Below the pieces are notes generated by a model. The model was given only the letters and a program-made list of their open reading frames with translations, did no database searches and was not told the origin of the DNA. Below are positions 1 through 64,000 of a stretch of 64,000 nucleotides of DNA, in pieces. Each line of letters begins with the position of its first letter. Position 1 is the stretch's first letter. Both the position numbers and the translations under genes were made by a program. Origin of the DNA: Pisolithus tinctorius (taxonomy: Eukaryota > Basidiomycota > Agaricomycetes > Boletales > Pisolithaceae); NCBI GenBank assembly GCA_024663395.1, contig JANFAH010000002.1, positions 4,774,001 to 4,838,000 of the forward strand, in the 5' to 3' direction.

Positions 1-120
1 GTCGAGATACTCTTCTGAGTTCTGATCTACCAGCGCCTGGTCGAGCGCAGGTCGATGGAGTAGTTTTGCTGTCGGAAGCGCAGATGGACGAGACACGTCG
101 GTTTGCGGGGGTTCCGCCAT
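1..120 (-). CDS. 5' end of an unidentified protein-coding gene (partial)
   Basis: Reading the minus strand from an ATG at 120-118 gives 40 codons without a stop up to the window edge. The start lies in a strong eukaryotic context (CACC before ATGGCG). The first residues are MAEPPQTDVSRP and the stretch includes LDQALVDQNSEEYLD. I do not recognise the family. The gene would be transcribed away from the BIR gene starting at 194, so the two would share a very short promoter. What I see is only an open frame with a good start; that it is a gene is inference. Confidence 0.5.
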   Translation of the reverse strand, partial: MAEPPQTDVSRPSALPTAKLLHRPALDQALVDQNSEEYLD

Positions 121-193
121 GGTGACATGAGTGTTTGCGGCCGAGTGTCTTGCTTCATACATAACGACTCAAGCTGATCAAGTTGTTTCAACG
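121..193. promoter_or_regulatory. Short divergent intergenic region (putative bidirectional promoter)
   Basis: Only 73 bases separate the two divergent start codons (minus-strand ATG at 118-120, plus-strand ATG at 194-196). No TATA box is evident. Any promoters must overlap each other or the transcribed leaders. If the BIR protein starts at the next ATG (212) the gap is 91 bases. Confidence 0.4.
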
Positions 194-1712
194 ATGCCTC
201 CAACACCTGCCATGCACGCCCTCCAGAACCGCGTCGAGTCCTTCAAAAAGTCAAAACGCGTCAAACGCTACCCCTCCAAGAAGACCTCCACTCAATCTGC
301 GACAGTTAAATGGCCCCATCCGCCTTCATACAAAGCTAACGCGAACACGCTCGCAGAAGCTGGCTTCTTCTTCTGTCCCAGCTGGGATGATAGGGACTGT
401 GTCGCTTGTTTTCTATGTGGGAAAGAACTGAGTGATTGGGATGCGCAGGACGATCCGTTCGCGGTTCACTATGAGAAGTGTGGAGAGGCCTGTGGATGGG
501 CCATCGTTCGGTGCGGTCTCGTAGAGGATATGGACAGTGAGGGAAGGTGAGTCTTTTCTTCTGCCGGATCATCCTTCATCGTCGTGGCTATCACACACTG
601 TGCTGATCTCGTATTTATCCACTCTCTAGCTTTACGTTCACGAACAAGGCTCGAATACCTACCACCAAGGCCATAGAAGAAGCGCGCTTGAAGACGTTTG
701 GAGAGGACTGGTGGCCTTACGACGATGACCCAAACCACGGCGCCAGCTCGAGAAAGGTTCGTCCAGGATCGCGCTGTTTATGTATCCTTCCATCTACCCG
801 TCTTTGCTCACTCGTGCTCGTACAAGATGGCTCGAGCTGGGTTCGTTTACACCCCTCAAGGTGCGGGTGACGATACGGTTACATGCTTATACTGCAATAC
901 TGCCCTGGGAGGGTGGGACAAGGACGACGACCCCATGTACGTATCATCTACCGTCAGGATTATTTCCTATCTGTTATTAGCATGGATACACAACGTATCT
1001 CACGCATACTATACGTTGCAGTCACGAACACCGAAAACGTGCAACCAAGTTGGAACGCGGTTGTCCGTTTTTCTCGTTCGCGCAGCCAACTCCACCCGCT
1101 AAACTGGCGCGGTCGGGGTCGATAAAGGCTGGGAAGAAAAGTACGGCGGCTCTTCCAAAACATACAAGAACGCATTCACGGACGCGGTCGCGCAAGGAAG
1201 ATAAAGCGACGAAGGTAGAAAAAGGGGATGAGGAAACAGAACAGGAGGTAACAACAGAAAAGGGACAGAGAGTAAACCCGCAGGTTGACGAGGAACCGAA
1301 ACCATCGCCACCCGTTCCTCCAGATGCCGCTATTGCTATGGAGGCGGAAGACGATGACCCTAGGCCCCCACTTCCGTCGCCCGAACCAGAACCCGAATCC
1401 GCGCCAGCACCAACATCAGCACCTACCGTGTCAGCAACGTCACCAGCACTGCCAGCGGCAAGAGTACCAATACCAGATGCAAAAATACCGGTGCCGATGA
1501 TTGTGGAAGATAGCGTATTTTATACAGCGTCGACACCGGTGCTACCTCCTTCGGAGGCACTCACAGAAGAGGAGCGAGAGTTGTCGGTGGAGCAGTGGAT
1601 ACGACGGGAGATCTCACTAAGCTATGAGAAGCTCATGGCCGATGGACAGAACCAGATCATGCTGTTCAAGGAGAGAGCGGCTGAGGTTCGAACACTTATT
1701 GAGGATCTTTAA
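194..1712 (+). CDS. bir1: BIR-domain protein, Bir1/survivin-like chromosomal passenger subunit (four exons)
   Basis: Proposed exons are 194-546, 630-756, 827-936 and 1022-1712, giving 426 codons plus stop with all phases consistent. Introns are 83, 70 and 85 bases with GT-AG ends. Two BIR domains are visible. The first has CFLC, 16 residues, then His, then a later Cys. The second has CLYC, 16 residues, His (completed across intron 3) and ERGCPFF. After the BIRs comes a long Lys/Glu/Pro-rich linker, then a C-terminal helix rich in charged residues (EQWIRREISLSYEKL) as expected for a segment that joins the INCENP-Borealin helical bundle. In fungi Bir1 helps place Aurora kinase on centromeres; it is not an apoptosis inhibitor in the animal sense. 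The ATG at 194 was chosen because the frame upstream lacks an ATG; 212 is an alternative. Confidence 0.9.
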
Positions 1713-1948
1713 CAGTACTCGGTGGTTGGACGGTGTGGGGGATATTGTTGTAGGTACTATGCTCTATGGAAGGTGGGGGATCACCCCAGTGTAGTCATTC
1801 CACGATCAAGAAAGAGGACCCACTAGTACAAACGGCTGAATGTGCGGTTTCAACTTTCCGGCGAGGGAACAACAGAACGACCAAAAAAGCTTGTAAATAG
1901 CATTGAGAGCGTACAGATTGTACATCTGGTGCGCTGTCCGTCCGAATG
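1713..1948. other. Convergent 3' region, no gene seen
   Basis: The region lies between the stop of the BIR gene and the tail of the decayed minus-strand gene. It probably holds 3' untranslated sequence. I see no repeat or RNA gene. Confidence 0.5.
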
Positions 1949-2779
1949 CTATGACAATATCCGAACGATCGTAGTGACCGTGATAAATAACGAGCTCGCG
2001 AGTGTGATGTAATGCATTCCTAGGGCATGTGCACCGCTCTACCCAGGTGGGACACTAAGAGCTGTAGTCGAATCGGAAACGTGATATGTCGACGTGACAG
2101 ACCGGCCTTCTGAGTTTGTGTATATCGTCGCATACGCATCGTAGACCTTCGGGAGAGCGGATGCGTTCACGGTGGGTGAAGCAAGAATGGTAGAGTGGGT
2201 ACTCGTTGCCAACTCAGATGTAACTATTTCTCAAAGCGTCGCCGGAAGCGAGGTGTTGAACGTATGTGATGGTGTGGTATAGGACAGTGTGACCAGTACA
2301 TAAATTGGAAGGATCGTTGCGACGGTCGCTGATACGGACGAGAGGAAACAGGAACGCCGATGGGAGATTCGACGGCGGCCGATGCATTCAATATCGCAGA
2401 GACTAATCATGGGAGGTTCCTCACGATCAATACCATGACTGCGAGACTGCGAGCCGACACAGCAATATACGCATTGCACCCAGCAAACCACGAGCAATTC
2501 ATTCCGACTCACCTCCATACCGAGTACACGGTACGCAGGAACGGGGTTCCTGGGGACGCCTACAGTCGGCAAGGAGAAGCCAAAAAGGAACGCCAACCTT
2601 CACCAAGTTGCCAATCAACACCATCCGAACTCGGCGGTAACGCCTTCGGCCACGGCAGACAAAGACCTGGCTTGCTGGCCGCGGGACCAATGATATAGTC
2701 GGTGGGTTGCAGCACGAATGTGTTATCCATAGAAACAGCGGTGAAGGTCTTGAGCGTGTGATATAGAAAGGTGTTCTTT
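1949..2779 (-). pseudogene. Decayed gene for a secreted or membrane-anchored fungal protein
   Basis: Read on the minus strand, three exon-like blocks join cleanly at GT-AG introns (2603-2560 and 2512-2439). Block one includes NTFVLQPTDYIIGPAAS and LCLPWPKALPPSSDGVDW. Block two includes FLRTVYSVW. Block three is Ser/Thr-rich with FLSSVSATVATILP and ends in a hydrophobic segment (ITLASSLFITVTTIV) that looks like a membrane anchor. In-frame stops at 2231-2233 (TGA) and 2039-2041 (TAG) interrupt block three, and a TGA at 2780-2782 bounds the open 5' region. The layout recalls lineage-specific agaricomycete surface proteins of unknown function. The splicing and the family resemblance are inference. 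Confidence 0.5.
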
Positions 2780-2789
2780 CATGAGCAAA

Positions 2790-3223
2790 TGTGGTCGCGC
2801 TGTCCGCGAGGGGGTAATTTTTGAGTAAGAGAACGGAACGGTGAATACTGGGTTTTTTGCTATGGTGCCCTGCAATCGAATCCGGGGAGTCCAAATCTGA
2901 AAGAATTGGGGCACTAGCTTCTCCGGTTCACGAGATATTCCAATTCTGAGATGCGTGCTGCAAGACAACATCTGCGAAATGCCTGAAATGAACGCTTAGC
3001 AAGCGAGACCCTCACAGGTGACGAGAGGTTACGTTCACTCAAACGGTGACCGCTGATTGGCTGACATTCTTTTTGTTTTTCCTTTGTTTCTTTTTATTTT
3101 TCTCTAATTAGCGGTCACTTAACTGCAAGGCATAGTAGATTGCAATCCGTCACCGACAGAATATCGTGCTACGAGGTATTGAGAAAACCGTTCTAAAATT
3201 TCAGCTGTAATAGTCATATCTAC
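2790..3223. other. Non-coding stretch with a small hairpin around a T-rich tract
   Basis: No convincing coding potential. GTGACCGCT at 3046-3054 is repeated as its reverse complement at 3110-3118, flanking a pyrimidine-rich loop (3068-3104). This could be subterminal sequence of the Plavaka element whose coding end lies at 3224, but no CACTA-type terminus was found. Confidence 0.35.
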
Positions 3224-3667
3224 TCAAGTGTATAGATGATACAACATGTTGAAGGCCTCTTTGGTAGTGTATGAATTAAGAAAAAAGCAATCATATAATT
3301 CCTGAGAGGTAGCCATTGTCACTGTATGGTCCACATTCTTCCCAAAAACGGGTACTAGATCTGCAGGATGAGTGACCTCAGTTAAGGGGATGATAAAACC
3401 ACTACGGTACACCAGTGCCTGGGGTGAGTGCGGGCCGTATCCTCTTTCAAGGATCCAGAGATGCGTATCCGGTTGATCTTCTGGCATGGCGATGATATGG
3501 AATGGCCGAACGTATATGAGAGGTTGAGTTAGGGAGTCGGGAAGTGAAGAGTCTCTAAATTGGTGGGAGTGGTTCAGCTGAAATATAACGCGTACTTCTG
3601 CAACATGACCTGTATGAATAAATGATACATTAGCACTATCCAGGGACATACATTATGGAACATACAA
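3224..3667 (-). pseudogene. Plavaka-type transposase, C-terminal fragment (split from 10452-13044)
   Basis: The minus-strand frame encodes a Plavaka-like C-terminal domain: HVAEVRVIFQL, YVRPFHIIAMPE, then ADLVPVFGKNVD and FFLNSYTTKEAFNMLYHL before the stop at 3224. The exon is preceded on the minus strand by a GT-AG intron (about 3666 to 3611). Its upstream partner ends at 10452: if the Copia element and one copy of the TTAGG target are removed, the frame at 10452 runs directly into this intron. The fragment is thus the 3' part of one gene broken by a retrotransposon. Plavaka elements are CACTA-like DNA transposons common in Agaricomycetes. Confidence 0.75.
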
Positions 3668-3672
3668 TTAGG

Positions 3673-3844
3673 TGTCGAGAATGCAATCCAGAATTATGGT
3701 AGCGTCTCGGAGTTTCGCCCAGAGGGCTTGGAGTTGTTCCCCGACCCTCGGAATTAAATTCCGATGTCAATGTAGAAACTCATACCTTCGTTAGGTACTA
3801 ATACAGTGACTACTTCGTACACTGAGAAACTCATACCTTTGTTA
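3673..3844 (+). repeat. Copia 5' LTR (shortened, 172 bp)
   Basis: Aligned by eye to the 3' LTR (10155-10446), it lacks about 120 bp between GATGTCAATGT and AGAAACTC. The missing part contains the TATAAAT-like stretch near 10275 and an internal repeat, so the 5' LTR has probably lost its promoter. The last bases are GTTA, directly followed by the primer-binding site. Confidence 0.85.
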
Positions 3845-3860
3845 GGTTATGAGCCCCGCT
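3845..3860 (+). promoter_or_regulatory. Copia primer-binding site matching the initiator tRNA-Met anticodon arm
   Basis: GGTTATGAGCCCCGC follows the LTR with no spacer. Its reverse complement contains GGGCTCATAACC, which matches the usual eukaryotic initiator tRNA-Met anticodon stem-loop (anticodon CAT) and not a tRNA 3' end. This indicates priming by a cleaved 5' half of the tRNA, as known for Drosophila copia and some fungal Copia elements. Confidence 0.7.
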
Positions 3861-6324
3861 CTCGTGCTCTAATTCCGAAAGAGTTAATACGCAGCAACAA
3901 TACCCACTATGGCAAAAGACGATCATTCCTTACAAGTCCCAACCCTAAATGCGGATGGAAGCAACTGGCTATACTACAAGGCTCGGGTTGAATGGGCCGT
4001 CAGCTCGAAAGGGCTGATTGGACACCTGACCGGCTTGGATGCGAAACCAGAGGACCCTTCAGCAGGGAAAGATGCCTCCTGGAAGCCCACAGCCATGGAG
4101 CAAAAACTTGTCAGCGAATACCCAGAAAAACTGTGGCAATGGGCTAAGGACGACGGATATATCAAGCAAGTGATCGCTGTGTCACTCCCAGAATCTCTAT
4201 TCCTTCGAGTCCTGAAGGAAGAGACTGCAAAGAGTGTGTGGGGTGTCCTCACCGATCTTTTCCAAAACCGCTCTCGCGTCATCGCAATTGACCTTCGGAG
4301 AAAACTCCAAGAATCCCGCTGTTCAGAAAAAGGCGATGTCCACGCTCACTTTGACAAGATGCATGCACTGCGTGAACAACTTGCTGTGCTTGGACAGTCA
4401 ATCACAGACAACGACTTTGCAGCCATCATCCTCAGTTCACTTCCCACTTCTTATGACTCCAACCTCGCAGCTATGACATCTTTGGGCCCTAGTCATGCAA
4501 AAGGACCTATCTCCAGACTTCATAATCAAAGTAATTTCCGATGAATATGATAGGTGCCAAACATGGACGAAGAGAGGCAACTCCGGAAACTCCAGAAATT
4601 CCGAAGATGCGGCTTACTCAGCAAAGGACGGAAAGAAGTCCACTTGTGAAAACTGTGGAAAGAAAGGTCATACGAAAGACCAATGCTGGGAAGAGGGTGG
4701 CAGAAAAGCTGGGCAAGCGCCCAAGTGGTTCCAGAACAAGGGGAAAGGGAAAAAGAAGGAGAAAGGTACCGGAAAAGCGGCCACTGCAGCCAGTGCATCA
4801 GCCAGCTCGAGTGCACAGACCAGTGCTGACTCGGAACCTGATGGAGTTTGGCTAGTGCACCCGCAGGACGATGACTGGCTTACGGAAATTGCGGAGGAAG
4901 AAATTCCGAACCCCCAGGACATTGTTAATGACAAAGAAGATGCATATATGAACAACTATGACCATGTTCTCCTCGCAGGCAAAAGCCTAAATTCTGCAGA
5001 AGAGACAATCCTGTTTGACTCTGGCGCTTCACATCATATGTCCTCCTACCACAGCAAATTCCTCGACTACAAGCCAATCATACCCAAACCTATCACCGCT
5101 GCTGACAACCACACCTTCCATGCCATCGGGAAAGGCGACCTTGCAATTTCACTCCCAAACGGCACTACCCAGACCCATATTTGACTCAAGGACGTGCTCT
5201 ATGCTCCCAAGATGGGAATTACACTCGTTTCTGTTAGCAAACTTGACATCGCTGGGTATGCAGCATTATTCTGAGACAAGTGTTGTCAAATTTTCGATGC
5301 TCGAAAAAAGAAAGTAGCTGAAATTCCGATGCAAAAAGGCCTCTACTGTCTCAAATGAGCTCGTCATGCCTTCACAGGCCTAGCCAAGGCCACAGAATCC
5401 TTAACCATGGAGGAGATTCACATAAGGCTTGGCCACATCGCTCCCAAAGCCATCCGGTGCATGCTCAAGGATGGCATGATTACCAGAATTAAACTGGATG
5501 AAGCACATCCTACCATGGGCATGTGCAATTCATGTGAATATGCCAAAGTGACTTGGAAGCCCATTGGGAAGGAGCGCAACCCACCCCACTGTGAACACCT
5601 AGGTGACAAGGTTCACACAGATCTCTGGGGACCTTCTCCGGTCCAAACCCCTGGCCACAGTCAATACTACGTCTCATTCACGGACGACCACACCTGCTAC
5701 ACCAAGTTGTACCTCCAAAAGACAAAAGCCAAGACCTTCATGTCATACAAGGCCTATGAAGCATGGCTGAACACACAGTTTGACACCAAAGTCAAGTGAC
5801 TTCGCTCAGATCGAGGGGGAGAATACCTTGGTGCGGAATTTTCGGAATATCTGAAATCCCGAGGCACAGAACGACGCATAACTGTCCATGATACCCCTGA
5901 ACACAACGGAGTTGCAGAACGACTCAACAGAACACTTGTTGAGCATGTACGTGTGATGATTCATGCCAGCGGCCTACCCAAGAACCTCTGGGGGGAGGCC
6001 ATTATGCATGTGACCTGGCTCAAAAACTGCTCGTCAACTCGCCGTCTAGGCATGAAAACTCCCAACGAAATGCTCTACCAAAGACCACCCAATCTCTCAA
6101 AAATTCCGGTCTGGGGATGTTGTGTCAAGGTCCATGACACCTCTGGCTCCAAACTAGACATGCGAGCCTGAGATGGACACTGGGTAGGTTTTGACCCTGA
6201 GAGCGATGGCCACCGTATCTACTGGCCTGACACACGAGCAATCGGAATTGAAAGAAGTGTCATTTTCGAGTGCTGAGATGTGTCTGTACCACATGGTGTG
6301 CCACTTGAGGGGGAGCAGGGGAAT

Positions 6325-6422
6325 TCCGATGCCTCAGAAAGAAATTCCGAAGCCTCAAAACGAAATTCCGAAACCTCAGAACGGAACTCCGCAGCTTCAC
6401 AGGGAAATTCCGAGGCCCCACA
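6325..6422 (+). repeat. 21-bp tandem repeat inside Copia pol
   Basis: About four to five copies of a 21-bp unit containing AAATTCCGAAGCCTC encode a heptad of the type NSEASKR. It lies in the linker between integrase and reverse transcriptase, a region that tolerates length change. The core ATTCCGA also recurs in the LTR. Confidence 0.7.
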
Positions 6423-7050
6423 GATGGTTGAGTGACCCACCAAAGCAACTTCAGGAATTCCGAGACTAATTCCGGACCCACTCGGAGACAATTTCGAAAC
6501 ACCTCCACCTCAACCTTGTCATTCCACTCGCCAGCACTTCGAATCAGACTATATGAGGCGCCTACGTGCAGGGGAAGGCACTCGTGATGGGCGCATCCCT
6601 CTCGACTTCATAAAAGAACTCTGAGAGAGTGATAGCAACCCAAACAGCCCGAAATCCCGAGAAAATGCTACCTATGTATTCAACGAAGAACTAGCTGCCG
6701 ATGAAGATGACACTAACATTGTGTATGCTATGGTGGCAGGGATGGCTGAAGCCGAAGGGCTAGACCCATCAACAGTCCGTGAGGCGAAATCCTGAGCTGA
6801 CTGGCCGAAGTGGCAAAATGCCATAAATGCGGAATTAAACAGCCTAGAGGAAGCGCATACCTGGGATGTTGTTGAGTGCCCCAAAGGTGCAAATGTTGTA
6901 GGATGCAAATGGGTCTTCAAGATCAAACGCAATGCTGCTGGAGAAATTGAGAAGTACAAGGCCCGCCTAGTCGCTAAGGGCTATTCTCAGATCCAGGGCA
7001 TTGACTATGACGAAACATATGCTCCCATCGCAAGACTTGCATCTCTCCGC

Positions 7051-8866
7051 TGTGAGTCAAAGTGTGGAATGCTGGTATAAACCAAACAAATCCAACACCA
7101 AAGACAAATACAAGCAAGTGGTGGTTTACCTCCGCGGAACCTGGAGGGCAGAGAAACCTGATGTGGGGGGAGACTTCAAGTGGAGGTGCTCCTGGCGCAA
7201 GTCGTCGACGAGTTACACAGGAGAAGATGAATGGACGATGATTGGGAAGGGGATGCTGAACAGAGTGAAGGTGTTCAGCCGAAAGTACTTGGGGGTAATG
7301 GACTTTTGATAAAATATGCTCCTGGCGCAAGTCGATGACGAGTTACGCAGGAGTGGAAGAATGACTAGACAAGAGGTTGCTGACTAAGCACAGATGATAC
7401 AATGATATGAAGGAAGACAGATAGACTCTTCCGAATGAGCCTCAACTGTCGACGATGAGATATGCTGAGCTGAACTGACTTCTGAGTGACTTCTTGATTG
7501 CTTCTGAATTGATTGTGGGTAGCTAAGTACATGGGGGTTTATATACTGAGGGGGGGAGCACAGCTTGTGACAAACAAGGCACAAACACTTGGTAAGTAAT
7601 GAGTAAGGACTGGGTAATCATGATGAGTAAGCGAGAAATGAAAAGTAAGCAAGCAAAGAAGATTGGTAAGTATTGGCAATGAACAAGTCAAGGATAGTCA
7701 AAATATCACAAAATGAGTCAAACAGAATCAGAAACTGAGTAAGTGCACTGATATCACATTAGGGGGTGGCGATGCAAGTTAGTTCTTGGCGGAGACATCT
7801 CTAGACCCAAAGATGGCATGACAGATGGACGGTGTTTCCAGATAGGGAAGTATTAACTCCAGAATTGAAGGGCATGAGTCAGGTGTCAAAGGGGGCTAGG
7901 GCGTTGGGGGTCTGTGGGGCAATGAGAGCATACGCGATCGCATCTCCCACCCTTTCATCCTCTCAGCAAAGTTAACAAAAACTTCATGAACGGGGCTCTG
8001 ACGGAGGAGGAGGAGAAGGGGGGACGTCTTCTGCTGGATCTTGCAGTAAGAAGGCAAGATGCATGTCATACTTGTCATGAATGCGATCAGGGAGGCTGGA
8101 GGACAGTAGATTATACTGCAGCTGTCGCAATGCAGGAAGAATGATGGACGAGACTGGAATAAAGACAGTGCAGGGAGCAGGGAGAAATGATCCATATGCT
8201 TCATCAACCGGGGGGACTGAAATGACCACATAAGACCTTTCTAACCGAGTGACAGACCTGAGGCGACCAAAGAACATCCTTCTGGAAGTCATACTGACAA
8301 GGAGAACACGCTGACCAAGCTGCATGGGATGAGACGGGGCTGACAATGACGGGATGAACCAGGGGGCTTCAGGACGGAAGCTGGTGGGAACGCCTGGCAG
8401 ATATACGTAGCCACTGTCTCTGGCAAATGAGACAAGCGAGATGATTGATGAAGAGGTGGCCATGATTGATGGACCTTGCGAAATGAGTGTCTGATGGATG
8501 GAGTGCTGTAGAAATGCGCAGGGTGCGAGGATCCTCTCCAAATTTGGAAGGAAGAATCGTGGGGCTGAGCACTTTAAGCGAGCATGCGAACCGAGTTGAT
8601 ATCTTTGGAAACGGTGGAGATATGACAGAAACCGGAATGCCATACACGGGCACTAAAAACCTTTAATGCGCACTTAACTCGCTTCCTCTTTTCTCTTTAG
8701 CACTGACGACTTGTTCTTGTGCGAAGGATGACTGTTCACATCCAACAGTCTTTCTTCACATGAGGCCTTTAGTCTTCATCTGCATGCCTGGGCATTGTGC
8801 GCAACTCGTCAATGAGTTAGGCAGAGTCAGCTGTAACCATGTCCACAACACCTTTGGTGTGTGACA
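7051..8866 (-). mobile_element. Solo LTR of Gypsy family A, inverted, inside Copia
   Basis: The 1816-bp sequence is the reverse complement of the LTRs at 36054 and 45700, from TGTGAGTCAAAG at 7051 to GTGTGTGACA at 8866. Flanks are CCGC (7047-7050) and CTGC (8867-8870), a 4-bp duplication with one C-to-T change at a CpG. No internal sequence is present, so it arose by LTR-LTR recombination. It holds the conserved 159-codon ORF (7984-8463) and copies of the family palindrome near 7195, 7325 and 8799. Confidence 0.93.
7984..8463 (-). CDS. LTR-A ORF, 159 aa, unknown function (copy 1)
   Basis: ATG in context CAATCATGGCC, 480 bases including the stop, open throughout. Features shared by all copies are FARDSGYVYLPGVPTSF, a central run alternating hydrophobic and polar residues (LGQRVLLVSMTSRRTFFGRL) that could fold as a small beta-barrel, and a Pro-rich tail ending PPSPPPPSEPRS. 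I recognise no domain, signal peptide or membrane span. It lies upstream of the LTR's TATA box, so it would be in U3. Confidence 0.45.
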   Translation of the reverse strand: MATSSSIISLVSFARDSGYVYLPGVPTSFRPEAPWFIPSLSAPSHPMQLGQRVLLVSMTSRRMFFGRLRSVTRLERSYVVISVPPVDEAYGSFLPAPCTVFIPVSSIILPALRQLQYNLLSSSLPDRIHDKYDMHLAFLLQDPAEDVPPSPPPPSEPRS

Positions 8867-10145
8867 CTGCACCATACTAGCAGTTGCTGCATGCAATGAC
8901 TGGGATATCAATGTATTCAATTTCCACTCAGCATTCCTCAATGGCAAACTCGGAGATGGCGAAGACATCTACATGGAGCTCCCTGAGGGCTATGCTGTAG
9001 GGCGGAATTTTTCCCATCCAGTTGTGAAGCTAAACGTAGCATTATACAGCTTGAAACGAGGCGCGCTTCAGTGGTACCAGAAGCTATGTGCTACTCTTGC
9101 AGATCTTGGGCTCACCAGAGCACACGCAAACTGGGGAGTGTTCTATGGTCGCATAGGATCGGAAATCCTCATCCTTGCCAGCCACGTCGATGACTGCACT
9201 GTAACAGGCAGTTCCCCATCATTAATTCGCTCATTTAAACAGGAGATCAGCACTCGTTTTAAAATCTCCGACCTAGGGCCCATCAGTTGGCTACTTGGGA
9301 TGAAGGTGACATGGAACAGAGAAGCCTGCACCATATCCCTGTTGCAGCAGTCATACATCGAGGCCATCCTAACAAAATACAACCTTGCTGACTGCAAACC
9401 TGCCGCAATTCCGATGGACCCTGGAATAAAACTCTCTCATGGAGAAATTCCACAGCCAGCCGAAGAAGCTGCACGCATGAAAAACATACCCTACTGTGCT
9501 GCTGTTGGCTCCCTCATGCACCTTGCCATTGGAACATGCCCTGACATTGCATTTGCTGTCTCCACAGTCGCGCAGTTCAACAATGCACCCAACATGACTC
9601 ACTGGGAGGCCGTGAAACGAATCTACAGGTATATCTCAGGCACAAAAGTGCTTGCTTTAACGTTCAGAAATTCAGAACGAGGCCTCGAGGGCTATACTGA
9701 TGCAGACAGAGCTTCGCAGGAGCATCGACGTGCTATAAGCGGATATGCCTACCTACTGGATGGTGGAGCTATCAGTTGGGCTTCACAGAAACAAGACTTG
9801 TAATGCTCTCCACCGCTGAAGTGGAGTACGTCGCAGCGACTCACGCAGCCAAAGAGGGCCTGTGGCTTTGATGACTCATCGGAGAGGTTTTCCGACCACT
9901 CAAACACCCTATCCTGCTGTATTCCAACAGTCAATCTGCCATTGCGCTTACCAAAGATGGCAGCTATCATGCTCGTGCGAAGCACATCGACATACAATAC
10001 CATTTCATTCGTTTTGCTGTGGAAAACAATTCCTTTTGTTTAATTTATTGTCCTACTGACGACATGGTTGCCGATACCCTTACCAAGCCTCTACCTAGCA
10101 TCAAGGTGAAACACTTCGCATCTGCACTCGGACTTCGTTCCAATT

Positions 10146-10154
10146 GAGGGGGAG
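10146..10154 (+). promoter_or_regulatory. Copia polypurine tract
   Basis: Purine run GAGGGGGAG abuts the 3' LTR start at 10155 and overlaps the pol stop codon by two bases. This is the expected site for plus-strand priming. Confidence 0.75.
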
Positions 10155-10446
10155 TGTCGAGAATGCAATCCGGAGTTATGGTAGCGTCTCGGAGTTTTGC
10201 CTAGAGGGCTCGGAGTTGTTCCCCGACCCTTGGAATTAAATTCCGATGTCAATGTGCTTACTAATTACAGTACTATAAATTTTCCGCACCGTTCTTTTCC
10301 ACCTCAGTGACTACTTCATACACTGAGGTGAGTATAGCTAGGTTCCCGCTCGTTTACTTGGTACTGACATAGTGTAGAAACTCATACCTTCATTAGGTAC
10401 TAATACAGTGACTACTTCATACACTGAGAAACTCATACCTTCATTA
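10155..10446 (+). repeat. Copia 3' LTR (292 bp)
   Basis: This is the fuller LTR copy, TGTCGAGAATG to CTTCATTA, followed by the TTAGG duplication. It contains CAGTGACTACTTCATACACTGAG twice (near 10307 and 10406) and AAACTCATACCTTCATTA twice, so the LTR end is internally duplicated. Ending in TTA rather than CA is atypical but agrees with both the target duplication and the adjacent primer site of the 5' copy. Confidence 0.85.
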
Positions 10447-10451
10447 TTAGG

Positions 10452-13044
10452 GTTGTCTGGATTCTGTCCATCCACATTAAGAAGAATGGCGTCGCAGTTC
10501 CTGTAGGGGAAGTCGGGTGATGGAGGCTGAGCTTGAACCACTTGACTCAGCATGATCACCGAGGGCCTGCAGGTTGAGTATTGTTGAATGCAGAATTTAT
10601 ACCACACTGAGACTCCGTCAAACATCTGCAGGGCGATGTGGGATGTGATGCTTTCCACATGGCACATGACATATTTGTTGAGCCTCTCGAAAAAGTTGGG
10701 AAGTGCATAAGTGGTACCGACGTCAGCGATATTCAGTTTGACATGATCGGGAGTGATCATGATGGATAGCACAGCTACAGTTCCTTTGGACATTAAACCC
10801 TTCGTGAATAAATTTCAAATAGAGCGGGGGGAATTAAAGTGGCGTTGTTCGCCAGGGGCAACACAAGAGATCCATGATGAGGTAGGGTCTGCCAAACTGA
10901 GAAGATTCTCTTCATCCTTGGTGGCATTCACCAAGGGCTCATTATGTTCACAGAGCAAAAGGTATATGTTGAACAGATGAATGCGCTCCTCATGGTCAAG
11001 GAGGTGGACGATCTGTTCAGTGAAGTCGGATTGCCTATTGGTGCGAGTGAATGGCATCTTGCAGTGAGTGATGAGAAGACATTCAGAAACATCAGCACTA
11101 TACTGGATCAACCTGCCATTTCTTCTGATGGCATCCATGAAGCTCAGCATGAGCTCTAGCTTGGGGATATTGAAATCCTCCTTTCCAGCGTGAGCCCCAG
11201 TGTCGAGAATGCCGTTCTTTGTTGAATGAAACTCAGCAAGTGAGGCTTCCATATCTCTGATGGATGATTCGGTGTGGACATGCCTTTGGGCAAGATAAAA
11301 GAAGTCCATGAGTGCATGGATAGGCTGAACCATCACAGCAGGGGCAGCACCAGCGATCATGGGAACAATTGTGCGCTGTATGTCACGATATTCATGTCCT
11401 GTCATTTGGGTTGCACGTGATATCCCGGAAGCAAAGTGGCGAAAACTGATGCGTTTGTGGTGGACCTTGTAGCGAGTGTTGAGTTTGTCAATCCCAACCA
11501 CTTCCTTGCACCACTTCAGTACATGATCCCAGAAAAATTTATGGAGGGAATGAAGAACTTTGGGCACGAGAAACCTGGCAGGGTCGCTGTGTTGCCAATT
11601 TCGGAAGAACAGAAGTTGCACTCCAAGGAGTTGGTTAGCCTTCGCCACCTTCTGGAAACTATCTACCTTCCAAGGGTCCCTTCCACCCCCCGTTCTACTG
11701 ATCTGGTGAATGCGATCGAGGGTATACTGTTTTGTGTGAGGGGGCTGACATGTTGGGTCTCCAAACTGCTCAAGAGTTGCCAGGGTGATAGGGGATGCAT
11801 TTCTAGCCACTGCCGCAATTAATTGTTGTTCTGGCAGGTCAGCCGTCCATGCAACCAAGGGTGTGAAGCAGAATTGGACATCACTGAAAGCATCCATCAT
11901 GAACTCTCCAACATTAGCAACACACTTCAATCTCTCCATGACAATGTCCATACATCTATGCCAGAGCCGAGCCTGCAAAATCGTCTGGTAGTCTGGATGA
12001 ATGTCAAACTTAATAATTGGCATGAAGGCAACACAACGCCAGGATGTGCTGTGGCCTTCATGTGGATGTCAGAGTCAATGTTGGCGATTGTTAGAAACAG
12101 GGGATGCATTTCAAGGTTACCAGTATGCTTCATGACAGGCATCTTGTCTGATGCAGTGATAATGGGAATGATGGTTGCGCCCTCAGGAAGTGTGTCCTTA
12201 ACAAACATTAGCCTTGTGCAGGAGGTAGTAAGTGCTTTAAAGCAGCTGACCTGGATACGGGTTGCCTCATCCACTGTGAACCATTCACCATACTCACGCT
12301 CTGTATTTCTCCACACATGAAGGGGGTCAAAGGACATGTTTTGTGCGAATATTGGATTTCCAAAAAGACTTTCTACAACCTCCAGTCCATCTTGATAAAT
12401 GAGTTCAATCTTCTTCTCTGTGTTGTAGCCATCGACTTCGAGTTGCATGACTTGCCATTTCAGCCCTGATGGCAGGGTGTCCATCCACTCAAGGAGCTGG
12501 CGAGCTGACAAGAACGATGGTTTTTGACCATTCAACTACATTGGAATGTATGAGGCAAGCATTCCGGGTAGTACTAACATGAAACTCACCCACTCCAATT
12601 TGAGAAATACATTGATTTGAGCCTGCATGAGGTTTTCAACAAGAAATTTTCCCAACCTCCACTCTGTGTGACTTTGGAAAGGCCAGTAAATGTTTGTTTC
12701 ATGATTCTTCTGATATCGATCATCTTCTATTCATTCCAGTGTGTTCTTCAACTGACCATACACCCAACCCGATCTCACATGGTATTGGGCAGTGCGATCC
12801 CCCGACTCCTGTGTCAAATGAAGAGCAGGGGGAAGTGGGTGTATTCGAGTATCCATATCAATATAGTGAGAGAGGCTTGAAAATTCTCTAAGTCTTTCAA
12901 GCTCCGCTTCCCAAGTTCCACTTGCCTCTGGCATTGTCCACCCAGGCCGCATCTGTAGTCCCATTGGTGATTGTGATTATGTCTTCTCACCTTACCCCTC
13001 CCCCAAGCTCTCCCCAATCCCATCACTTGAATACTAGCAGACAT
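10452..13044 (-). pseudogene. Plavaka-type transposase, N-terminal and catalytic part
   Basis: The minus strand encodes the Plavaka core (Pfam family Plavaka, from memory). Landmarks are TEWRLGKFLVENLMQ near 12650, then across a 54-base intron (12589-12536) to SGLKWQVMQLEVDGY, NPIFAQNMSFDPL, LEMHPLFLTIANIDSDIHMKA, FDIHPDYQTILQARLWHRCMDI, CFTPLVAWTADLPEQQLIA, HKFFWDHVLKWCKE, RYKVHHKRI, TGHEYRDIQRTIVPMIAGA and NIPKLELMLSF. In-frame TGA codons at 12731-12733 and 10815-10817 fall where Arg is expected. A 1-nt frameshift lies near 12043. The gene is cut at 10452 by the Copia insertion and resumes at 3667. The N-terminal limit is approximate. This is a dead DNA transposase gene; element termini were not found. 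Confidence 0.85.
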
Positions 13045-13951
13045 TGCAGCAAATCCCCACCCCTTTCTCCCCTTCGCACCTCCAAGACCCAGAGATTATT
13101 CAATAGAAAGATTGATACAGGAATTACGCCATTGCCGAGTACTCCCCTCCCAAAGCATTTACCGGAACGTAACAGCTTGCAAGAAACGCTTCACATTTCC
13201 CGCAGTGTCGAAAAGGGTCCCACAGGGGATCACTCAGGGGACTATCTCGCTACATCCCTCCCTCCTACTGTTCATAGGTTATTGGCCTGTGCAAAGCAAG
13301 CTCGTAACAAGTGTACACCATACCAGAAGCCACGCAGTGCGAGTTCTATTGAACTCCGCTTTACTGAGAAGTCCCTTGGAAGACAGACATACGATGGTAT
13401 CACTTTGGAGGATGTGAGAGTGGTAAAAGATCTCTATATGTCTGTTTCATCCATTCTCACACGTTATTCAGGGAAAATCGCTTCTCATGTGTGGACTGTG
13501 AGTGATGCCTGAGAATGCATTCAGCAAGGCCTTGGTGATGAAGGAGGCCAACAGAGAATCTGCACGACTGTGTGCTCTTATGACTGCCTGGGAACTGGAA
13601 GCCATCAACTGCCAGAGAGAGTTCCTTCTCATGATCCAAGAAGAGAATATGCAGAAGTTCCTTCAATCAACTGATGATCTCTGGTTGTTCATGAGCACCA
13701 TGGAACATTGCTCAGTCAATGAACTGAAACATGAGGCAGACTTTGAGGTCAGGGCATATGGTCAAGATTTAACATTGCTTGCATTGGAAGACGAATGTCT
13801 CGCCCAGATGGAGGAGGTGTCAGGTGAAAGAGGGGAGAGGGAAGCAGCTGACTCTGAAGATGACTTGTTGGCCATCTTGGCTGCTTCAATTACTGTGGAC
13901 GCTTTGCAAACAGATGGGAGTGAGCACAGTGACTCTGAAGATGATTCGTAA
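12979..13951 (+). pseudogene. Unidentified gene, acidic C-terminus, one frame break
   Basis: From ATG 12979 an open frame runs to a TGA at 13510-13512. The protein continues in the next frame from about 13510 to 13951. Part one is Pro/Ser-rich, then has IELRFTEKSLGRQTYDG. Part two includes AFSKALVMKEANRESARLCAL and ends in an acidic Ser/Asp tail (DSEDDLL, HSDSEDDS). The break is either a CGA-to-TGA change with a 1-nt deletion or an undetected intron; the only GT-AG options are 27 or 36 bases, which is very short. It lies head-to-head with the Plavaka gene. I do not know the family; it pairs with the DUF6532-like gene downstream. Confidence 0.5.
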
Positions 13952-14270
13952 TACAGTAGTAAGCGCTGTTTTTGACAAGCATCGCCATATCTCTAACGAC
14001 AGTAGCTTCAGATTTAAGCATGTGTTGATAGCAGGTTTCCCCGATATATATGTGTTGTATGTCTGGAATTGCCGTACGGTTGAATTGAGAGAATCAGTGA
14101 ACCCTATCGCATCTGCGATCATGATAAGAATGACACGTGAACTTCTTTTCTTCACTAACCACCATGAGTGCTTTGTCAAGGGGAAAGCGAGGGAGGAAGG
14201 TGAGTACCCTGTCATCTGTAAAACTGTTTCTCGAATGATACTAATCTACTTAATCTAATTCAGATGAAAG

Positions 14271-15775
14271 AAAAGTTTCCTGAAAAGTGTGGGATGAACC
14301 CATCTGGAAACTCAGTGGCGACCCAGATCAGCCTCATGGAGGAGCAACCTTTACCAGCATCTGACATTGAATGGCAGCTGTGGGTCGAGGCCCACAACCA
14401 CTATTTGAACAATGTCGACAGTCATTGAGAAGATCAGATACCTCCTATGGTCAGGCCCTCATTGTACGCCATGCAGCCAGCTCTCCCCAGCACACCCGAA
14501 GCACCAACTTCTTTTACACCTGAACACACATATGAATACCCATACCCACCCGTGCCTGAGGTGTTCCACTCCTACGGTCCCACATTGGGGCCTTACACCT
14601 ATCTTCCACCTGAGCTCGACTATGCCCTGCCCACGCTCGCTGCAAGGTTCGTGCGCTTGATGGCCCCTCATCCTACTCCGTACAGCGTACCGTCGCAACA
14701 CCCCAAGTTAGCACAAAGGCAGCTTCGGCCTGGAGAAATGACACTGAACAAAGCCTTTTCTATCCCTAAATGACATGTGATTTAAGTAAGTCGTTCATCG
14801 CTACCATTACGCTACGGTCTGATCTCTGGTTTGCTTTGCAGCAGGTGGGCCAAACCACTCGAAGCGTCACTCAGGACAGATCCGGCTCGCAACTTCCCCC
14901 CCCACGTGTACTGGAATCTGGATCAGCGACTGACCACAGATCTGTGGCCACCTTGGGAGCACAGGAGGTCCGCGTGATCACCACCAATGCAAGAACCACT
15001 TTGAAGCAAATCCTACTATCGCAAAATCTCCTTCCTGATAGCAATGAGCTCGTGACCATGATTAAACAGGCATTGTACGATGCGGCAACACCATATGATT
15101 GAGGTAAATGCCTTCTTACTACATGATCTCTCTGACCACTGATATTTATTACAGCCGGTTTCAAAAACTGGCTGGAGCACAATGCCATGAAAGAAACAAA
15201 AAAACTTCAAGATATCGCGACAAACATCCACAATGACTTCAAGAACATTGCATGCATCTTAGCGCCACCGCTATATGGATTAACTGTCCATATACAATCT
15301 TGTGGACAAGAAGTCAGGTTGCGATGAGAGTGAATACCCATTCTTTTTTCCAGATACACGTGGTTGGACGAAGTTGTAATGGTAGGCCTCGTCTGTCTTA
15401 CAATCCGAACATGCCCTGACCATTTTATTTCAGAATGAGTATGGTACAAGCTGCATGCCTTTTGGCCACCCAGCGCTTGTTCAAACTGTCATCACCCTGC
15501 TCTGGGGTGACAAGCAATACCAGCAGTATCTCGATGTCGAGAGAAAGAACCTCACTCCCATTATCATCTTCGCTGGAACAATTTTATACCAAGTGCTCGA
15601 CGAGTATTCAAATGGCATATTCTTACCGCAAGACTTCAGCACAAGAACCAATGGCTTGCTGCATCGCAAATTGCATTCTCACATGACTACTCTACAAGAC
15701 ATCGAGTTGGAACCTTATAATAAGCTTTTAGAGGACATACATGCACAAGGGGCAGAGATGTTAGGGGCGTGTTAA
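14271..15775 (+). pseudogene. DUF6532-like gene, decayed
   Basis: A Pro/Tyr-rich segment (PSTPEAPTSFTPEHTYEY, from 14470) is followed after introns by a helical region (ARTTLKQILLSQNLLPDSNEL), FKNWLEHNAMKETKKLQDI, and a C-terminal part with FGHPALVQTVITLLWGD, ILYQVLDEYSNGIF and HRKLHSHMTTLQDIE, ending at 15775. This pattern is what I recall for DUF6532, a basidiomycete-rich family of unknown function. Introns appear near 14793-14842, 15106-15154, about 15320-15354 and about 15382-15432. In-frame TGA codons are at about 14427 (after VDSH), 14771 (after SIPK) and 15100 (after TPYD, just before a donor site), so the copy is broken. Confidence 0.6.
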
Positions 15776-16712
15776 ATGTAATTAGCAGTCATTGCTAAAT
15801 TCAATTACTACTCAATTATTTGCAAGATAACTACTGTTAACTTTGTTAATGGTCTTGCCTGAACTACACGTAACCTCTTAAGTCACTGTTGCCACGATGT
15901 TGCCAACACGTGTCCATTATGGTCCATTATAGCCTGGCTAGTTTTGCAGATGAAGGGAGTGGTGGCAATTTGGAGGTTTTACTCACAGAAAACCTCTCCC
16001 GAAACGCGGAAATGGTTGGGGATGAAGTACAGGGGATGACCCACTGTCCACCTAAATGTCCATAAACTGCTGTTGACGTCATTCATTACTTACTTTCATC
16101 GACAAGCTGACTCCCTGGAATAACACTATAAAACCGCGTTACCCGTAATCAAACATCAGGAAGCGAAAAAATGGTTTAAACTTGTTTAAACCTGTCATTG
16201 ACTGGTTGTGACCGTGGTTCCATCATTTCCTGTCCCTCTGATGAACCCTGCATCTCAGTTCTCTCTGTGGACACTGTAAAGTAGCTCGGTATGGGACATA
16301 CTAGAAGCTGGTTGTCCCACTACAGGAAGGCGTCAATCAGCGGGCTTACATGCTTACAAGGCCAAAAAAAAAAGATGTGTCAGTTGGGGTAGGATACATG
16401 GGTATAGGGGTCGACTCCTCCTGTTGACCTAAGCAAACAAAGCCTTTAAACAGTGTGAGGACCTTGTCTTGCCTGGCTCTCTGATGCTGAGTGGTGTTTC
16501 TACAATGTCTTCCAATCTCTCTGCTGTCACCATTGCCAATAATGCCTCTGCAGTCTCACTGTACACCCACATGATTCAGTCACTTGTAGTCCTAAAAGTG
16601 GGTCATCTGACATGTACATTTTGTCCTGAAACTGGGACTAACTGACATTGGCTGGTGGTCCCTAGGGGTGGGTAGGCTGAACTGTGAAGGTGGGGTTGGC
16701 CTATGTCACAGG
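15776..16712. other. Non-coding region upstream of the minisatellite
   Basis: No gene is supported. A TATAAAA lies at 16127-16133 and a short ATG frame of about 46 codons starts near 16505 and stops near 16642, just where degenerate minisatellite units begin. GTTTAAAC-like palindromes lie near 16175-16190. Confidence 0.4.
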
Positions 16713-17764
16713 ATGATGGATCAACTGCCCTGGAAGTGGGGTTGGCTGACATGACTATAGGATGGATTGATGACCTGGAAGTGAGGTCAGCTGATGCAGC
16801 TATGGGATGAATCAGTGACCTGGAAGTGGGGTCAGCTGACACAGCTATGGGATCAATTAGTGTCCTAGAAGTGAGGTTGGCTGACATAGTTATGGGATGA
16901 ATTAGTGGCCTGGAAGTGGGATTGGCCAACACAGCTATGGGATCAATTAGTGTCCTAGAAGTGAGGTTGGCTGACACAGCTATGGGATGAATTAGTGACC
17001 TGGAAGTGGGGTCAGCCAACACAGCTATGGGATCAATTAATGTCCTAGAAGTGAGGTCAGTCGATGCAGCTATGGGATCAATTAGTTACCTGGAAGTGGG
17101 GTTGGCCAACACAGCTGTGGGATGAATTAGTGACCTGGAAGTGGGGTCAGCCAACACAGCTATGGGATCAATTAGTGTCCTAGAAGTGAGGTCAGCCAAT
17201 GCAGCTATGGGATCAATTAGTGACCTGGAAGTGGGGTTGGCTGACACAGCTATGGGATCAATTAATGTCCTAGAAGTGAGGTCAGCTGATGCAGCTATGG
17301 GATGAATTAGTGACCTGGAAGTGGGGTCGGCTGACACAGCTGTGGGATGAATTAGTGACCTTGAAGTGGGGTTGGCCGACACAGCTATGGGATCAATTAA
17401 TGTCCTAGAAGTGAGGTTGGCTGATGTAACTATGGGATGAATTAATGACCTGGAAGTGGGGTCAGCTGACACAGCTGTGGGATGAATTAGTGACCTGGAA
17501 ATGGGGTTGGCCAACACAGCTATGGGATCAATTAGTGTCCTAGAAGTGAGGTCAGCTGACATAGCTATGGGATGAATTAGTGGCCTGGAAATGGGGTTGG
17601 CTGATACAGCTGTGGGATGAATTAGTGACTTGGAAGTGGGGTTGGCTGACACAGCTATGGGATTGATTAGTGTCCTAGAAGTGAGGTTGGCTGACACAGC
17701 TATGGGATGAATTAGTGACCTGGAAGTGGGGTCAGCCAACACAGCTATGGGATTGATTAGTCAC
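16713..17764. repeat. Minisatellite, 45-bp unit, about 23 copies
   Basis: The unit is of the form TGACCTGGAAGTGGGGT + CAGCTGACACAGC + TATGGGATGAATTAG, 45 bases. Two variants (GACCTGGAAGTGGGG and GTCCTAGAAGTGAGG) alternate, so a 90-bp higher-order period is visible. Degenerate copies extend back to about 16620. Because 45 is a multiple of three, one minus-strand frame stays open for long stretches (16603-17022 and 17086-17742), reading a 15-residue repeat of the type SLIHPIAVSANPTSR; a TAA near 17080 separates the two. Confidence 0.92.
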
Positions 17765-17989
17765 TTCAGTCACCCCCCCCAGGGGACCTATTAGGTTCAT
17801 ATATTCTTATAGATGTATCCACCTAATAGGTGTTGACCACCTGGGTATTCCCAGTGACTGCTGGAGATTTGCCAGGCCCTGGAGATTCTCCAGAGCAAGG
17901 TGTCGGACATGGACTTTCTCCAGGACTATTACATCTATAACAGAGTGCCTGGGGTCCAAATGGGGCTTTCCCCAGTGGGTTAATAGACC

Positions 17990-18290
17990 TATGTCCTGGG
18001 TATCCTGGGGGATTCTCCAGCCTAAATGGACCTATTCTCTGGGCAGCCTGGGGGATTCCCCAGCCTAAATGGACCTGTTCTCTGGGCATGCTGGGGGATT
18101 CCCCAGCCTAAATGGACCTGTTCTCTGGGCATGCTGGGGGATTCCCCAGCCTAAACGGACCTGTTCCAAGTGCATCCTGGGGGTTGCCCTGGCCTGGATG
18201 GACCTGTTCCCAGTGCATCCTGGGGGTTTCCCCAGCCTGAATGGACCTGGTCCCAGGGCATCCAGCCCAAACAGACCTTTTCCAAGATGA
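17990..18290. repeat. Minisatellite, 43-bp unit, about seven copies
   Basis: The unit GGACCTGTTCTCTGGGCATG + CTGGGGGATTCCCCAGCCTAAAT repeats with decreasing identity at both ends. It contains the palindrome CTGGGGGATTCCCCAG. At 43 bp no frame is maintained, so it is unlikely to be coding. Confidence 0.85.
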
Positions 18291-18458
18291 TCATGGGAAC
18301 CTCCAGTTCAAATAGATCACCATCACAGCATGAAGGATCAATCAAAATGATTTGGAGTCTCCATGTTGCTGACAGGAGTGTGTATCATGCCAAGTACCTA
18401 TTTCCATGGCATCTGATCTGAGCACTCTATACAATATGTGAAAAAGCATGGCCATAGA

Positions 18459-19171
18459 TGTCAAGTCCAGGCCTACTCTGACCAACTCCGACGCTTAATA
18501 AGGTCTAGAGGAGGGTCCGGAAGCAAGTCCGACACACAGGGACAGAACTCCGACTAGCGGAGTGTTGGCAGGAATGAAGTCCGCCGAGACAGAGGCGGAG
18601 CGGAGTGAGGGCGTCGGGTTTAGCTCGTGCGCTACCCCCTTGCACGATCTCAGCCCTCGTATTTCAGAGGGAGAGTACAGACGGAGAGTCGGAGATAACT
18701 CCAACAGGCAGAAGACGGAATCAGAGGGAGTAGGAACTAAGTTGATATTCGTACTAAAGAACAGCGGAGTACAGTACATGCTTTTATACTGTTACGGAGG
18801 TACAGTAATCGGAATCGGAACTGACATACGGAGACTGATAAATTTTCAAGTAAAATTTCCTGGACGATGAATGAAGGGTGGACGGAGGACATACGAACGG
18901 GTAACACAGAACATCCAGAAAAGGAAATAGTCCAGGCGCTGGACCATGCGGTGAGCACGCTGCAGAGTACCTGACTGCGAAGGTAGTCACATGCCCCTGA
19001 GAGAATGGACCGCTCGGTCCGGTAGGAGAGTAACACAAGTCCGACAGCAGTCGGAGCGGAGATTGTTCGTAAACAGCAGATGTTGGGCGGAGTTGGTGCG
19101 GAGTGAGTGAACAACCGGCGGAGTAGGGTGCGGAGCGTATAGGGACTTATAATGAACGCACAGTCGTGACA
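18459..19171 (-). mobile_element. Solo LTR of Gypsy family B, inverted (713 bp)
   Basis: It runs TGTCAAGTCCAGG to ACAGTCGTGACA and matches, in reverse complement, the LTR at 62393-63106 that precedes a gag gene. A perfect 5-bp duplication ATAGA flanks it (18454-18458 and 19172-19176). No internal region remains. Confidence 0.93.
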
Positions 19172-19894
19172 ATAGACCACTAAGGAAAGACTGGTGACAT
19201 CTGATGGAGGGAGTAGAATATACTTGGTGATGGTGATTGCCCAGGCACAGCAGACATACTTTCACCATGCTTCCCAAGGCTTCAGTGATCTCCAGTCTTG
19301 GCCATTGCATACAAGTCAAAGATTGTCCAGGTCTTAATGGAATTTTCCCACCCACTCTGGGGATCCACAGGGTATGCAGCAGATCCTCCAGGTGTCAAGT
19401 CCAGGCCTACTCCGACCAACTCTGACGCTAAACAAGGTCTAGAGGAGGGTCCGGAAGCAAGTCTGACACACAGAAACAGAACTCCGACTAGCGGAGTGTT
19501 GGCAGGAATGAAGACCGCCGAGACAAAGGCGGTGCGGAGTGAGGGCGTCGGGTTTAGCTCGTGCGCTACCCCCTTGCACGATCTCAGCCCTCGTATTTCA
19601 GAGGGAGAGTACAGATGGAGAGTCGGAGATAACTCCGACAGACAGAAGACGGAATCAGAGGGAGTAGGAACTAAGTTGATATTCGTACTGAAGAACAGCG
19701 GAGTACAGTACAAGCTCTTATACTGCTACAGAGGGGCAGTAACCAGAATTGGAACTGACATACGGAGACTCATAAATTTTCAAGTAAAATTTCCTGGACG
19801 ACGAATGAAGGGTAGATGGAGGACATACGAACGGGTAACACAGAACATCCAGAAAAGGAAATAGTCCAGGCACTGGACCATGTGGTGAGCGCGC

Positions 19895-21757
19895 TGTCAC
19901 ACACCAAAGGTGTTGTGGACATGGTTACAGCTGACTCTGCCTAACTCATTGACGAGTTGTGCACAATGCCCAAGCATGCAGATGAAGACTAAAGGCCTCA
20001 TGCGTAGAAAGACTGTTGGACGTGAACAGTCATCCTTCGCACAAGATCGAGTCGTCAGTGCTAAAGAGAAAAGAGGAAGCGAGTTAAGCGCGCATTAAAG
20101 GTTTTTAGCACCCGTGTACAGCATTCCGGTTTCCGTCATATCTCTGCCGTTTCCAAAGATATCAACTCGGTTCGCATGCTCGCTTAAAGTGCTCAGCCCC
20201 ACGATTCTTCCTTCCAAATTTGGAGAGGATCCTCACACCCTGCATGTTTCTACAGCACTCCATCCATCAGACACTCATTTCGCAAAGTCCATCAATCATG
20301 GCCACCTCTTCGTCAGTCATCTCGCTTGTCTCGTTTGCCAGAGACAGTGGCTACATATATCTGCCAGGCGTTCCCACCAGCTTCTGTCCTGAAGCCCCCT
20401 GGTTCATCCCATCATTGTCAGCCCCGTCTCATCCCATGCAGCTTGGTCAGCGTGTTCTCCTTGTCAGTATGACTTCCAGAAGGACGTTCTTTGGTTGCCT
20501 CAGGTCTGTCACTCGGTTAGAAAGGTCTTATGTGGTCATTTCAGTCCCCCCGGTTGATGAAGCATATGGATCATTCCTCCCTGCTCCCTGCACCATCTTT
20601 GTTCCGGTCTCGTCCGTCATTCTTCCTGCATTGCGACAGCTGCAGTATAATCTACTGTCCTCCAGCCTCCCTGATCGCATTCATGACGAGTATGACATGC
20701 ATCTTGCCTTCTTACTGCAAGATCCAGCAGAAGACATCCCCCCTTCTCCTCCTCCTCCATCAGAGCCCCGTTCATGAAGTTTTTGTTAACTTCGCTGAGA
20801 GGATGGAAGGGTGGGAGACACGATTGCATGTGCTCTCATTGCCCCACAGACCCCCAATGCCCTAGCCCCCTTTGACACCTGACTCATGCCCTTCAATTCT
20901 GGAATTAATACTTCCCTATCTGGAAACACCATCCATCTGTCATGCCATCTTTGGATCTAGAGATGTCTCCGCCAAGATCTAACTTGCATCGCCACCCCCT
21001 AATGTGATATCAGTGCGCTTACTCAGTTTCTGATTCTATTTGACTCATTTTGTGATATTTTGACTATCCTTGACTCGTTCATTGCCAATACTTACCAATC
21101 CTCTTTGCTTGCTTACTTATCATTTCTCACTTACTCATCATGATTACTCAGTCCTTACTCATTACTTACCAAGTGTTTGTGCCTTGTTTGTCACAAGCTG
21201 TGCTTCCCCCATAGTATATAAACCCCCATGTACTTAGCTACAGAGAATCAATCAGGAAGCAATTCAGAAGTCATCCAGCAGTCAGTCCAGTGCCTATCTC
21301 GTCGTCGACAGTTGAGGCTCCACGAAGGGGTCTATCTGTCATCATTCATATACTTGGTAGTTGAGGCTCATTCGGAAGAGTCTATCTGCCTCCATCATTT
21401 CATCTGAAGCTTTATCCTCACACTTAGTCAGCAAGTTTGCTTAGTCACCCATCCACTCCTGCGTAACTCATCATCGACTTGCGCCAGGAGCATATTTTAT
21501 CAAAAGTCCATTACCCCCCAAGTACTTTCAGCTGAACACCTTCACTCTGTTCAGCATCCCCTTCCCAATCATTGTCCATTCGTCTTCTCCTGCGTAACTC
21601 ATCGACGACTTGCACCAGGAGCACCTCTACTTGAAGTCCCCCCCACATTTAGGTTTCCGCCCTCCAGGTTCCGCGGAGGCAAACCACCACTTGCTCTTAT
21701 TTGTCTTTTGTGTTGGATTTGTTTGGTTTTCACCAGCATTCCACACTTTGACTCACA
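19895..21757 (+). mobile_element. Solo LTR of Gypsy family A (1863 bp) inside LTR B
   Basis: TGTCACACACC to TTTGACTCACA, flanked by a GCGC duplication (19891-19894 and 21758-21761). It carries the 159-codon ORF, a TATATAA box near 21215, and family palindromes near 19937, 21468 and 21597. Confidence 0.93.
20298..20777 (+). CDS. LTR-A ORF, 159 aa, unknown function (copy 2)
   Basis: 480 bases, intact, the same start and stop context as the other copies. Hand comparison with the copy at 36457 gives about 14 synonymous and 15 amino-acid-changing differences and no indels, fewer replacements than expected for random drift. The count is approximate. Confidence 0.45.
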   Translation: MATSSSVISLVSFARDSGYIYLPGVPTSFCPEAPWFIPSLSAPSHPMQLGQRVLLVSMTSRRTFFGCLRSVTRLERSYVVISVPPVDEAYGSFLPAPCTIFVPVSSVILPALRQLQYNLLSSSLPDRIHDEYDMHLAFLLQDPAEDIPPSPPPPSEPRS

Positions 21758-22032
21758 GCGCTGCGGAGTACCTGACTGCGAAGGTAGTCACATGACCCCT
21801 CAGAGAACGGTCTGCTCGGTCCGGTAGGAGAGAAACACAAGTCCGACAGCAGTTGGAGCGGAGATGGTTCGCAACCAACAGAATTCAGGTGGAGTTGGTG
21901 CGGAGTGAGTGAATGACCGGCGGAGTAGGGTGTGGAGTGTGTAGGGACTTATAACGAACGCATGGTCGTGACACCAGGCAATGCTTGGAATTTCCCAGCC
22001 AACTCCTGTCTCTAGAGGCTCTCCAAGCTATG

Positions 22033-22363
22033 TCCTGGGGATTCTCCAAGCACTGCTGGGGATTCTCCAGGCAATGCTGGGGATTCTCCAACCCACTCTG
22101 GGGATTCTCCAACCCACTCTGGGGATTCTCCAGGCAATGCTGGGGATTCTCCAACTGACTCTGGGGATTCCCCAAGCACTGCTGGGGATTCTCCAGGCAA
22201 TGTGGGGATTCTCCAGGCAATGCTGGGGACTCTCCAACTGACTCTGGGGATTCCCCAAGCACTGCTGGGGATTCTCCAGGCAATGCTGGGGATTCTCCAA
22301 CCCACTCTGGAGATTCTCCAAGCACTGCTGGGGATTTTCCATGTTATGTCCTGGGGATTCTCT
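22033..22363. repeat. Minisatellite, 21-bp unit, about 15 copies
   Basis: Units of TGGGGATTCTCCA followed by a variable 8-base part (GGCAATGC, ACCCACTC, ACTGACTC, AGCACTGC). The variable parts recur in a patterned order, suggesting duplication of blocks. The minus strand reads GESPxxx heptads in an open frame, expected for any 21-bp unit without a stop. The core resembles the TGGAGAATCTCCA palindrome seen near 57350, 61180 and 61640. Confidence 0.92.
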
Positions 22364-22947
22364 AACAATTCTGGCATTTCTATGTTGGTAGCTACTGAGA
22401 ACTCTTCCCCCTGAAGCCTAGGGCAGAGCCCCATGCCCTTCACATGGACATCATAGCTCTAGTGGATGTCTGGTTCCATGGATTTCACATTCCTATCTCA
22501 CACATAGCAGTTTGCACCTAAATCCAATCTGTATTTATGATAGGGTATGCTATCAGATTGAATATGCATAGGTGTGAGGAGAAAATGAATGGCCTTGTAA
22601 GGGTATTGTAGTTACAATGGTAACAAAAAGACCATGGTGGATAATGGACGAAATGAATGATGGCAGACATTACACAAAGGAAGGATATGCAGGGGGAAGA
22701 TGATACAGCCACAGGGTATCATAGTTACATGCTAACAATGCAAACATGTTGAACTGGTGTGTACATGAGCCAGTAGCAAGTGAAAGATCGAGATGAAAAC
22801 ATGCCTAGTAGTGGTTGCATCAATCATGGGTGTGATAGGAATGTCCCTCAGAATCATCAGAGTCATGATGATGATGTCTCTTGTGGGGAGGGCTTTGATA
22901 AATGTATTCAACCACACTGTGCATGTTAGTCTCATTGTACATGTAGG
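22364..22947. other. No gene seen
   Basis: AT-rich sequence between the 21-bp array and the tail of the next minus-strand gene. I see no supported frame, repeat or RNA. Confidence 0.4.
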
Positions 22948-25900
22948 CTACCCAGCAACATACCTTTGGTGAGTTCTTCCCTGTTGTGAAGGACCACCAT
23001 GATCACTCTCATTGTCCTGATATCCTCTATAGTGCTTGTGTGGCTCATGCCAAGGGCAGTGGTGAGGACATGGGCTCAGAGAGTAGTTATCAGAAGGGGG
23101 GTGATGATGATATGCAGCTGCTGGAGTGAGATATGTGTGATGATCACCATGCAATGATGGACCTTGTGGAGATGACTGTGGTGACTCCTTGACAGGGGAT
23201 GAAGGAGGGAGAGGGGAGTGGTGGGATGCTGGCTGAGTGAAACAAGGTCCATAGGATGGCAATTGCCCTTGCCTCAGGTGGTGTGATCCTGCAGGAGAGG
23301 GGTGACATGTGTGGGATGGTGATTGCTGTTGTTGGGTGTGGTGGGATGTTGAGGGAGACACATGGTGCTGCACAGGTGGCTGGGGTGATCTATAAGCTGG
23401 GGATAAAGAAGACACAGTCATACAGTGGGTGTTGGATGCTGCTGGCAAGGGGTGACATCTGTTGGATGGCACTCATCCTCACACAGGTTGGTCAGGGAAA
23501 GATGAAGGGGCACTTCTCTCCTTAAACTTGTCACCTTTAGGGAGGGCCTTAATGAATGCATCTGAATCAGAAAGAACACAGAGGTGCTGGTTCAATGTGT
23601 TCACCACAAGTGGGATGTCACACATCCTTGCATCACTGTGGTGAAATAGCTCAATCTGATCTGGATTATTCATGTCAGTGAGGGCAACCATTTCATGTCA
23701 ACAACTCACCATCAGTCCACTTCTTGAGGTAAAATAATGAATTTGGCAAAGGGACAAGGTATTCAGCTTGGTCTTCTTTGTCATCTAGTGGAGCCTCAGC
23801 ATGGTAATCTGCACCTATTGACTCTTTCAGGAAAGGAACAGTCAGAGCATGAAGTTCATCAGCATTGAGGTGTTTGACATTGAAATCTGGACCAACAGCA
23901 GGGACTCCAGCAGGCCAATCAGTGATGGTATACTGGTGAACATACAGCAGATCAAGCAATGACTTCCAAGAAACATTTCTCTGGCCTCATGTGATACCAT
24001 TCTCTCCTGTGGCAGCACTCCAGAGGATGAATATGAATCAAATAGATTTATTGATGTACAGAATTTATGGAGTATGATTGTAGGTACAACTTGCTGATTG
24101 TGGTCACACCTGTATTCTTGAGGTTTTAATCCCAGTGCATGGTCATAACAGGGTTGTGACAGCACATTAAAGTCAGGAAGAGGCACTGAAGCAGCAGAGT
24201 TAAGGATTTTATACCTAAAGAAAAGTCAGTGGGCAATTGTACATGGCATATGTTATACATACTTGATAATGGTGGACAGGTATTCTAATAATTGTGTTAT
24301 GTTGGTCTGCCTCTCACTCACAAGCTGCATGAGAAGGGAGGATCCAGCAAAAATTCCTTGGGATTGGCATGCAGCTTCATCACTCCCACTATAAATTACA
24401 AATCCAAAGACATTATGCCCTCCACATTGCACCAAGTTTGTGCCTGTACAAGAGGTTATTCAAGAAGCAAACAATCACAACAGTATTACCTACCCCTTGT
24501 GTAAAGGAGTCACAGCAAGCCATTACACAGCCCACCATTGCCTTGGAACTGATGTCTTTGGACCCACTGACACACTCACTCCAATACTTCCAGATCTCAG
24601 CCCACAGTTGAGGATGTTTGTTTTCATCTTTATGGTCCTCATAGTGCTTGGTGTGATGCCTATAGTAGTCTTTGGTTTCCTCTGTGATTGAATCAACATG
24701 GATTGAAACTGCAACAAGTTAGGATGTACTGACCTGCAGACACTTTAGGATTGGTATGTGCATACCAAGCCTGATGCATGTTCCACACAGATTCAGCATG
24801 AGTTGCCTTTGTGGTAAGACCAGCAGCAGCCATGATTGACCCAAGAGTCTTGACATACTCATCTGCAATCACCTGGGCTTCTTGAGTGGTGTGCATGCCA
24901 AATGCCTGTGCTTTCATATGGCTTCCAAGGGAAGCCACCCTGGTTTGAAGTATGGTAAGCCTGCTTCTGCACTGGATGTATCCTCAAATTGACTGAGGTC
25001 ACTGGCTAGGGTAGGTGCAGAGGGTGTGACTACTACCTTGCAGAAGGCATGATGTTGTCCTTTGGGTTTCCCATGCATCCCAGTCATCTCCAAGCCATCA
25101 GGGAGGTCTCCAGTGTCACTAGGTCCATCCTCATCTTCAGAGGATGTGTTGGCTAGGGCATGAGATTTCCCTTTGGCTTCCCTACACCTCCTGGTCACAG
25201 AGCTGTCAGTGTCACCTTTGGTATCAGCAGCTCCTTCTTCTTCTGATGAGGATGGAGAAGGGAGAGGGGGAGTGGAAGGATGGTTATCAGTATCATAATT
25301 GCCAGTGCAGATTTCTCTCAGGGTTTGTTCACATTTAAGGTTGCACCTCTGGTCAGCTGACCAATCACTGTCTATTCAATGATGCATGTAAATTATGTGA
25401 ATAATGCAGTTTAATCAAATAAACAAACCTGATGCACTTTCATGCTCAACATCATTGTGACAAACAGAGTCCATCATATTTTCAACAGCTTGGTGACCAT
25501 CATGATCCACCAGGTTCTCTGAGACCAGATCACCTTCAGCTTGCACTGTACTCTCAACAGCTTGTTCATCCTCTTCACTGTCATTGGGGGTAACAGCTGG
25601 TGGCAACCTTGAGAAGGAATACAGCTACATACATAGATCACACACTTACACTTTTGTGACCCTGCTCAGCAACTATATCTTCCATAGAAATGATGCCCAA
25701 TCGTAGCTACTCAAGGGCAACAGCATGGTCAAGCTTCATACCATTCTGGAGTGTAACCTGTTTTGTCTGGAAGGAGTCAAGGTACTGATCCTTGCATTCT
25801 TTCTCTGTCAACCCTTGTGAAGAATTACAACTTGAGCACAGCTGGAGAGGGGGACATTGAGCTACAGAGCTGGATTCGCAGTTCTGAAAACAGTGGTCAG

Positions 25901-26225
25901 TAAGCAAAAAAAAGGGAGTGCTACACACCAGGCACTCCTCACCATCCCCTGACATTGGCTTGTGTGTTTCAGAAATTGTATCCTGATTTCCACCTCATGC
26001 TGATGGAAAGAGTTGAGACAGTAGTACACAAGACACAGGAAGTAGGTCTGCTAGGCTCTCACCCTTTAGAGCCCAATACCAGTGGTTGATCCAGAATGTT
26101 GGATCTGTCAGGAGGTGGGTTTCAATCATCATCCTATCCTCAGGGCTCAATACATTCCTTTCACTTTCTGTAATGACTGGTAGACTTTTCACTTCTGCAC
26201 TTCCTAGTTGCCCATATATATCCAC
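22948..26225 (-). pseudogene. Multi-exon gene of a lineage-specific, transposon-linked family; probably broken
   Basis: Exon-like blocks in order on the minus strand: EVKSLPVITESERNVL (26225-25995); a Cys-rich block (25955-25707); an acidic block (25606-25415); MTGMHGKPKGQHHAFCKVVV and LPYFKPGWLPLEA (25198-24914); QEAQVIADEYVKTLGSIMAA and HAESVWNMHQAWYA (24938-24750); a block including HPQLWAEIWKYWSEC and AMVGCVMACCDSF (about 24690-24510); VFGFVIYSGSDEAACQSQGI (24435-24253); PAGVPAVGPDFNVKHLNAD (23959-23700); ARMCDIPLVVNTLNQHL (to 23479); then a His/Pro/Ser-rich tail (23472-22948). Most junctions have GT-AG signals. A frame change near 24925 lacks an intron, and two TGA codons near 23470-23481 precede the tail in the same frame. 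The blocks recall a recurrent agaricomycete family of unknown function. I assign no role. Confidence 0.5.
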
Positions 26226-26899
26226 CCTCTGGTTAGGGTCACACTTTAGGGATGCTTAGTCATCTCTTGGACTTCTCCTTTTACTTAGTTTGAAAAATTG
26301 GCAGTGGTGGTGAGGCCCCCTTGCCAACTGTGGCCAGCGCACACACATGACCGCAGAGGCCGGGAATCTGTGATGTCACAGGCCTCAGCCACCTTGGCGC
26401 CATTGCCAGCAGGGTTGGCAGGCGTATTAGGTCAGTTTACATCAGCCCATCATCTCACAACATCCATATCACATCCATATCACATCCATATCACATCGCG
26501 ATCAGCGATGAACAAGTCCACAAAGCTTCCACAGGACAAGTGCACCTTGTATGTAGGATTGAAGCAGCTATGTACTACAGTAGGACTGTGTCAGGTAGAA
26601 CAATACACGATGGTATTGCGTGCACACACGCATGCTCAGGATCTGCAATGATGAGAGGACGAATGATGCTTTGTGGATGAATGATGCTTGTGATTCACAA
26701 TGTTTGTGTTGTGCATTGTGTACATACAACAAGTAGGCTACTGCACATGTACAAGTACGGCAACTAGTGATGTAGTACATCACGAGCTTGGGTGATGCTG
26801 GGGCAATAGTATTGACAAGTGGATGATAGATGTCATGTATTAAGAGAAAAAAAGAAAAAAAAAAGAAAAAGAACAGGATGGCAAGTGTGATATGCATCA
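26226..26899. other. Intergenic region with simple repeats
   Basis: An 11-bp unit CATCCATATCA is repeated three times at 26461-26493. An A-rich tract lies at about 26845-26873. No gene is supported. Confidence 0.5.
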
Positions 26900-26902
26900 T
26901 CA

Positions 26903-27880
26903 TTGCTGCTCACTGACACCTTGGAGCACTGAAGAATCATCGCAGACTTCTTCACTTGTGAGGCAATGATGGCACTCCCCAGCTCCACAATACCATTTGC
27001 AGGCAGCCAAGATCGCTTTGAGGAGCTTCGTGTGTCCTTGACCAATGGCACTTCCATAAATCTTGAGGAGGGTCTCCTCGTCCCCCTGGAATCTGGGGAC
27101 CATGTCAGAGGGACTTGGGCGAGTGGTAGGAAGTGCTACAAGTCGACTTACTCGTCGAGGAATTCCGTCACAATGACACATCGCTGAGAGTACTTTGTGT
27201 TGAATTGACGGCCACTCTTCCCATTGTAGTAGTGATAAGGCGAGTCCTTGAGCGGAATGTGCAGGTCAAGCTGTGGCTCACCCTCCATCCAGTGGTGCAC
27301 TATGTCCCTCCAAGAGTCCAACTTTGCGGTCTGTGTCCCATCGGGATGCAAGACAGGCATGTCTGGGATGACAACTCCCAGAAGGGAGGTAGAGGCACAG
27401 GCCTTGGTCCTCTGGGGTCCGATCTGTGAGGGGAGGGATGTCGAGAGCAAAAGATCTGATGGCTGGACAACTCGTGGCATCCTGAACTGCATTTGAGTTG
27501 GTTGTAAATTGAGCATAGGTAGGTATAGTTGGGATGCTGGCATGGAAGCAGACTGGATCGCTGGGGGCAACAAAGCTGTGGTCTGCATGAGTGAATGCTG
27601 GTGGGCTGATCCATGTGGCTGGTCGGTCAGTGTGATGGAAGTCACAGAATGAACGAGACTCACCCGCTGTTGGAATGGAAGTGGACTGGATCACTGGGGG
27701 CAATGATGTTGTGGTCTGTGCAGGTGAATGTTGGTAGGCTGATCCATGTGGCTGGTTGGTTGGTGCGGTAGAAGTCACAGAATAAATGAGGCTCACCTGC
27801 TATTGGCATCGCTCGAGTATTACTGCCAGTAGTGTCCTGGTGCAACACAGGTCCAGAAGGGGCTGAACATGCAGAGGCGA
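26903..27880 (-). CDS. Two-to-three-exon gene of a recurrent agaricomycete family, unknown function
   Basis: The minus strand encodes a Pro/Gln/Ser-rich N-terminal part, then a conserved-looking block: VVIPDMPVLHPDGT, SWRDIVHHWMEGEPQLDLHI, PLKDSPYHYYNG, FNTKYSQRCVIVTEFLDE (to about 27150). After an intron it continues FQGDEETLLKIYGSAIGQGH and TKLLKAILAACKWY, with a Cys/His-containing end at about 26903. I recall this combination as a frequent transposon-neighbour protein in mushrooms. No catalytic motif is visible. The N-terminal part includes a tandem duplication (27544-27805), so the true start is unclear. Confidence 0.55.
27544..27805 (-). repeat. Tandem duplication, unit about 130 bp
   Basis: Two adjacent copies (about 27544-27676 and 27677-27805) share CTGATCCATGTGGCTGGT and AAGTCACAGAAT. 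On the minus strand each reads PHGSAxQHS in one frame and PATWIS in another, and each carries a CAGGTGAG or GGGTGAG donor-like site. The duplication thus copied a coding segment plus a splice signal. Confidence 0.8.
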
Positions 27881-27899
27881 GCCCGTGTACCTAGTTAGG

Positions 27900-29228
27900 C
27901 CATGTGACATGGCCAGCAGAGGTTGACAATTGGTCATGTGACACAGGCCAGTGGAGGTCGAGCTGACCTACAAGTCATCCCTGTAACATAGGGATCAGCT
28001 GTGATTATGTTGTCATGTGTCATTCAGGATCAGCTACAATTATATTTTTAGGTGTCACATGGAGAGGCTTCAAATAGAATATCATCATGTCATAGGGACA
28101 TATATAGCATAGCCCAGACTAGATCTGCATTGTGTACATAGGGCAGCCCAACATGACAACACAGTATGTCCAGGGCATACAGTGGCACACAGCAGCAACT
28201 CCCAGCACATGGTGGAAACATGATATGCCATTGCACCAAATGCCGGGTGGATTACTGGAGTGGTGAGTACCAGTGGCAAGGACTATCTGAGCATGACTGA
28301 GGCAAAAGTGGCATTGTCTTGCATCTGACAGTGCAGTAAGTGGTAAGCCGGTGAAGATGCAAAAGTATATGGCTGCATACACTAGTATGCATCAGCATAG
28401 TTTTGCATATAGAGACAGGTGGGGTAGTGAGGAGAGTGCAACATGCATTGCCAGCAGAACGCACCGGCATGACACAGCAGTAGCAGGCAGGGAGCTGTAA
28501 TCACTAGTGCAGAACAGAAGCTGGCACGCAGCAGGATCTTGCGGCATAGACAGGAATGGGGTGGCGGCATGGATATGAGGTACTGGCAGGGGGCAGGTGT
28601 TGACGGCATCAGGCAGCATATGTGGGAATGGTGTAGCAGTGTATGGATATGAGGTACTGGCAGGGTGTGGAAGTTGACAGCATCGAGCAGCATGGACAGA
28701 AATGAGCAGCTGCTTAGACAGGAATGGGCTAGCAGCATGGATGTGAGGTGCCAGCCAGGGGTGGGTGGCGTCAGCATCAGGCGGCATACATGTGAAAGGT
28801 AGCGGCAGGGGTTGGGTGTCGCCAGCATTGAGTGGCATGGATGGGAATGTGCAGCATCGAGCACTATTCGCTGGTGGCATAGGCCATGATTGCATGGCCT
28901 CAACCTGAGTCAGAGGGGTAAATGCATGCAATTGTGCAGGACATATGTGGCAAGTACCATGCATGATTTGAGGGTGCTGCCAGTGTGCACTAGCTTAGCT
29001 GTACCAGTGGATTTATAAATCACAAGGCCAGTTGCTTGGCCAGACTCAAATGGGATGGCACACACCAAGAGAGACCATATCTGCACCATGTAAAGCAAAA
29101 GCAGGTGGGGATGATCATTCTCAAGAATAGCGACAATGAAATGGTAATAGTACATTCTATGGACATGTTAATCTATGTCCATCCAATTAGCAGCATCCTG
29201 ATCATTGGCATCATCCCCACTGGCATGC
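27900..29228. other. Region without a supported gene; degenerate repeats at 28550-28870
   Basis: Between 28550 and 28870 the phrases GGATATGAGGTACTGGCAGG and GACAGCATCGAGCAGCATGG recur in diverged form with spacing of roughly 75-95 bases, an old tandem array. Minus-strand frames here are Cys/His/Pro/Leu-rich with no domain and probably reflect composition. Near 27900-27990 a CATGTGACA phrase repeats twice. Confidence 0.45.
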
Positions 29229-30967
29229 TCAGTGGCTGCCCCCCAAAGAGACATAGATAGGGGGCTGGGCTTCTCCTACTGCAGAGGTGGATGAGTATGG
29301 AAAACGGTGGGTGGGCGGCAGGAAAGTAGAAGGGGCTAAAAGCATATCACCTGGGAGGTTCTGGAGGATTCTGGTATCAATCGCAACCTCCTGGACCATC
29401 ATAGTGGGTGTGAGGTCAAGTATCCTTGCACCATCAGTGGGAACGACTGCTTGATGACTTGTAATTGCAAAGCCAATGGGGGATGGGTGGGAGGGTCCAG
29501 GTGCATTGGGTGAGGAGTGTGGCAATGGGTACAGGCGCTGGTGTAAGGCCTCAACAAGATCGCAAAGAGTCTGCAACTCAGTCTGGGTATCCGCAAGGGC
29601 CTGCTGGGTATTGGCAAGCTCACAGCAGGTATCTAGGAGATCTTGTGCTGTGTCCATATGCTGCTGCTGCAAAGTTGTGATCTCCTCTTCCATATGCTCC
29701 ATGGGGGTGGCATTGGGGGTCACTGGGTGGGATGGGGTAGTGAGACAGCTTTGGGATGTTGCCACCCCCTGGGATGCTGGGCTTGATGTCTGCTGACCTG
29801 ACTGCCACCAGGATGGAGTGACAATGACCACTCCATCGAAAACTATGTTAGGCTTGAATAAGAATAGCAGAATGAAGGAAATGGGGGACTTACTTTGCCT
29901 GCGGGAGCTTGGAGCAGCCGAGGTGGTTGTCTTCCCAGCAGTGGGTGTCATGCATCTAGCGGCTGCCTGCCACTTGCAGGACAGCCACATGGGAGTGGTG
30001 GGTTCTGAGGATATCGTGGTGAAGGGCTTTGAGGATGGTGTTGGCTGGGGGGACGGGTGGCTGTGACAGTTTGGGGACGGTCCACTGCTCCATCAGGTGC
30101 CTCAGTTACAGTGTGACTGTGGGGTAGCCTTGACTGTGACTGCGTGGCCTTCACTCCAGCAAAGATACTGCACCTGTACTTCCAGCAGCTACACTGCCAA
30201 CATGCAGAACCTGGCTTGACCACACATGGCAGATTTTTCTCCATGCACCTATCACATTGGTCTTCTTCAGCAACAGGCATATAGCCAGCAGCAGGGGTTG
30301 CAAGAGCTGCAATCAAGCAGCCATGACCGGTGGATGCTCCAGCAGTCTCTGTTGAAATGTCAGCATCACTTGCTGCCACTGACATTGTATGCTTCTGTGG
30401 CCTTTGACTTCTGGGCCGGGTGCCAGTAGGAGCAGCATGACTGGTTGATTGGCCATGGGGTTCTTCCAAAGTGTCAGCAGTGGCAGCAGCAGTGTCACTT
30501 ATCTGAAGTGGTTGTAAGGGAACTGCGCACCCTTTACCCTTATCGACAGGCCTTCCAATCTGGTACCACAGATGGTCCACGACATCAGCATCTGTTGTGT
30601 CTCTGATCTTGTCATAGTTCAGCCACTCCTTCAATGCCATAAGCACCACCAGATCTCTCATAATCATTTCGGCAGCAATGATGTGGTTGGGGATGGTGAA
30701 TTTCGAGGGCAGTTCCTCAACCAAAGGGTGCACACAGGTCTGGAATGGTGTAAATATCAGAGGAAAAATAGATTGGCATGCCATGAACCAACTGTTCCCA
30801 AATGAGGTGCATAGCTTTTTTCCAGGAATGCTTGTTCCTATGGTCATGGAGCGTCAAAAGCTCTGCCATTACTATGTCTGCCACATTGGTGACTATTTCA
30901 TGGGGGAGAGTGATGGAGGGAGCTGCTGCGGTGGCAGTTTGGGATGTTTCAGCATGTTGGGACATTT
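29229..30967 (-). CDS. Zn-cluster-like Cys-motif protein with coiled coil, unknown function
   Basis: Starts near ATG 30967 (MSQHAETSQTATAAA). A Ser/Thr/Ala-rich middle leads to a six-cysteine motif at about 30190-30265 (CDRCMEKNLPC, then CWQC, then C) with spacing C-X2-C-X6-C-X7-C-X2-C-X6-C, reminiscent of fungal Zn(II)2Cys6 clusters. After an intron (donor near 29897, acceptor near 29808) a coiled-coil segment follows (MEEEITTLQQQHMDTAQDLL, heptad-rich through ALHQRL). A further intron near 30810-30755 is likely, and the frames between 29948 and 29990 are not cleanly joined. A role in DNA binding is only suggested by the motif. Confidence 0.5.
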
Positions 30968-31305
30968 TTGTGGAAGTGGGGTACTGGTGCAAGAGCAGTA
31001 AAGTCAAGTGATAGTTGACAATTGCATCAGCAGTGCAGCTGCATTTTATATTTTCATGAACCATTGTGCTGGCATCAACACTGGCTGGTAGACAAACAAG
31101 CCCAAATAGCCAAATCTGACATTGTGACACAAGTCAACAATATTTCAATCAACTTATCAACATTCTACAGATCACTGAATATCATGGAGCAAAAGTCAGT
31201 AAGGTGGAGGCTGGGCAGTCCGGACACTCAATGTAAGTAGGCGTTATAACATACAACTGTCAATAACTGTCGCCAGTCATCTCCCCACACAAGAAACCTC
31301 AGGTA

Positions 31306-32225
31306 TTGCCAGGCACTGATGATACAGATATGGCCATAGATGAATCTGAATTTCTACCATTCGGAGCAGCCACAAATGCCGCATCTTGGGGCCATCAGCT
31401 AGGATTGCCATCATCCTCCATGCTGCCGAATGCCAGCCCTGCCCAGCCATCGCTCAGCATGCTTGCTCTGTCCTGGGACTCCCCACCACTTTCACTGGAG
31501 GTGCAGCCCTCTGCTGCTGATCAACAATGGGAGTCATGGCAAGCAAGTCATTCCATGCCATCCTTGGCCCCCCTTGCCCCCAGCTGGGATTCACCAACAT
31601 CTTCTCCAGTAGTCTCACCCCCACCTAGATCATTGCTGGCATCCGCACAGATTCCACAGACTGAGCCATTGCCCCTGGAGCATTCATCTATGGATGAGCA
31701 GTTAGACAGTGTGGCAGCCTCTGAGCCACAGCCCATCCCAGCTACATCACGGCAACCATCTCCACAGCCAATGGCCACCGATGCCACCACTGGTGAGTGC
31801 CATGTCATCTGTTGTTGCCGCCAGTATTAAGTGTATTAGCTTGCTTTTCGGCACTGCAACGGTTTGCCAGTGACTTGGGTATACAAGGAATTCATGCCAA
31901 AGGGCCAATTACAACATGTAAGTTGTTTTATGATATCCCTCACATATGTATCAATCATCCAGCAGTGGAAAAAGCATGGTGGCTTGCAGTTCTTCTCTCG
32001 GGACCAGCTGATGAACACCCACCCCATCTTAACACCACCACCGATGGGCCAATCATTGCAGCCTACAACCACTACAGCAATATATTGGTGGAATCAAGCA
32101 TCTGGTTTCACCTGTTGCTTGCAAGGAGAGAGCAGCTGGCAAGGACTCAGCAATATATACAAGACTTGATGACCAGCGATTGGGATGGTGAGGATGAATT
32201 GGAACTGGATGAGGATTTATTGTAA
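31306..32225 (+). CDS. Hypothetical protein, Pro/Ser-rich N-terminus and acidic C-terminus
   Basis: Open frame 31306-31790 (internal ATG at 31330) is rich in Pro, Ser and Ala (LALSWDSPPLSLEVQPSAA). A GTGAGT donor follows ACCACT near 31790. The second part, to 32225, includes HPAVEKAWWLAVLLSGPADE, a helix (LLLARREQLARTQQYIQDLM) and the acidic end DWDGEDELELDEDLL. It is divergent from the Cys-motif gene at 30967. I do not recognise it; an upstream exon (ATG near 31183) is possible but its phase does not fit. Confidence 0.45.
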
Positions 32226-33324
32226 ATGTAACTATTGGTTGTCAAAATGTAGCATCACATTCCATGGCCATGTAAAATACACATGCTAACATCGCCTACA
32301 TTTCTTGGAGGGACTAGGAGTAGGAAGATCGTCATTGGGCTGCTTTGGTGCCTTCCACTGTAGGAAAAGTCCAAGTAGCTGTATAATACAAGCTAGATGA
32401 CTTAGATAACAACAATAAGAAATGAAGGGAACAAATTGTTTGTCCCAAGGGATTCTGGACTGTCGAGACTAGAAGATGAGACCCAGGGCTTTGTAGCAGT
32501 AGTGTTTCATGATGTGCATGGCATGGACCACGGAATAGTACTGGCGATGCGAGTGGTGCAAGCAGTATACATAGTTCATGCATGGCAGAATGCGAGATGT
32601 GCGGTGTAGACAAAGTGTAAAGGAAACTCATGGTGACCTTCCGAGTGCAAAAAGGTATCATTCTGTACCTAAGTACAGGACTTTATAGTCTGGACAAACC
32701 CAGAACCTAAGTAAGACAGGGTACAGTAAAGGAAAGCCACGCGACAGCACATACATAGGAGACAGGCCAAAACAGAGGCTGAGGGTATACTACAAGCACT
32801 AAAGGAATAGAGACCATGATAAGAGAAAGAGTCCGAGGAAAAACAACAACTGGAGCACAGTGGCCACAGGTATAGCATTGTGTGAGAGGGAGCAAGGGCA
32901 TGGGAAGGTAGTGTGTGAATGATGGTGAATGCGAGAGGGGAGCAGACATAACAGTAGTCATGGAACAGTTAATGATAGGGGCTTATGTGTCCAGGGAATG
33001 TGGATTCCTCACACCTGCAGGGGACTTAGATGCTGACCATCCCTGGTCAGCCATGTGGCATGGAGGACATAAATAGCTTGCTGTGTGGTGATGGCAATGG
33101 TGTGGTGCTGAGGGTTCGAGAATACCGGATGATTCCGCATAGAAGTGAAGCAAGCATGGAGCCGAGGAACACGAGGAGACCGTTGAATGCTGTGTATAGG
33201 CATCTGGACCAATGACATAAGCGCCTCATAGCCACTAAGTATATAATTGTTAGTGCGTGGCTCAAACCTTCACATTGATTTGATTCTTTCCCCCTCATCA
33301 ATCGCCTTTTCTATTGCTTCCATC
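32226..33324. other. No supported gene
   Basis: Frames in this 1.1 kb are short and compositionally driven. The phrase GATGCTGACCATCCCTGGTCAGCC near 33030 forms a small hairpin and resembles a similar hairpin near 48330 (GCTGACTGTCCCCAGTCAGC). Confidence 0.35.
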
Positions 33325-33899
33325 ATGTCTGCCAACTGTGCCCCCCATCTCTCCCAGCTCGTTTGCACAGCAACCCCCAACCCAGTCGAAGCGGAGAAGG
33401 CCACTCTGAAGGCAAGGTTTGTGACAGCTTCTGCGGCCCTCGTTGCCGAAGCCAAGTGCCTCCCAGACAACAAGCCAGAGCTATGGGAGGAGAAGGTGAT
33501 GTGGATGCACTGATGGGAGGAGAAGACAGTAAGTGCACAGTTCATTTGGGGACCGCGGTGTTGACTGTCTGCCAGGGGGAAGTGTACCCCATCATCGAGT
33601 GCAGGCAGGAGCTGGATGTTGATGTCAAGATAGACATGGCAGATGGGCCTGCGATTGCAGAGGCTGACGAGGCATATGAGAGGTGGTCCACAGAGGAGGT
33701 TGCAGTGGCTGTGCATGTGGGTGGTGATGAGGATGTGCAAATGGAGGAGGAGGTCGTGCAGGAGGCAGGAGAGGGGCTGGGGACTGGTGCGACCATGCTG
33801 GCAGCAACAGAGAGGATGTCACATGTGGAGGTCCCGCAGCCAGCTTGTAAGGTAAGTACCCATGCTCACGTGGTGTAGTGTTATTGACACCATGACCGC

Positions 33900-35574
33900 T
33901 GTCACACACCAAAGGTGTTGTGGACATGGTTACAGCTGACTCTGCCTAACTCGTTGATGAGTTGCGCACAATGCCCAAGCATGCAGATGAAGACTAAAGG
34001 CCTCATGTGAAGAAAGACTGTTGGACGTGAACAGTCATCCTTCGCACAAGATCGAGTCGTCAGTGCTAAAGAGAAAAGAGGAAGCAAGTTAAGCGCACAT
34101 TAAAGGTTTTTAGCGCCCGTGTACGGCATTCCGGTTTCCGTCATATCTCTGCCGTTTCCAAAGATATCAACTCGGTTCGCATGCTCGCTTAAAGTGCTCA
34201 GCCCCACGATTCTTCCTTCCAAGTTTGGAGAGGATCCTCACACCCTGCGTGTTTCTACAGCACTCCATCCATCAGACGCTCATTTCGCAAGGTCCATCAA
34301 TCATGGCCACCTCTTCGTCAGTCGTCTCGCTTGTCTCATTTGCCAGAGACAGTGGCTACGTATATCTGCCAGGTGTTCCCACCAGCTTCCGTCCTGAAGC
34401 CCCCTGGTTCATCCCGTCATTGTCAGCCCCGTCTCATCCCATGCAGCTTGGTCAGTGTGTTCTCCTTGTCAGTATGACTTCCAGAAGGACGTTCTTTGGT
34501 CGCCTCAGGTCTGTCACTCGGTTAGAAAGGTCTTATGTGGTCGTTTCAGTCTCCCCAGTTGATGAAGCATATGGATCATTCCTCCCTGCTCCCTGCACCG
34601 TCTTTGTTCCAGTCTCGTCCGTCATTCTTCCCGCATTGTGACAGCTGCAGTATAATCTACTGTCCTCCAGCCTCCCTGATCGCATTCATGACGAGTATGA
34701 CATGCATCTTGCCTTCTTACTGCAAGATCCAGCAGAAGACGTCCCCCCTTCTCCTCCTCCTCCATCAGAGCCCCGTTCATGAAGTTTTTGTTAACTTTGC
34801 TGAGAGGATGGAAGGGTGGGAGATGCGATCACATATGCTCTCATTGCCCCACAGACCCCCAATGCCCTAGCCCCCTTTGACACCTGACTCATGCCCTTCA
34901 ATTCTGGAATTAATACTTCCTTGTCTGGAAACACTGTCCATCTGTCATGCCATCTTTGGATCTAGAGATGTCAGTTTCTGATTCTGATTGACTCATTTTG
35001 TGATATTTTGACTATCCTTGACTCGTTCATTGCCAATACTTACCAATCTTCTTTGCTTGCTTACTTTTCATTTCTCGCTTACTCATCATGATTACCCAGT
35101 CCTTACTCATTACTTACCAAGTGTTTGTGCCTTGTTTGTCACAAGCTGTGCTCCCCCCCTCAGTATATAAACCCCCATGTACTTAGCTACCCAGAATCAA
35201 TCAAGAAGCAATTCAGAAGCAGTCCAGCAATCAGTTCAGTGCCCATCTCGTCGTCAACAGTTGAGGCTCCACAAAGGGGTCTATCTGTCATCATTCATAT
35301 ACTTGGTAGTTGAGGCTCATTCGGAAGAGTCTATCTACCACCATTCATTATCTGAAGCTCCATCCACACTTAGTCAGCAAGTCTTGCTTAGTCATCCTCC
35401 CACTCCTGCATAACTTGTCATCGACTTGCGCCAGGAGCACCTCTACTTGAAGTTCCCCCCACATTTAGGTTTCTGCACTCCAGGTTCCGCGGAGGCACAC
35501 CACCACTCGCTCTACATTTGTCTTTTGTGTTGGTTTTGGTTGGTTTTCACCACCTTTCCACACTTTGACTCACA
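33900..35574 (+). mobile_element. Solo LTR of Gypsy family A (1675 bp), inside an intron
   Basis: TGTCACACACC to TTTGACTCACA with a CCGC duplication (33896-33899 and 35575-35578). It is shorter than other copies because of internal deletions, including one near 34970 between the GATGT and CAGTTTCTGATTC segments. It lies within an intron of the Cys-motif gene. Confidence 0.92.
34303..34782 (+). pseudogene. LTR-A ORF with a premature stop (copy 3)
   Basis: The same 480-base frame as the other copies, but a TGA at 34639-34641 replaces a CGA codon (LPALRQ in the other copies), cutting the protein to 112 residues. The remaining frame to 34782 is otherwise open. Confidence 0.6.
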
Positions 35575-36456
35575 CCGCACAGCGATCTCAACAGACAATC
35601 ACCAAGAGCAACAATGACAGGAAGCATAAGGTAACTGTCCCCCCAGGGCAGGTACTACATGCAGTACCCTGTGCACATTGCTCCATCAAGGGAATGCCAT
35701 GCTTCGGGCCGAGCAGCAAGACGTGCGATTGGTGCATGAAGATGAAGCAGGGCTGTGAGAAGTCCAACAAGGGGGTGGGAAAAAGGGTGCAGGCTGGCGC
35801 ATTGATTGGTAAGTGACAACTGCATTCCGATGTGCACAGGGTTGACAAGGTGCAGTGCACTCGACCAAGGCACCGAAGGCCAGCCCTTCCAAACGGGCCC
35901 TCAATGACGATGACGATGACGATGACATGGAGGTGGTCGAGACCCATGTGTGCGGCAAGGGTAAGGCACCAGTGTGTGGTGGGTTGGATGGCAAGACCAC
36001 CTCAGATATCTTGCAAGCCCTTGGGATGGTCAGGGCTGAGGCCATGGCTGCGCTGTCACACACCAAAGGTGTTGTGGACATGGTTACAGCTGACTCTGCC
36101 TAACTCGTTGACGAGTTGCGCACAATGCCCAAGCATGCAGATGAAGACTAAAGGCCTCATGCGTAGAAAGACTGTTGGACGTGAACAGTCATCCTTCGCA
36201 CAAGATCGAGTCGTCAGTGCTAAAGAGAAAAGAGCAAGCGAGTTAAGCGCGCATTAAAGGTTTTTAGCGCCCGTGTACGGCATTCCGGTTTCTGTCATAT
36301 CTCCGCCGTTTCCAAAGATATCAACTCGGTTCGCATGCTCGCTTAAAGTGCTCAGCCCCACGATTCTTCCTTCCAAATTTGGAGAGGATCCTCGCACCCT
36401 GCACGTTTCTACAGCACTCCATCCATCAGATGCTCATTTCGCTAAGTCCATCAATC

Positions 36457-36936
36457 ATGGCGGCCTCTTCGTCAATCATCTCACTTGTCTCATTTGCCAG
36501 AGACAATGGCTACGTATATCTGCCAGGTGTTCCCACCAGCTTCCGTCCTGAAGCCCCCTGGTTCATCCCGTCGTTGTCAGCCCCATCCCATCCCATGCAG
36601 CTTGGTCAGCGTGTTCTCCTTGTCAGTATGACTTCCAGAAGGACATTCTTTGGTCGCCTCAGGTCTGTCACTCGGTTAGAAAGGTCTTATGTGGTTGTTT
36701 CAGTCTCCCCTCTTGATGAAGCATATGGATCGTTCCTCCCTGCTCCCTGCACCGTCTTTATTCCAATCTCGTCCATCATTCTTCCCGCATTGCGACAGCT
36801 GCAGTATAATCTACTGTCCTCCAGCCTCCCTGATCGCATTCATGATGAGTATGACATGCATCTTGCCTTCTTACTGCAAGATCCAGCAGAAGACGTTCCC
36901 CCTTCTCCTCCTCCTCCATCAGAGCCCCGTTCATGA
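36457..36936 (+). CDS. LTR-A ORF, 159 aa, unknown function (copy 4, 5' LTR)
   Basis: Intact, MAASSSIISLVSFARD to PPSEPRS. A second, 111-codon ATG frame (36689-37024) overlaps it and is also open in all copies; the longer frame has the better start context and the more protein-like composition. Whether it is translated is unknown. Confidence 0.45.
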   Translation: MAASSSIISLVSFARDNGYVYLPGVPTSFRPEAPWFIPSLSAPSHPMQLGQRVLLVSMTSRRTFFGRLRSVTRLERSYVVVSVSPLDEAYGSFLPAPCTVFIPISSIILPALRQLQYNLLSSSLPDRIHDEYDMHLAFLLQDPAEDVPPSPPPPSEPRS

Positions 36937-37373
36937 AGTTTTTGTTAACTTCGCTGAGAGGATGGAAGGGTGGGAGACGCGATCGCATATGCTCTCATTG
37001 CCCCACAGACCCCCAATGCCCTAGCCCCCTTTGACGCCTGACTCATGCCCTTCAATTCTGGAATTAATACTTCTCTATCTGGAAACACCGTCCATCTGTC
37101 ATGCCATCTTTGGATCTAGAGATGTCTCCGCCGAGATCTGACTTGCATCGCCACCCCCTAATGTGATATCAGTGTGCTTACTCAGTTTCTGACTCTATTT
37201 GACTCATTCTGTGATATTTTGACTATCCTTGACTCGTTCATTGCCAATACTTACCAATCCTCTTTGCTTGCTTACTTATCATTTCTCACTTACTCATCAT
37301 GATTACTCAGTCCTTACTCATTACTTACCAAGTGTTTGTGCCTTGTTTGTCACAAGCTGTGCTTCCCCCATAG

Positions 37374-37380
37374 TATATAA
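37374..37380 (+). promoter_or_regulatory. TATA box of Gypsy A LTR
   Basis: TATATAA in the context CCCCCATAGTATATAAACCCCC, kept in the other LTR copies (for example at 47020). It would mark the U3/R boundary and start the genomic RNA about 25-30 bases downstream. Confidence 0.7.
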
Positions 37381-37909
37381 ACCCCCATGTACTTAGCTAC
37401 AAAAAAATCAATCAATCAAGAATCAATTCAGAAGCAGTCCAGCAGTCAGTCCAGTGCCTATCTCGTTGTCGACAGTTGAGGCTCCACGAAGGGGTCTATC
37501 TGTCATCATTTGTATACTTGGTAGTTGAGGCTCATTTGGAAGAGTCTACCTGCCTCCATTATTCATCTGAAGCTTCCTCTTAGTCAGCAGTCTTTGTCAT
37601 CCCTCCACTCCTGCGTAACTCGTCATCGACTTGCGCCAAGAGCACATCTTATTAAAGTCCATCATCTCAAGTCCTTTCAGCTGAACACCTTCGCTCTGTT
37701 CAGCATCCCCCATCCAATCATCACTTGCTTGTCTTCTCCTGCGTAACTCGTCGTCGACTTGCGCTAGGAGCACCTGCCATTGAAACTCCCCCCACATTTA
37801 GGTTTCTGCACTCCAGGTTCCGCGGAGGCACACCACCACTCGCTTTACATTTGTCTTTTGTGTTGGTTTTGGTTGGTTTTCACCACCTTTCCACACTTTG
37901 ACTCTCATC

Positions 37910-37926
37910 TGGAGCCCACCGCGAGG
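37910..37926 (+). promoter_or_regulatory. Gypsy A primer-binding site
   Basis: TGGAGCCCACCGCGAGG begins two bases after the LTR end. The leading TGG pairs with a tRNA CCA end, so this is a conventional 3'-end tRNA primer site, unlike the Copia element. I cannot name the tRNA. Confidence 0.65.
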
Positions 37927-38008
37927 GGTGGTTATTCCTGGATCAAGAACCCTGTTCACTCAGCCTGTTGAAACTTGTCTCTAAAACACCACTTGATATC
38001 TCATTACT

Positions 38009-41000
38009 ATGTCATCCACCATCCCCACTATCTATCCTCCTACATCATCAGCAGTTCCAGTAGCTATGGCTGCTCCCCCTGCTCGCTCTGTCCTCACTAT
38101 GCCCTTGCTTGGCATGAAGTCTGCCCCTGAATTATTCCAAGGAGACCATACCCATGTTCGCTCCTTCTTGGACCACTATGAACGTCTCTGTGCCTACCAC
38201 AATGTCACTTCTGACCAGGAAATGGTCGAGTCAATCCTCCAGTACTGCAATGCTCGTGTTAGGGAGATTATTGAAGGAATGGCTCACTACTACACTCCTG
38301 ATTGGGCTAACTTGAAGGCTGATCTCCTCAAGTACTTTGATGCTGATCTATCAGATGAAAGGTTCTTTGAAAGGCATCTCAAGAGCTTTGCTTTGGAGTC
38401 TAGGATGCAGCCCATTATGACTCTTCAAGACTTTAGGGCTTACAACCGTGGCTTCATTCGCATTGGAGGTTGGTTGAAGAATAAAGGAAGGATATCGGTT
38501 GACGAATATAATCGCTACTTCTGGGCTGGTTTGTCCCCAGTCTTTCGTGGCTTGGTTGAAACTCGTCTCAGGACAAAGGATCCCAACCTTGACATTAGCA
38601 GGCCATTCCCCTATGATGATGTATGCCAGTCAGCTGAAGAGGTCCTTCGCCGTGATCGCTTTGATGCAGATGACCTTGACTTCCTTGGCCCTCGTGCTGC
38701 CCCTGCTCCTCAGGCCCAGCCTAATGCTTCTCATCGCTCAGATGGAAGAGATGACAGTGTTCGCCCTCTGCTTCCTTCCCATGAAGCCAGAAGAAACCTT
38801 GAAAATTTGGAGAAAGAAGGCCCTACTGCTTGTAAGCAAGATGAAGTTGAGACCCTAATCAAGTCTCTCTCTCGCATGTCACTCAATGACCCAGACTACT
38901 CCCTCCTTTACTATCGTGCTATCAAGATGGATCCTGATGCTGCAAAGGTGCTTCGTGCTCCTTCCCTTCGTCCTGCTCCTGCATCTACTCCTGCATCCAC
39001 TGCCCCTGCTGCTACTTCCTCATCCCAGACCCGTCCTGCTAGGAGGACCATCACTTGTTATGGTTGTGGTGTTGAAGGCCATGGTGTTGAGAGTTGCCAA
39101 GCCGTTAATGATCTCATTCAGAAGGGTTCTTTGGCACGTGATGAAAACCATCGGGTCATCTACCCTAATGGACAGCGCATTTATCGCAATGGAGAAGAGA
39201 CTATCCTGCAAGCTTATGAGCGCACTAAAGCTGCTGCTCAGCCTGCCAATGCAGTCTGCTTTGTTATCCATGAAGAGGCTGAAGAAGAGTCTAGTGCTGA
39301 GATCTATGAGTTGGAAGAAGAACCCCTTGTTGCTGCTGTGGATCGTTCTAACAAGGTTACCAAAGAGAAGAGAAAGGCTGTCTTTGACAGTGTCCTAGTC
39401 CCACCTCGTTCGCATGGCAAGGAGAAAGAGACTCAAGAACCAAAGCCCTCATCCTCTGCATCTATCCCTGCTCCACAGAAAGCACCACTTGCTCCAGCCT
39501 TCGTGCCAGTAGATGTCCATCCCACTGTCTTTGATGGAACTAGAGATGATGCTATCATGGAAGATGCCACTGTCCCAAAGCCATCTGGTCAAGCCACTGA
39601 TTCTGCAGACAGGTCTAAGAAATCCAAGCTCCCTCCTACCACTTCCCTGTCTTCATCGCTTTCTCAGTCTGCCAATTCTAAAGCCATTGTAGAGCACATT
39701 CTTTCTACTCCCTTGACTGTATCTGTTGGGGAGGTCATTGGATCATCTAGGGATGTTTCTCAGCATCTTCAGGAGCTTATGCGATTCAAGAGACAGCCCC
39801 TGGCTCAGCCTGTCAAGTCTGTTACTGCAGTTGAAGGAACTCCTCCTGCATCCTCCTACTTGGCACTGACATCCAGTCCCCTCATCACTATCAATCTGAC
39901 TTGCAATGGTCGTCGTGTAACAGGTGTCATTGACTCTGGATCTACCCTCAATGTTGTTCGTGCTGGTATAGCCCAGTCAGTCATTCGCATGCCCATCGAT
40001 ATGTCACAGACCATCAATATGCGAGATGCAAAAGGAGGTATCTCTACTCTGAAAGGTCTGGTACAGGATGTCCCTCTCTTCTGTGGTGCTGCCAGGACTT
40101 GGACCAATCTATTCGTCGCCCCAGACACTAATGCAGGCTTTGATCTCCTCCTTGGTCGTCCTTGGGCCCTTGGGAACTCGGTTAGCATTGTTGAAAGAGA
40201 GTCTGGAACTTATGTTGTCTTTGGAGCTGATTCAGATCGCCCCCTGGAGATGTGTGTTACTGAAGGCCAGCTTGGGTCTGTTGCAGATACCCTTATGGCG
40301 ACTCTAGAGCCTGTCCATTCTCAGCAAGAAGCCGATGAACCTATGAGAGATGTAGCAGTTGGTACCCCTCATCATGTTTCACCCATCATCTTTGCTCCAC
40401 CCCCATCAACTTCACAGTCACCCCCTCAGTCACTTGATTCTACTCTGCTGTATCCTGAATCACCCCCAGATGGGTTTCATGTTGCCTCAGCCTTTCCTGT
40501 GTTCCATCCCATTCCAGTCCAAGCATTCCCACCTCCTACCAGTCCCTTTCCTTCGGAGTTTGTTGGTCAGCTTACCCAGGAGTTACAGTCCACTGATACA
40601 AGTGGATTGGAGGATAATCCTACCCTTGCCCAGATTTGTCGCCAGATCAGAAGAGAAGAGCGCCAGTCACTTGTCTCACTTCTTACTAGCCTTGCTCATC
40701 GCACTCCCCATCTATCCTCCCTTTATCTCGACTCAAACCATGCACTTGCTGGAGAAAGAGGTACTGATGAATCAGGAGTCTACTTCCAAGACTTCCTTAT
40801 GCTTGATACTCACTTGGTCCGACAGGTTCCTGCCCCACTAGAGCATTACCATGAGCTTGAAGGTTCTGCCTATGTCAGATTCTATCCTCGTCTACTCCCA
40901 CAGGCATCTCCCACTCAGAGCAATGCATCTCCACCTCCAGACCTGCCATCTAACTCAGGTCTACCTGCTTCACATGTACTTTCTAATGGCATTACTGCTC

Positions 41001-41950
41001 CGCCTCAGACTCCCTCTCCCCCATCCCCAGATCCAGTTATCGTTCAAGAGGAGCCCACCAATGGTTCCCACCAGGCTTCACTTCTGTTCTGTAGAGACAC
41101 TGTCACTCCAGACTCTGAAGCTACATTCTCCATCTTCAATACTTCCTACTGCGGTTCAGTTGCCCCTACTTCCCATGATGCTTGCCATGACTCTCAGTCT
41201 GCACAACTCGACGACGAGTTGTGCAGGGATCCATATGCACCCAGTCCATCCACCCATCATCAGTCTGCGCAACTCGACGACGACTTGTGCAGCCATGTGC
41301 AGTTGCCTGGTTCATCCTCAGATATAGGTCATGACTCTCAGTCCACACAACTCGTTGACGAGTTGCGCGTGTCCCACCACTTGTTCAGTCTATCCCCAGA
41401 TATACCCACCACACTTTCGCCACTTGACTCTGATATGTTCAACACTAGTGTTGGCTCTCGCTTCTATCTGCCTAGCCCATCCTTGCCTCAGTCTGCACAA
41501 CTCGACGACGACTTATGCAGGCATCAGCAGTCCTCTAGTCCAACTCTTCCTATGCCATTACTACCCTCAGCTCCCCAAGCCATGTCTAATGCTGCTGTTG
41601 GTGAAGAGTCAGTTGCCATGCCAGAGCCTTACAACAATGTTGTCATGTGTCGTACCCCTACTGGATGGATTGCTCATTTGCAGGAAGCTGCAGAGGACCA
41701 TTCAGGTGATGTGGATGAAGAGGACACAGGTGCATTCCCAAACTCCAATCTTCATGTCCTTGCCAGTGCAGTCAGTTTTGCCTCAGCCTCAGCTCATCCT
41801 CCCCCTTTTGAAGCAGTCTCATACCCAGACCACTTTCCTGCTTCTGCTTCCTCAGATTCAACTCAAGACAGGTCCGATGATCTTTTCAGATGTGTTCCTC
41901 CACTTTCTCCCATATCTCATCATTTATTTCTCCAGCTCTTTGAAGATTGA
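38009..41950 (+). CDS. Gypsy A Gag-protease protein, 1313 aa, long C-terminal extension
   Basis: ATG 38009 in a suitable context. Gag lies in residues 30-260 (FLDHYERLCAYHNVTSD, RVREIIEGMAHYYTPDW). A CX2CX4HX4C zinc knuckle (CYGCGVEGHGVESC) is at about residue 350. The protease motif VIDSGSTLNVV is at about residue 640. After the protease come roughly 550 further residues, rich in Pro, Ser, Gln and Asp, that do not resemble a known domain and contain four copies of a peptide of the type SAQLDDDLCRH, all encoded by the family palindrome. The ORF is uninterrupted. Pol lies downstream in another frame. Confidence 0.93.
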   Translation: MSSTIPTIYPPTSSAVPVAMAAPPARSVLTMPLLGMKSAPELFQGDHTHVRSFLDHYERLCAYHNVTSDQEMVESILQYCNARVREIIEGMAHYYTPDWANLKADLLKYFDADLSDERFFERHLKSFALESRMQPIMTLQDFRAYNRGFIRIGGWLKNKGRISVDEYNRYFWAGLSPVFRGLVETRLRTKDPNLDISRPFPYDDVCQSAEEVLRRDRFDADDLDFLGPRAAPAPQAQPNASHRSDGRDDSVRPLLPSHEARRNLENLEKEGPTACKQDEVETLIKSLSRMSLNDPDYSLLYYRAIKMDPDAAKVLRAPSLRPAPASTPASTAPAATSSSQTRPARRTITCYGCGVEGHGVESCQAVNDLIQKGSLARDENHRVIYPNGQRIYRNGEETILQAYERTKAAAQPANAVCFVIHEEAEEESSAEIYELEEEPLVAAVDRSNKVTKEKRKAVFDSVLVPPRSHGKEKETQEPKPSSSASIPAPQKAPLAPAFVPVDVHPTVFDGTRDDAIMEDATVPKPSGQATDSADRSKKSKLPPTTSLSSSLSQSANSKAIVEHILSTPLTVSVGEVIGSSRDVSQHLQELMRFKRQPLAQPVKSVTAVEGTPPASSYLALTSSPLITINLTCNGRRVTGVIDSGSTLNVVRAGIAQSVIRMPIDMSQTINMRDAKGGISTLKGLVQDVPLFCGAARTWTNLFVAPDTNAGFDLLLGRPWALGNSVSIVERESGTYVVFGADSDRPLEMCVTEGQLGSVADTLMATLEPVHSQQEADEPMRDVAVGTPHHVSPIIFAPPPSTSQSPPQSLDSTLLYPESPPDGFHVASAFPVFHPIPVQAFPPPTSPFPSEFVGQLTQELQSTDTSGLEDNPTLAQICRQIRREERQSLVSLLTSLAHRTPHLSSLYLDSNHALAGERGTDESGVYFQDFLMLDTHLVRQVPAPLEHYHELEGSAYVRFYPRLLPQASPTQSNASPPPDLPSNSGLPASHVLSNGITAPPQTPSPPSPDPVIVQEEPTNGSHQASLLFCRDTVTPDSEATFSIFNTSYCGSVAPTSHDACHDSQSAQLDDELCRDPYAPSPSTHHQSAQLDDDLCSHVQLPGSSSDIGHDSQSTQLVDELRVSHHLFSLSPDIPTTLSPLDSDMFNTSVGSRFYLPSPSLPQSAQLDDDLCRHQQSSSPTLPMPLLPSAPQAMSNAAVGEESVAMPEPYNNVVMCRTPTGWIAHLQEAAEDHSGDVDEEDTGAFPNSNLHVLASAVSFASASAHPPPFEAVSYPDHFPASASSDSTQDRSDDLFRCVPPLSPISHHLFLQLFED
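41199..41520 (+). repeat. Four palindromes of the family A type in gag-pro
   Basis: Copies at 41199-41226, 41265-41292, 41344-41370 and 41493-41520 have the form CTGCACAACTCG + ACGA + CGAGTTGTGCAG, the first nearly perfect. The same palindrome occurs three times per LTR and once in pol (44077-44100). Confidence 0.88.
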
Positions 41951-42266
41951 TTCGTATGTCCCCTCTTGTACTTATAGTTGTTCTTGTTCTTCGTCTGCTC
42001 ACTTTGACCGAGAAGTCGTTAAACTCCTAAACCCACAGATATCGTTTCTTTGCTCAGATACTCCTGTAACATCACTTACTATGACTCCTTCAGTTTCAAG
42101 CTTCCAGAGCTCCTTTTATCTTGATGTCTTCTCTTCTTCGTTATCTAATCCTTCAAAAGCACCAGATCCCCTTCTTATTCAGAAAACTGAAAAACGGCTT
42201 CATTTTTACTATTCTCTGTCTGACTTTCTTGGTTTGTTACGTTTTAGAAAAAGCCTTGCTACAGAT

Positions 42267-45200
42267 ATGGAAGACTCAGCCGATGAAACAGGACAGCCGG
42301 TGTATGGAGCATACAAGCGTGTTGATCGTAAAGTCAAGCCCGTGCCTGGAGTCTATCCAGAGGATGCTCGGGTCCATCGTCAGTTTCCAGAAGACCCCCT
42401 CGCATCACTCACACCTCTCACATGTCACCCTCCTGTGTTCGTTCCCACAAGGAAGCTTACTCAAGAGCGCCTTACCTCCATGGAGATTAACGCTGATGGC
42501 TTTCTCTGGCCAGAAGAGGAAAAACTTTTTTCGCATGTCATGAAGCTTAATGAGCATGCCTTGGCGTTTGATGAATCGGAGAGAGGAAACTTCCGTTCGG
42601 ACTATTTTTCGCCTTACATCATTCCTGTCCTGCCACACGAACCATGGGAGTTTCGTAACATTCCAATTCCCCCTGGCATACGAGAACGTGTCATACAGCT
42701 TCTTCGGGAGAAGATCGCCGCTGGTCTCTATGAGCCAGCCCAATCATCCTATCGCTCCAAATGGTTCTGTGTTATGAAAAAGAATGGCAAGATCCGCATC
42801 GTTCATGATCTACAGCCTCTGAATAAGGTTACAATTCGAGACGCTGGTGTTCCACCAATATTGGATGACTTTGTGGAGCCATTTGCCGGTCGTCAATGCT
42901 ACACGGTCTTTGATCTATTTTCAGGATTTGATGCACGCCAGCTCCACCCCGATAGCCGAGATCTGACATCCTTCATGACGCCTCTTGGCTTACTGCGCCA
43001 TACTGCCATGCCTCAAGGCTACACCAACTCGCCATCGGAGTTTCAGAATTGTACAGCGTTTATTCTACAGGATGAAATCCCTCACATTGCCAACATTTTC
43101 ATTGACGATCTACCAGTCAAAGGCCCTGCAACCCGTTATGAAGATACCGATGGCAATGCCGAAACATTACCCGAGAATCCCGGCATACGTCGCTTCATTT
43201 GGGAACATGCTGTAGACGTGCATAGAGTCATGCATCGGTTTGCTCATGCCGGCGGAACGTTTTCTGGCTTGAAATCTCAGATCTGCCAGCCTCGCGTTAT
43301 CATTCTTGGTCAAGCATGCCATCCTCATGGTCGCTCTCCTGACGACCACAAGGTGGAGAAGGTCGTCAACTGGCCAACGCTCGCTACGCCCAAAGATGTT
43401 CGCTCATTCCTAGGTCTCTGTGGTACTGTTCGTATCTGGATTGCGAACTACTCGCAGTTGGCTCGCCCACTCGTTGACCTCTATCGCAAGAATGCTCCGT
43501 TCATTTGGGGTCAGCCCCAGCAAGATGCGTTTGATGCCTTGAAGCTCGCCGTCTCGTCTGCTCCTGCCCTTCGCCCCATTGACTACTCATCTGACCTGCC
43601 AGTCGTTCTTTCCGTTGACACTAGTAACATCGCCATTGGATTCGTTCTCTCTCAGTATGATGAAGAAGGTCGTAAACGTCCTGCTCGCTATGGTTCACTC
43701 CCCATCAATGAACGTGAATCTCGCTACAGTCAGCCTAAGCTCGAGCTCTATGGTCTCTTCAGAGCGCTTCGTCACTACCATCTATATCTCTACGGCGTTC
43801 GTCATCTATGGGTAGAGGTTGATGCGAAGTACATCAAAGGTATGCTCAATGATCCAGATCTTCAACCTAACGCTACTGTCAATCGCTGGATCGAGGGTAT
43901 ACTTCTCTTTGACTTTAAGCTCATTCATGTCCCTGCTGTTCGTCACCGAGCCCCAGATGCCCTTTCCAGACGTCAACCTACAGAAGAGGAGTATGAAGAA
44001 GGCGAAGCTGATGCAGAAGAAGCTGATGAGTGGTTGGAGAATATTCTTTTTACAGATGCCCATCCGTCTTCAGTCAGCGCAACTCGTCAACGACTTGCGC
44101 ACGAATCCACATATGCCATTACCCTCCCATCATTCCTTTCCAATGATACATCTCAAGATGTCCTCTTACGTCGGGTCCTGCACTTCCTTCGTACTACAGA
44201 ACTTCCCCCGTTCCCTTCCAATACTGCTCGCAAGCGCTTCATTCACAGATCCCTTCAGTTCTTCCTTCGTGGAGACCAGCTCTTTAAACGTCGAGGTCCT
44301 CATCCTCCAGCCAAGGTCGTCTTTGATCCCCATCTCCGTGTCCAGATCCTCAGTCACGCTCATGAAGAACTCGGTCATTGTGGAGTCTTTGGAGTCTTTC
44401 ATACGGTCAGACAGCGCTTTTACTGGCCTCGGATGTACCAAGACGTCGCCCATCATGTCTGCTCTTGCCATGAATGCCAGGTCCGAAGCACTCGTAAAGC
44501 AGAGGTTCCCATCACCATTTCCGCTTCCCCCAGAATCTTTATGAAGGTCTACGTCGATGTCATGCTCATGCCCAAAGCACGTGGTTATCGCTATCTTGTC
44601 GCAGCTCGAGATGATCTTTCTCTCGCTGCAGAAGGTCATGCTCTTCGTCATGCCAATGCAGACAGTCTCACTAAGTTCTTCTGGGAAGAAGTCTTCTGTC
44701 GTTATGGTGCTATTGCCCAGGTTGTCACTGATAATGGCAGTGAGGTCAAGGGCGCCTTTGAGAAACTCATGAAGCATTACTCCATTCCCCAGATTCGTAT
44801 CTCCCCATATAATTCCAAGGCAAATGGAGTTGTAGAACGCGGTCACTTTGTTATCAGAGAAGCTATCATCAAAGCTTGTGAAGGAGATCTTTCGCTCTGG
44901 CCGTCCAAGGTCCATCATGCATTCTTCGCAGACAAGGTCACTACTCGTCGCTCCACTGGATTCAGCCCCTACTTCCTGCTACATGGTCTTGATCCTGTCC
45001 TGCCTTTTGATCTCTTCGAGTCTACCTATCTCGTTGAAGGATTCTACTCTGGAGTGACGTCTCAAGAGCTTCTCGCACTTCGCATTCGTCAGTTGGAAAG
45101 GAGAGAAGAAGATATCGATGCCGCTTTCGCTACATTGCAGAAGTCTCGTTTACGCTCCAAGGGTCAGTTTGAGAAGAGGTATGCTTTACGGTTGATGAAG

Positions 45201-45572
45201 TCAGCTTATGAGCCAGGAGATTTGGTATTGGTTCGCAACACGCAGATAGAGAAAGAACTGGATCGCAAATCAAAGCCACGCTACCTTGGTCCCTATGAAG
45301 TTGTTCGTTGCACCAAGGGAGGCTCCTACGTCCTTAAAGAACTTGATGGCACCATTTCTGCTCGAGGTGTTGCAGCGTTTCGACTCATTCCTTACTATTC
45401 TCGCCACACTCCCTTACCCAGTGTTATGGAAGAAGAAAGAGATGAAGAAGAAGAAAATAACAGCAGTAACAACAATGACAACGACAACGACAATGATGAA
45501 GAAGATGAAACAGATGATGAAAACAGAGAAACCAATAACAATATCGACTACGACTCAGATGACTATTCATGA
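42267..45572 (+). CDS. Gypsy A Pol: reverse transcriptase, RNase H, integrase
   Basis: The frame is open from 41331, but it shadows gag-pro until 41950; the first plausible in-frame ATG after that is 42267 (MEDSADETGQPVYGAY). RT spans about 42730-43150 with IVHDLQPLNKVTI and the catalytic FIDD at 43098-43109. RNase H contains VVLSVDTSNIAIGFVLSQ near 43605. Integrase has the His/His/Cys/Cys zinc site (HEELGHCG, CSCHECQ) and D, D, E at about 44556, 44730 and 44835 with 34 residues between the second D and E. The GPY/F-type module reads KPRYLGPYEVVRC near 45270. The C-terminus is a Glu/Asp/Asn-rich tail. No stop or frameshift is seen, so the copy may be active. Expression would need a +1 frameshift in the 41331-41950 overlap or reinitiation. 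Confidence 0.94.
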   Translation: MEDSADETGQPVYGAYKRVDRKVKPVPGVYPEDARVHRQFPEDPLASLTPLTCHPPVFVPTRKLTQERLTSMEINADGFLWPEEEKLFSHVMKLNEHALAFDESERGNFRSDYFSPYIIPVLPHEPWEFRNIPIPPGIRERVIQLLREKIAAGLYEPAQSSYRSKWFCVMKKNGKIRIVHDLQPLNKVTIRDAGVPPILDDFVEPFAGRQCYTVFDLFSGFDARQLHPDSRDLTSFMTPLGLLRHTAMPQGYTNSPSEFQNCTAFILQDEIPHIANIFIDDLPVKGPATRYEDTDGNAETLPENPGIRRFIWEHAVDVHRVMHRFAHAGGTFSGLKSQICQPRVIILGQACHPHGRSPDDHKVEKVVNWPTLATPKDVRSFLGLCGTVRIWIANYSQLARPLVDLYRKNAPFIWGQPQQDAFDALKLAVSSAPALRPIDYSSDLPVVLSVDTSNIAIGFVLSQYDEEGRKRPARYGSLPINERESRYSQPKLELYGLFRALRHYHLYLYGVRHLWVEVDAKYIKGMLNDPDLQPNATVNRWIEGILLFDFKLIHVPAVRHRAPDALSRRQPTEEEYEEGEADAEEADEWLENILFTDAHPSSVSATRQRLAHESTYAITLPSFLSNDTSQDVLLRRVLHFLRTTELPPFPSNTARKRFIHRSLQFFLRGDQLFKRRGPHPPAKVVFDPHLRVQILSHAHEELGHCGVFGVFHTVRQRFYWPRMYQDVAHHVCSCHECQVRSTRKAEVPITISASPRIFMKVYVDVMLMPKARGYRYLVAARDDLSLAAEGHALRHANADSLTKFFWEEVFCRYGAIAQVVTDNGSEVKGAFEKLMKHYSIPQIRISPYNSKANGVVERGHFVIREAIIKACEGDLSLWPSKVHHAFFADKVTTRRSTGFSPYFLLHGLDPVLPFDLFESTYLVEGFYSGVTSQELLALRIRQLERREEDIDAAFATLQKSRLRSKGQFEKRYALRLMKSAYEPGDLVLVRNTQIEKELDRKSKPRYLGPYEVVRCTKGGSYVLKELDGTISARGVAAFRLIPYYSRHTPLPSVMEEERDEEEENNSSNNNDNDNDNDEEDETDDENRETNNNIDYDSDDYS
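44077..44100 (+). repeat. Family A palindrome within pol
   Basis: GCGCAACTCGTCAACGACTT + GCGC. It is read here as SATRQRLAH, a different frame from that used in gag-pro. Confidence 0.85.
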
Positions 45573-45699
45573 TTTCCCTTTTTTCATTTCTTACGATACT
45601 GATTGCCTGTCATTCCTTCCTTCATTTTTCTTTTTGTTTTCCCTGGGTTCCCTGCATTGGTCGCAATCGGGGACGATTGCATTTCTTCTTGCCGGTGGA

Positions 45700-47553
45700 T
45701 GTCACACACCAAAGGTGTTGTGGACATGGTTACAGCTGACTCTGCCTAACTCGTTGACGAGTTGCGCACAATGCCCAAGCATGCAGATGAAGACTAAAGG
45801 CCTCATGCGTAGAAAGACTGTTGGACGTGAACAGTCATCCTTCACACAAGATCGAGTCGTCAGTGCTAAAGAGAAAAGAGCAAGCGAGTTAAGCGCGCAT
45901 TAAAGGTTTTTAGCGCCCGTGTACGGCATTCCGGTTTCTGTCATATCTCCGCCGTTTCCAAAGATATCAACTCGGTTCGCATGCTCGCTTAAAGTGCTCA
46001 GCCCCACGATTCTTCCTTCCAAATTTGGAGAGGATCCTCGCACCCTGCACGTTTCTACAGCACTCCATCCATCAGACGCTCATTTCGCTAAGTCCATCAA
46101 TCATGGCGGCCTCTTCGTCAATCATCTCGCTTGTCTCATTTGCCAGAGACAATGGCTACGTATATCTGCCAGGTGTTCCCACCAGCTTCCGTCCTGAAGC
46201 CCCCTGGTTCATCCCGTCGTTGTCAGCCCCATCCCATCCCATGCAGCTTGGTCAGCGTGTTCTCCTTGTCAGTATGACTTCCAGAAGGACATTCTTTGGT
46301 CGCCTCAGGTCTGTCACTCGGTTAGAAAGGTCTTATGTGGTTGTTTCAGTCTCCCCTCTTGATGAAGCATATGGATCGTTCCTCCCTGCTCCCTGCACCG
46401 TCTTTATTCCAATCTCGTCCATCATTCTTCCCGCATTGCGACAGCTGCAGTATAATCTACTGTCCTCCAGCCTCCCTGATCGCATTCATGATGAGTATGA
46501 CATGCATCTTGCCTTCTTACTGCAAGATCCAGCAGAAGACGTTCCCCCTTCTCCTCCTCCTCCATCAGAGCCCCGTTCATGAAGTTTTTGTTAACTTCGC
46601 TGAGAGGATGGAAGGGTGGGAGACGCGATCGCATATGCTCTCATTGCCCCACAGACCCCCAATGCCCTAGCCCCCTTTGACGCCTGACTCATGCCCTTCA
46701 ATTCTGGAATTAATACTTCTCTATCTGGAAACACCGTCCATCTGTCATGCCATCTTTGGATCTAGAGATGTCTCCGCCGAGATCTGACTTGCATCGCCAC
46801 CCCCTAATGTGATATCAGTGTGCTTACTCAGTTTCTGACTCTATTTGACTCATTCTGTGATATTTTGACTATCCTTGACTCGTTCATTGCCAATACTTAC
46901 CAATCCTCTTTGCTTGCTTACTTATCATTTCTCACTTACTCATCATGATTACTCAGTCCTTACTCATTACTTACCAAGTGTTTGTGCCTTGTTTGTCACA
47001 AGCTGTGCTTCCCCCATAGTATATAAACCCCCATGTACTTAGCTACAAAAAAATCAATCAATCAAGAATCAATTCAGAAGCAGTCCAGCAGTCAGTCCAG
47101 TGCCTATCTCGTTGTCGACAGTTGAGGCTCCACGAAGGGGTCTATCTGTCATCATTTGTATACTTGGTAGTTGAGGCTCATTTGGAAGAGTCTACCTGCC
47201 TCCATTATTCATCTGAAGCTTCCTCTTAGTCAGCAGTCTTTGTCATCCCTCCACTCCTGCGTAACTCGTCATCGACTTGCGCCAAGAGCACATCTTATTA
47301 AAGTCCATCATCTCAAGTCCTTTCAGCTGAACACCTTCGCTCTGTTCAGCATCCCCCATCCAATCATCACTTGCTTGTCTTCTCCTGCGTAACTCGTCGT
47401 CGACTTGCGCTAGGAGCACCTGCCATTGAAACTCCCCCCACATTTAGGTTTCTGCACTCCAGGTTCCGCGGAGGCACACCACCACTCGCTTTACATTTGT
47501 CTTTTGTGTTGGTTTTGGTTGGTTTTCACCACCTTTCCACACTTTGACTCTCA
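45700..47553 (+). repeat. Gypsy A 3' LTR (1854 bp)
   Basis: Same length as the 5' LTR and almost identical. It is followed by the GCGC duplication and by the resumed reading frame of the interrupted Cys-motif gene. The sequence just upstream (GCCGGTGGA) is a poor polypurine tract. Confidence 0.95.
46103..46582 (+). CDS. LTR-A ORF, 159 aa, unknown function (copy 5, 3' LTR)
   Basis: Intact and apparently identical in protein sequence to the 5' LTR copy. In the 3' LTR the ORF lies in transcribed U3, inside the 3' part of full-length RNA, which is where it could be expressed, for example from a spliced or internal transcript. Confidence 0.45.
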   Translation: MAASSSIISLVSFARDNGYVYLPGVPTSFRPEAPWFIPSLSAPSHPMQLGQRVLLVSMTSRRTFFGRLRSVTRLERSYVVVSVSPLDEAYGSFLPAPCTVFIPISSIILPALRQLQYNLLSSSLPDRIHDEYDMHLAFLLQDPAEDVPPSPPPPSEPRS

Positions 47554-47634
47554 GCGCATGCAGCCAACCTTCACCTTCAAGTCCGCATCGAGCAGCTGTT
47601 GGAGGCCCTGGCGAAACTGGGAGTAGAGTAGATG

Positions 47635-48497
47635 ATTGCACCATATGTAGACCCCATTTTGTATCGTATCCTGCATAGCTGTCATCCCACACACCATGCA
47701 CGGACATATACCAAGTCTCTTCTTGTTCCGCATGGTTGCAATGTAAGGCATTGCAAGGGACTGCAGTCTGCTCAGCAAGGCACTGGCTCTGGAGTGGTAT
47801 CATAGAGTGCACAGGGTACCGCCCGACTTGTCTTCTTCATGTGGCTTTCGACTGCTCTCATCAGTAAGTCCTCATGAAATGATCTTGATGGTAGGATGTG
47901 ATGGAATGGTGAAGAGAGAACGAAGGGACTGTTTATTTGGTAACTGTGATGGTCTTTGGGTATTAATTGTAGGGAAACAGAGAATGAATTGAAAGGAAAG
48001 AGGATCAAGGGGTGCATGCTGACTGCGCAATCGAAGAGGGAATGCACAGCTTAGTTGCGAGTACCTGTGGTATAGAGCGGCCAAGGATGGCATCAGTGAG
48101 TCTAGTAAGAGAGATAGGAGAGATGTTGTTTTAGCTATATACTTATTCAGTGTTTTGTTATTTTTCTGGATGGTTTTTGACTTTTTGTTAGTGGTTTTTA
48201 TGTTTTTTGTGTGAGGACTAGCTATCAGTAGGATCTCTGGAGGAAACCCAGGGTAAAACAGATAAAAAGAAATGAACCACGTTTGGTATGGAGTGGAGCG
48301 AGTGGTATGGGGGTCACCCCTGCTGGGGACTTTGAATGCTGACTGTCCCCAGTCAGCACAGGAGAAGGAACGAGGGCAGCAGAAGAAGCCGTGGGGAGGC
48401 GGGCAAAGCTGCAGAAGGAGGCATGGGTATCGTGGGAGAAGAGGGTATGGGGGAACAGTGCAATGGAGAAACTGTGGACACTGGAAAGAATGGATAG
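47635..48497. other. No supported gene
   Basis: Lies between the tail of the Cys-motif gene and the end of Gypsy C pol. A T-rich stretch at about 48125-48215 and a hairpin near 48330 are visible. It may include the degraded LTR of Gypsy C, but no match to another LTR copy is available. Confidence 0.35.
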
Positions 48498-48564
48498 TCA
48501 GCTGTCCGAGCCAAAGGCCTCATCATCATTAGTGGGGTCATCCTCAGCCTCTTTGAGAAGGCGG

Positions 48565-50380
48565 TGTCACACACCAAAGGTGTTGTGGACATGGTTACAG
48601 CTGACTCTGCCTAACTCGTTGATGAGTTGCGCACAATGCCCATGCATGCAGATGAAGACTAAAGGCCTCATGCGTAGAAAGACTGTTGGACGTTAACAGT
48701 CATCCTTCGCACAAGAATGAGTCGTCAGTGCTAAAGAGAAAAGAGGAAGCGAGTTAAGCGCGCATTAAAGGTTTTTAGTGCCCATGTACGGCATTCCAGT
48801 TTTCATCGTATCTCCACCATTTCCAAAGATATCGACTCCATTCCCATGCTCGCTTAAAGTGCTCAGCCCCATGATTCTTCCTTCCAAATTTGGAGAGGAT
48901 CCTCGCACCCTGCACGTTTCTACAGCACTCCATCCATCAGACGCTCATTTCACAAAGTCCATCAATCATGGCCACCTCTTCATCAATCATCTCACTTGTC
49001 TCATTTGCCAGAGACAGTGGCTACGTATATCTGCCAGGCGTTCCCACCAGCTTCCATCCTGAAGCCCCCTGGTTCGTCCTGTCATTGTCAGCCCCGTCTC
49101 ATCCCATGCAGCTTGGTCAGCGTGTTCTCCTTGTCAGTATGACTTCCAGAAGGACATTCTTTGGTCGCCTCAGGTCTGTCACTCGGTTAGAAAGGTCTTA
49201 TGTGGTCATTTCAGTCCCCCCAGTTGATGAAGCATATGGATCATTTCTCCCTGCTCCCTGCACCGTCTTTATTCCAGTCTCATCCGTCATTCTTCCTGCA
49301 TTGCGACAGCTGCAGTATAATCTACTGTCCTCCAGCCTCCCTGATCGCATTCATGACGAGTATGACATGCATCTTGCCTTCTTACTGCAAGATCCAGCAG
49401 AAGACGTCCCCCCTTCTCCTCCTCCTCTGTCAGAGCCCCGTTCATGAAGTTTTTGTTAACTTCACTGAGAGGATGAAAGGGTGGGAGACGCGATTGCGTA
49501 TGCTCTCATTGCCCCACAGACCCCCAACACCCTAGCCCCCTTTGACACCTGACTCATGCCCTTCAATTCTGGAGTTAATACTTCCCTATCTGGAAACACC
49601 GTCCATCTGTCATGCCATCTTTGGGTCTAGAGATGTCTCCACCGAGATCTAACTTGCATCGCCACCCCCTAATGTGATATCAGTGCGCTTACTCAGTTTC
49701 TGATTCTGTTTGACTCATTTTGTGATATTTTGACTATCCTTGACTTGTTCATTGCCAATACTTACCAATCTTCTTTGCTTGCTTACTTTTCATTTCTCGC
49801 TTACTCATCATGATTACCCAGTCCTTACTCATTACTTACCAAGTGTTTGTGCCTTGTTTGTCACAAGCTGTGCTCCCCCCCTCAGTATATAAACCCCCAT
49901 GTACTTAGCTACCCACAATCAATTCAGAAGCAATCAAGAAGTCACTCAGAAGTCAGTTCAGCTCAGCATATCTCATCGTCGACAGTTGAGGCTCATTCGG
50001 AAGAGTCTATCTGTCTTCCTTCATATCATTGTATCATCTGTGCTTAGTCAGCAACCTCTTGTCTAGTCATTCTTCCACTCCTGCGTAACTCGTCATCGAC
50101 TTGTGCCAGGAGCATATTTTATCAAAAGTCCATTACCCCCAAGTACTTTCGGCTGAACACCTTCACTCTGTTCAGCATCCCCTTCCCAATCATCGTCCAT
50201 TCATCTTCTCCTGTGTAACTCGTCGACGACTTGTGCCAGGAGCACCTCCACTTGAAGTCTCCCCCCACATCAGGTTTCTCTGCCCTCCAGGTTCCATGGA
50301 GGTAAACCACCACTCGCTTGTATTTGTCTTTGGTGTTGGATTTGTTTGGTTTATACCAGCATTCCACACTTTGACTCACA
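48565..50380 (+). mobile_element. Solo LTR of Gypsy family A (1816 bp) in Gypsy C
   Basis: TGTCACACACC to TTTGACTCACA with GCGG duplications (48561-48564 and 50381-50384). Removing it with one GCGG restores the minus-strand frame of the Gypsy C tail (E-E-L-D-R-L-L). Palindromes lie near 48612, 50086 and 50212. Confidence 0.93.
48968..49447 (+). CDS. LTR-A ORF, 159 aa, unknown function (copy 6)
   Basis: Intact 480-base frame with the same start context and stop. Differences from the other copies are substitutions only. Confidence 0.45.
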   Translation: MATSSSIISLVSFARDSGYVYLPGVPTSFHPEAPWFVLSLSAPSHPMQLGQRVLLVSMTSRRTFFGRLRSVTRLERSYVVISVPPVDEAYGSFLPAPCTVFIPVSSVILPALRQLQYNLLSSSLPDRIHDEYDMHLAFLLQDPAEDVPPSPPPLSEPRS

Positions 50381-53300
50381 GCGGTCCAGTTCTTCATCAT
50401 CCAACCCAGTAATGCGAGTCATGGTTGCACGGGTTTGAGACCCGTGGGTGGTAAGGAAGTAAGTGGAATGCAGCAAAGTGGAGTTTGGAGATGGAGCCAT
50501 CCAACTCAGCCAGCAGGTACAAGCCCCCAGTGGTCCGACAAAGGACAACCATGGGACTGGTGTACCGCAGCTTTGTCTTCCAGTTCAGTTCTTTCTCGAC
50601 ACAGGAGTTGCAAACGAGCACGAGAGTGCTGGGAGCAAAGTTATGGTCTTTAATGCAATGCTGAAAGGCGGTTTCGAACTGCTGGATAGACTGAAAGTGT
50701 GCATGGAGGACATTGCCATGGACCTGGTCTAGGTCATCCTGATGCTTCTGTAGCTGGCATGCACACCAAGCAATCAGTTCTGTGGTAGTCAGTGGTGTTG
50801 CATCATCATGGGATAGGGGTAAGAGGAAGGTAGCCTCAGTGAGATCAAATGGAAACAGTGGCTTGACACCATGCACCATGAAGTAAGGGGATAAACCCAT
50901 AGACTTCAGAATGGTGACCCACTCAGCCCAGAAGATGGAGTGCACAACAGTGTGCCAGTGGCGATCATCATTCTCGCAGCTCTTCATGATAGCCTCGCAA
51001 ACATCATAGTGGCAACACTCTACAATGCTGTTAGCCTGAGAGTTGTAAGGAGAGATACGGATGTGGCGGATATGATATTGTGTGGCTAGGGCATCTAAGG
51101 ATTGGACAAACACAGGACCATTGCCAGTGACAATCTCAGTGAGCAGACCCCAGTGGCATAGGATGTCCTTGAAGATGAAGGAGGTGAGCATGGTACTATT
51201 TTCTGCATGCAACATACGCCATTTGGGATATGAGGTGAGTGCGCAATGAGCCTGTACTATGTAGCAGTAGCTGCTGGCTTTGGGCATCAGCATCGTGTCA
51301 ATGTGAGCTTTATGAAACAGGCCCCCTATCATGGGTACAGTGGGGGGGATATGAAGCTTCTGCATCTGGCGGATCTGGCATTCATGACAAGTGCAGACAT
51401 ACCACTTGACATCCTTGACAAGAAGAGGCCACCAGAAGCGAAGGAGAAGGTGCATGCAGACTGTGAAGACACCCTTGTGGCTGAGGTCGTCATGCACTTC
51501 TTTGATGAGACGATACTGCTTGGATTCATTGACGACTAGCTGGTGCCGTCTGTGTGGTTCTCTATGCCATAGATTGCCATCTAGGAGGAAGAAGCAGCTA
51601 GCTGAATTGAAGAAGGATGAGTACTGTGCATCAGTAAGGTCAGGAGGTTGCTTGCAGGTGGTGAGAAATGTGTGGATCATTTCTATCCTTGCTTCGTGTG
51701 CCTGGGCTTTCATGGACCGTGGGATGGCAGGGTCATCAGGGGTATCGGAAGGGTTATTAGCATCAGCAGTCACAGAGAATGCGAGATAGAAGGATGCAGG
51801 TGGCGGGAGGCTCGCCCGATGGTAAGCGGGTGGTGGTAGGGAATGGTGATCTTGACTGGAAAGTGACATAGGAGGTGGGTGGTCATTGGCAACCTGTGTA
51901 GAGAAAGAGTAAAAACAGTCCAGCCAATCCTCATTGTCGTCATCGTCAGGCAGGTCGACTTCCAACTGCAGATGGCAGGACAAGCCATCAGGACCAGCAT
52001 GCCTGTCCACAGGAACGTGGACGAGTCTGAATGAGAAGAGGAGGACACCAGTGATCCAGCAATTGATCATCGCGTTAGGCTGTAGATCTGGGTTATTTAT
52101 CATGCCCTTAATATACTTCACATCTACCTCCACAGTGAAGTTAGTGAGACCGAAGATGTATACATGTACCATGCACAACATGCAGAAGAGACTGTACAAC
52201 TCAAGCTTGGCCTGGGAGTAGTGGCTTTCCACTTCATTGAGGGTGATGGATCCGAAGCGACTTGGGTACTGTCTGCCATCTTCGCCGAGCTGGTAGAGGA
52301 TGTAGCCAACTGCGATGACTGATGTGTCAACTGCCAAAATTACTTCGTGCCCGCACTTGTAGTCAATTCTTCAGAGTGCAGGGAACTTTACAATTTTGTC
52401 CTTGAGTTGTTGCATGGCAGTGTGTTGCGGTTCATCCCATGTGAATGGTACGTCTTTCTGCATGAGCGTGACTAGCAGCCGCGCAATCTTGGCAAAATCT
52501 TTGATGAAGATGCATAGCACTCTGCAGACACCGAGGAAACCATGGACCTGTGTCAGGTTGTGGCACTCAGGCCAGTCGCAGATCTTCTGCACTTTGCTTT
52601 CTTCAGGAATGTGGCCTTCAAAGGTGCACTTGTGGCCAACAATCACAGTGGACGGAGTGGCTAGCATGAACTTCTTTGCCAAGACAGTGGCTCCAATGTT
52701 CTGCAAATGCTGAAGGATACGGTTAATGGCTATACAGTGGTTCCAGATAAATTTCCGAATCCCAGGATTCTCCAGGATAGTCTTGTAGGACCCATCTGCG
52801 TGCTGATAGTGGGTGGTCTTGGATTTTACGGGGACGTCATCTATGAAGGGCAAGGTATGATGTGGGATCTCATCCTGGAGAACAAATGCAGTATCTCCCT
52901 GGTATACCTGTACTGCATTTGCATGACCTTGTGGCAGAGTAGTAAGCCGATGCGGTCCAAGGGGGGTACCAAAGGTGGTGAGGTCGCAGGAATCGATGTG
53001 GAGTGTGTGCTGGTCATACCCAGAGTAGAGGTCCATCATCGCATACACCGCATATCCAGCAAAGGATTCTGCGAGGTGTTCTACGAAGGGCAGAACAGAC
53101 GTATCGTGGATGGTCACTGCATTCAGGGGCTGTAAGTCATGCACAAGGTGAAGAGACTTTCCAACTTTCTTTACTACGCAGAACCAGCGAGAGCGGTAAG
53201 CTGCTGTAGAAGGTTCATACATGCTGGACTTGATGCGATCTTTAATCATGTCTATGACTTGGGCATGTATTGCATTTGGGATAGGGATATTGCGTTGGAC

Positions 53301-53914
53301 CCAAGGCATGTGCAGAATCGTAGGAATCTTTACTGGTGGAAAATAGCATTTGTCTAGGTGTCCACACTCTGTAATGTCCCAAGCGAATGCAAGCTCATGG
53401 ACTGAAACGAGCCAAGTTACGAGTTTAAGTTCTTCTGGCCAAAGCCAATCTGCAGGATCGAGGTCAAGTTCCATGGCCCATTCAGCAGTGAAGCGGATGC
53501 CTGGAGCGAAGTCTGGTGGATGGGTTGGGAGTGGTTGGAGACCAGCGAGCAGGTCGTCAGGCAGGCTGCACATGATGCAGTATTCTTCCGCCATTGGGGC
53601 AGGTACCATCTGAACCTTCTTGGCAACTGGCTTGTAAACAAGGGTGTGAACCACAGGATCTAGTTGATAAACGCTGCTGAATGTGGCTATAGCAGAGGGG
53701 TTTAGTATTGTCTGAGTGGAGGAGAGGAAAGCGAAGGCAGGCGAGGGTATCCCAGTGGGTATGTTCCATGGTACAGGTGCTGTGGGCAAAGGGAAGTTCA
53801 TTGAAGTGAAGGCTAGTGATGATACTGTAGGACTGAGGAATGGATAACAGCGGCTAAATAGGAAACAGGACGTCTTAGTAGGCTCCCCCCGACTGTTTGG
53901 TGGATCATTGATAT

Positions 53915-54790
53915 TCAAAAACCCCATTTGATTATACTTTGGTGGCTATGGCAGTGCTTGCTGCACTTGCAGCATGGACAGCCCTTGCGCCATGGGCACA
54001 TGGGCAGAGTGTACTCGTGGCCGTTGTTCGGGTCTCAGAGAGTGATCCACTGTCTGCCATCAGGATAATCATTTGTTACTGCACTCATAAGGCAAATGAA
54101 CAGACATCCGAGGAGCATGTCGAAGTTGGCATGTTCAATTACCTGAACCTGCAGCATGACTGGCCTGGCTCTGAAGTCGAGCTTCAAGTTCTCTAGTATG
54201 CCTACAGTAGTGTCTTTAGACATGTTAGCAGACATCATAGTCATGAGATGATTGCAGTGCAATGGGAGCCCGATCTTTTCCCAAATGTGCCTGGGCATGG
54301 CAATGATTTCTGAACTGGAATCTAGTATGCAGTTGATTGTGATGTCGGTCCCAGGGACCTTGGCTTCAATGCAGTGGAGCGGCAGAGTGTGGTGGGCTAC
54401 AATGGAGCCATCGTCACTGCGGATAATGCGGTCTCTGTATCCACACACGGTTCTTTGAGGACCATGGCTGGTCAGTTCATTCACTTGTACTCCTTCATCA
54501 TTGCTACGAACTACCTCAATCTTGTTTGCGGTGACGCATTTTGCCATGGTGATGTCTCTGAACTGTTTGCGAAACTCTGGGGCTACTGCAAATAATTCTT
54601 TGACTGGCATGGCAATGCTGGTTTTGAGTATGCACTCCATGATATGCTTGGGCACAGCTTCATCTTCGAGAGGGAACAAGTAATGATACTGGTTTTGATT
54701 GTGAGCTGCTGGGTATGGTGTCTGTGACAGAACAATTGCCACAGGAATGGGATCCTTGCATGCAGGCGTCAGAGCCGGATTAGTCAGAGG
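53915..54790 (-). pseudogene. Gypsy C Gag-protease fragment
   Basis: Minus-strand frame with IAMPVKELFAVAPEFRKQF (a segment typically before the protease in fungal Gypsy elements), then the protease INCILDSSSEIIAMPRHIW, where the usual DSG is DSS, and FDMLLGCLF for the usual LLGRP. A TGA at 54035-54037 (WITL-stop-DPNNGHEYTL) stands where Arg is expected. The original stop would be 53915-53917, overlapping the pol ATG at 53927 by 13 bases. The Gag capsid region is missing, so the element is truncated at its 5' side. Confidence 0.75.
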
Positions 54791-54949
54791 AACATAGAGC
54801 TAGTTCAGTAACAAAGTCCCACAAAGAATCCAGGTGAAAAAACCCAAAAAAAAGTCCCAGGCCTTCATGACATAAGCATACAGAGTTCAAGCGGAGCTCC
54901 AATTTAGGAGGAGACATAGGTGATATCAATAACTGCAACCACAACTAGC

Positions 54950-56595
54950 ATGGCTGACAAGTCAGGTGTATCTGGGAACCTGATCAGTGGGGACCCTCCT
55001 GATGCTGCAGACAATGAGAACGATGAAAGGTGCATCAACATCAATGATGACCACTATCAACACCACAAACTTCTCATTCTTATCCTCATCCACCATCACC
55101 TCCAACTCTTATCCCTGTTACTCATGTTGGCAGATACTCTACAGGCCATCACGGAAGCGACATGGCATGCTGACCCGATCCCATACCACATGTCGATCCT
55201 GACTGGGAGTGGGTGGGCAGCTGAATTGTTGAATGGCCATCCCAAGCGAATCTGTACAGAGCTCGTGGTTCACAAGCACATATTTGACATCTTATTGTGG
55301 GAGCTCCAACAACATGGAATCGGTCCTTCCAAACACGTCATGCTCGAAGAGCAACTCACAATCTTTCTATATACCTCTGTCACTGGTTTGTCCATCAGAC
55401 ATGTAGGTGAATGTTTTCAAAGGTTGAATGGCATGATCTCCAAGTAAGTCTCACTGCAAGCATTTCACAATTTTTCATGACCAAACATGCTGAAAAAATT
55501 GAAGGAAGAGATACCATGTTATAATGGATGTTTTCACAGACAAAATCCAGGACATGCAAAGAAAATAAATTATTATTTTTGGATTTTTTGTTTGAAAACA
55601 TCCAAAATAACATTGTATCTCTTCTTTCAATGTTTTCAACATGTTCTGTTATGAAAAATTGTGAAATGCTTGCAGTGTCTTTGACTGTGCCATTTTCGGT
55701 GGATTAATCATCGTTCCAGGTACTTCAAAAAAATTCTGTTTGCATTCTCATCTCGTGATATATACAGCAAGTATGTACGATTGCCATGCAGTGATGCCCC
55801 CATCCACCCAACTATTCACAATAACCCCAAATTTTTCCCATTTTTTGCCAACACTATTGGTGCAATCGACAGGACGCACATTGCATGTGCTCCCAGTTCA
55901 GAGGAAAGGGATGCGATGTGAAATCGCAAAGGTTTCACCTCCCAGAATTGCCTGCTCTGCTGCGATTTTGATATGCACTTCACATATGTCCTTAGCGGGT
56001 GGGAGGGATCTGCAGCTGACTCGTTGGTCTATCACAATGCGTGGCTGAGTGATCTCGCTATTCTGGATGGCAAGTACTACCTTGCTGATGCAGGGTTCCC
56101 CAATTGCCCCCAACTCCTAACTCCATTCCAAGGGCAACAATACCATCTTGCAGAATGGGGCCACGCACACATATGGTAAGTATCACTATTGGTGTTTTTA
56201 TTTACTTATAATTCATTGGAATTTACAGACCAGTAAATGCTGAGGAATGCTACAACCTTCGCCACATGCAGCTTCAAAACATGATCAAATGGATAATCAG
56301 AGTCATCAAACGGCACTTCTGAATTCTTGTCATGCCTCCAGAGTATGGCATGGACATCCAGGCCCATATCCCTCCTGCTTTGTGTTGCATTCACAACATC
56401 ATCCACATGTACGATCCGTTGGAATTAGACAACATCAAAGGCTTCGTACCACCTCCACCACTGGACGAGTCGGAAGAGGTGATCGGCATGATCACTGATG
56501 GCGTTCCAACTGCCGCAGAATGCCTTTGGATGTCGGAGAGGCAGGGTGCAATCACACAAAGCATTTGGAATAGTTACATTGCCAAACAAGTATGA
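54950..56595 (+). pseudogene. PIF/Harbinger transposase (DDE_4 type), broken
   Basis: Exons 54950-55443, 55720-56175 and 56229-56595. Recognisable motifs are TIGAIDRTHIACAPSS (first Asp), NRKGFTSQNCLLCCDFDM, YVLSGWEGSAADSLV (second Asp), YYLADAGFPNCPQLLTPF, YHLAEW, NLRHMQLQNM and VMPPEYGMDIQAHIPPAL. The usual R-N-V-I-E-R position reads NMIKW, so the catalytic Glu is lost. A TGA is created across the second splice junction (56174-56175 plus 56229) where Arg is expected, and another lies at 56320-56322. Intron 1 (55444-55719) holds a MITE-like element. Harbinger transposases cut and paste DNA in the nucleus; this copy is inactive. Confidence 0.88.
55452..55677. mobile_element. MITE-like element with about 90-bp terminal inverted repeats
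   Basis: CACTGCAAGCATTTCACAAT at 55452 is mirrored by ATTGTGAAATGCTTGCAGTG ending at 55677. The arms match for roughly 90 bases with scattered mismatches and leave a short AT-rich loop. TCT lies on both sides (55449-55451 and 55678-55680), a possible 3-bp duplication. The element makes up most of the 276-base Harbinger intron. Confidence 0.75.
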
Positions 56596-56779
56596 AGGGG
56601 AGAGTTCATCACAGATTAGCATTTATATACCATCATTTCCATCTACATTACGCTACCCATATGATCCAAAATGCATTTCTTTTTGAGTCTCCAGAGGTAG
56701 ACTTTGAGAACTGAAATGCGGATGATATTGCAACAAACATAAAGGTAAAAATGAACACTACAAGCTGCAAGTACAACAA

Positions 56780-57015
56780 TTATTGCAAATGTCTCCCAAT
56801 CTCATTGAGCTTCGCCTCAAGCCACACATGCCAAACTGTAGCCATATGGTCAGGATCACTAGCAAATGATAAATACAGACTGGCATGGGCAACATTTCCC
56901 TCGAAGTGATTTGCAATCCTGACAATGTCAGCTGGCGAGACCTTATCCTCAGCCTCATATAACATTTGGAGCAGGCACATCTGTCATCAATATCTGTCAA
57001 ACATAATCTGTACAT
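56780..57015 (-). CDS. Probable second Harbinger protein (Myb/SANT-like), C-terminal fragment
   Basis: Minus-strand frame with DKVSPADIVRIANHFEGN and HMATVWHVWLEAKLNEIG. The position next to the transposase and the helical Trp-containing tail recall the accessory protein of Harbinger elements. No N-terminal Myb domain is visible. The start lies beyond a stop near 56981 or in a lost exon. Weak assignment. Confidence 0.35.
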
Positions 57016-57079
57016 CGAAGTGTCTGGTCACAATTTTCTAGGTGTCAGGCTCATGTCACTGTCAATGCAATCCTGATTG

Positions 57080-57460
57080 TGTCTACAGGGTGGCCATGTA
57101 TAGCCAGTACTGGCACTGAATTACTACTGCAGGAAATGACAATATGTGATGTCATCATAATAAAAGATTTAGCCCCTGATTGTGTCATCATGACAGCATG
57201 TCTACCTTATCAGAAGGTGGAGACATGCATGAGAAAAACACAAAATACTTAGAACAACACCATTGTTTATGCAAATTGTCACTTTGCCACAGTTGGATGG
57301 AGATTACCCTTACCTGCTTGGGGAATTCCCTATCCACTTGGAGAATCTCTACAGTTGTATGGAGATTCCCCACACTTACAGGGAGATTCCCCACACATGC
57401 TTGGAAATTCTCCCAACCCACTTGGAGAATCTCCACATGTAAGGGTTGTTAAGAGATTTC
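57080..57460. repeat. Interspersed repeat, diverged copy of the inverted-repeat arm
   Basis: TATAGCCAGTACTGGCACTG, ATCATAATAAAAG, TTATCAGAAGGTGGA and GCATGAGAAAAACACAAAAT match with differences the sequence at 61420-61690. It ends with several TGGAGATTCTCC/GGAGAATCTCC phrases (57300-57440). Confidence 0.75.
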
Positions 57461-57954
57461 TCAAGCTCACTCATGTGAAGAGAGCCATATGGTATTTGCA
57501 CAGTAAGACATAAAGAAAAGATTATCTATATGACACTGTGAGACATGCTTTATATATGAGCAGGGTGTGTGATACAAAGTATCACATGCCAGTAGTGATA
57601 ACTACCATTCTAGGGTATGACCCCTAACACCCTCCCTGGTAGAGCTGGCACAGGATCAAAAAGGAAAAGGAAAAAGTGGAAGACATATGCAAGGATTGAT
57701 CCTTGCAATTTTCAATAGTTGAGGGTGAGGCCTCAGAATTCTATACAGAAGGAGGTGTTGAACCCTGTTCTTCTGAACTCAAGGGAGAGTTGGATCTCCA
57801 GAGGGAATACTCCCTCACATTTGTGACCTGTTTTCATCCTCAAACAGGTTGTCAACCATTCTTCCCTCCTTGGGCTCAGAATCTTTTACAGGAGGACTTT
57901 CCCTGGTAGTGTGGATGCTCCCCCATGAGGGCAGTGAGCAAGGTCATAAATAAA

Positions 57955-58575
57955 TGTGGAGCCATGGCAGGTGGTGGAAGCATTCTGACCATGTTCACTC
58001 CCACTGTTTTGGACTTGCATTCATAGTCTGTGAGTGGAGCCATGGCAGGTGGTGGAAGAATTCTGACCATTTTCACCCTTTTGAACTTGCTTTCATAGAT
58101 GGTGAGTGCAGCCATGGCAGGTGGTAGAAGCATTCTACCATGTTCACTCCCACCCTTTTGGACTTACATTCATAGGGAGTGAGTGGAGCCATGGCAAGTG
58201 GTTGAAGCATTCTGAGCATGTTCACTCCCATCCTTTTGGACTTGCATTCATAGTTTGTGAGTGGAGCCATGGCAGGTGGTTGAAGCATTCTGACTATGTT
58301 CGCTCCCACCCTTTTGGACATGCATTCATAGTCTGCAAGTGGAGCCATGGCAGGTTTTGGAAGCATTCTACCATGCCCACTCCCACCCTTTTGGATTTGC
58401 ATTCATAATCTGTGAGTGGAGCTGTTACAGGTGGCAGAAACATTCTGCCCATGCTCACTCTCACCCATTTGGACTTGCATTCATAGTTTGTGAGTGGTGC
58501 CATGGCAGGTGGTGGAAGCATTCTGACCCTGTTCACTTTCACCCTTTTGGACTTGTATTCATAGGAAGTGAGTGG
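57955..58575. repeat. Tandem array, about 78-bp unit, eight copies
   Basis: Starting phrases GTGGAGCCATGGCAGGTGG occur near 57957, 58034, 58107, 58182, 58260, 58338, 58416 and 58494, spaced 73-78 bases. Each unit also has TTCACTCCCACCCTTTTGGA and TTGCATTCATAG. At 78 bases the unit keeps frames open on both strands; no protein is implied. Confidence 0.88.
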
Positions 58576-59690
58576 TGTTGTGGAATGTCATTGTTGGTGC
58601 ACTATCCTAACCCCATTTACTGCCAATGTGTGGCTGTGGGTTCATAGCTTGTGAGCAAATAATGGCAGGTCTTGCTGGATATGTGCTCACTACTTCTATA
58701 TCAAATCTGATGTGTTCTTGGTCATGTGATATGAGTTTTATTCAAAGTCATTGAGCATGTTGCTGATAATACACAAATAGATGGTGTAGTCAATTGATGT
58801 ATCCATTCCAAATTCACATTTCACAATATCTCAGGATGTAAGTCAACATTCACATGGAATTTCAATTTGACCCTCATACCTCTATTGCATCTATCAACAT
58901 GTTAATAATATCTTTCAGAATTATTTCCCATGCTAATATCTAGGGTAGAATGTGTATATTCATTTTTTACTGAATTCATATCATGATCACTGATAAGGTT
59001 TGTCACTTCAGGTAACCATTTTTCATAAGCATTTAGGCTGAATAGTTTCTCCAAACCATCCAGCCTAATAGCCTCCCAGACCAAGGTCTGCCCAGGGACA
59101 TCTGGTCATGTCCCAGGGCTATGCAGATTTTTAGGCCCTGGGACAGGTGGGATTTCCCACATAGCCATCCATTCAAATGCAATTATTTGGGATGTCCCAA
59201 GACTGCCTTGGGTGGCAGGGGTCCCGACTCCTGAAAGTGCAGCTTATATTAGCATTGAAATAGCTGCAGAAATCCTAGCCCCCTTGCTCCTCTGACAGGT
59301 TTAATCCACAAAGTATCCTTTGACCTATACATCCCCTCCCATCCCACCATGCATAGTAGTATACAATAGTACTTTTCATGTACATCTTTGCAATGTTGAT
59401 TCTGCTGTATTGGGACATCTCACTAGTTGCCAGGGGGATGACCCACCTGGGCCTCCACATTTGCCATGAAAATTGCAATAATAAATTCAATCAATTTGTG
59501 TCTATACTTCAAGCAATTTGTACTGTATGGAGGAAGAAGTAAATGGTTTCTGAACACTTGTGTGACAAGCCAATATCTCAAAGTCCCCCACATAGAACAT
59601 GGTGTTGGTCACCTTTGCAACACCATCTGCAGAGGGCAGAATGTCCCAGATGAGCCTCTGAGGTTGTCATGGGGCATTGTGCTGGTCTGC
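58576..59690. other. No supported gene
   Basis: AT-rich, no credible frame. Imperfect dyads CCAGGGACATCTGG and TGTCCCAGGGC/GCCCTGGGACA lie near 59092-59145. Confidence 0.4.
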
Positions 59691-59697
59691 AAAGGTA

Positions 59698-60240
59698 ACT
59701 TAGGAGGATGTGCCATCATAGCCCCCTGAGGCTGGGATGGGACATCCCACTGACTTTCATAAGGGGACTTGGGATGTGCCACAGCAGCCTATGAGGCTAC
59801 TTTGGGACATCCCACCCTCCCCTTTGCCAACCAGTGGGATGTCCCACAACAGCCTCTAAGGCTACATTGGGACATCCCACTGTTCCCTCTGCTTGGCAGA
59901 GGGATGTCCCACAACAGCCTCTAAGGCTGTGTTGGGATGTCCCACCCTCCCCTTTGGCAAGCAGTGGGATGTCCCACAACAGCCTCTAAGCCTACATTGG
60001 GACATCCCACCCTCCCCTTTGACAACCAGTGGGATGTCCCACAACAGCCTCTAAGGCTATGTTGGGATGTCCCACCCTCCCCTTTGGCAAGCAGTGGGAT
60101 GTCCCACAACAGCCTCTAAGCCTACATTGGGACATCCCACCCTCCCCTTTGACAACCAGTGGGATGTCCCACAACAGCCTCTAAGGTTATATTGGGACAT
60201 CCCACCCCCCCCTCTGGCAACCAGAGGGATGTCCCAAGGC
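59698..60240. repeat. Left outer arm of an inverted repeat; 65-bp tandem units
   Basis: Units of 65 bp contain GGGATGTCCCACAACAGCCT and TTGGGACATCCCACCCTCCC, so each unit carries two mutually complementary 10-mers (GGGATGTCCC and GGGACATCCC). The block 59698-60180 is the reverse complement of 61910-62392 (paired positions sum to 122090). Confidence 0.85.
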
Positions 60241-60305
60241 AGCCTCTAAGGTGTTGAAGTAGTAATCTGCACCAATCCTACAAGCACCATAGAGAATCCA
60301 ATGCA

Positions 60306-60395
60306 AGGTAGCTCCATGGTCAGAGCAGCTGCTTGACACTGAGAGGGCCCTGGCTCAATGCTAGCTCTGGTCACATTTTCATCAGGTTAGGAGCT
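60306..60395 (+). repeat. tRNA-derived SINE-like unit 1
   Basis: GGTAGCTCCATGGTCAGAGC resembles a Pol III A box region and GGCTCAATGCTAG, 45 bases later, a B box. It is followed by CTCTGGTCACATTTTCATCA, a tail shared with unit 2 at 60722. It lies in the left-only segment of the inverted repeat. Confidence 0.5.
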
Positions 60396-60721
60396 GCAGC
60401 TGGAACCCATGCATGCTCAGTACAATGGGTCATGCAGCATCCTTAGTAAGTCCAGATCATGTGAGTTACATGGACACAAGGTGACTGATAGTAGGCCTCC
60501 TGGAAACACAGCAGTAAATCCTGATCCATCACATGACACAAGGTCAAAAGGCAATCAGACCATTTGCATGACCCTAGGGGGTGTGCACTGTTTTTGCACT
60601 GCAAAAGTGGCCAGATGAAGGGACCACATTGGAGATGGTGCATTCTGTGCATTAACTTCATGGAGATCTGTTCCCACAGTGCTAGTCTAAGCCCCCAAGC
60701 TACTGACACTAGTACCCAGAC

Positions 60722-60802
60722 CATATGGCTCAGTGGTTGCAGCACCTGGTAAACACCTGGGAGGTCACTGGTTCAATCTTAGGACTGGTCACATTTTCCT
60801 CA
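60722..60802 (+). repeat. tRNA-derived SINE-like unit 2
   Basis: ATGGCTCAGTGGTTGCAGC (A box type) and GGTCACTGGTTCAATCTTAG (B box GGTTCAATC) with tRNA-like spacing, followed by GACTGGTCACATTTTCCTCA. Two diverged copies with the same tail argue for a SINE family and against a decayed single tRNA gene. Confidence 0.55.
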
Positions 60803-60807
60803 TAAGG

Positions 60808-62033
60808 CTACTTTGGGACATCCCTCCCCCCCCTCTGGCAAGCAGTGGGATGTCCCACAACAGCCTCTAAGGCTACATTGGGACATCCCACCCTCCCCTT
60901 TGCCAACCAGTGGGATGTCCCACAACAGCCTCTAAGGCTAAGTTGGGACATCCCACCCCCCTGTCTGGCAAGATGTCCCACAACACCCTCTACATAACAC
61001 AAGGCCAAAATGCTATCAGATCATTTGCATGACCATAGGAGGCATGCACCCTTGTTGCACTCCAAAAATTCCCAGATTGAAGGACCATGTTGGAAATGGT
61101 GTATTCCATGCACTGCACTCCATATAGTCTTGTTCCCACATCACTGGTTTATGCCCCATGCTAGTGGAGAATCTCCAAGTGAGTTGGGAGAATCTCCAAG
61201 CAGGTATAGGGAATCTCCATCTAACTGTGGAGAAGTGACATTTAGCATAAACAATTGTGTTTTTCCAAGTATTTTGTGTTTTTCTCATGCAAAATTCCAC
61301 TTTCTGATAAGATAAGCATATGGTCATGATTGTACAATCAGGGGCTACAACTTTTATTATGGTCAAAAATGCGCACTACCAAAGTGTAGCATAGCCTACA
61401 CTACACAATGCTAATAACTACTATAGCCAGTACTGGTACTGCATTACCACCCCAGGAAGTGTCAATGGAGTGAGGTCATCATAATAAAAGTTGTAGCCCC
61501 TGATTGTACAATCATGACCATATGCTTATCTTATCAGAAAGTGGAATTTTGCATGAGAAAAACACAAAATACTTGGAAAAACACAATTGTTTATGCTAAA
61601 TGTCACTTCTCCACAGTTAGATGGAGATTCCCTATACCTGCTTGGAGATTCTCCCAACTCACTTGGAGATTCTCCACTAGCATGGGGCATAAACCAGTGA
61701 TGTGGGAACAAGACTATATGGAGTGCAGTGCATGGAATACACCATTTCCAACATGGTCCTTCAATCTGGGAATTTTTGGAGTGCAACAAGGGTGCATGCC
61801 TCCTATGGTCATGCAAATGATCTGATAGCATTTTGGCCTTGTGTTATGTAGAGGGTGTTGTGGGACATCTTGCCAGACAGGGGGGTGGGATGTCCCAACT
61901 TAGCCTTAGAGGCTGTTGTGGGACATCCCACTGGTTGTCAAAGGGGAGGGTGGGATGTCCCAATGTAGGCTTAGAGGCTGTTGTGGGACATCCCACTGCT
62001 TGCCAAAGGGGAGGGTGGGACATCCCAACATAG
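60808..62033. repeat. Large palindrome, about 553-bp arms, 120-bp loop
   Basis: 60808-61360 and 61481-62033 are reverse complements with constant pairing (positions sum to 122841) and only scattered differences, mainly in the outer tandem units. The inner part contains ATAATAAAAGTTGTAGCCCC and TTATCAGAAAGTGGAATTTT; the outer part is the 65-bp tandem unit. No inverted-repeat transposon termini or target duplication is evident. Confidence 0.9.
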
Positions 62034-62392
62034 CCTTAGAGGCTGTTGTGGGACATCCCACTGGTTGTCAAAGGGGAGGGTGGGATGTCCCAATGTAGGC
62101 TTAGAGGCTGTTGTGGGACATCCCACTGCTTGCCAAAGGGGAGGGTGGGACATCCCAACACAGCCTTAGAGGCTGTTGTGGGACATCCCTCTGCCAAGCA
62201 GAGGGAACAGTGGGATGTCCCAATGTAGCCTTAGAGGCTGTTGTGGGACATCCCACTGGTTGGCAAAGGGGAGGGTGGGATGTCCCAAAGTAGCCTCATA
62301 GGCTGCTGTGGCACATCCCAAGTCCCCTTATGAAAGTCAGTGGGATGTCCCATCCCAGCCTCAGGGGGCTATGATGGCACATCCTCCTAAGT
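61910..62392. repeat. Right outer arm of the inverted repeat
   Basis: Reverse complement of 59698-60180. The match runs exactly to 62392, where the LTR of Gypsy B begins, so Gypsy B inserted into this arm. The left side carries 751 extra bases between the inner and outer blocks. Confidence 0.88.
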
Positions 62393-63106
62393 TGTCATGA
62401 CCGTGCGTTCATTATAAGTCCCTACACACTCCACACCCTACTCTGCCGGTCATTCACTCACTCCGCACCAACTCTGCCCGACTTCTGTTGGTTGCGAACC
62501 ATCTCCACTCTGACTGCTGTCGGACTTGTGTTTCTCTCCTACCGGACCGAGCAGACCATTCTCTGAGGGGTCATGTGACTACCTTCGCAGTCAGGTACTC
62601 CGCAGCACACTCAGCGCATGGTCCAGCGCCTGGACTGTTTCCTTTTCTGGATGTTCTGTGTTACCCGTTCGTATGTCCTCCGTCTACCCTTCATTCGTCA
62701 TCCAGGAAATTTTACTTGAAAATTTATGAGTCTCCGTATGTCAGTTCCGATTCCGGTTACTGTACCTCCGTAGCAGTATAAGAGCTTGTACTGTACTCCA
62801 CTGTTCTTCAGTACGAATATCAACTTAGTTCCTACTCCCTCTGATTCCGTCTTCTGCCTGTCGGAGTTATCTCCGACTCTCCGTCTGTACTCTCCCTCTG
62901 AAATACGAGGGCTGAGATCATGCAAGGGGGTAGCGCACGAGCTAAACCTGACGCCCTCACTCCGCCCCGCCTTTGTCTCGGCAGTCTTCATTCCTGCCGA
63001 CACTCCACTAGTTGGAGTTCTGTTTCTGTGTGTCGGACTTGCTTCCGGACCCTCCTCTAGACCTTGTTTAGCGTCGGAGTTGGTCGGAGTAGGCCCGGAC
63101 TTGACA
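62393..63106 (+). repeat. Gypsy B 5' LTR (714 bp)
   Basis: TGTCATGACCGTGCG to GGCCCGGACTTGACA. A TATAAG lies at 62777-62782. Unlike LTR A it holds no conserved long ATG frame. The sequence just after it (GTATATTCATACTCGCAC) does not begin with TGG, so the primer is not obvious. Confidence 0.9.
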
Positions 63107-63167
63107 GTATATTCATACTCGCACTTGTACGATCTCCTTTTCTGTCTCCCAAAAAACTTACGCCATT

Positions 63168-64000
63168 ATGAGAACTCGAGCTCAATCCCAGAGAGAGGTC
63201 GCTGAGAACCTCACTGTAGCACTAGCTAATCCGCATCGACTCCCTTCCGTCGTTGAACAATTCCAGTCTTTCTCCGCTCGACGCCGCTCTCACGCTGAAG
63301 GCGAAAGCACTTCGCAAGCTGGTCGCTCCGACCTCCACCCAACAACTTTCCATACTCCATCTCCTCGTAACCGAGATGATGGACCCGACCCCGACCCTGA
63401 CTATCCTGATGGTGATCCCGACGGCGGGGGCAGTGGTGACGGGGATGTCCCCGAAGACCTGGCTGAGCCGCCAGAGGATCCCCTCGTAGCTCTTGCTAGA
63501 GCTGTCCATGCACTTGCGCGGTCTAGTTTGCGCACTGGGGACTCTGCTCCGAAAACCAAAGTCCGCAAGCCTGACACCTTCAACGGCTCCGACCCCAAGA
63601 AGCTCCGCAAGTTCCTCGTTCAATGCGAGCTGAACTTCCAAGACCGCCCTCGCGCATTCCGCTCCGACAGAGCTAAAGTTACCTTCGCTCAATCCTATCT
63701 CAAGGGTATGGCTCTGGCTTGGTTCGAGCCAGATCTACTAAACCCCGACAACTATGACCGCCCGCTCTGGATGGACGACTATCACAAGTTCTTACAAGAG
63801 CTCACAACTAACTTCAGTCCACATGATGCCATAGCGGATGCCGTCCAACAACTTGAGAACCTCACCATGAAGGATGGTTCTCGAATTGCCAAATACGTCA
63901 TGGAGTTCAATCGCTGGGCTTCACAGGTCAAGGACTACGGTGTCGGTGCACTCCGTCACCGCTTCTATAGCGGACTCCCAGACCGCATCAAAGACAAGAT
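63168..64000 (+). CDS. Gypsy B Gag (partial at window end)
   Basis: ATG 63168 opens 277 codons without a stop to the window edge: MRTRAQSQREVAENL, an acidic Asp/Pro/Gly-rich linker (about residues 60-110), then the retrotransposon Gag core KPDTFNGSDPKKLRKFLVQC, FAQSYLKGMALAWFEPDLL, LQELTTNFSPHDAIADAVQQ and VMEFNRWASQVKDYG, ending at LPDRIKDK. This matches the capsid of fungal Ty3/Gypsy elements. No stop or frameshift is seen, in contrast to the solo and decayed elements nearby. Confidence 0.92.
   Translation, partial: MRTRAQSQREVAENLTVALANPHRLPSVVEQFQSFSARRRSHAEGESTSQAGRSDLHPTTFHTPSPRNRDDGPDPDPDYPDGDPDGGGSGDGDVPEDLAEPPEDPLVALARAVHALARSSLRTGDSAPKTKVRKPDTFNGSDPKKLRKFLVQCELNFQDRPRAFRSDRAKVTFAQSYLKGMALAWFEPDLLNPDNYDRPLWMDDYHKFLQELTTNFSPHDAIADAVQQLENLTMKDGSRIAKYVMEFNRWASQVKDYGVGALRHRFYSGLPDRIKDK

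What the first reader, a model, noticed from the sequence alone, without database searches (positions are those of the whole stretch)
36457..36936. A 159-codon ORF inside the LTR of Gypsy family A, same length in all six copies
Six independent LTR copies (7984-8463 minus, 20298-20777, 34303-34782, 36457-36936, 46103-46582, 48968-49447) carry an ATG frame of exactly 480 bases with the same start context and stop. Five are open; the sixth has one CGA-to-TGA change. Whole LTRs vary from 1675 to 1863 bp through indels, yet none falls in this frame. A hand count between two copies gives about 14 synonymous and 15 replacement differences, suggesting purifying selection. The ORF lies in U3, upstream of the TATA box. 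LTR-encoded proteins are rare (the known example is a mammalian retrovirus U3 gene), and I know of none in fungal Gypsy elements. Caveat: a second overlapping frame of 111 codons is also open in all copies.
Basis: partly seen in the sequence, partly recalled or inferred. Interest (0 to 1): 0.88.

Follow-up and report, generated by a model that had tools for sequence, protein, structure and literature searches.

The report
Protein gene inside retrotransposon LTR
Copies of a very common jumping gene in a soil fungus carry, inside their end repeats, a small extra gene whose protein sequence has been preserved by selection almost as strongly as the element's own enzymes, which is unusual because such repeats are normally thought not to code for protein.

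Summary
Observation confirmed: all six LTR copies carry the 480-base frame; five are open, one has TGA at codon 113. The genome (very probably Pisolithus tinctorius) has 1108 exact family-A LTR 5' ends.

Within family A the first 1200 bp of the LTR are nearly indel-free, and standing copies decay about neutrally: codon 113 reads CGA 399, TGA 163, CAA 145 times.

A stronger test supports it. A diverged subfamily (B) has the same 159-codon frame. Between A and B, dN/dS is 0.19-0.23 for the frame (dS 0.45-0.48) and 0.125-0.138 for pol and gag; the other forward frames are at or above 1. The third-position excess is confined to the stretch between the ATG and the stop. Gene models with 67-79% identity come from P. 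orientalis and P. albus. AlphaFold gives a small beta-barrel with helices; no confident fold match.

Best reading: a U3-encoded accessory protein kept by selection on the element; nucleic-acid or chromatin binding is a guess. Expression was not testable; every literature call failed.

Also seen: the family integrates almost only at CpG (29 of 30 matching target duplications are NCGN).

The parts
36457..36936 (+). LTR-encoded ORF (159 codons + TGA) in the 5' LTR of the full-length element
   Evidence: open in translation; A-B dN/dS 0.19-0.23; third-position excess confined to it
46103..46582 (+). same ORF in the 3' LTR of the same element, one synonymous difference from the 5' copy
7984..8463 (-). 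same ORF, open, in LTR 7051-8866
20298..20777 (+). same ORF, open, in LTR 19895-21757
34303..34782 (+). same ORF, with TGA at codon 113, in LTR 33900-35574
48968..49447 (+). same ORF, open, in LTR 48565-50380
36054..37907 (+). 5' LTR, TG...CA, 1854 bp
   Evidence: junctions read
45700..47553 (+). 3' LTR, 99.84% identical to the 5' LTR
36050..36053 (.). target-site duplication GCGC, left
47554..47557 (.). target-site duplication GCGC, right
37374..37380 (+). TATA box (TATATAA), 3' of the ORF; taken as the promoter of the genomic RNA
   Evidence: role inferred
37908..37926 (+). putative primer-binding site directly after the 5' LTR
   Evidence: sequence; the LTR-leader junction occurs 82 times in the genome with up to 3 mismatches; role inferred
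38009..41950 (+). gag-protease ORF (DUF4100; aspartyl protease matches below the curated cut-off)
41331..45572 (+). pol ORF: RT, RNase H, integrase in Ty3/Gypsy order
36689..37024 (+). overlapping +1 frame of 111 codons; open but without sign of selection

Best explanation
The frame is a real protein gene that belongs to the retrotransposon and lies in U3 of both LTRs. Selection has preserved the protein in the lineages that kept transposing; each inserted copy then decays about neutrally, mainly by CpG mutation. SHOWN here: the frame, its location, its presence in two subfamilies and in gene models from two other Pisolithus species, and protein-level constraint between the subfamilies that is confined to the stretch between the ATG and the stop and comes close to that of pol. 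PREDICTED: a small five-stranded beta-barrel (residues about 20-103) behind an N-terminal helix, with an arginine-rich hairpin (7 R, 1 E in residues 51-76), C-terminal helices and a proline-rich acidic tail. INFERRED: (i) it is translated either from a transcript that starts in the 5' part of U3, or from a spliced or subgenomic RNA of the 3' LTR; in the first case (about 0.4) every LTR, solo LTRs included, could be a small expression unit ending at the LTR's own poly(A) site; (ii) it acts in trans for the element as a nucleic-acid- or chromatin-binding accessory factor in transcription, RNA handling or target choice (about 0.35). The confidence below is for the first two sentences, not for (i) or (ii).
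For: A versus B in the same elements: LTR ORF dN/dS 0.188-0.229, pol C-terminal part 0.125-0.136, gag N-terminal part 0.125-0.138; dS of the LTR ORF (0.45-0.48) equals that of pol (0.45-0.49) (six A-B pairs for the ORF, three each for pol and gag). With 41 A and 26 B rows (39 and 23 distinct ORFs) uncorrected pN/pS is 0.29 in frame, 1.09 and 1.70 in the other forward frames. Fixed A-B differences on third/first/second positions: ORF 33/12/9, 5' flank 12/18/15, 3' flank 24/19/28, p 0.0007. Leaving out all CpG columns, N/S of fixed differences is 0.87 against 2.59 expected, p 0.0003. Between one A and one B copy no indel in the frame, but 8 in the compared flanks (82-403 and 884-1226); with 7 of them the chance of none in the frame is 0.006. 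44 of 74 differences between two copies are at third positions; 0 of 5000 random placements (CpG not modelled) reach that. Proteins of 67-79% identity from P. orientalis, P. albus and a metagenome keep the core. The ATG has a purine at -3 and G at +4 in 41 of 41 A and 26 of 26 B rows. AlphaFold models from the window protein and the P. albus protein give the same order of elements, pLDDT by blocks 79-91 and 74-87 over residues 11-100 (the two alignments share members).
Confidence: 0.85

Rival explanations
1. The region is conserved as DNA or RNA (promoter, enhancer or packaging signal) and the open frame is a by-product.
For: The 5' part of U3 is also nearly free of indels within family A and has conserved blocks between A and B; random sequences of this composition hold a frame this long in 34 of 1000 cases; within family A one reverse frame looks as constrained as the ORF.
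Against: Between A and B differences pile up on third codon positions only between the ATG and the stop, not in either flank; the non-CpG test agrees; the dN/dS approaches that of pol.
Confidence: 0.04
2. Host domestication: some LTR copies have become a host gene and selection on them explains the conservation.
For: Gene models of the frame exist in three Pisolithus species; far more LTR ends (1295) than LTR-leader junctions (82), so most copies seem to be solo LTRs.
Against: The constraint is seen between element subfamilies with the same dS as pol; standing copies change codon 113 to a stop as often as to CAA; copies are numerous and dispersed over many contigs.
Confidence: 0.04
3. Relic: the protein mattered in the ancestor and for some time in both subfamilies, but present elements no longer need it.
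For: Weak constraint within family A; the TGA form is frequent.
Against: Within-A N/S is still below the neutral expectation (p 0.012). Of 20 LTR 5' ends taken in list order without regard to the frame, 14 of the 17 that reach it are open and the 3 broken ones share one CpG-derived stop; but these have an exact LTR start and lean towards recent copies. The window's own young element is open in both LTRs.
Confidence: 0.07
4. On expression (not exclusive with the best explanation): the protein is made only from the 3' LTR, as the last cistron of a spliced or subgenomic RNA, like retroviral nef or sag, and solo LTRs are silent.
For: The frame lies 3' of pol in the genomic RNA; a pyrimidine-rich TTTCTACAG lies just before the ORF in both subfamilies, one of six acceptor-like sites in that stretch.
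Against: No consensus donor in 37381-38300; no RNA data either way.
Confidence: 0.4

Closest known systems
Mouse mammary tumour virus U3 ORF (sag) (recalled)
   Same: A protein frame inside U3 of the LTR, present in both LTRs, upstream of the genomic promoter.
   Different: Here a fungal Ty3/Gypsy element; no Pfam family matches the window protein at E <= 1; a predicted small barrel. An immune target of the sag kind is not expected in a fungus (inference).
Lentiviral nef and spumaviral bel frames reaching into the 3' LTR (recalled)
   Same: Accessory protein frames in the U3 region of retroelements.
   Different: Those start upstream of the LTR; this one lies wholly inside the LTR.
Additional ORFs of plant Ty3/Gypsy elements such as Tat/Ogre/Retand (recalled; a review could not be opened)
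   Same: Extra protein-coding frames in Gypsy elements, mostly of unknown function.
   Different: As I recall them, those lie in the internal region, not in the LTR.
SH3-like / Tudor small barrels and ribosomal TL5/L25 barrels

Membership tests
Ty3/Gypsy LTR retrotransposon | RT, RNase H, then integrase in pol | tested here: met
   Pfam order in ORF 41331-45572
Ty3/Gypsy LTR retrotransposon | Direct LTRs with TG...CA ends and a short target-site duplication | tested here: met
Ty3/Gypsy LTR retrotransposon | tRNA primer-binding site next to the 5' LTR | tested here: inconclusive
   Recurrent leader junction TGGAGCCCACC; no tRNA was matched to it
U3-encoded accessory protein (as in MMTV sag) | Protein-coding frame wholly inside U3, under protein-level selection | tested here: met
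MMTV superantigen family | Sequence homology to a described family | tested here: not met
   No Pfam family at E <= 1 for the window protein; across 8 members at E <= 10 only p12I, in 3 members, best E 0.0078. No direct alignment with Sag was made
SH3-like / Tudor barrel | Five-stranded small barrel with a significant fold match | tested here: inconclusive
   Weak matches only
Translated gene | mRNA or peptide | not testable with these tools
   No expression data held

The most novel reading that the evidence does not exclude
A Ty3/Gypsy lineage has moved a required gene into its LTR as a complete unit (5' U3 promoter, ORF, the LTR's own poly(A) site), so that the many solo LTRs left by recombination remain sources of the protein in trans; and this barrel protein is part of the machinery that sends integration almost exclusively to CpG sites.
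Probability: 0.12. Interest if true: 0.9.

Novelty: new variant of a known kind. Interest (0 to 1): 0.7.

Why it matters
A protein gene inside an LTR has unusual consequences. It is duplicated at every insertion, survives as a solo LTR after the rest of the element is gone, and could in principle act in trans from hundreds of loci. If confirmed by expression data, this would extend U3-encoded proteins from retroviruses to a fungal Gypsy element and raise the question whether LTRs annotated as non-coding hide such genes elsewhere. Codon-position tests between diverged LTR subfamilies, as used here, are a general way to find them.

Tried and rejected
Indel-based evidence within family A was rejected as non-specific. 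N/S within family A has little power: a reverse frame gives the same value. Private against shared variants gave no significant difference; an earlier private/shared count for subfamily B was discarded because two of its rows (L048, L055) were A-like. Three rows (L014, L048, L055) were dropped from the A-B alignment as misplaced; the first fixed-difference count with them in is void (apart from its list of indels between two copies), and the A x B mean (dN/dS 0.24) still held them, so repeats it without them. The 111-codon overlapping frame was rejected (A-B pN/pS 0.91 inside and 0.90 beyond the ORF). A Pfam match to HTLV p12I in 3 of 8 members (best E 0.0078) was taken as chance. Origin from gag or pol: BLASTP best E 1.5; a profile comparison in the same script ended in an error. 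Rfam at gathering thresholds: nothing in 36000-38000. A profile search of solved structures gave only E 0.37. Searching the genome with P0008 gave best hits of about 67-73% identity; their loci could not be cut, so whether any is a third subfamily is open. The second model was given only to the VIA-align look, not to a Foldseek search of its own.

Deeper protein searches with an alignment or with P0006 could not be made. All eight paper searches failed, opening one review by DOI failed and one search was malformed, so nothing about the literature was checked; all comparisons with known systems are recalled.

Full report
What is there. The window lies on contig C2 of a 92.5-Mb genome. Contig C3 of that genome has exactly the length (4449062) of a contig reported for a Pisolithus tinctorius protein, so the host is very probably P. 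tinctorius (Boletales). A full-length Ty3/Gypsy element spans 36054-47553: LTR 36054-37907, gag-protease ORF 38009-41950 (DUF4100), pol ORF 41331-45572 (RT, RNase H, integrase), LTR 45700-47553, flanked by GCGC duplications. Its LTRs are 99.84% identical. Four further LTRs lie at 7051-8866 (minus), 19895-21757, 33900-35574 and 48565-50380.

The observation. All six LTRs hold the 159-codon frame at the stated coordinates; the copy at 34303 has TGA at codon 113. In the element at 36054 the frame starts at LTR position 404, in U3, upstream of the only TATAWA site in the LTR. Family-A LTR 5' ends occur 1295 times in the genome with up to 3 mismatches and 1108 times exactly. LTR-leader junctions, which mark elements with an internal region and include subfamily B, occur 82 times with up to 3 mismatches, so most LTRs seem to be solo, though diverged junctions would be missed.

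Among 43 distinct family-A LTRs, 67 distinct indel events were counted: 0 in the frame, 1 before it, 3 between its end and position 1200, 63 beyond. The indel-free zone is therefore wider than the frame. Of 20 LTR 5' ends taken in list order, 17 reach the frame; 14 of the 17 are open and the other 3 all have TGA at codon 113. These were exact matches to the LTR start and so lean towards recent copies. Codon 113 is the only CGA in the frame of the reference copy. Genome-wide, with exact flanks, it reads CGA 399, TGA 163 and CAA 145 times. TGA and CAA arise from the same CpG by mutation on either strand, and their similar numbers (p 0.33) suggest that inserted copies decay without selection against the stop. 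This is what is expected of a gene that serves the element and not the host.

The decisive comparison. A second subfamily, B, was found by searching with the P. albus protein. It has the same start, stop and length, about 82% protein identity to the window protein, and its own gag and pol ends. Between A and B the LTR frame has dN/dS 0.188-0.229 at dS 0.45-0.48; the C-terminal part of pol gives 0.125-0.136 at dS 0.45-0.49 and the N-terminal part of gag 0.125-0.138 at dS 0.60-0.64. With 41 A and 26 B rows, after dropping three misplaced rows, pN/pS is 0.29 in frame and 1.09 and 1.70 in the other forward frames; on the reverse strand it is 1.13, 0.41 and 1.29. The reverse frame with 0.41 shares its third positions with the ORF and is broken by stops (longest run 50 codons in the A reference and 79 in one B copy), so I read it as a mirror of the same signal. 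Fixed differences fall 33/12/9 on third, first and second positions in the frame, but 12/18/15 and 24/19/28 in the 5' and 3' flanks (p 0.0007). CpG mutates very fast here, so the test was repeated without any CpG column: N/S 0.87 against 2.59 expected, p 0.0003. Between one A and one B copy there is no indel in the frame and 8 in the compared flanks; with 7 of them the chance of none in the frame is 0.006. Absence of stops alone would be unremarkable: P 0.12 in the neutral simulation. The limits of the signal fit this ATG and this stop; the upstream flank shows no codon pattern. The pattern is weaker after codon 113, where fixed differences fall 7/5/5.

Within family A the signal is weaker still: N/S 60/47 against 2.12 expected (p 0.012), dN/dS about 0.39 against 0.18-0.24 for pol between the window element and three other A elements, omega 0.55 over the whole A+B tree, no significant difference between private and shared variants, and the mirror frame on the reverse strand gives the same ratio as the ORF (0.39 against 0.40). 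Mixed young, decaying copies would give this, but so would a recent loss of need.

Relatives. The protein search found 9 relatives at E <= 0.01 among 176 candidates: seven named from P. orientalis, P. tinctorius and P. albus and two from unnamed metagenome contigs. All are called hypothetical proteins. Two P. tinctorius models lack an 18-residue stretch that is well conserved in the full-length ones, presumably a falsely predicted intron. No named relative lies outside Pisolithus, but a more sensitive search could not be run.

Expression. In genomic RNA the frame would be the last one, beyond pol. No GTRNGY donor occurs in 37381-38300; a pyrimidine-rich TTTCTACAG, one of six acceptor-like sites, precedes the ORF in both subfamilies. 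The ATG has a purine at -3 and G at +4 in 41 of 41 A rows and 26 of 26 B rows. I cannot decide between a U3-internal promoter and a subgenomic RNA.

A second result. Of 69 LTRs with distinct flanks and recognised ends, 55 had both flanks held: 30 have identical 4-bp duplications, 5 are 5' LTRs and 7 are 3' LTRs of full elements, and 13 have unequal flanks, each with CG on at least one side. Of the 30, 29 have CG in the middle, where 2.7% is expected. Genome-wide, 391 of 1108 exact LTR starts are preceded by CGN and 1038 of 1108 by a pyrimidine-purine pair, that is CG or the mutation products CA, TG and TA; 3' LTRs, preceded by GGA, may account for most of the remaining 70. Pyrimidine-purine pairs are common by chance, so the 29 of 30 and the 391 of 1108 carry the argument. 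The family therefore seems to integrate almost only at CpG. Nothing links this to the LTR protein except that both belong to the same element.

Verdict. It is a U3-encoded accessory protein gene of a fungal Ty3/Gypsy family, a new variant of a known kind as far as I can recall; the literature could not be consulted.

Noticed in passing
36050-36053 and 47554-47557, and LTR flanks in L011-L068: The family's identical 4-bp target-site duplications are NCGN in 29 of 30 insertions; genome-wide 391 of 1108 exact LTR starts are preceded by CGN and 1038 by CG or a CpG mutation product. Near-absolute CpG integration specificity, which I cannot recall for any LTR element.
   Followed up: yes
LTR flank columns of family A: Very strong CpG decay: about 0.95 transitions per CpG C or G column against 0.14 and 0.11 at other C and G columns, which suggests cytosine methylation of these repeats.
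   Followed up: partly
50397-54640: Remains of a different Gypsy element on the minus strand (integrase zinc-binding and protease matches, an RT match below the curated cut-off) directly beside the LTR 48565-50380.
   Followed up: no
3909-5184: Copia-type gag and pol fragments (Retrotran_gag_2, Pol_BBD).
   Followed up: no
10815-12023: Plavaka transposase match on the minus strand.
   Followed up: no
16729-17761; 57956-58575; 59770-60251 and 61869-62320: Minisatellite arrays with 45-, 78- and 65-bp units; the two 65-bp arrays are inverted copies of each other.
   Followed up: no
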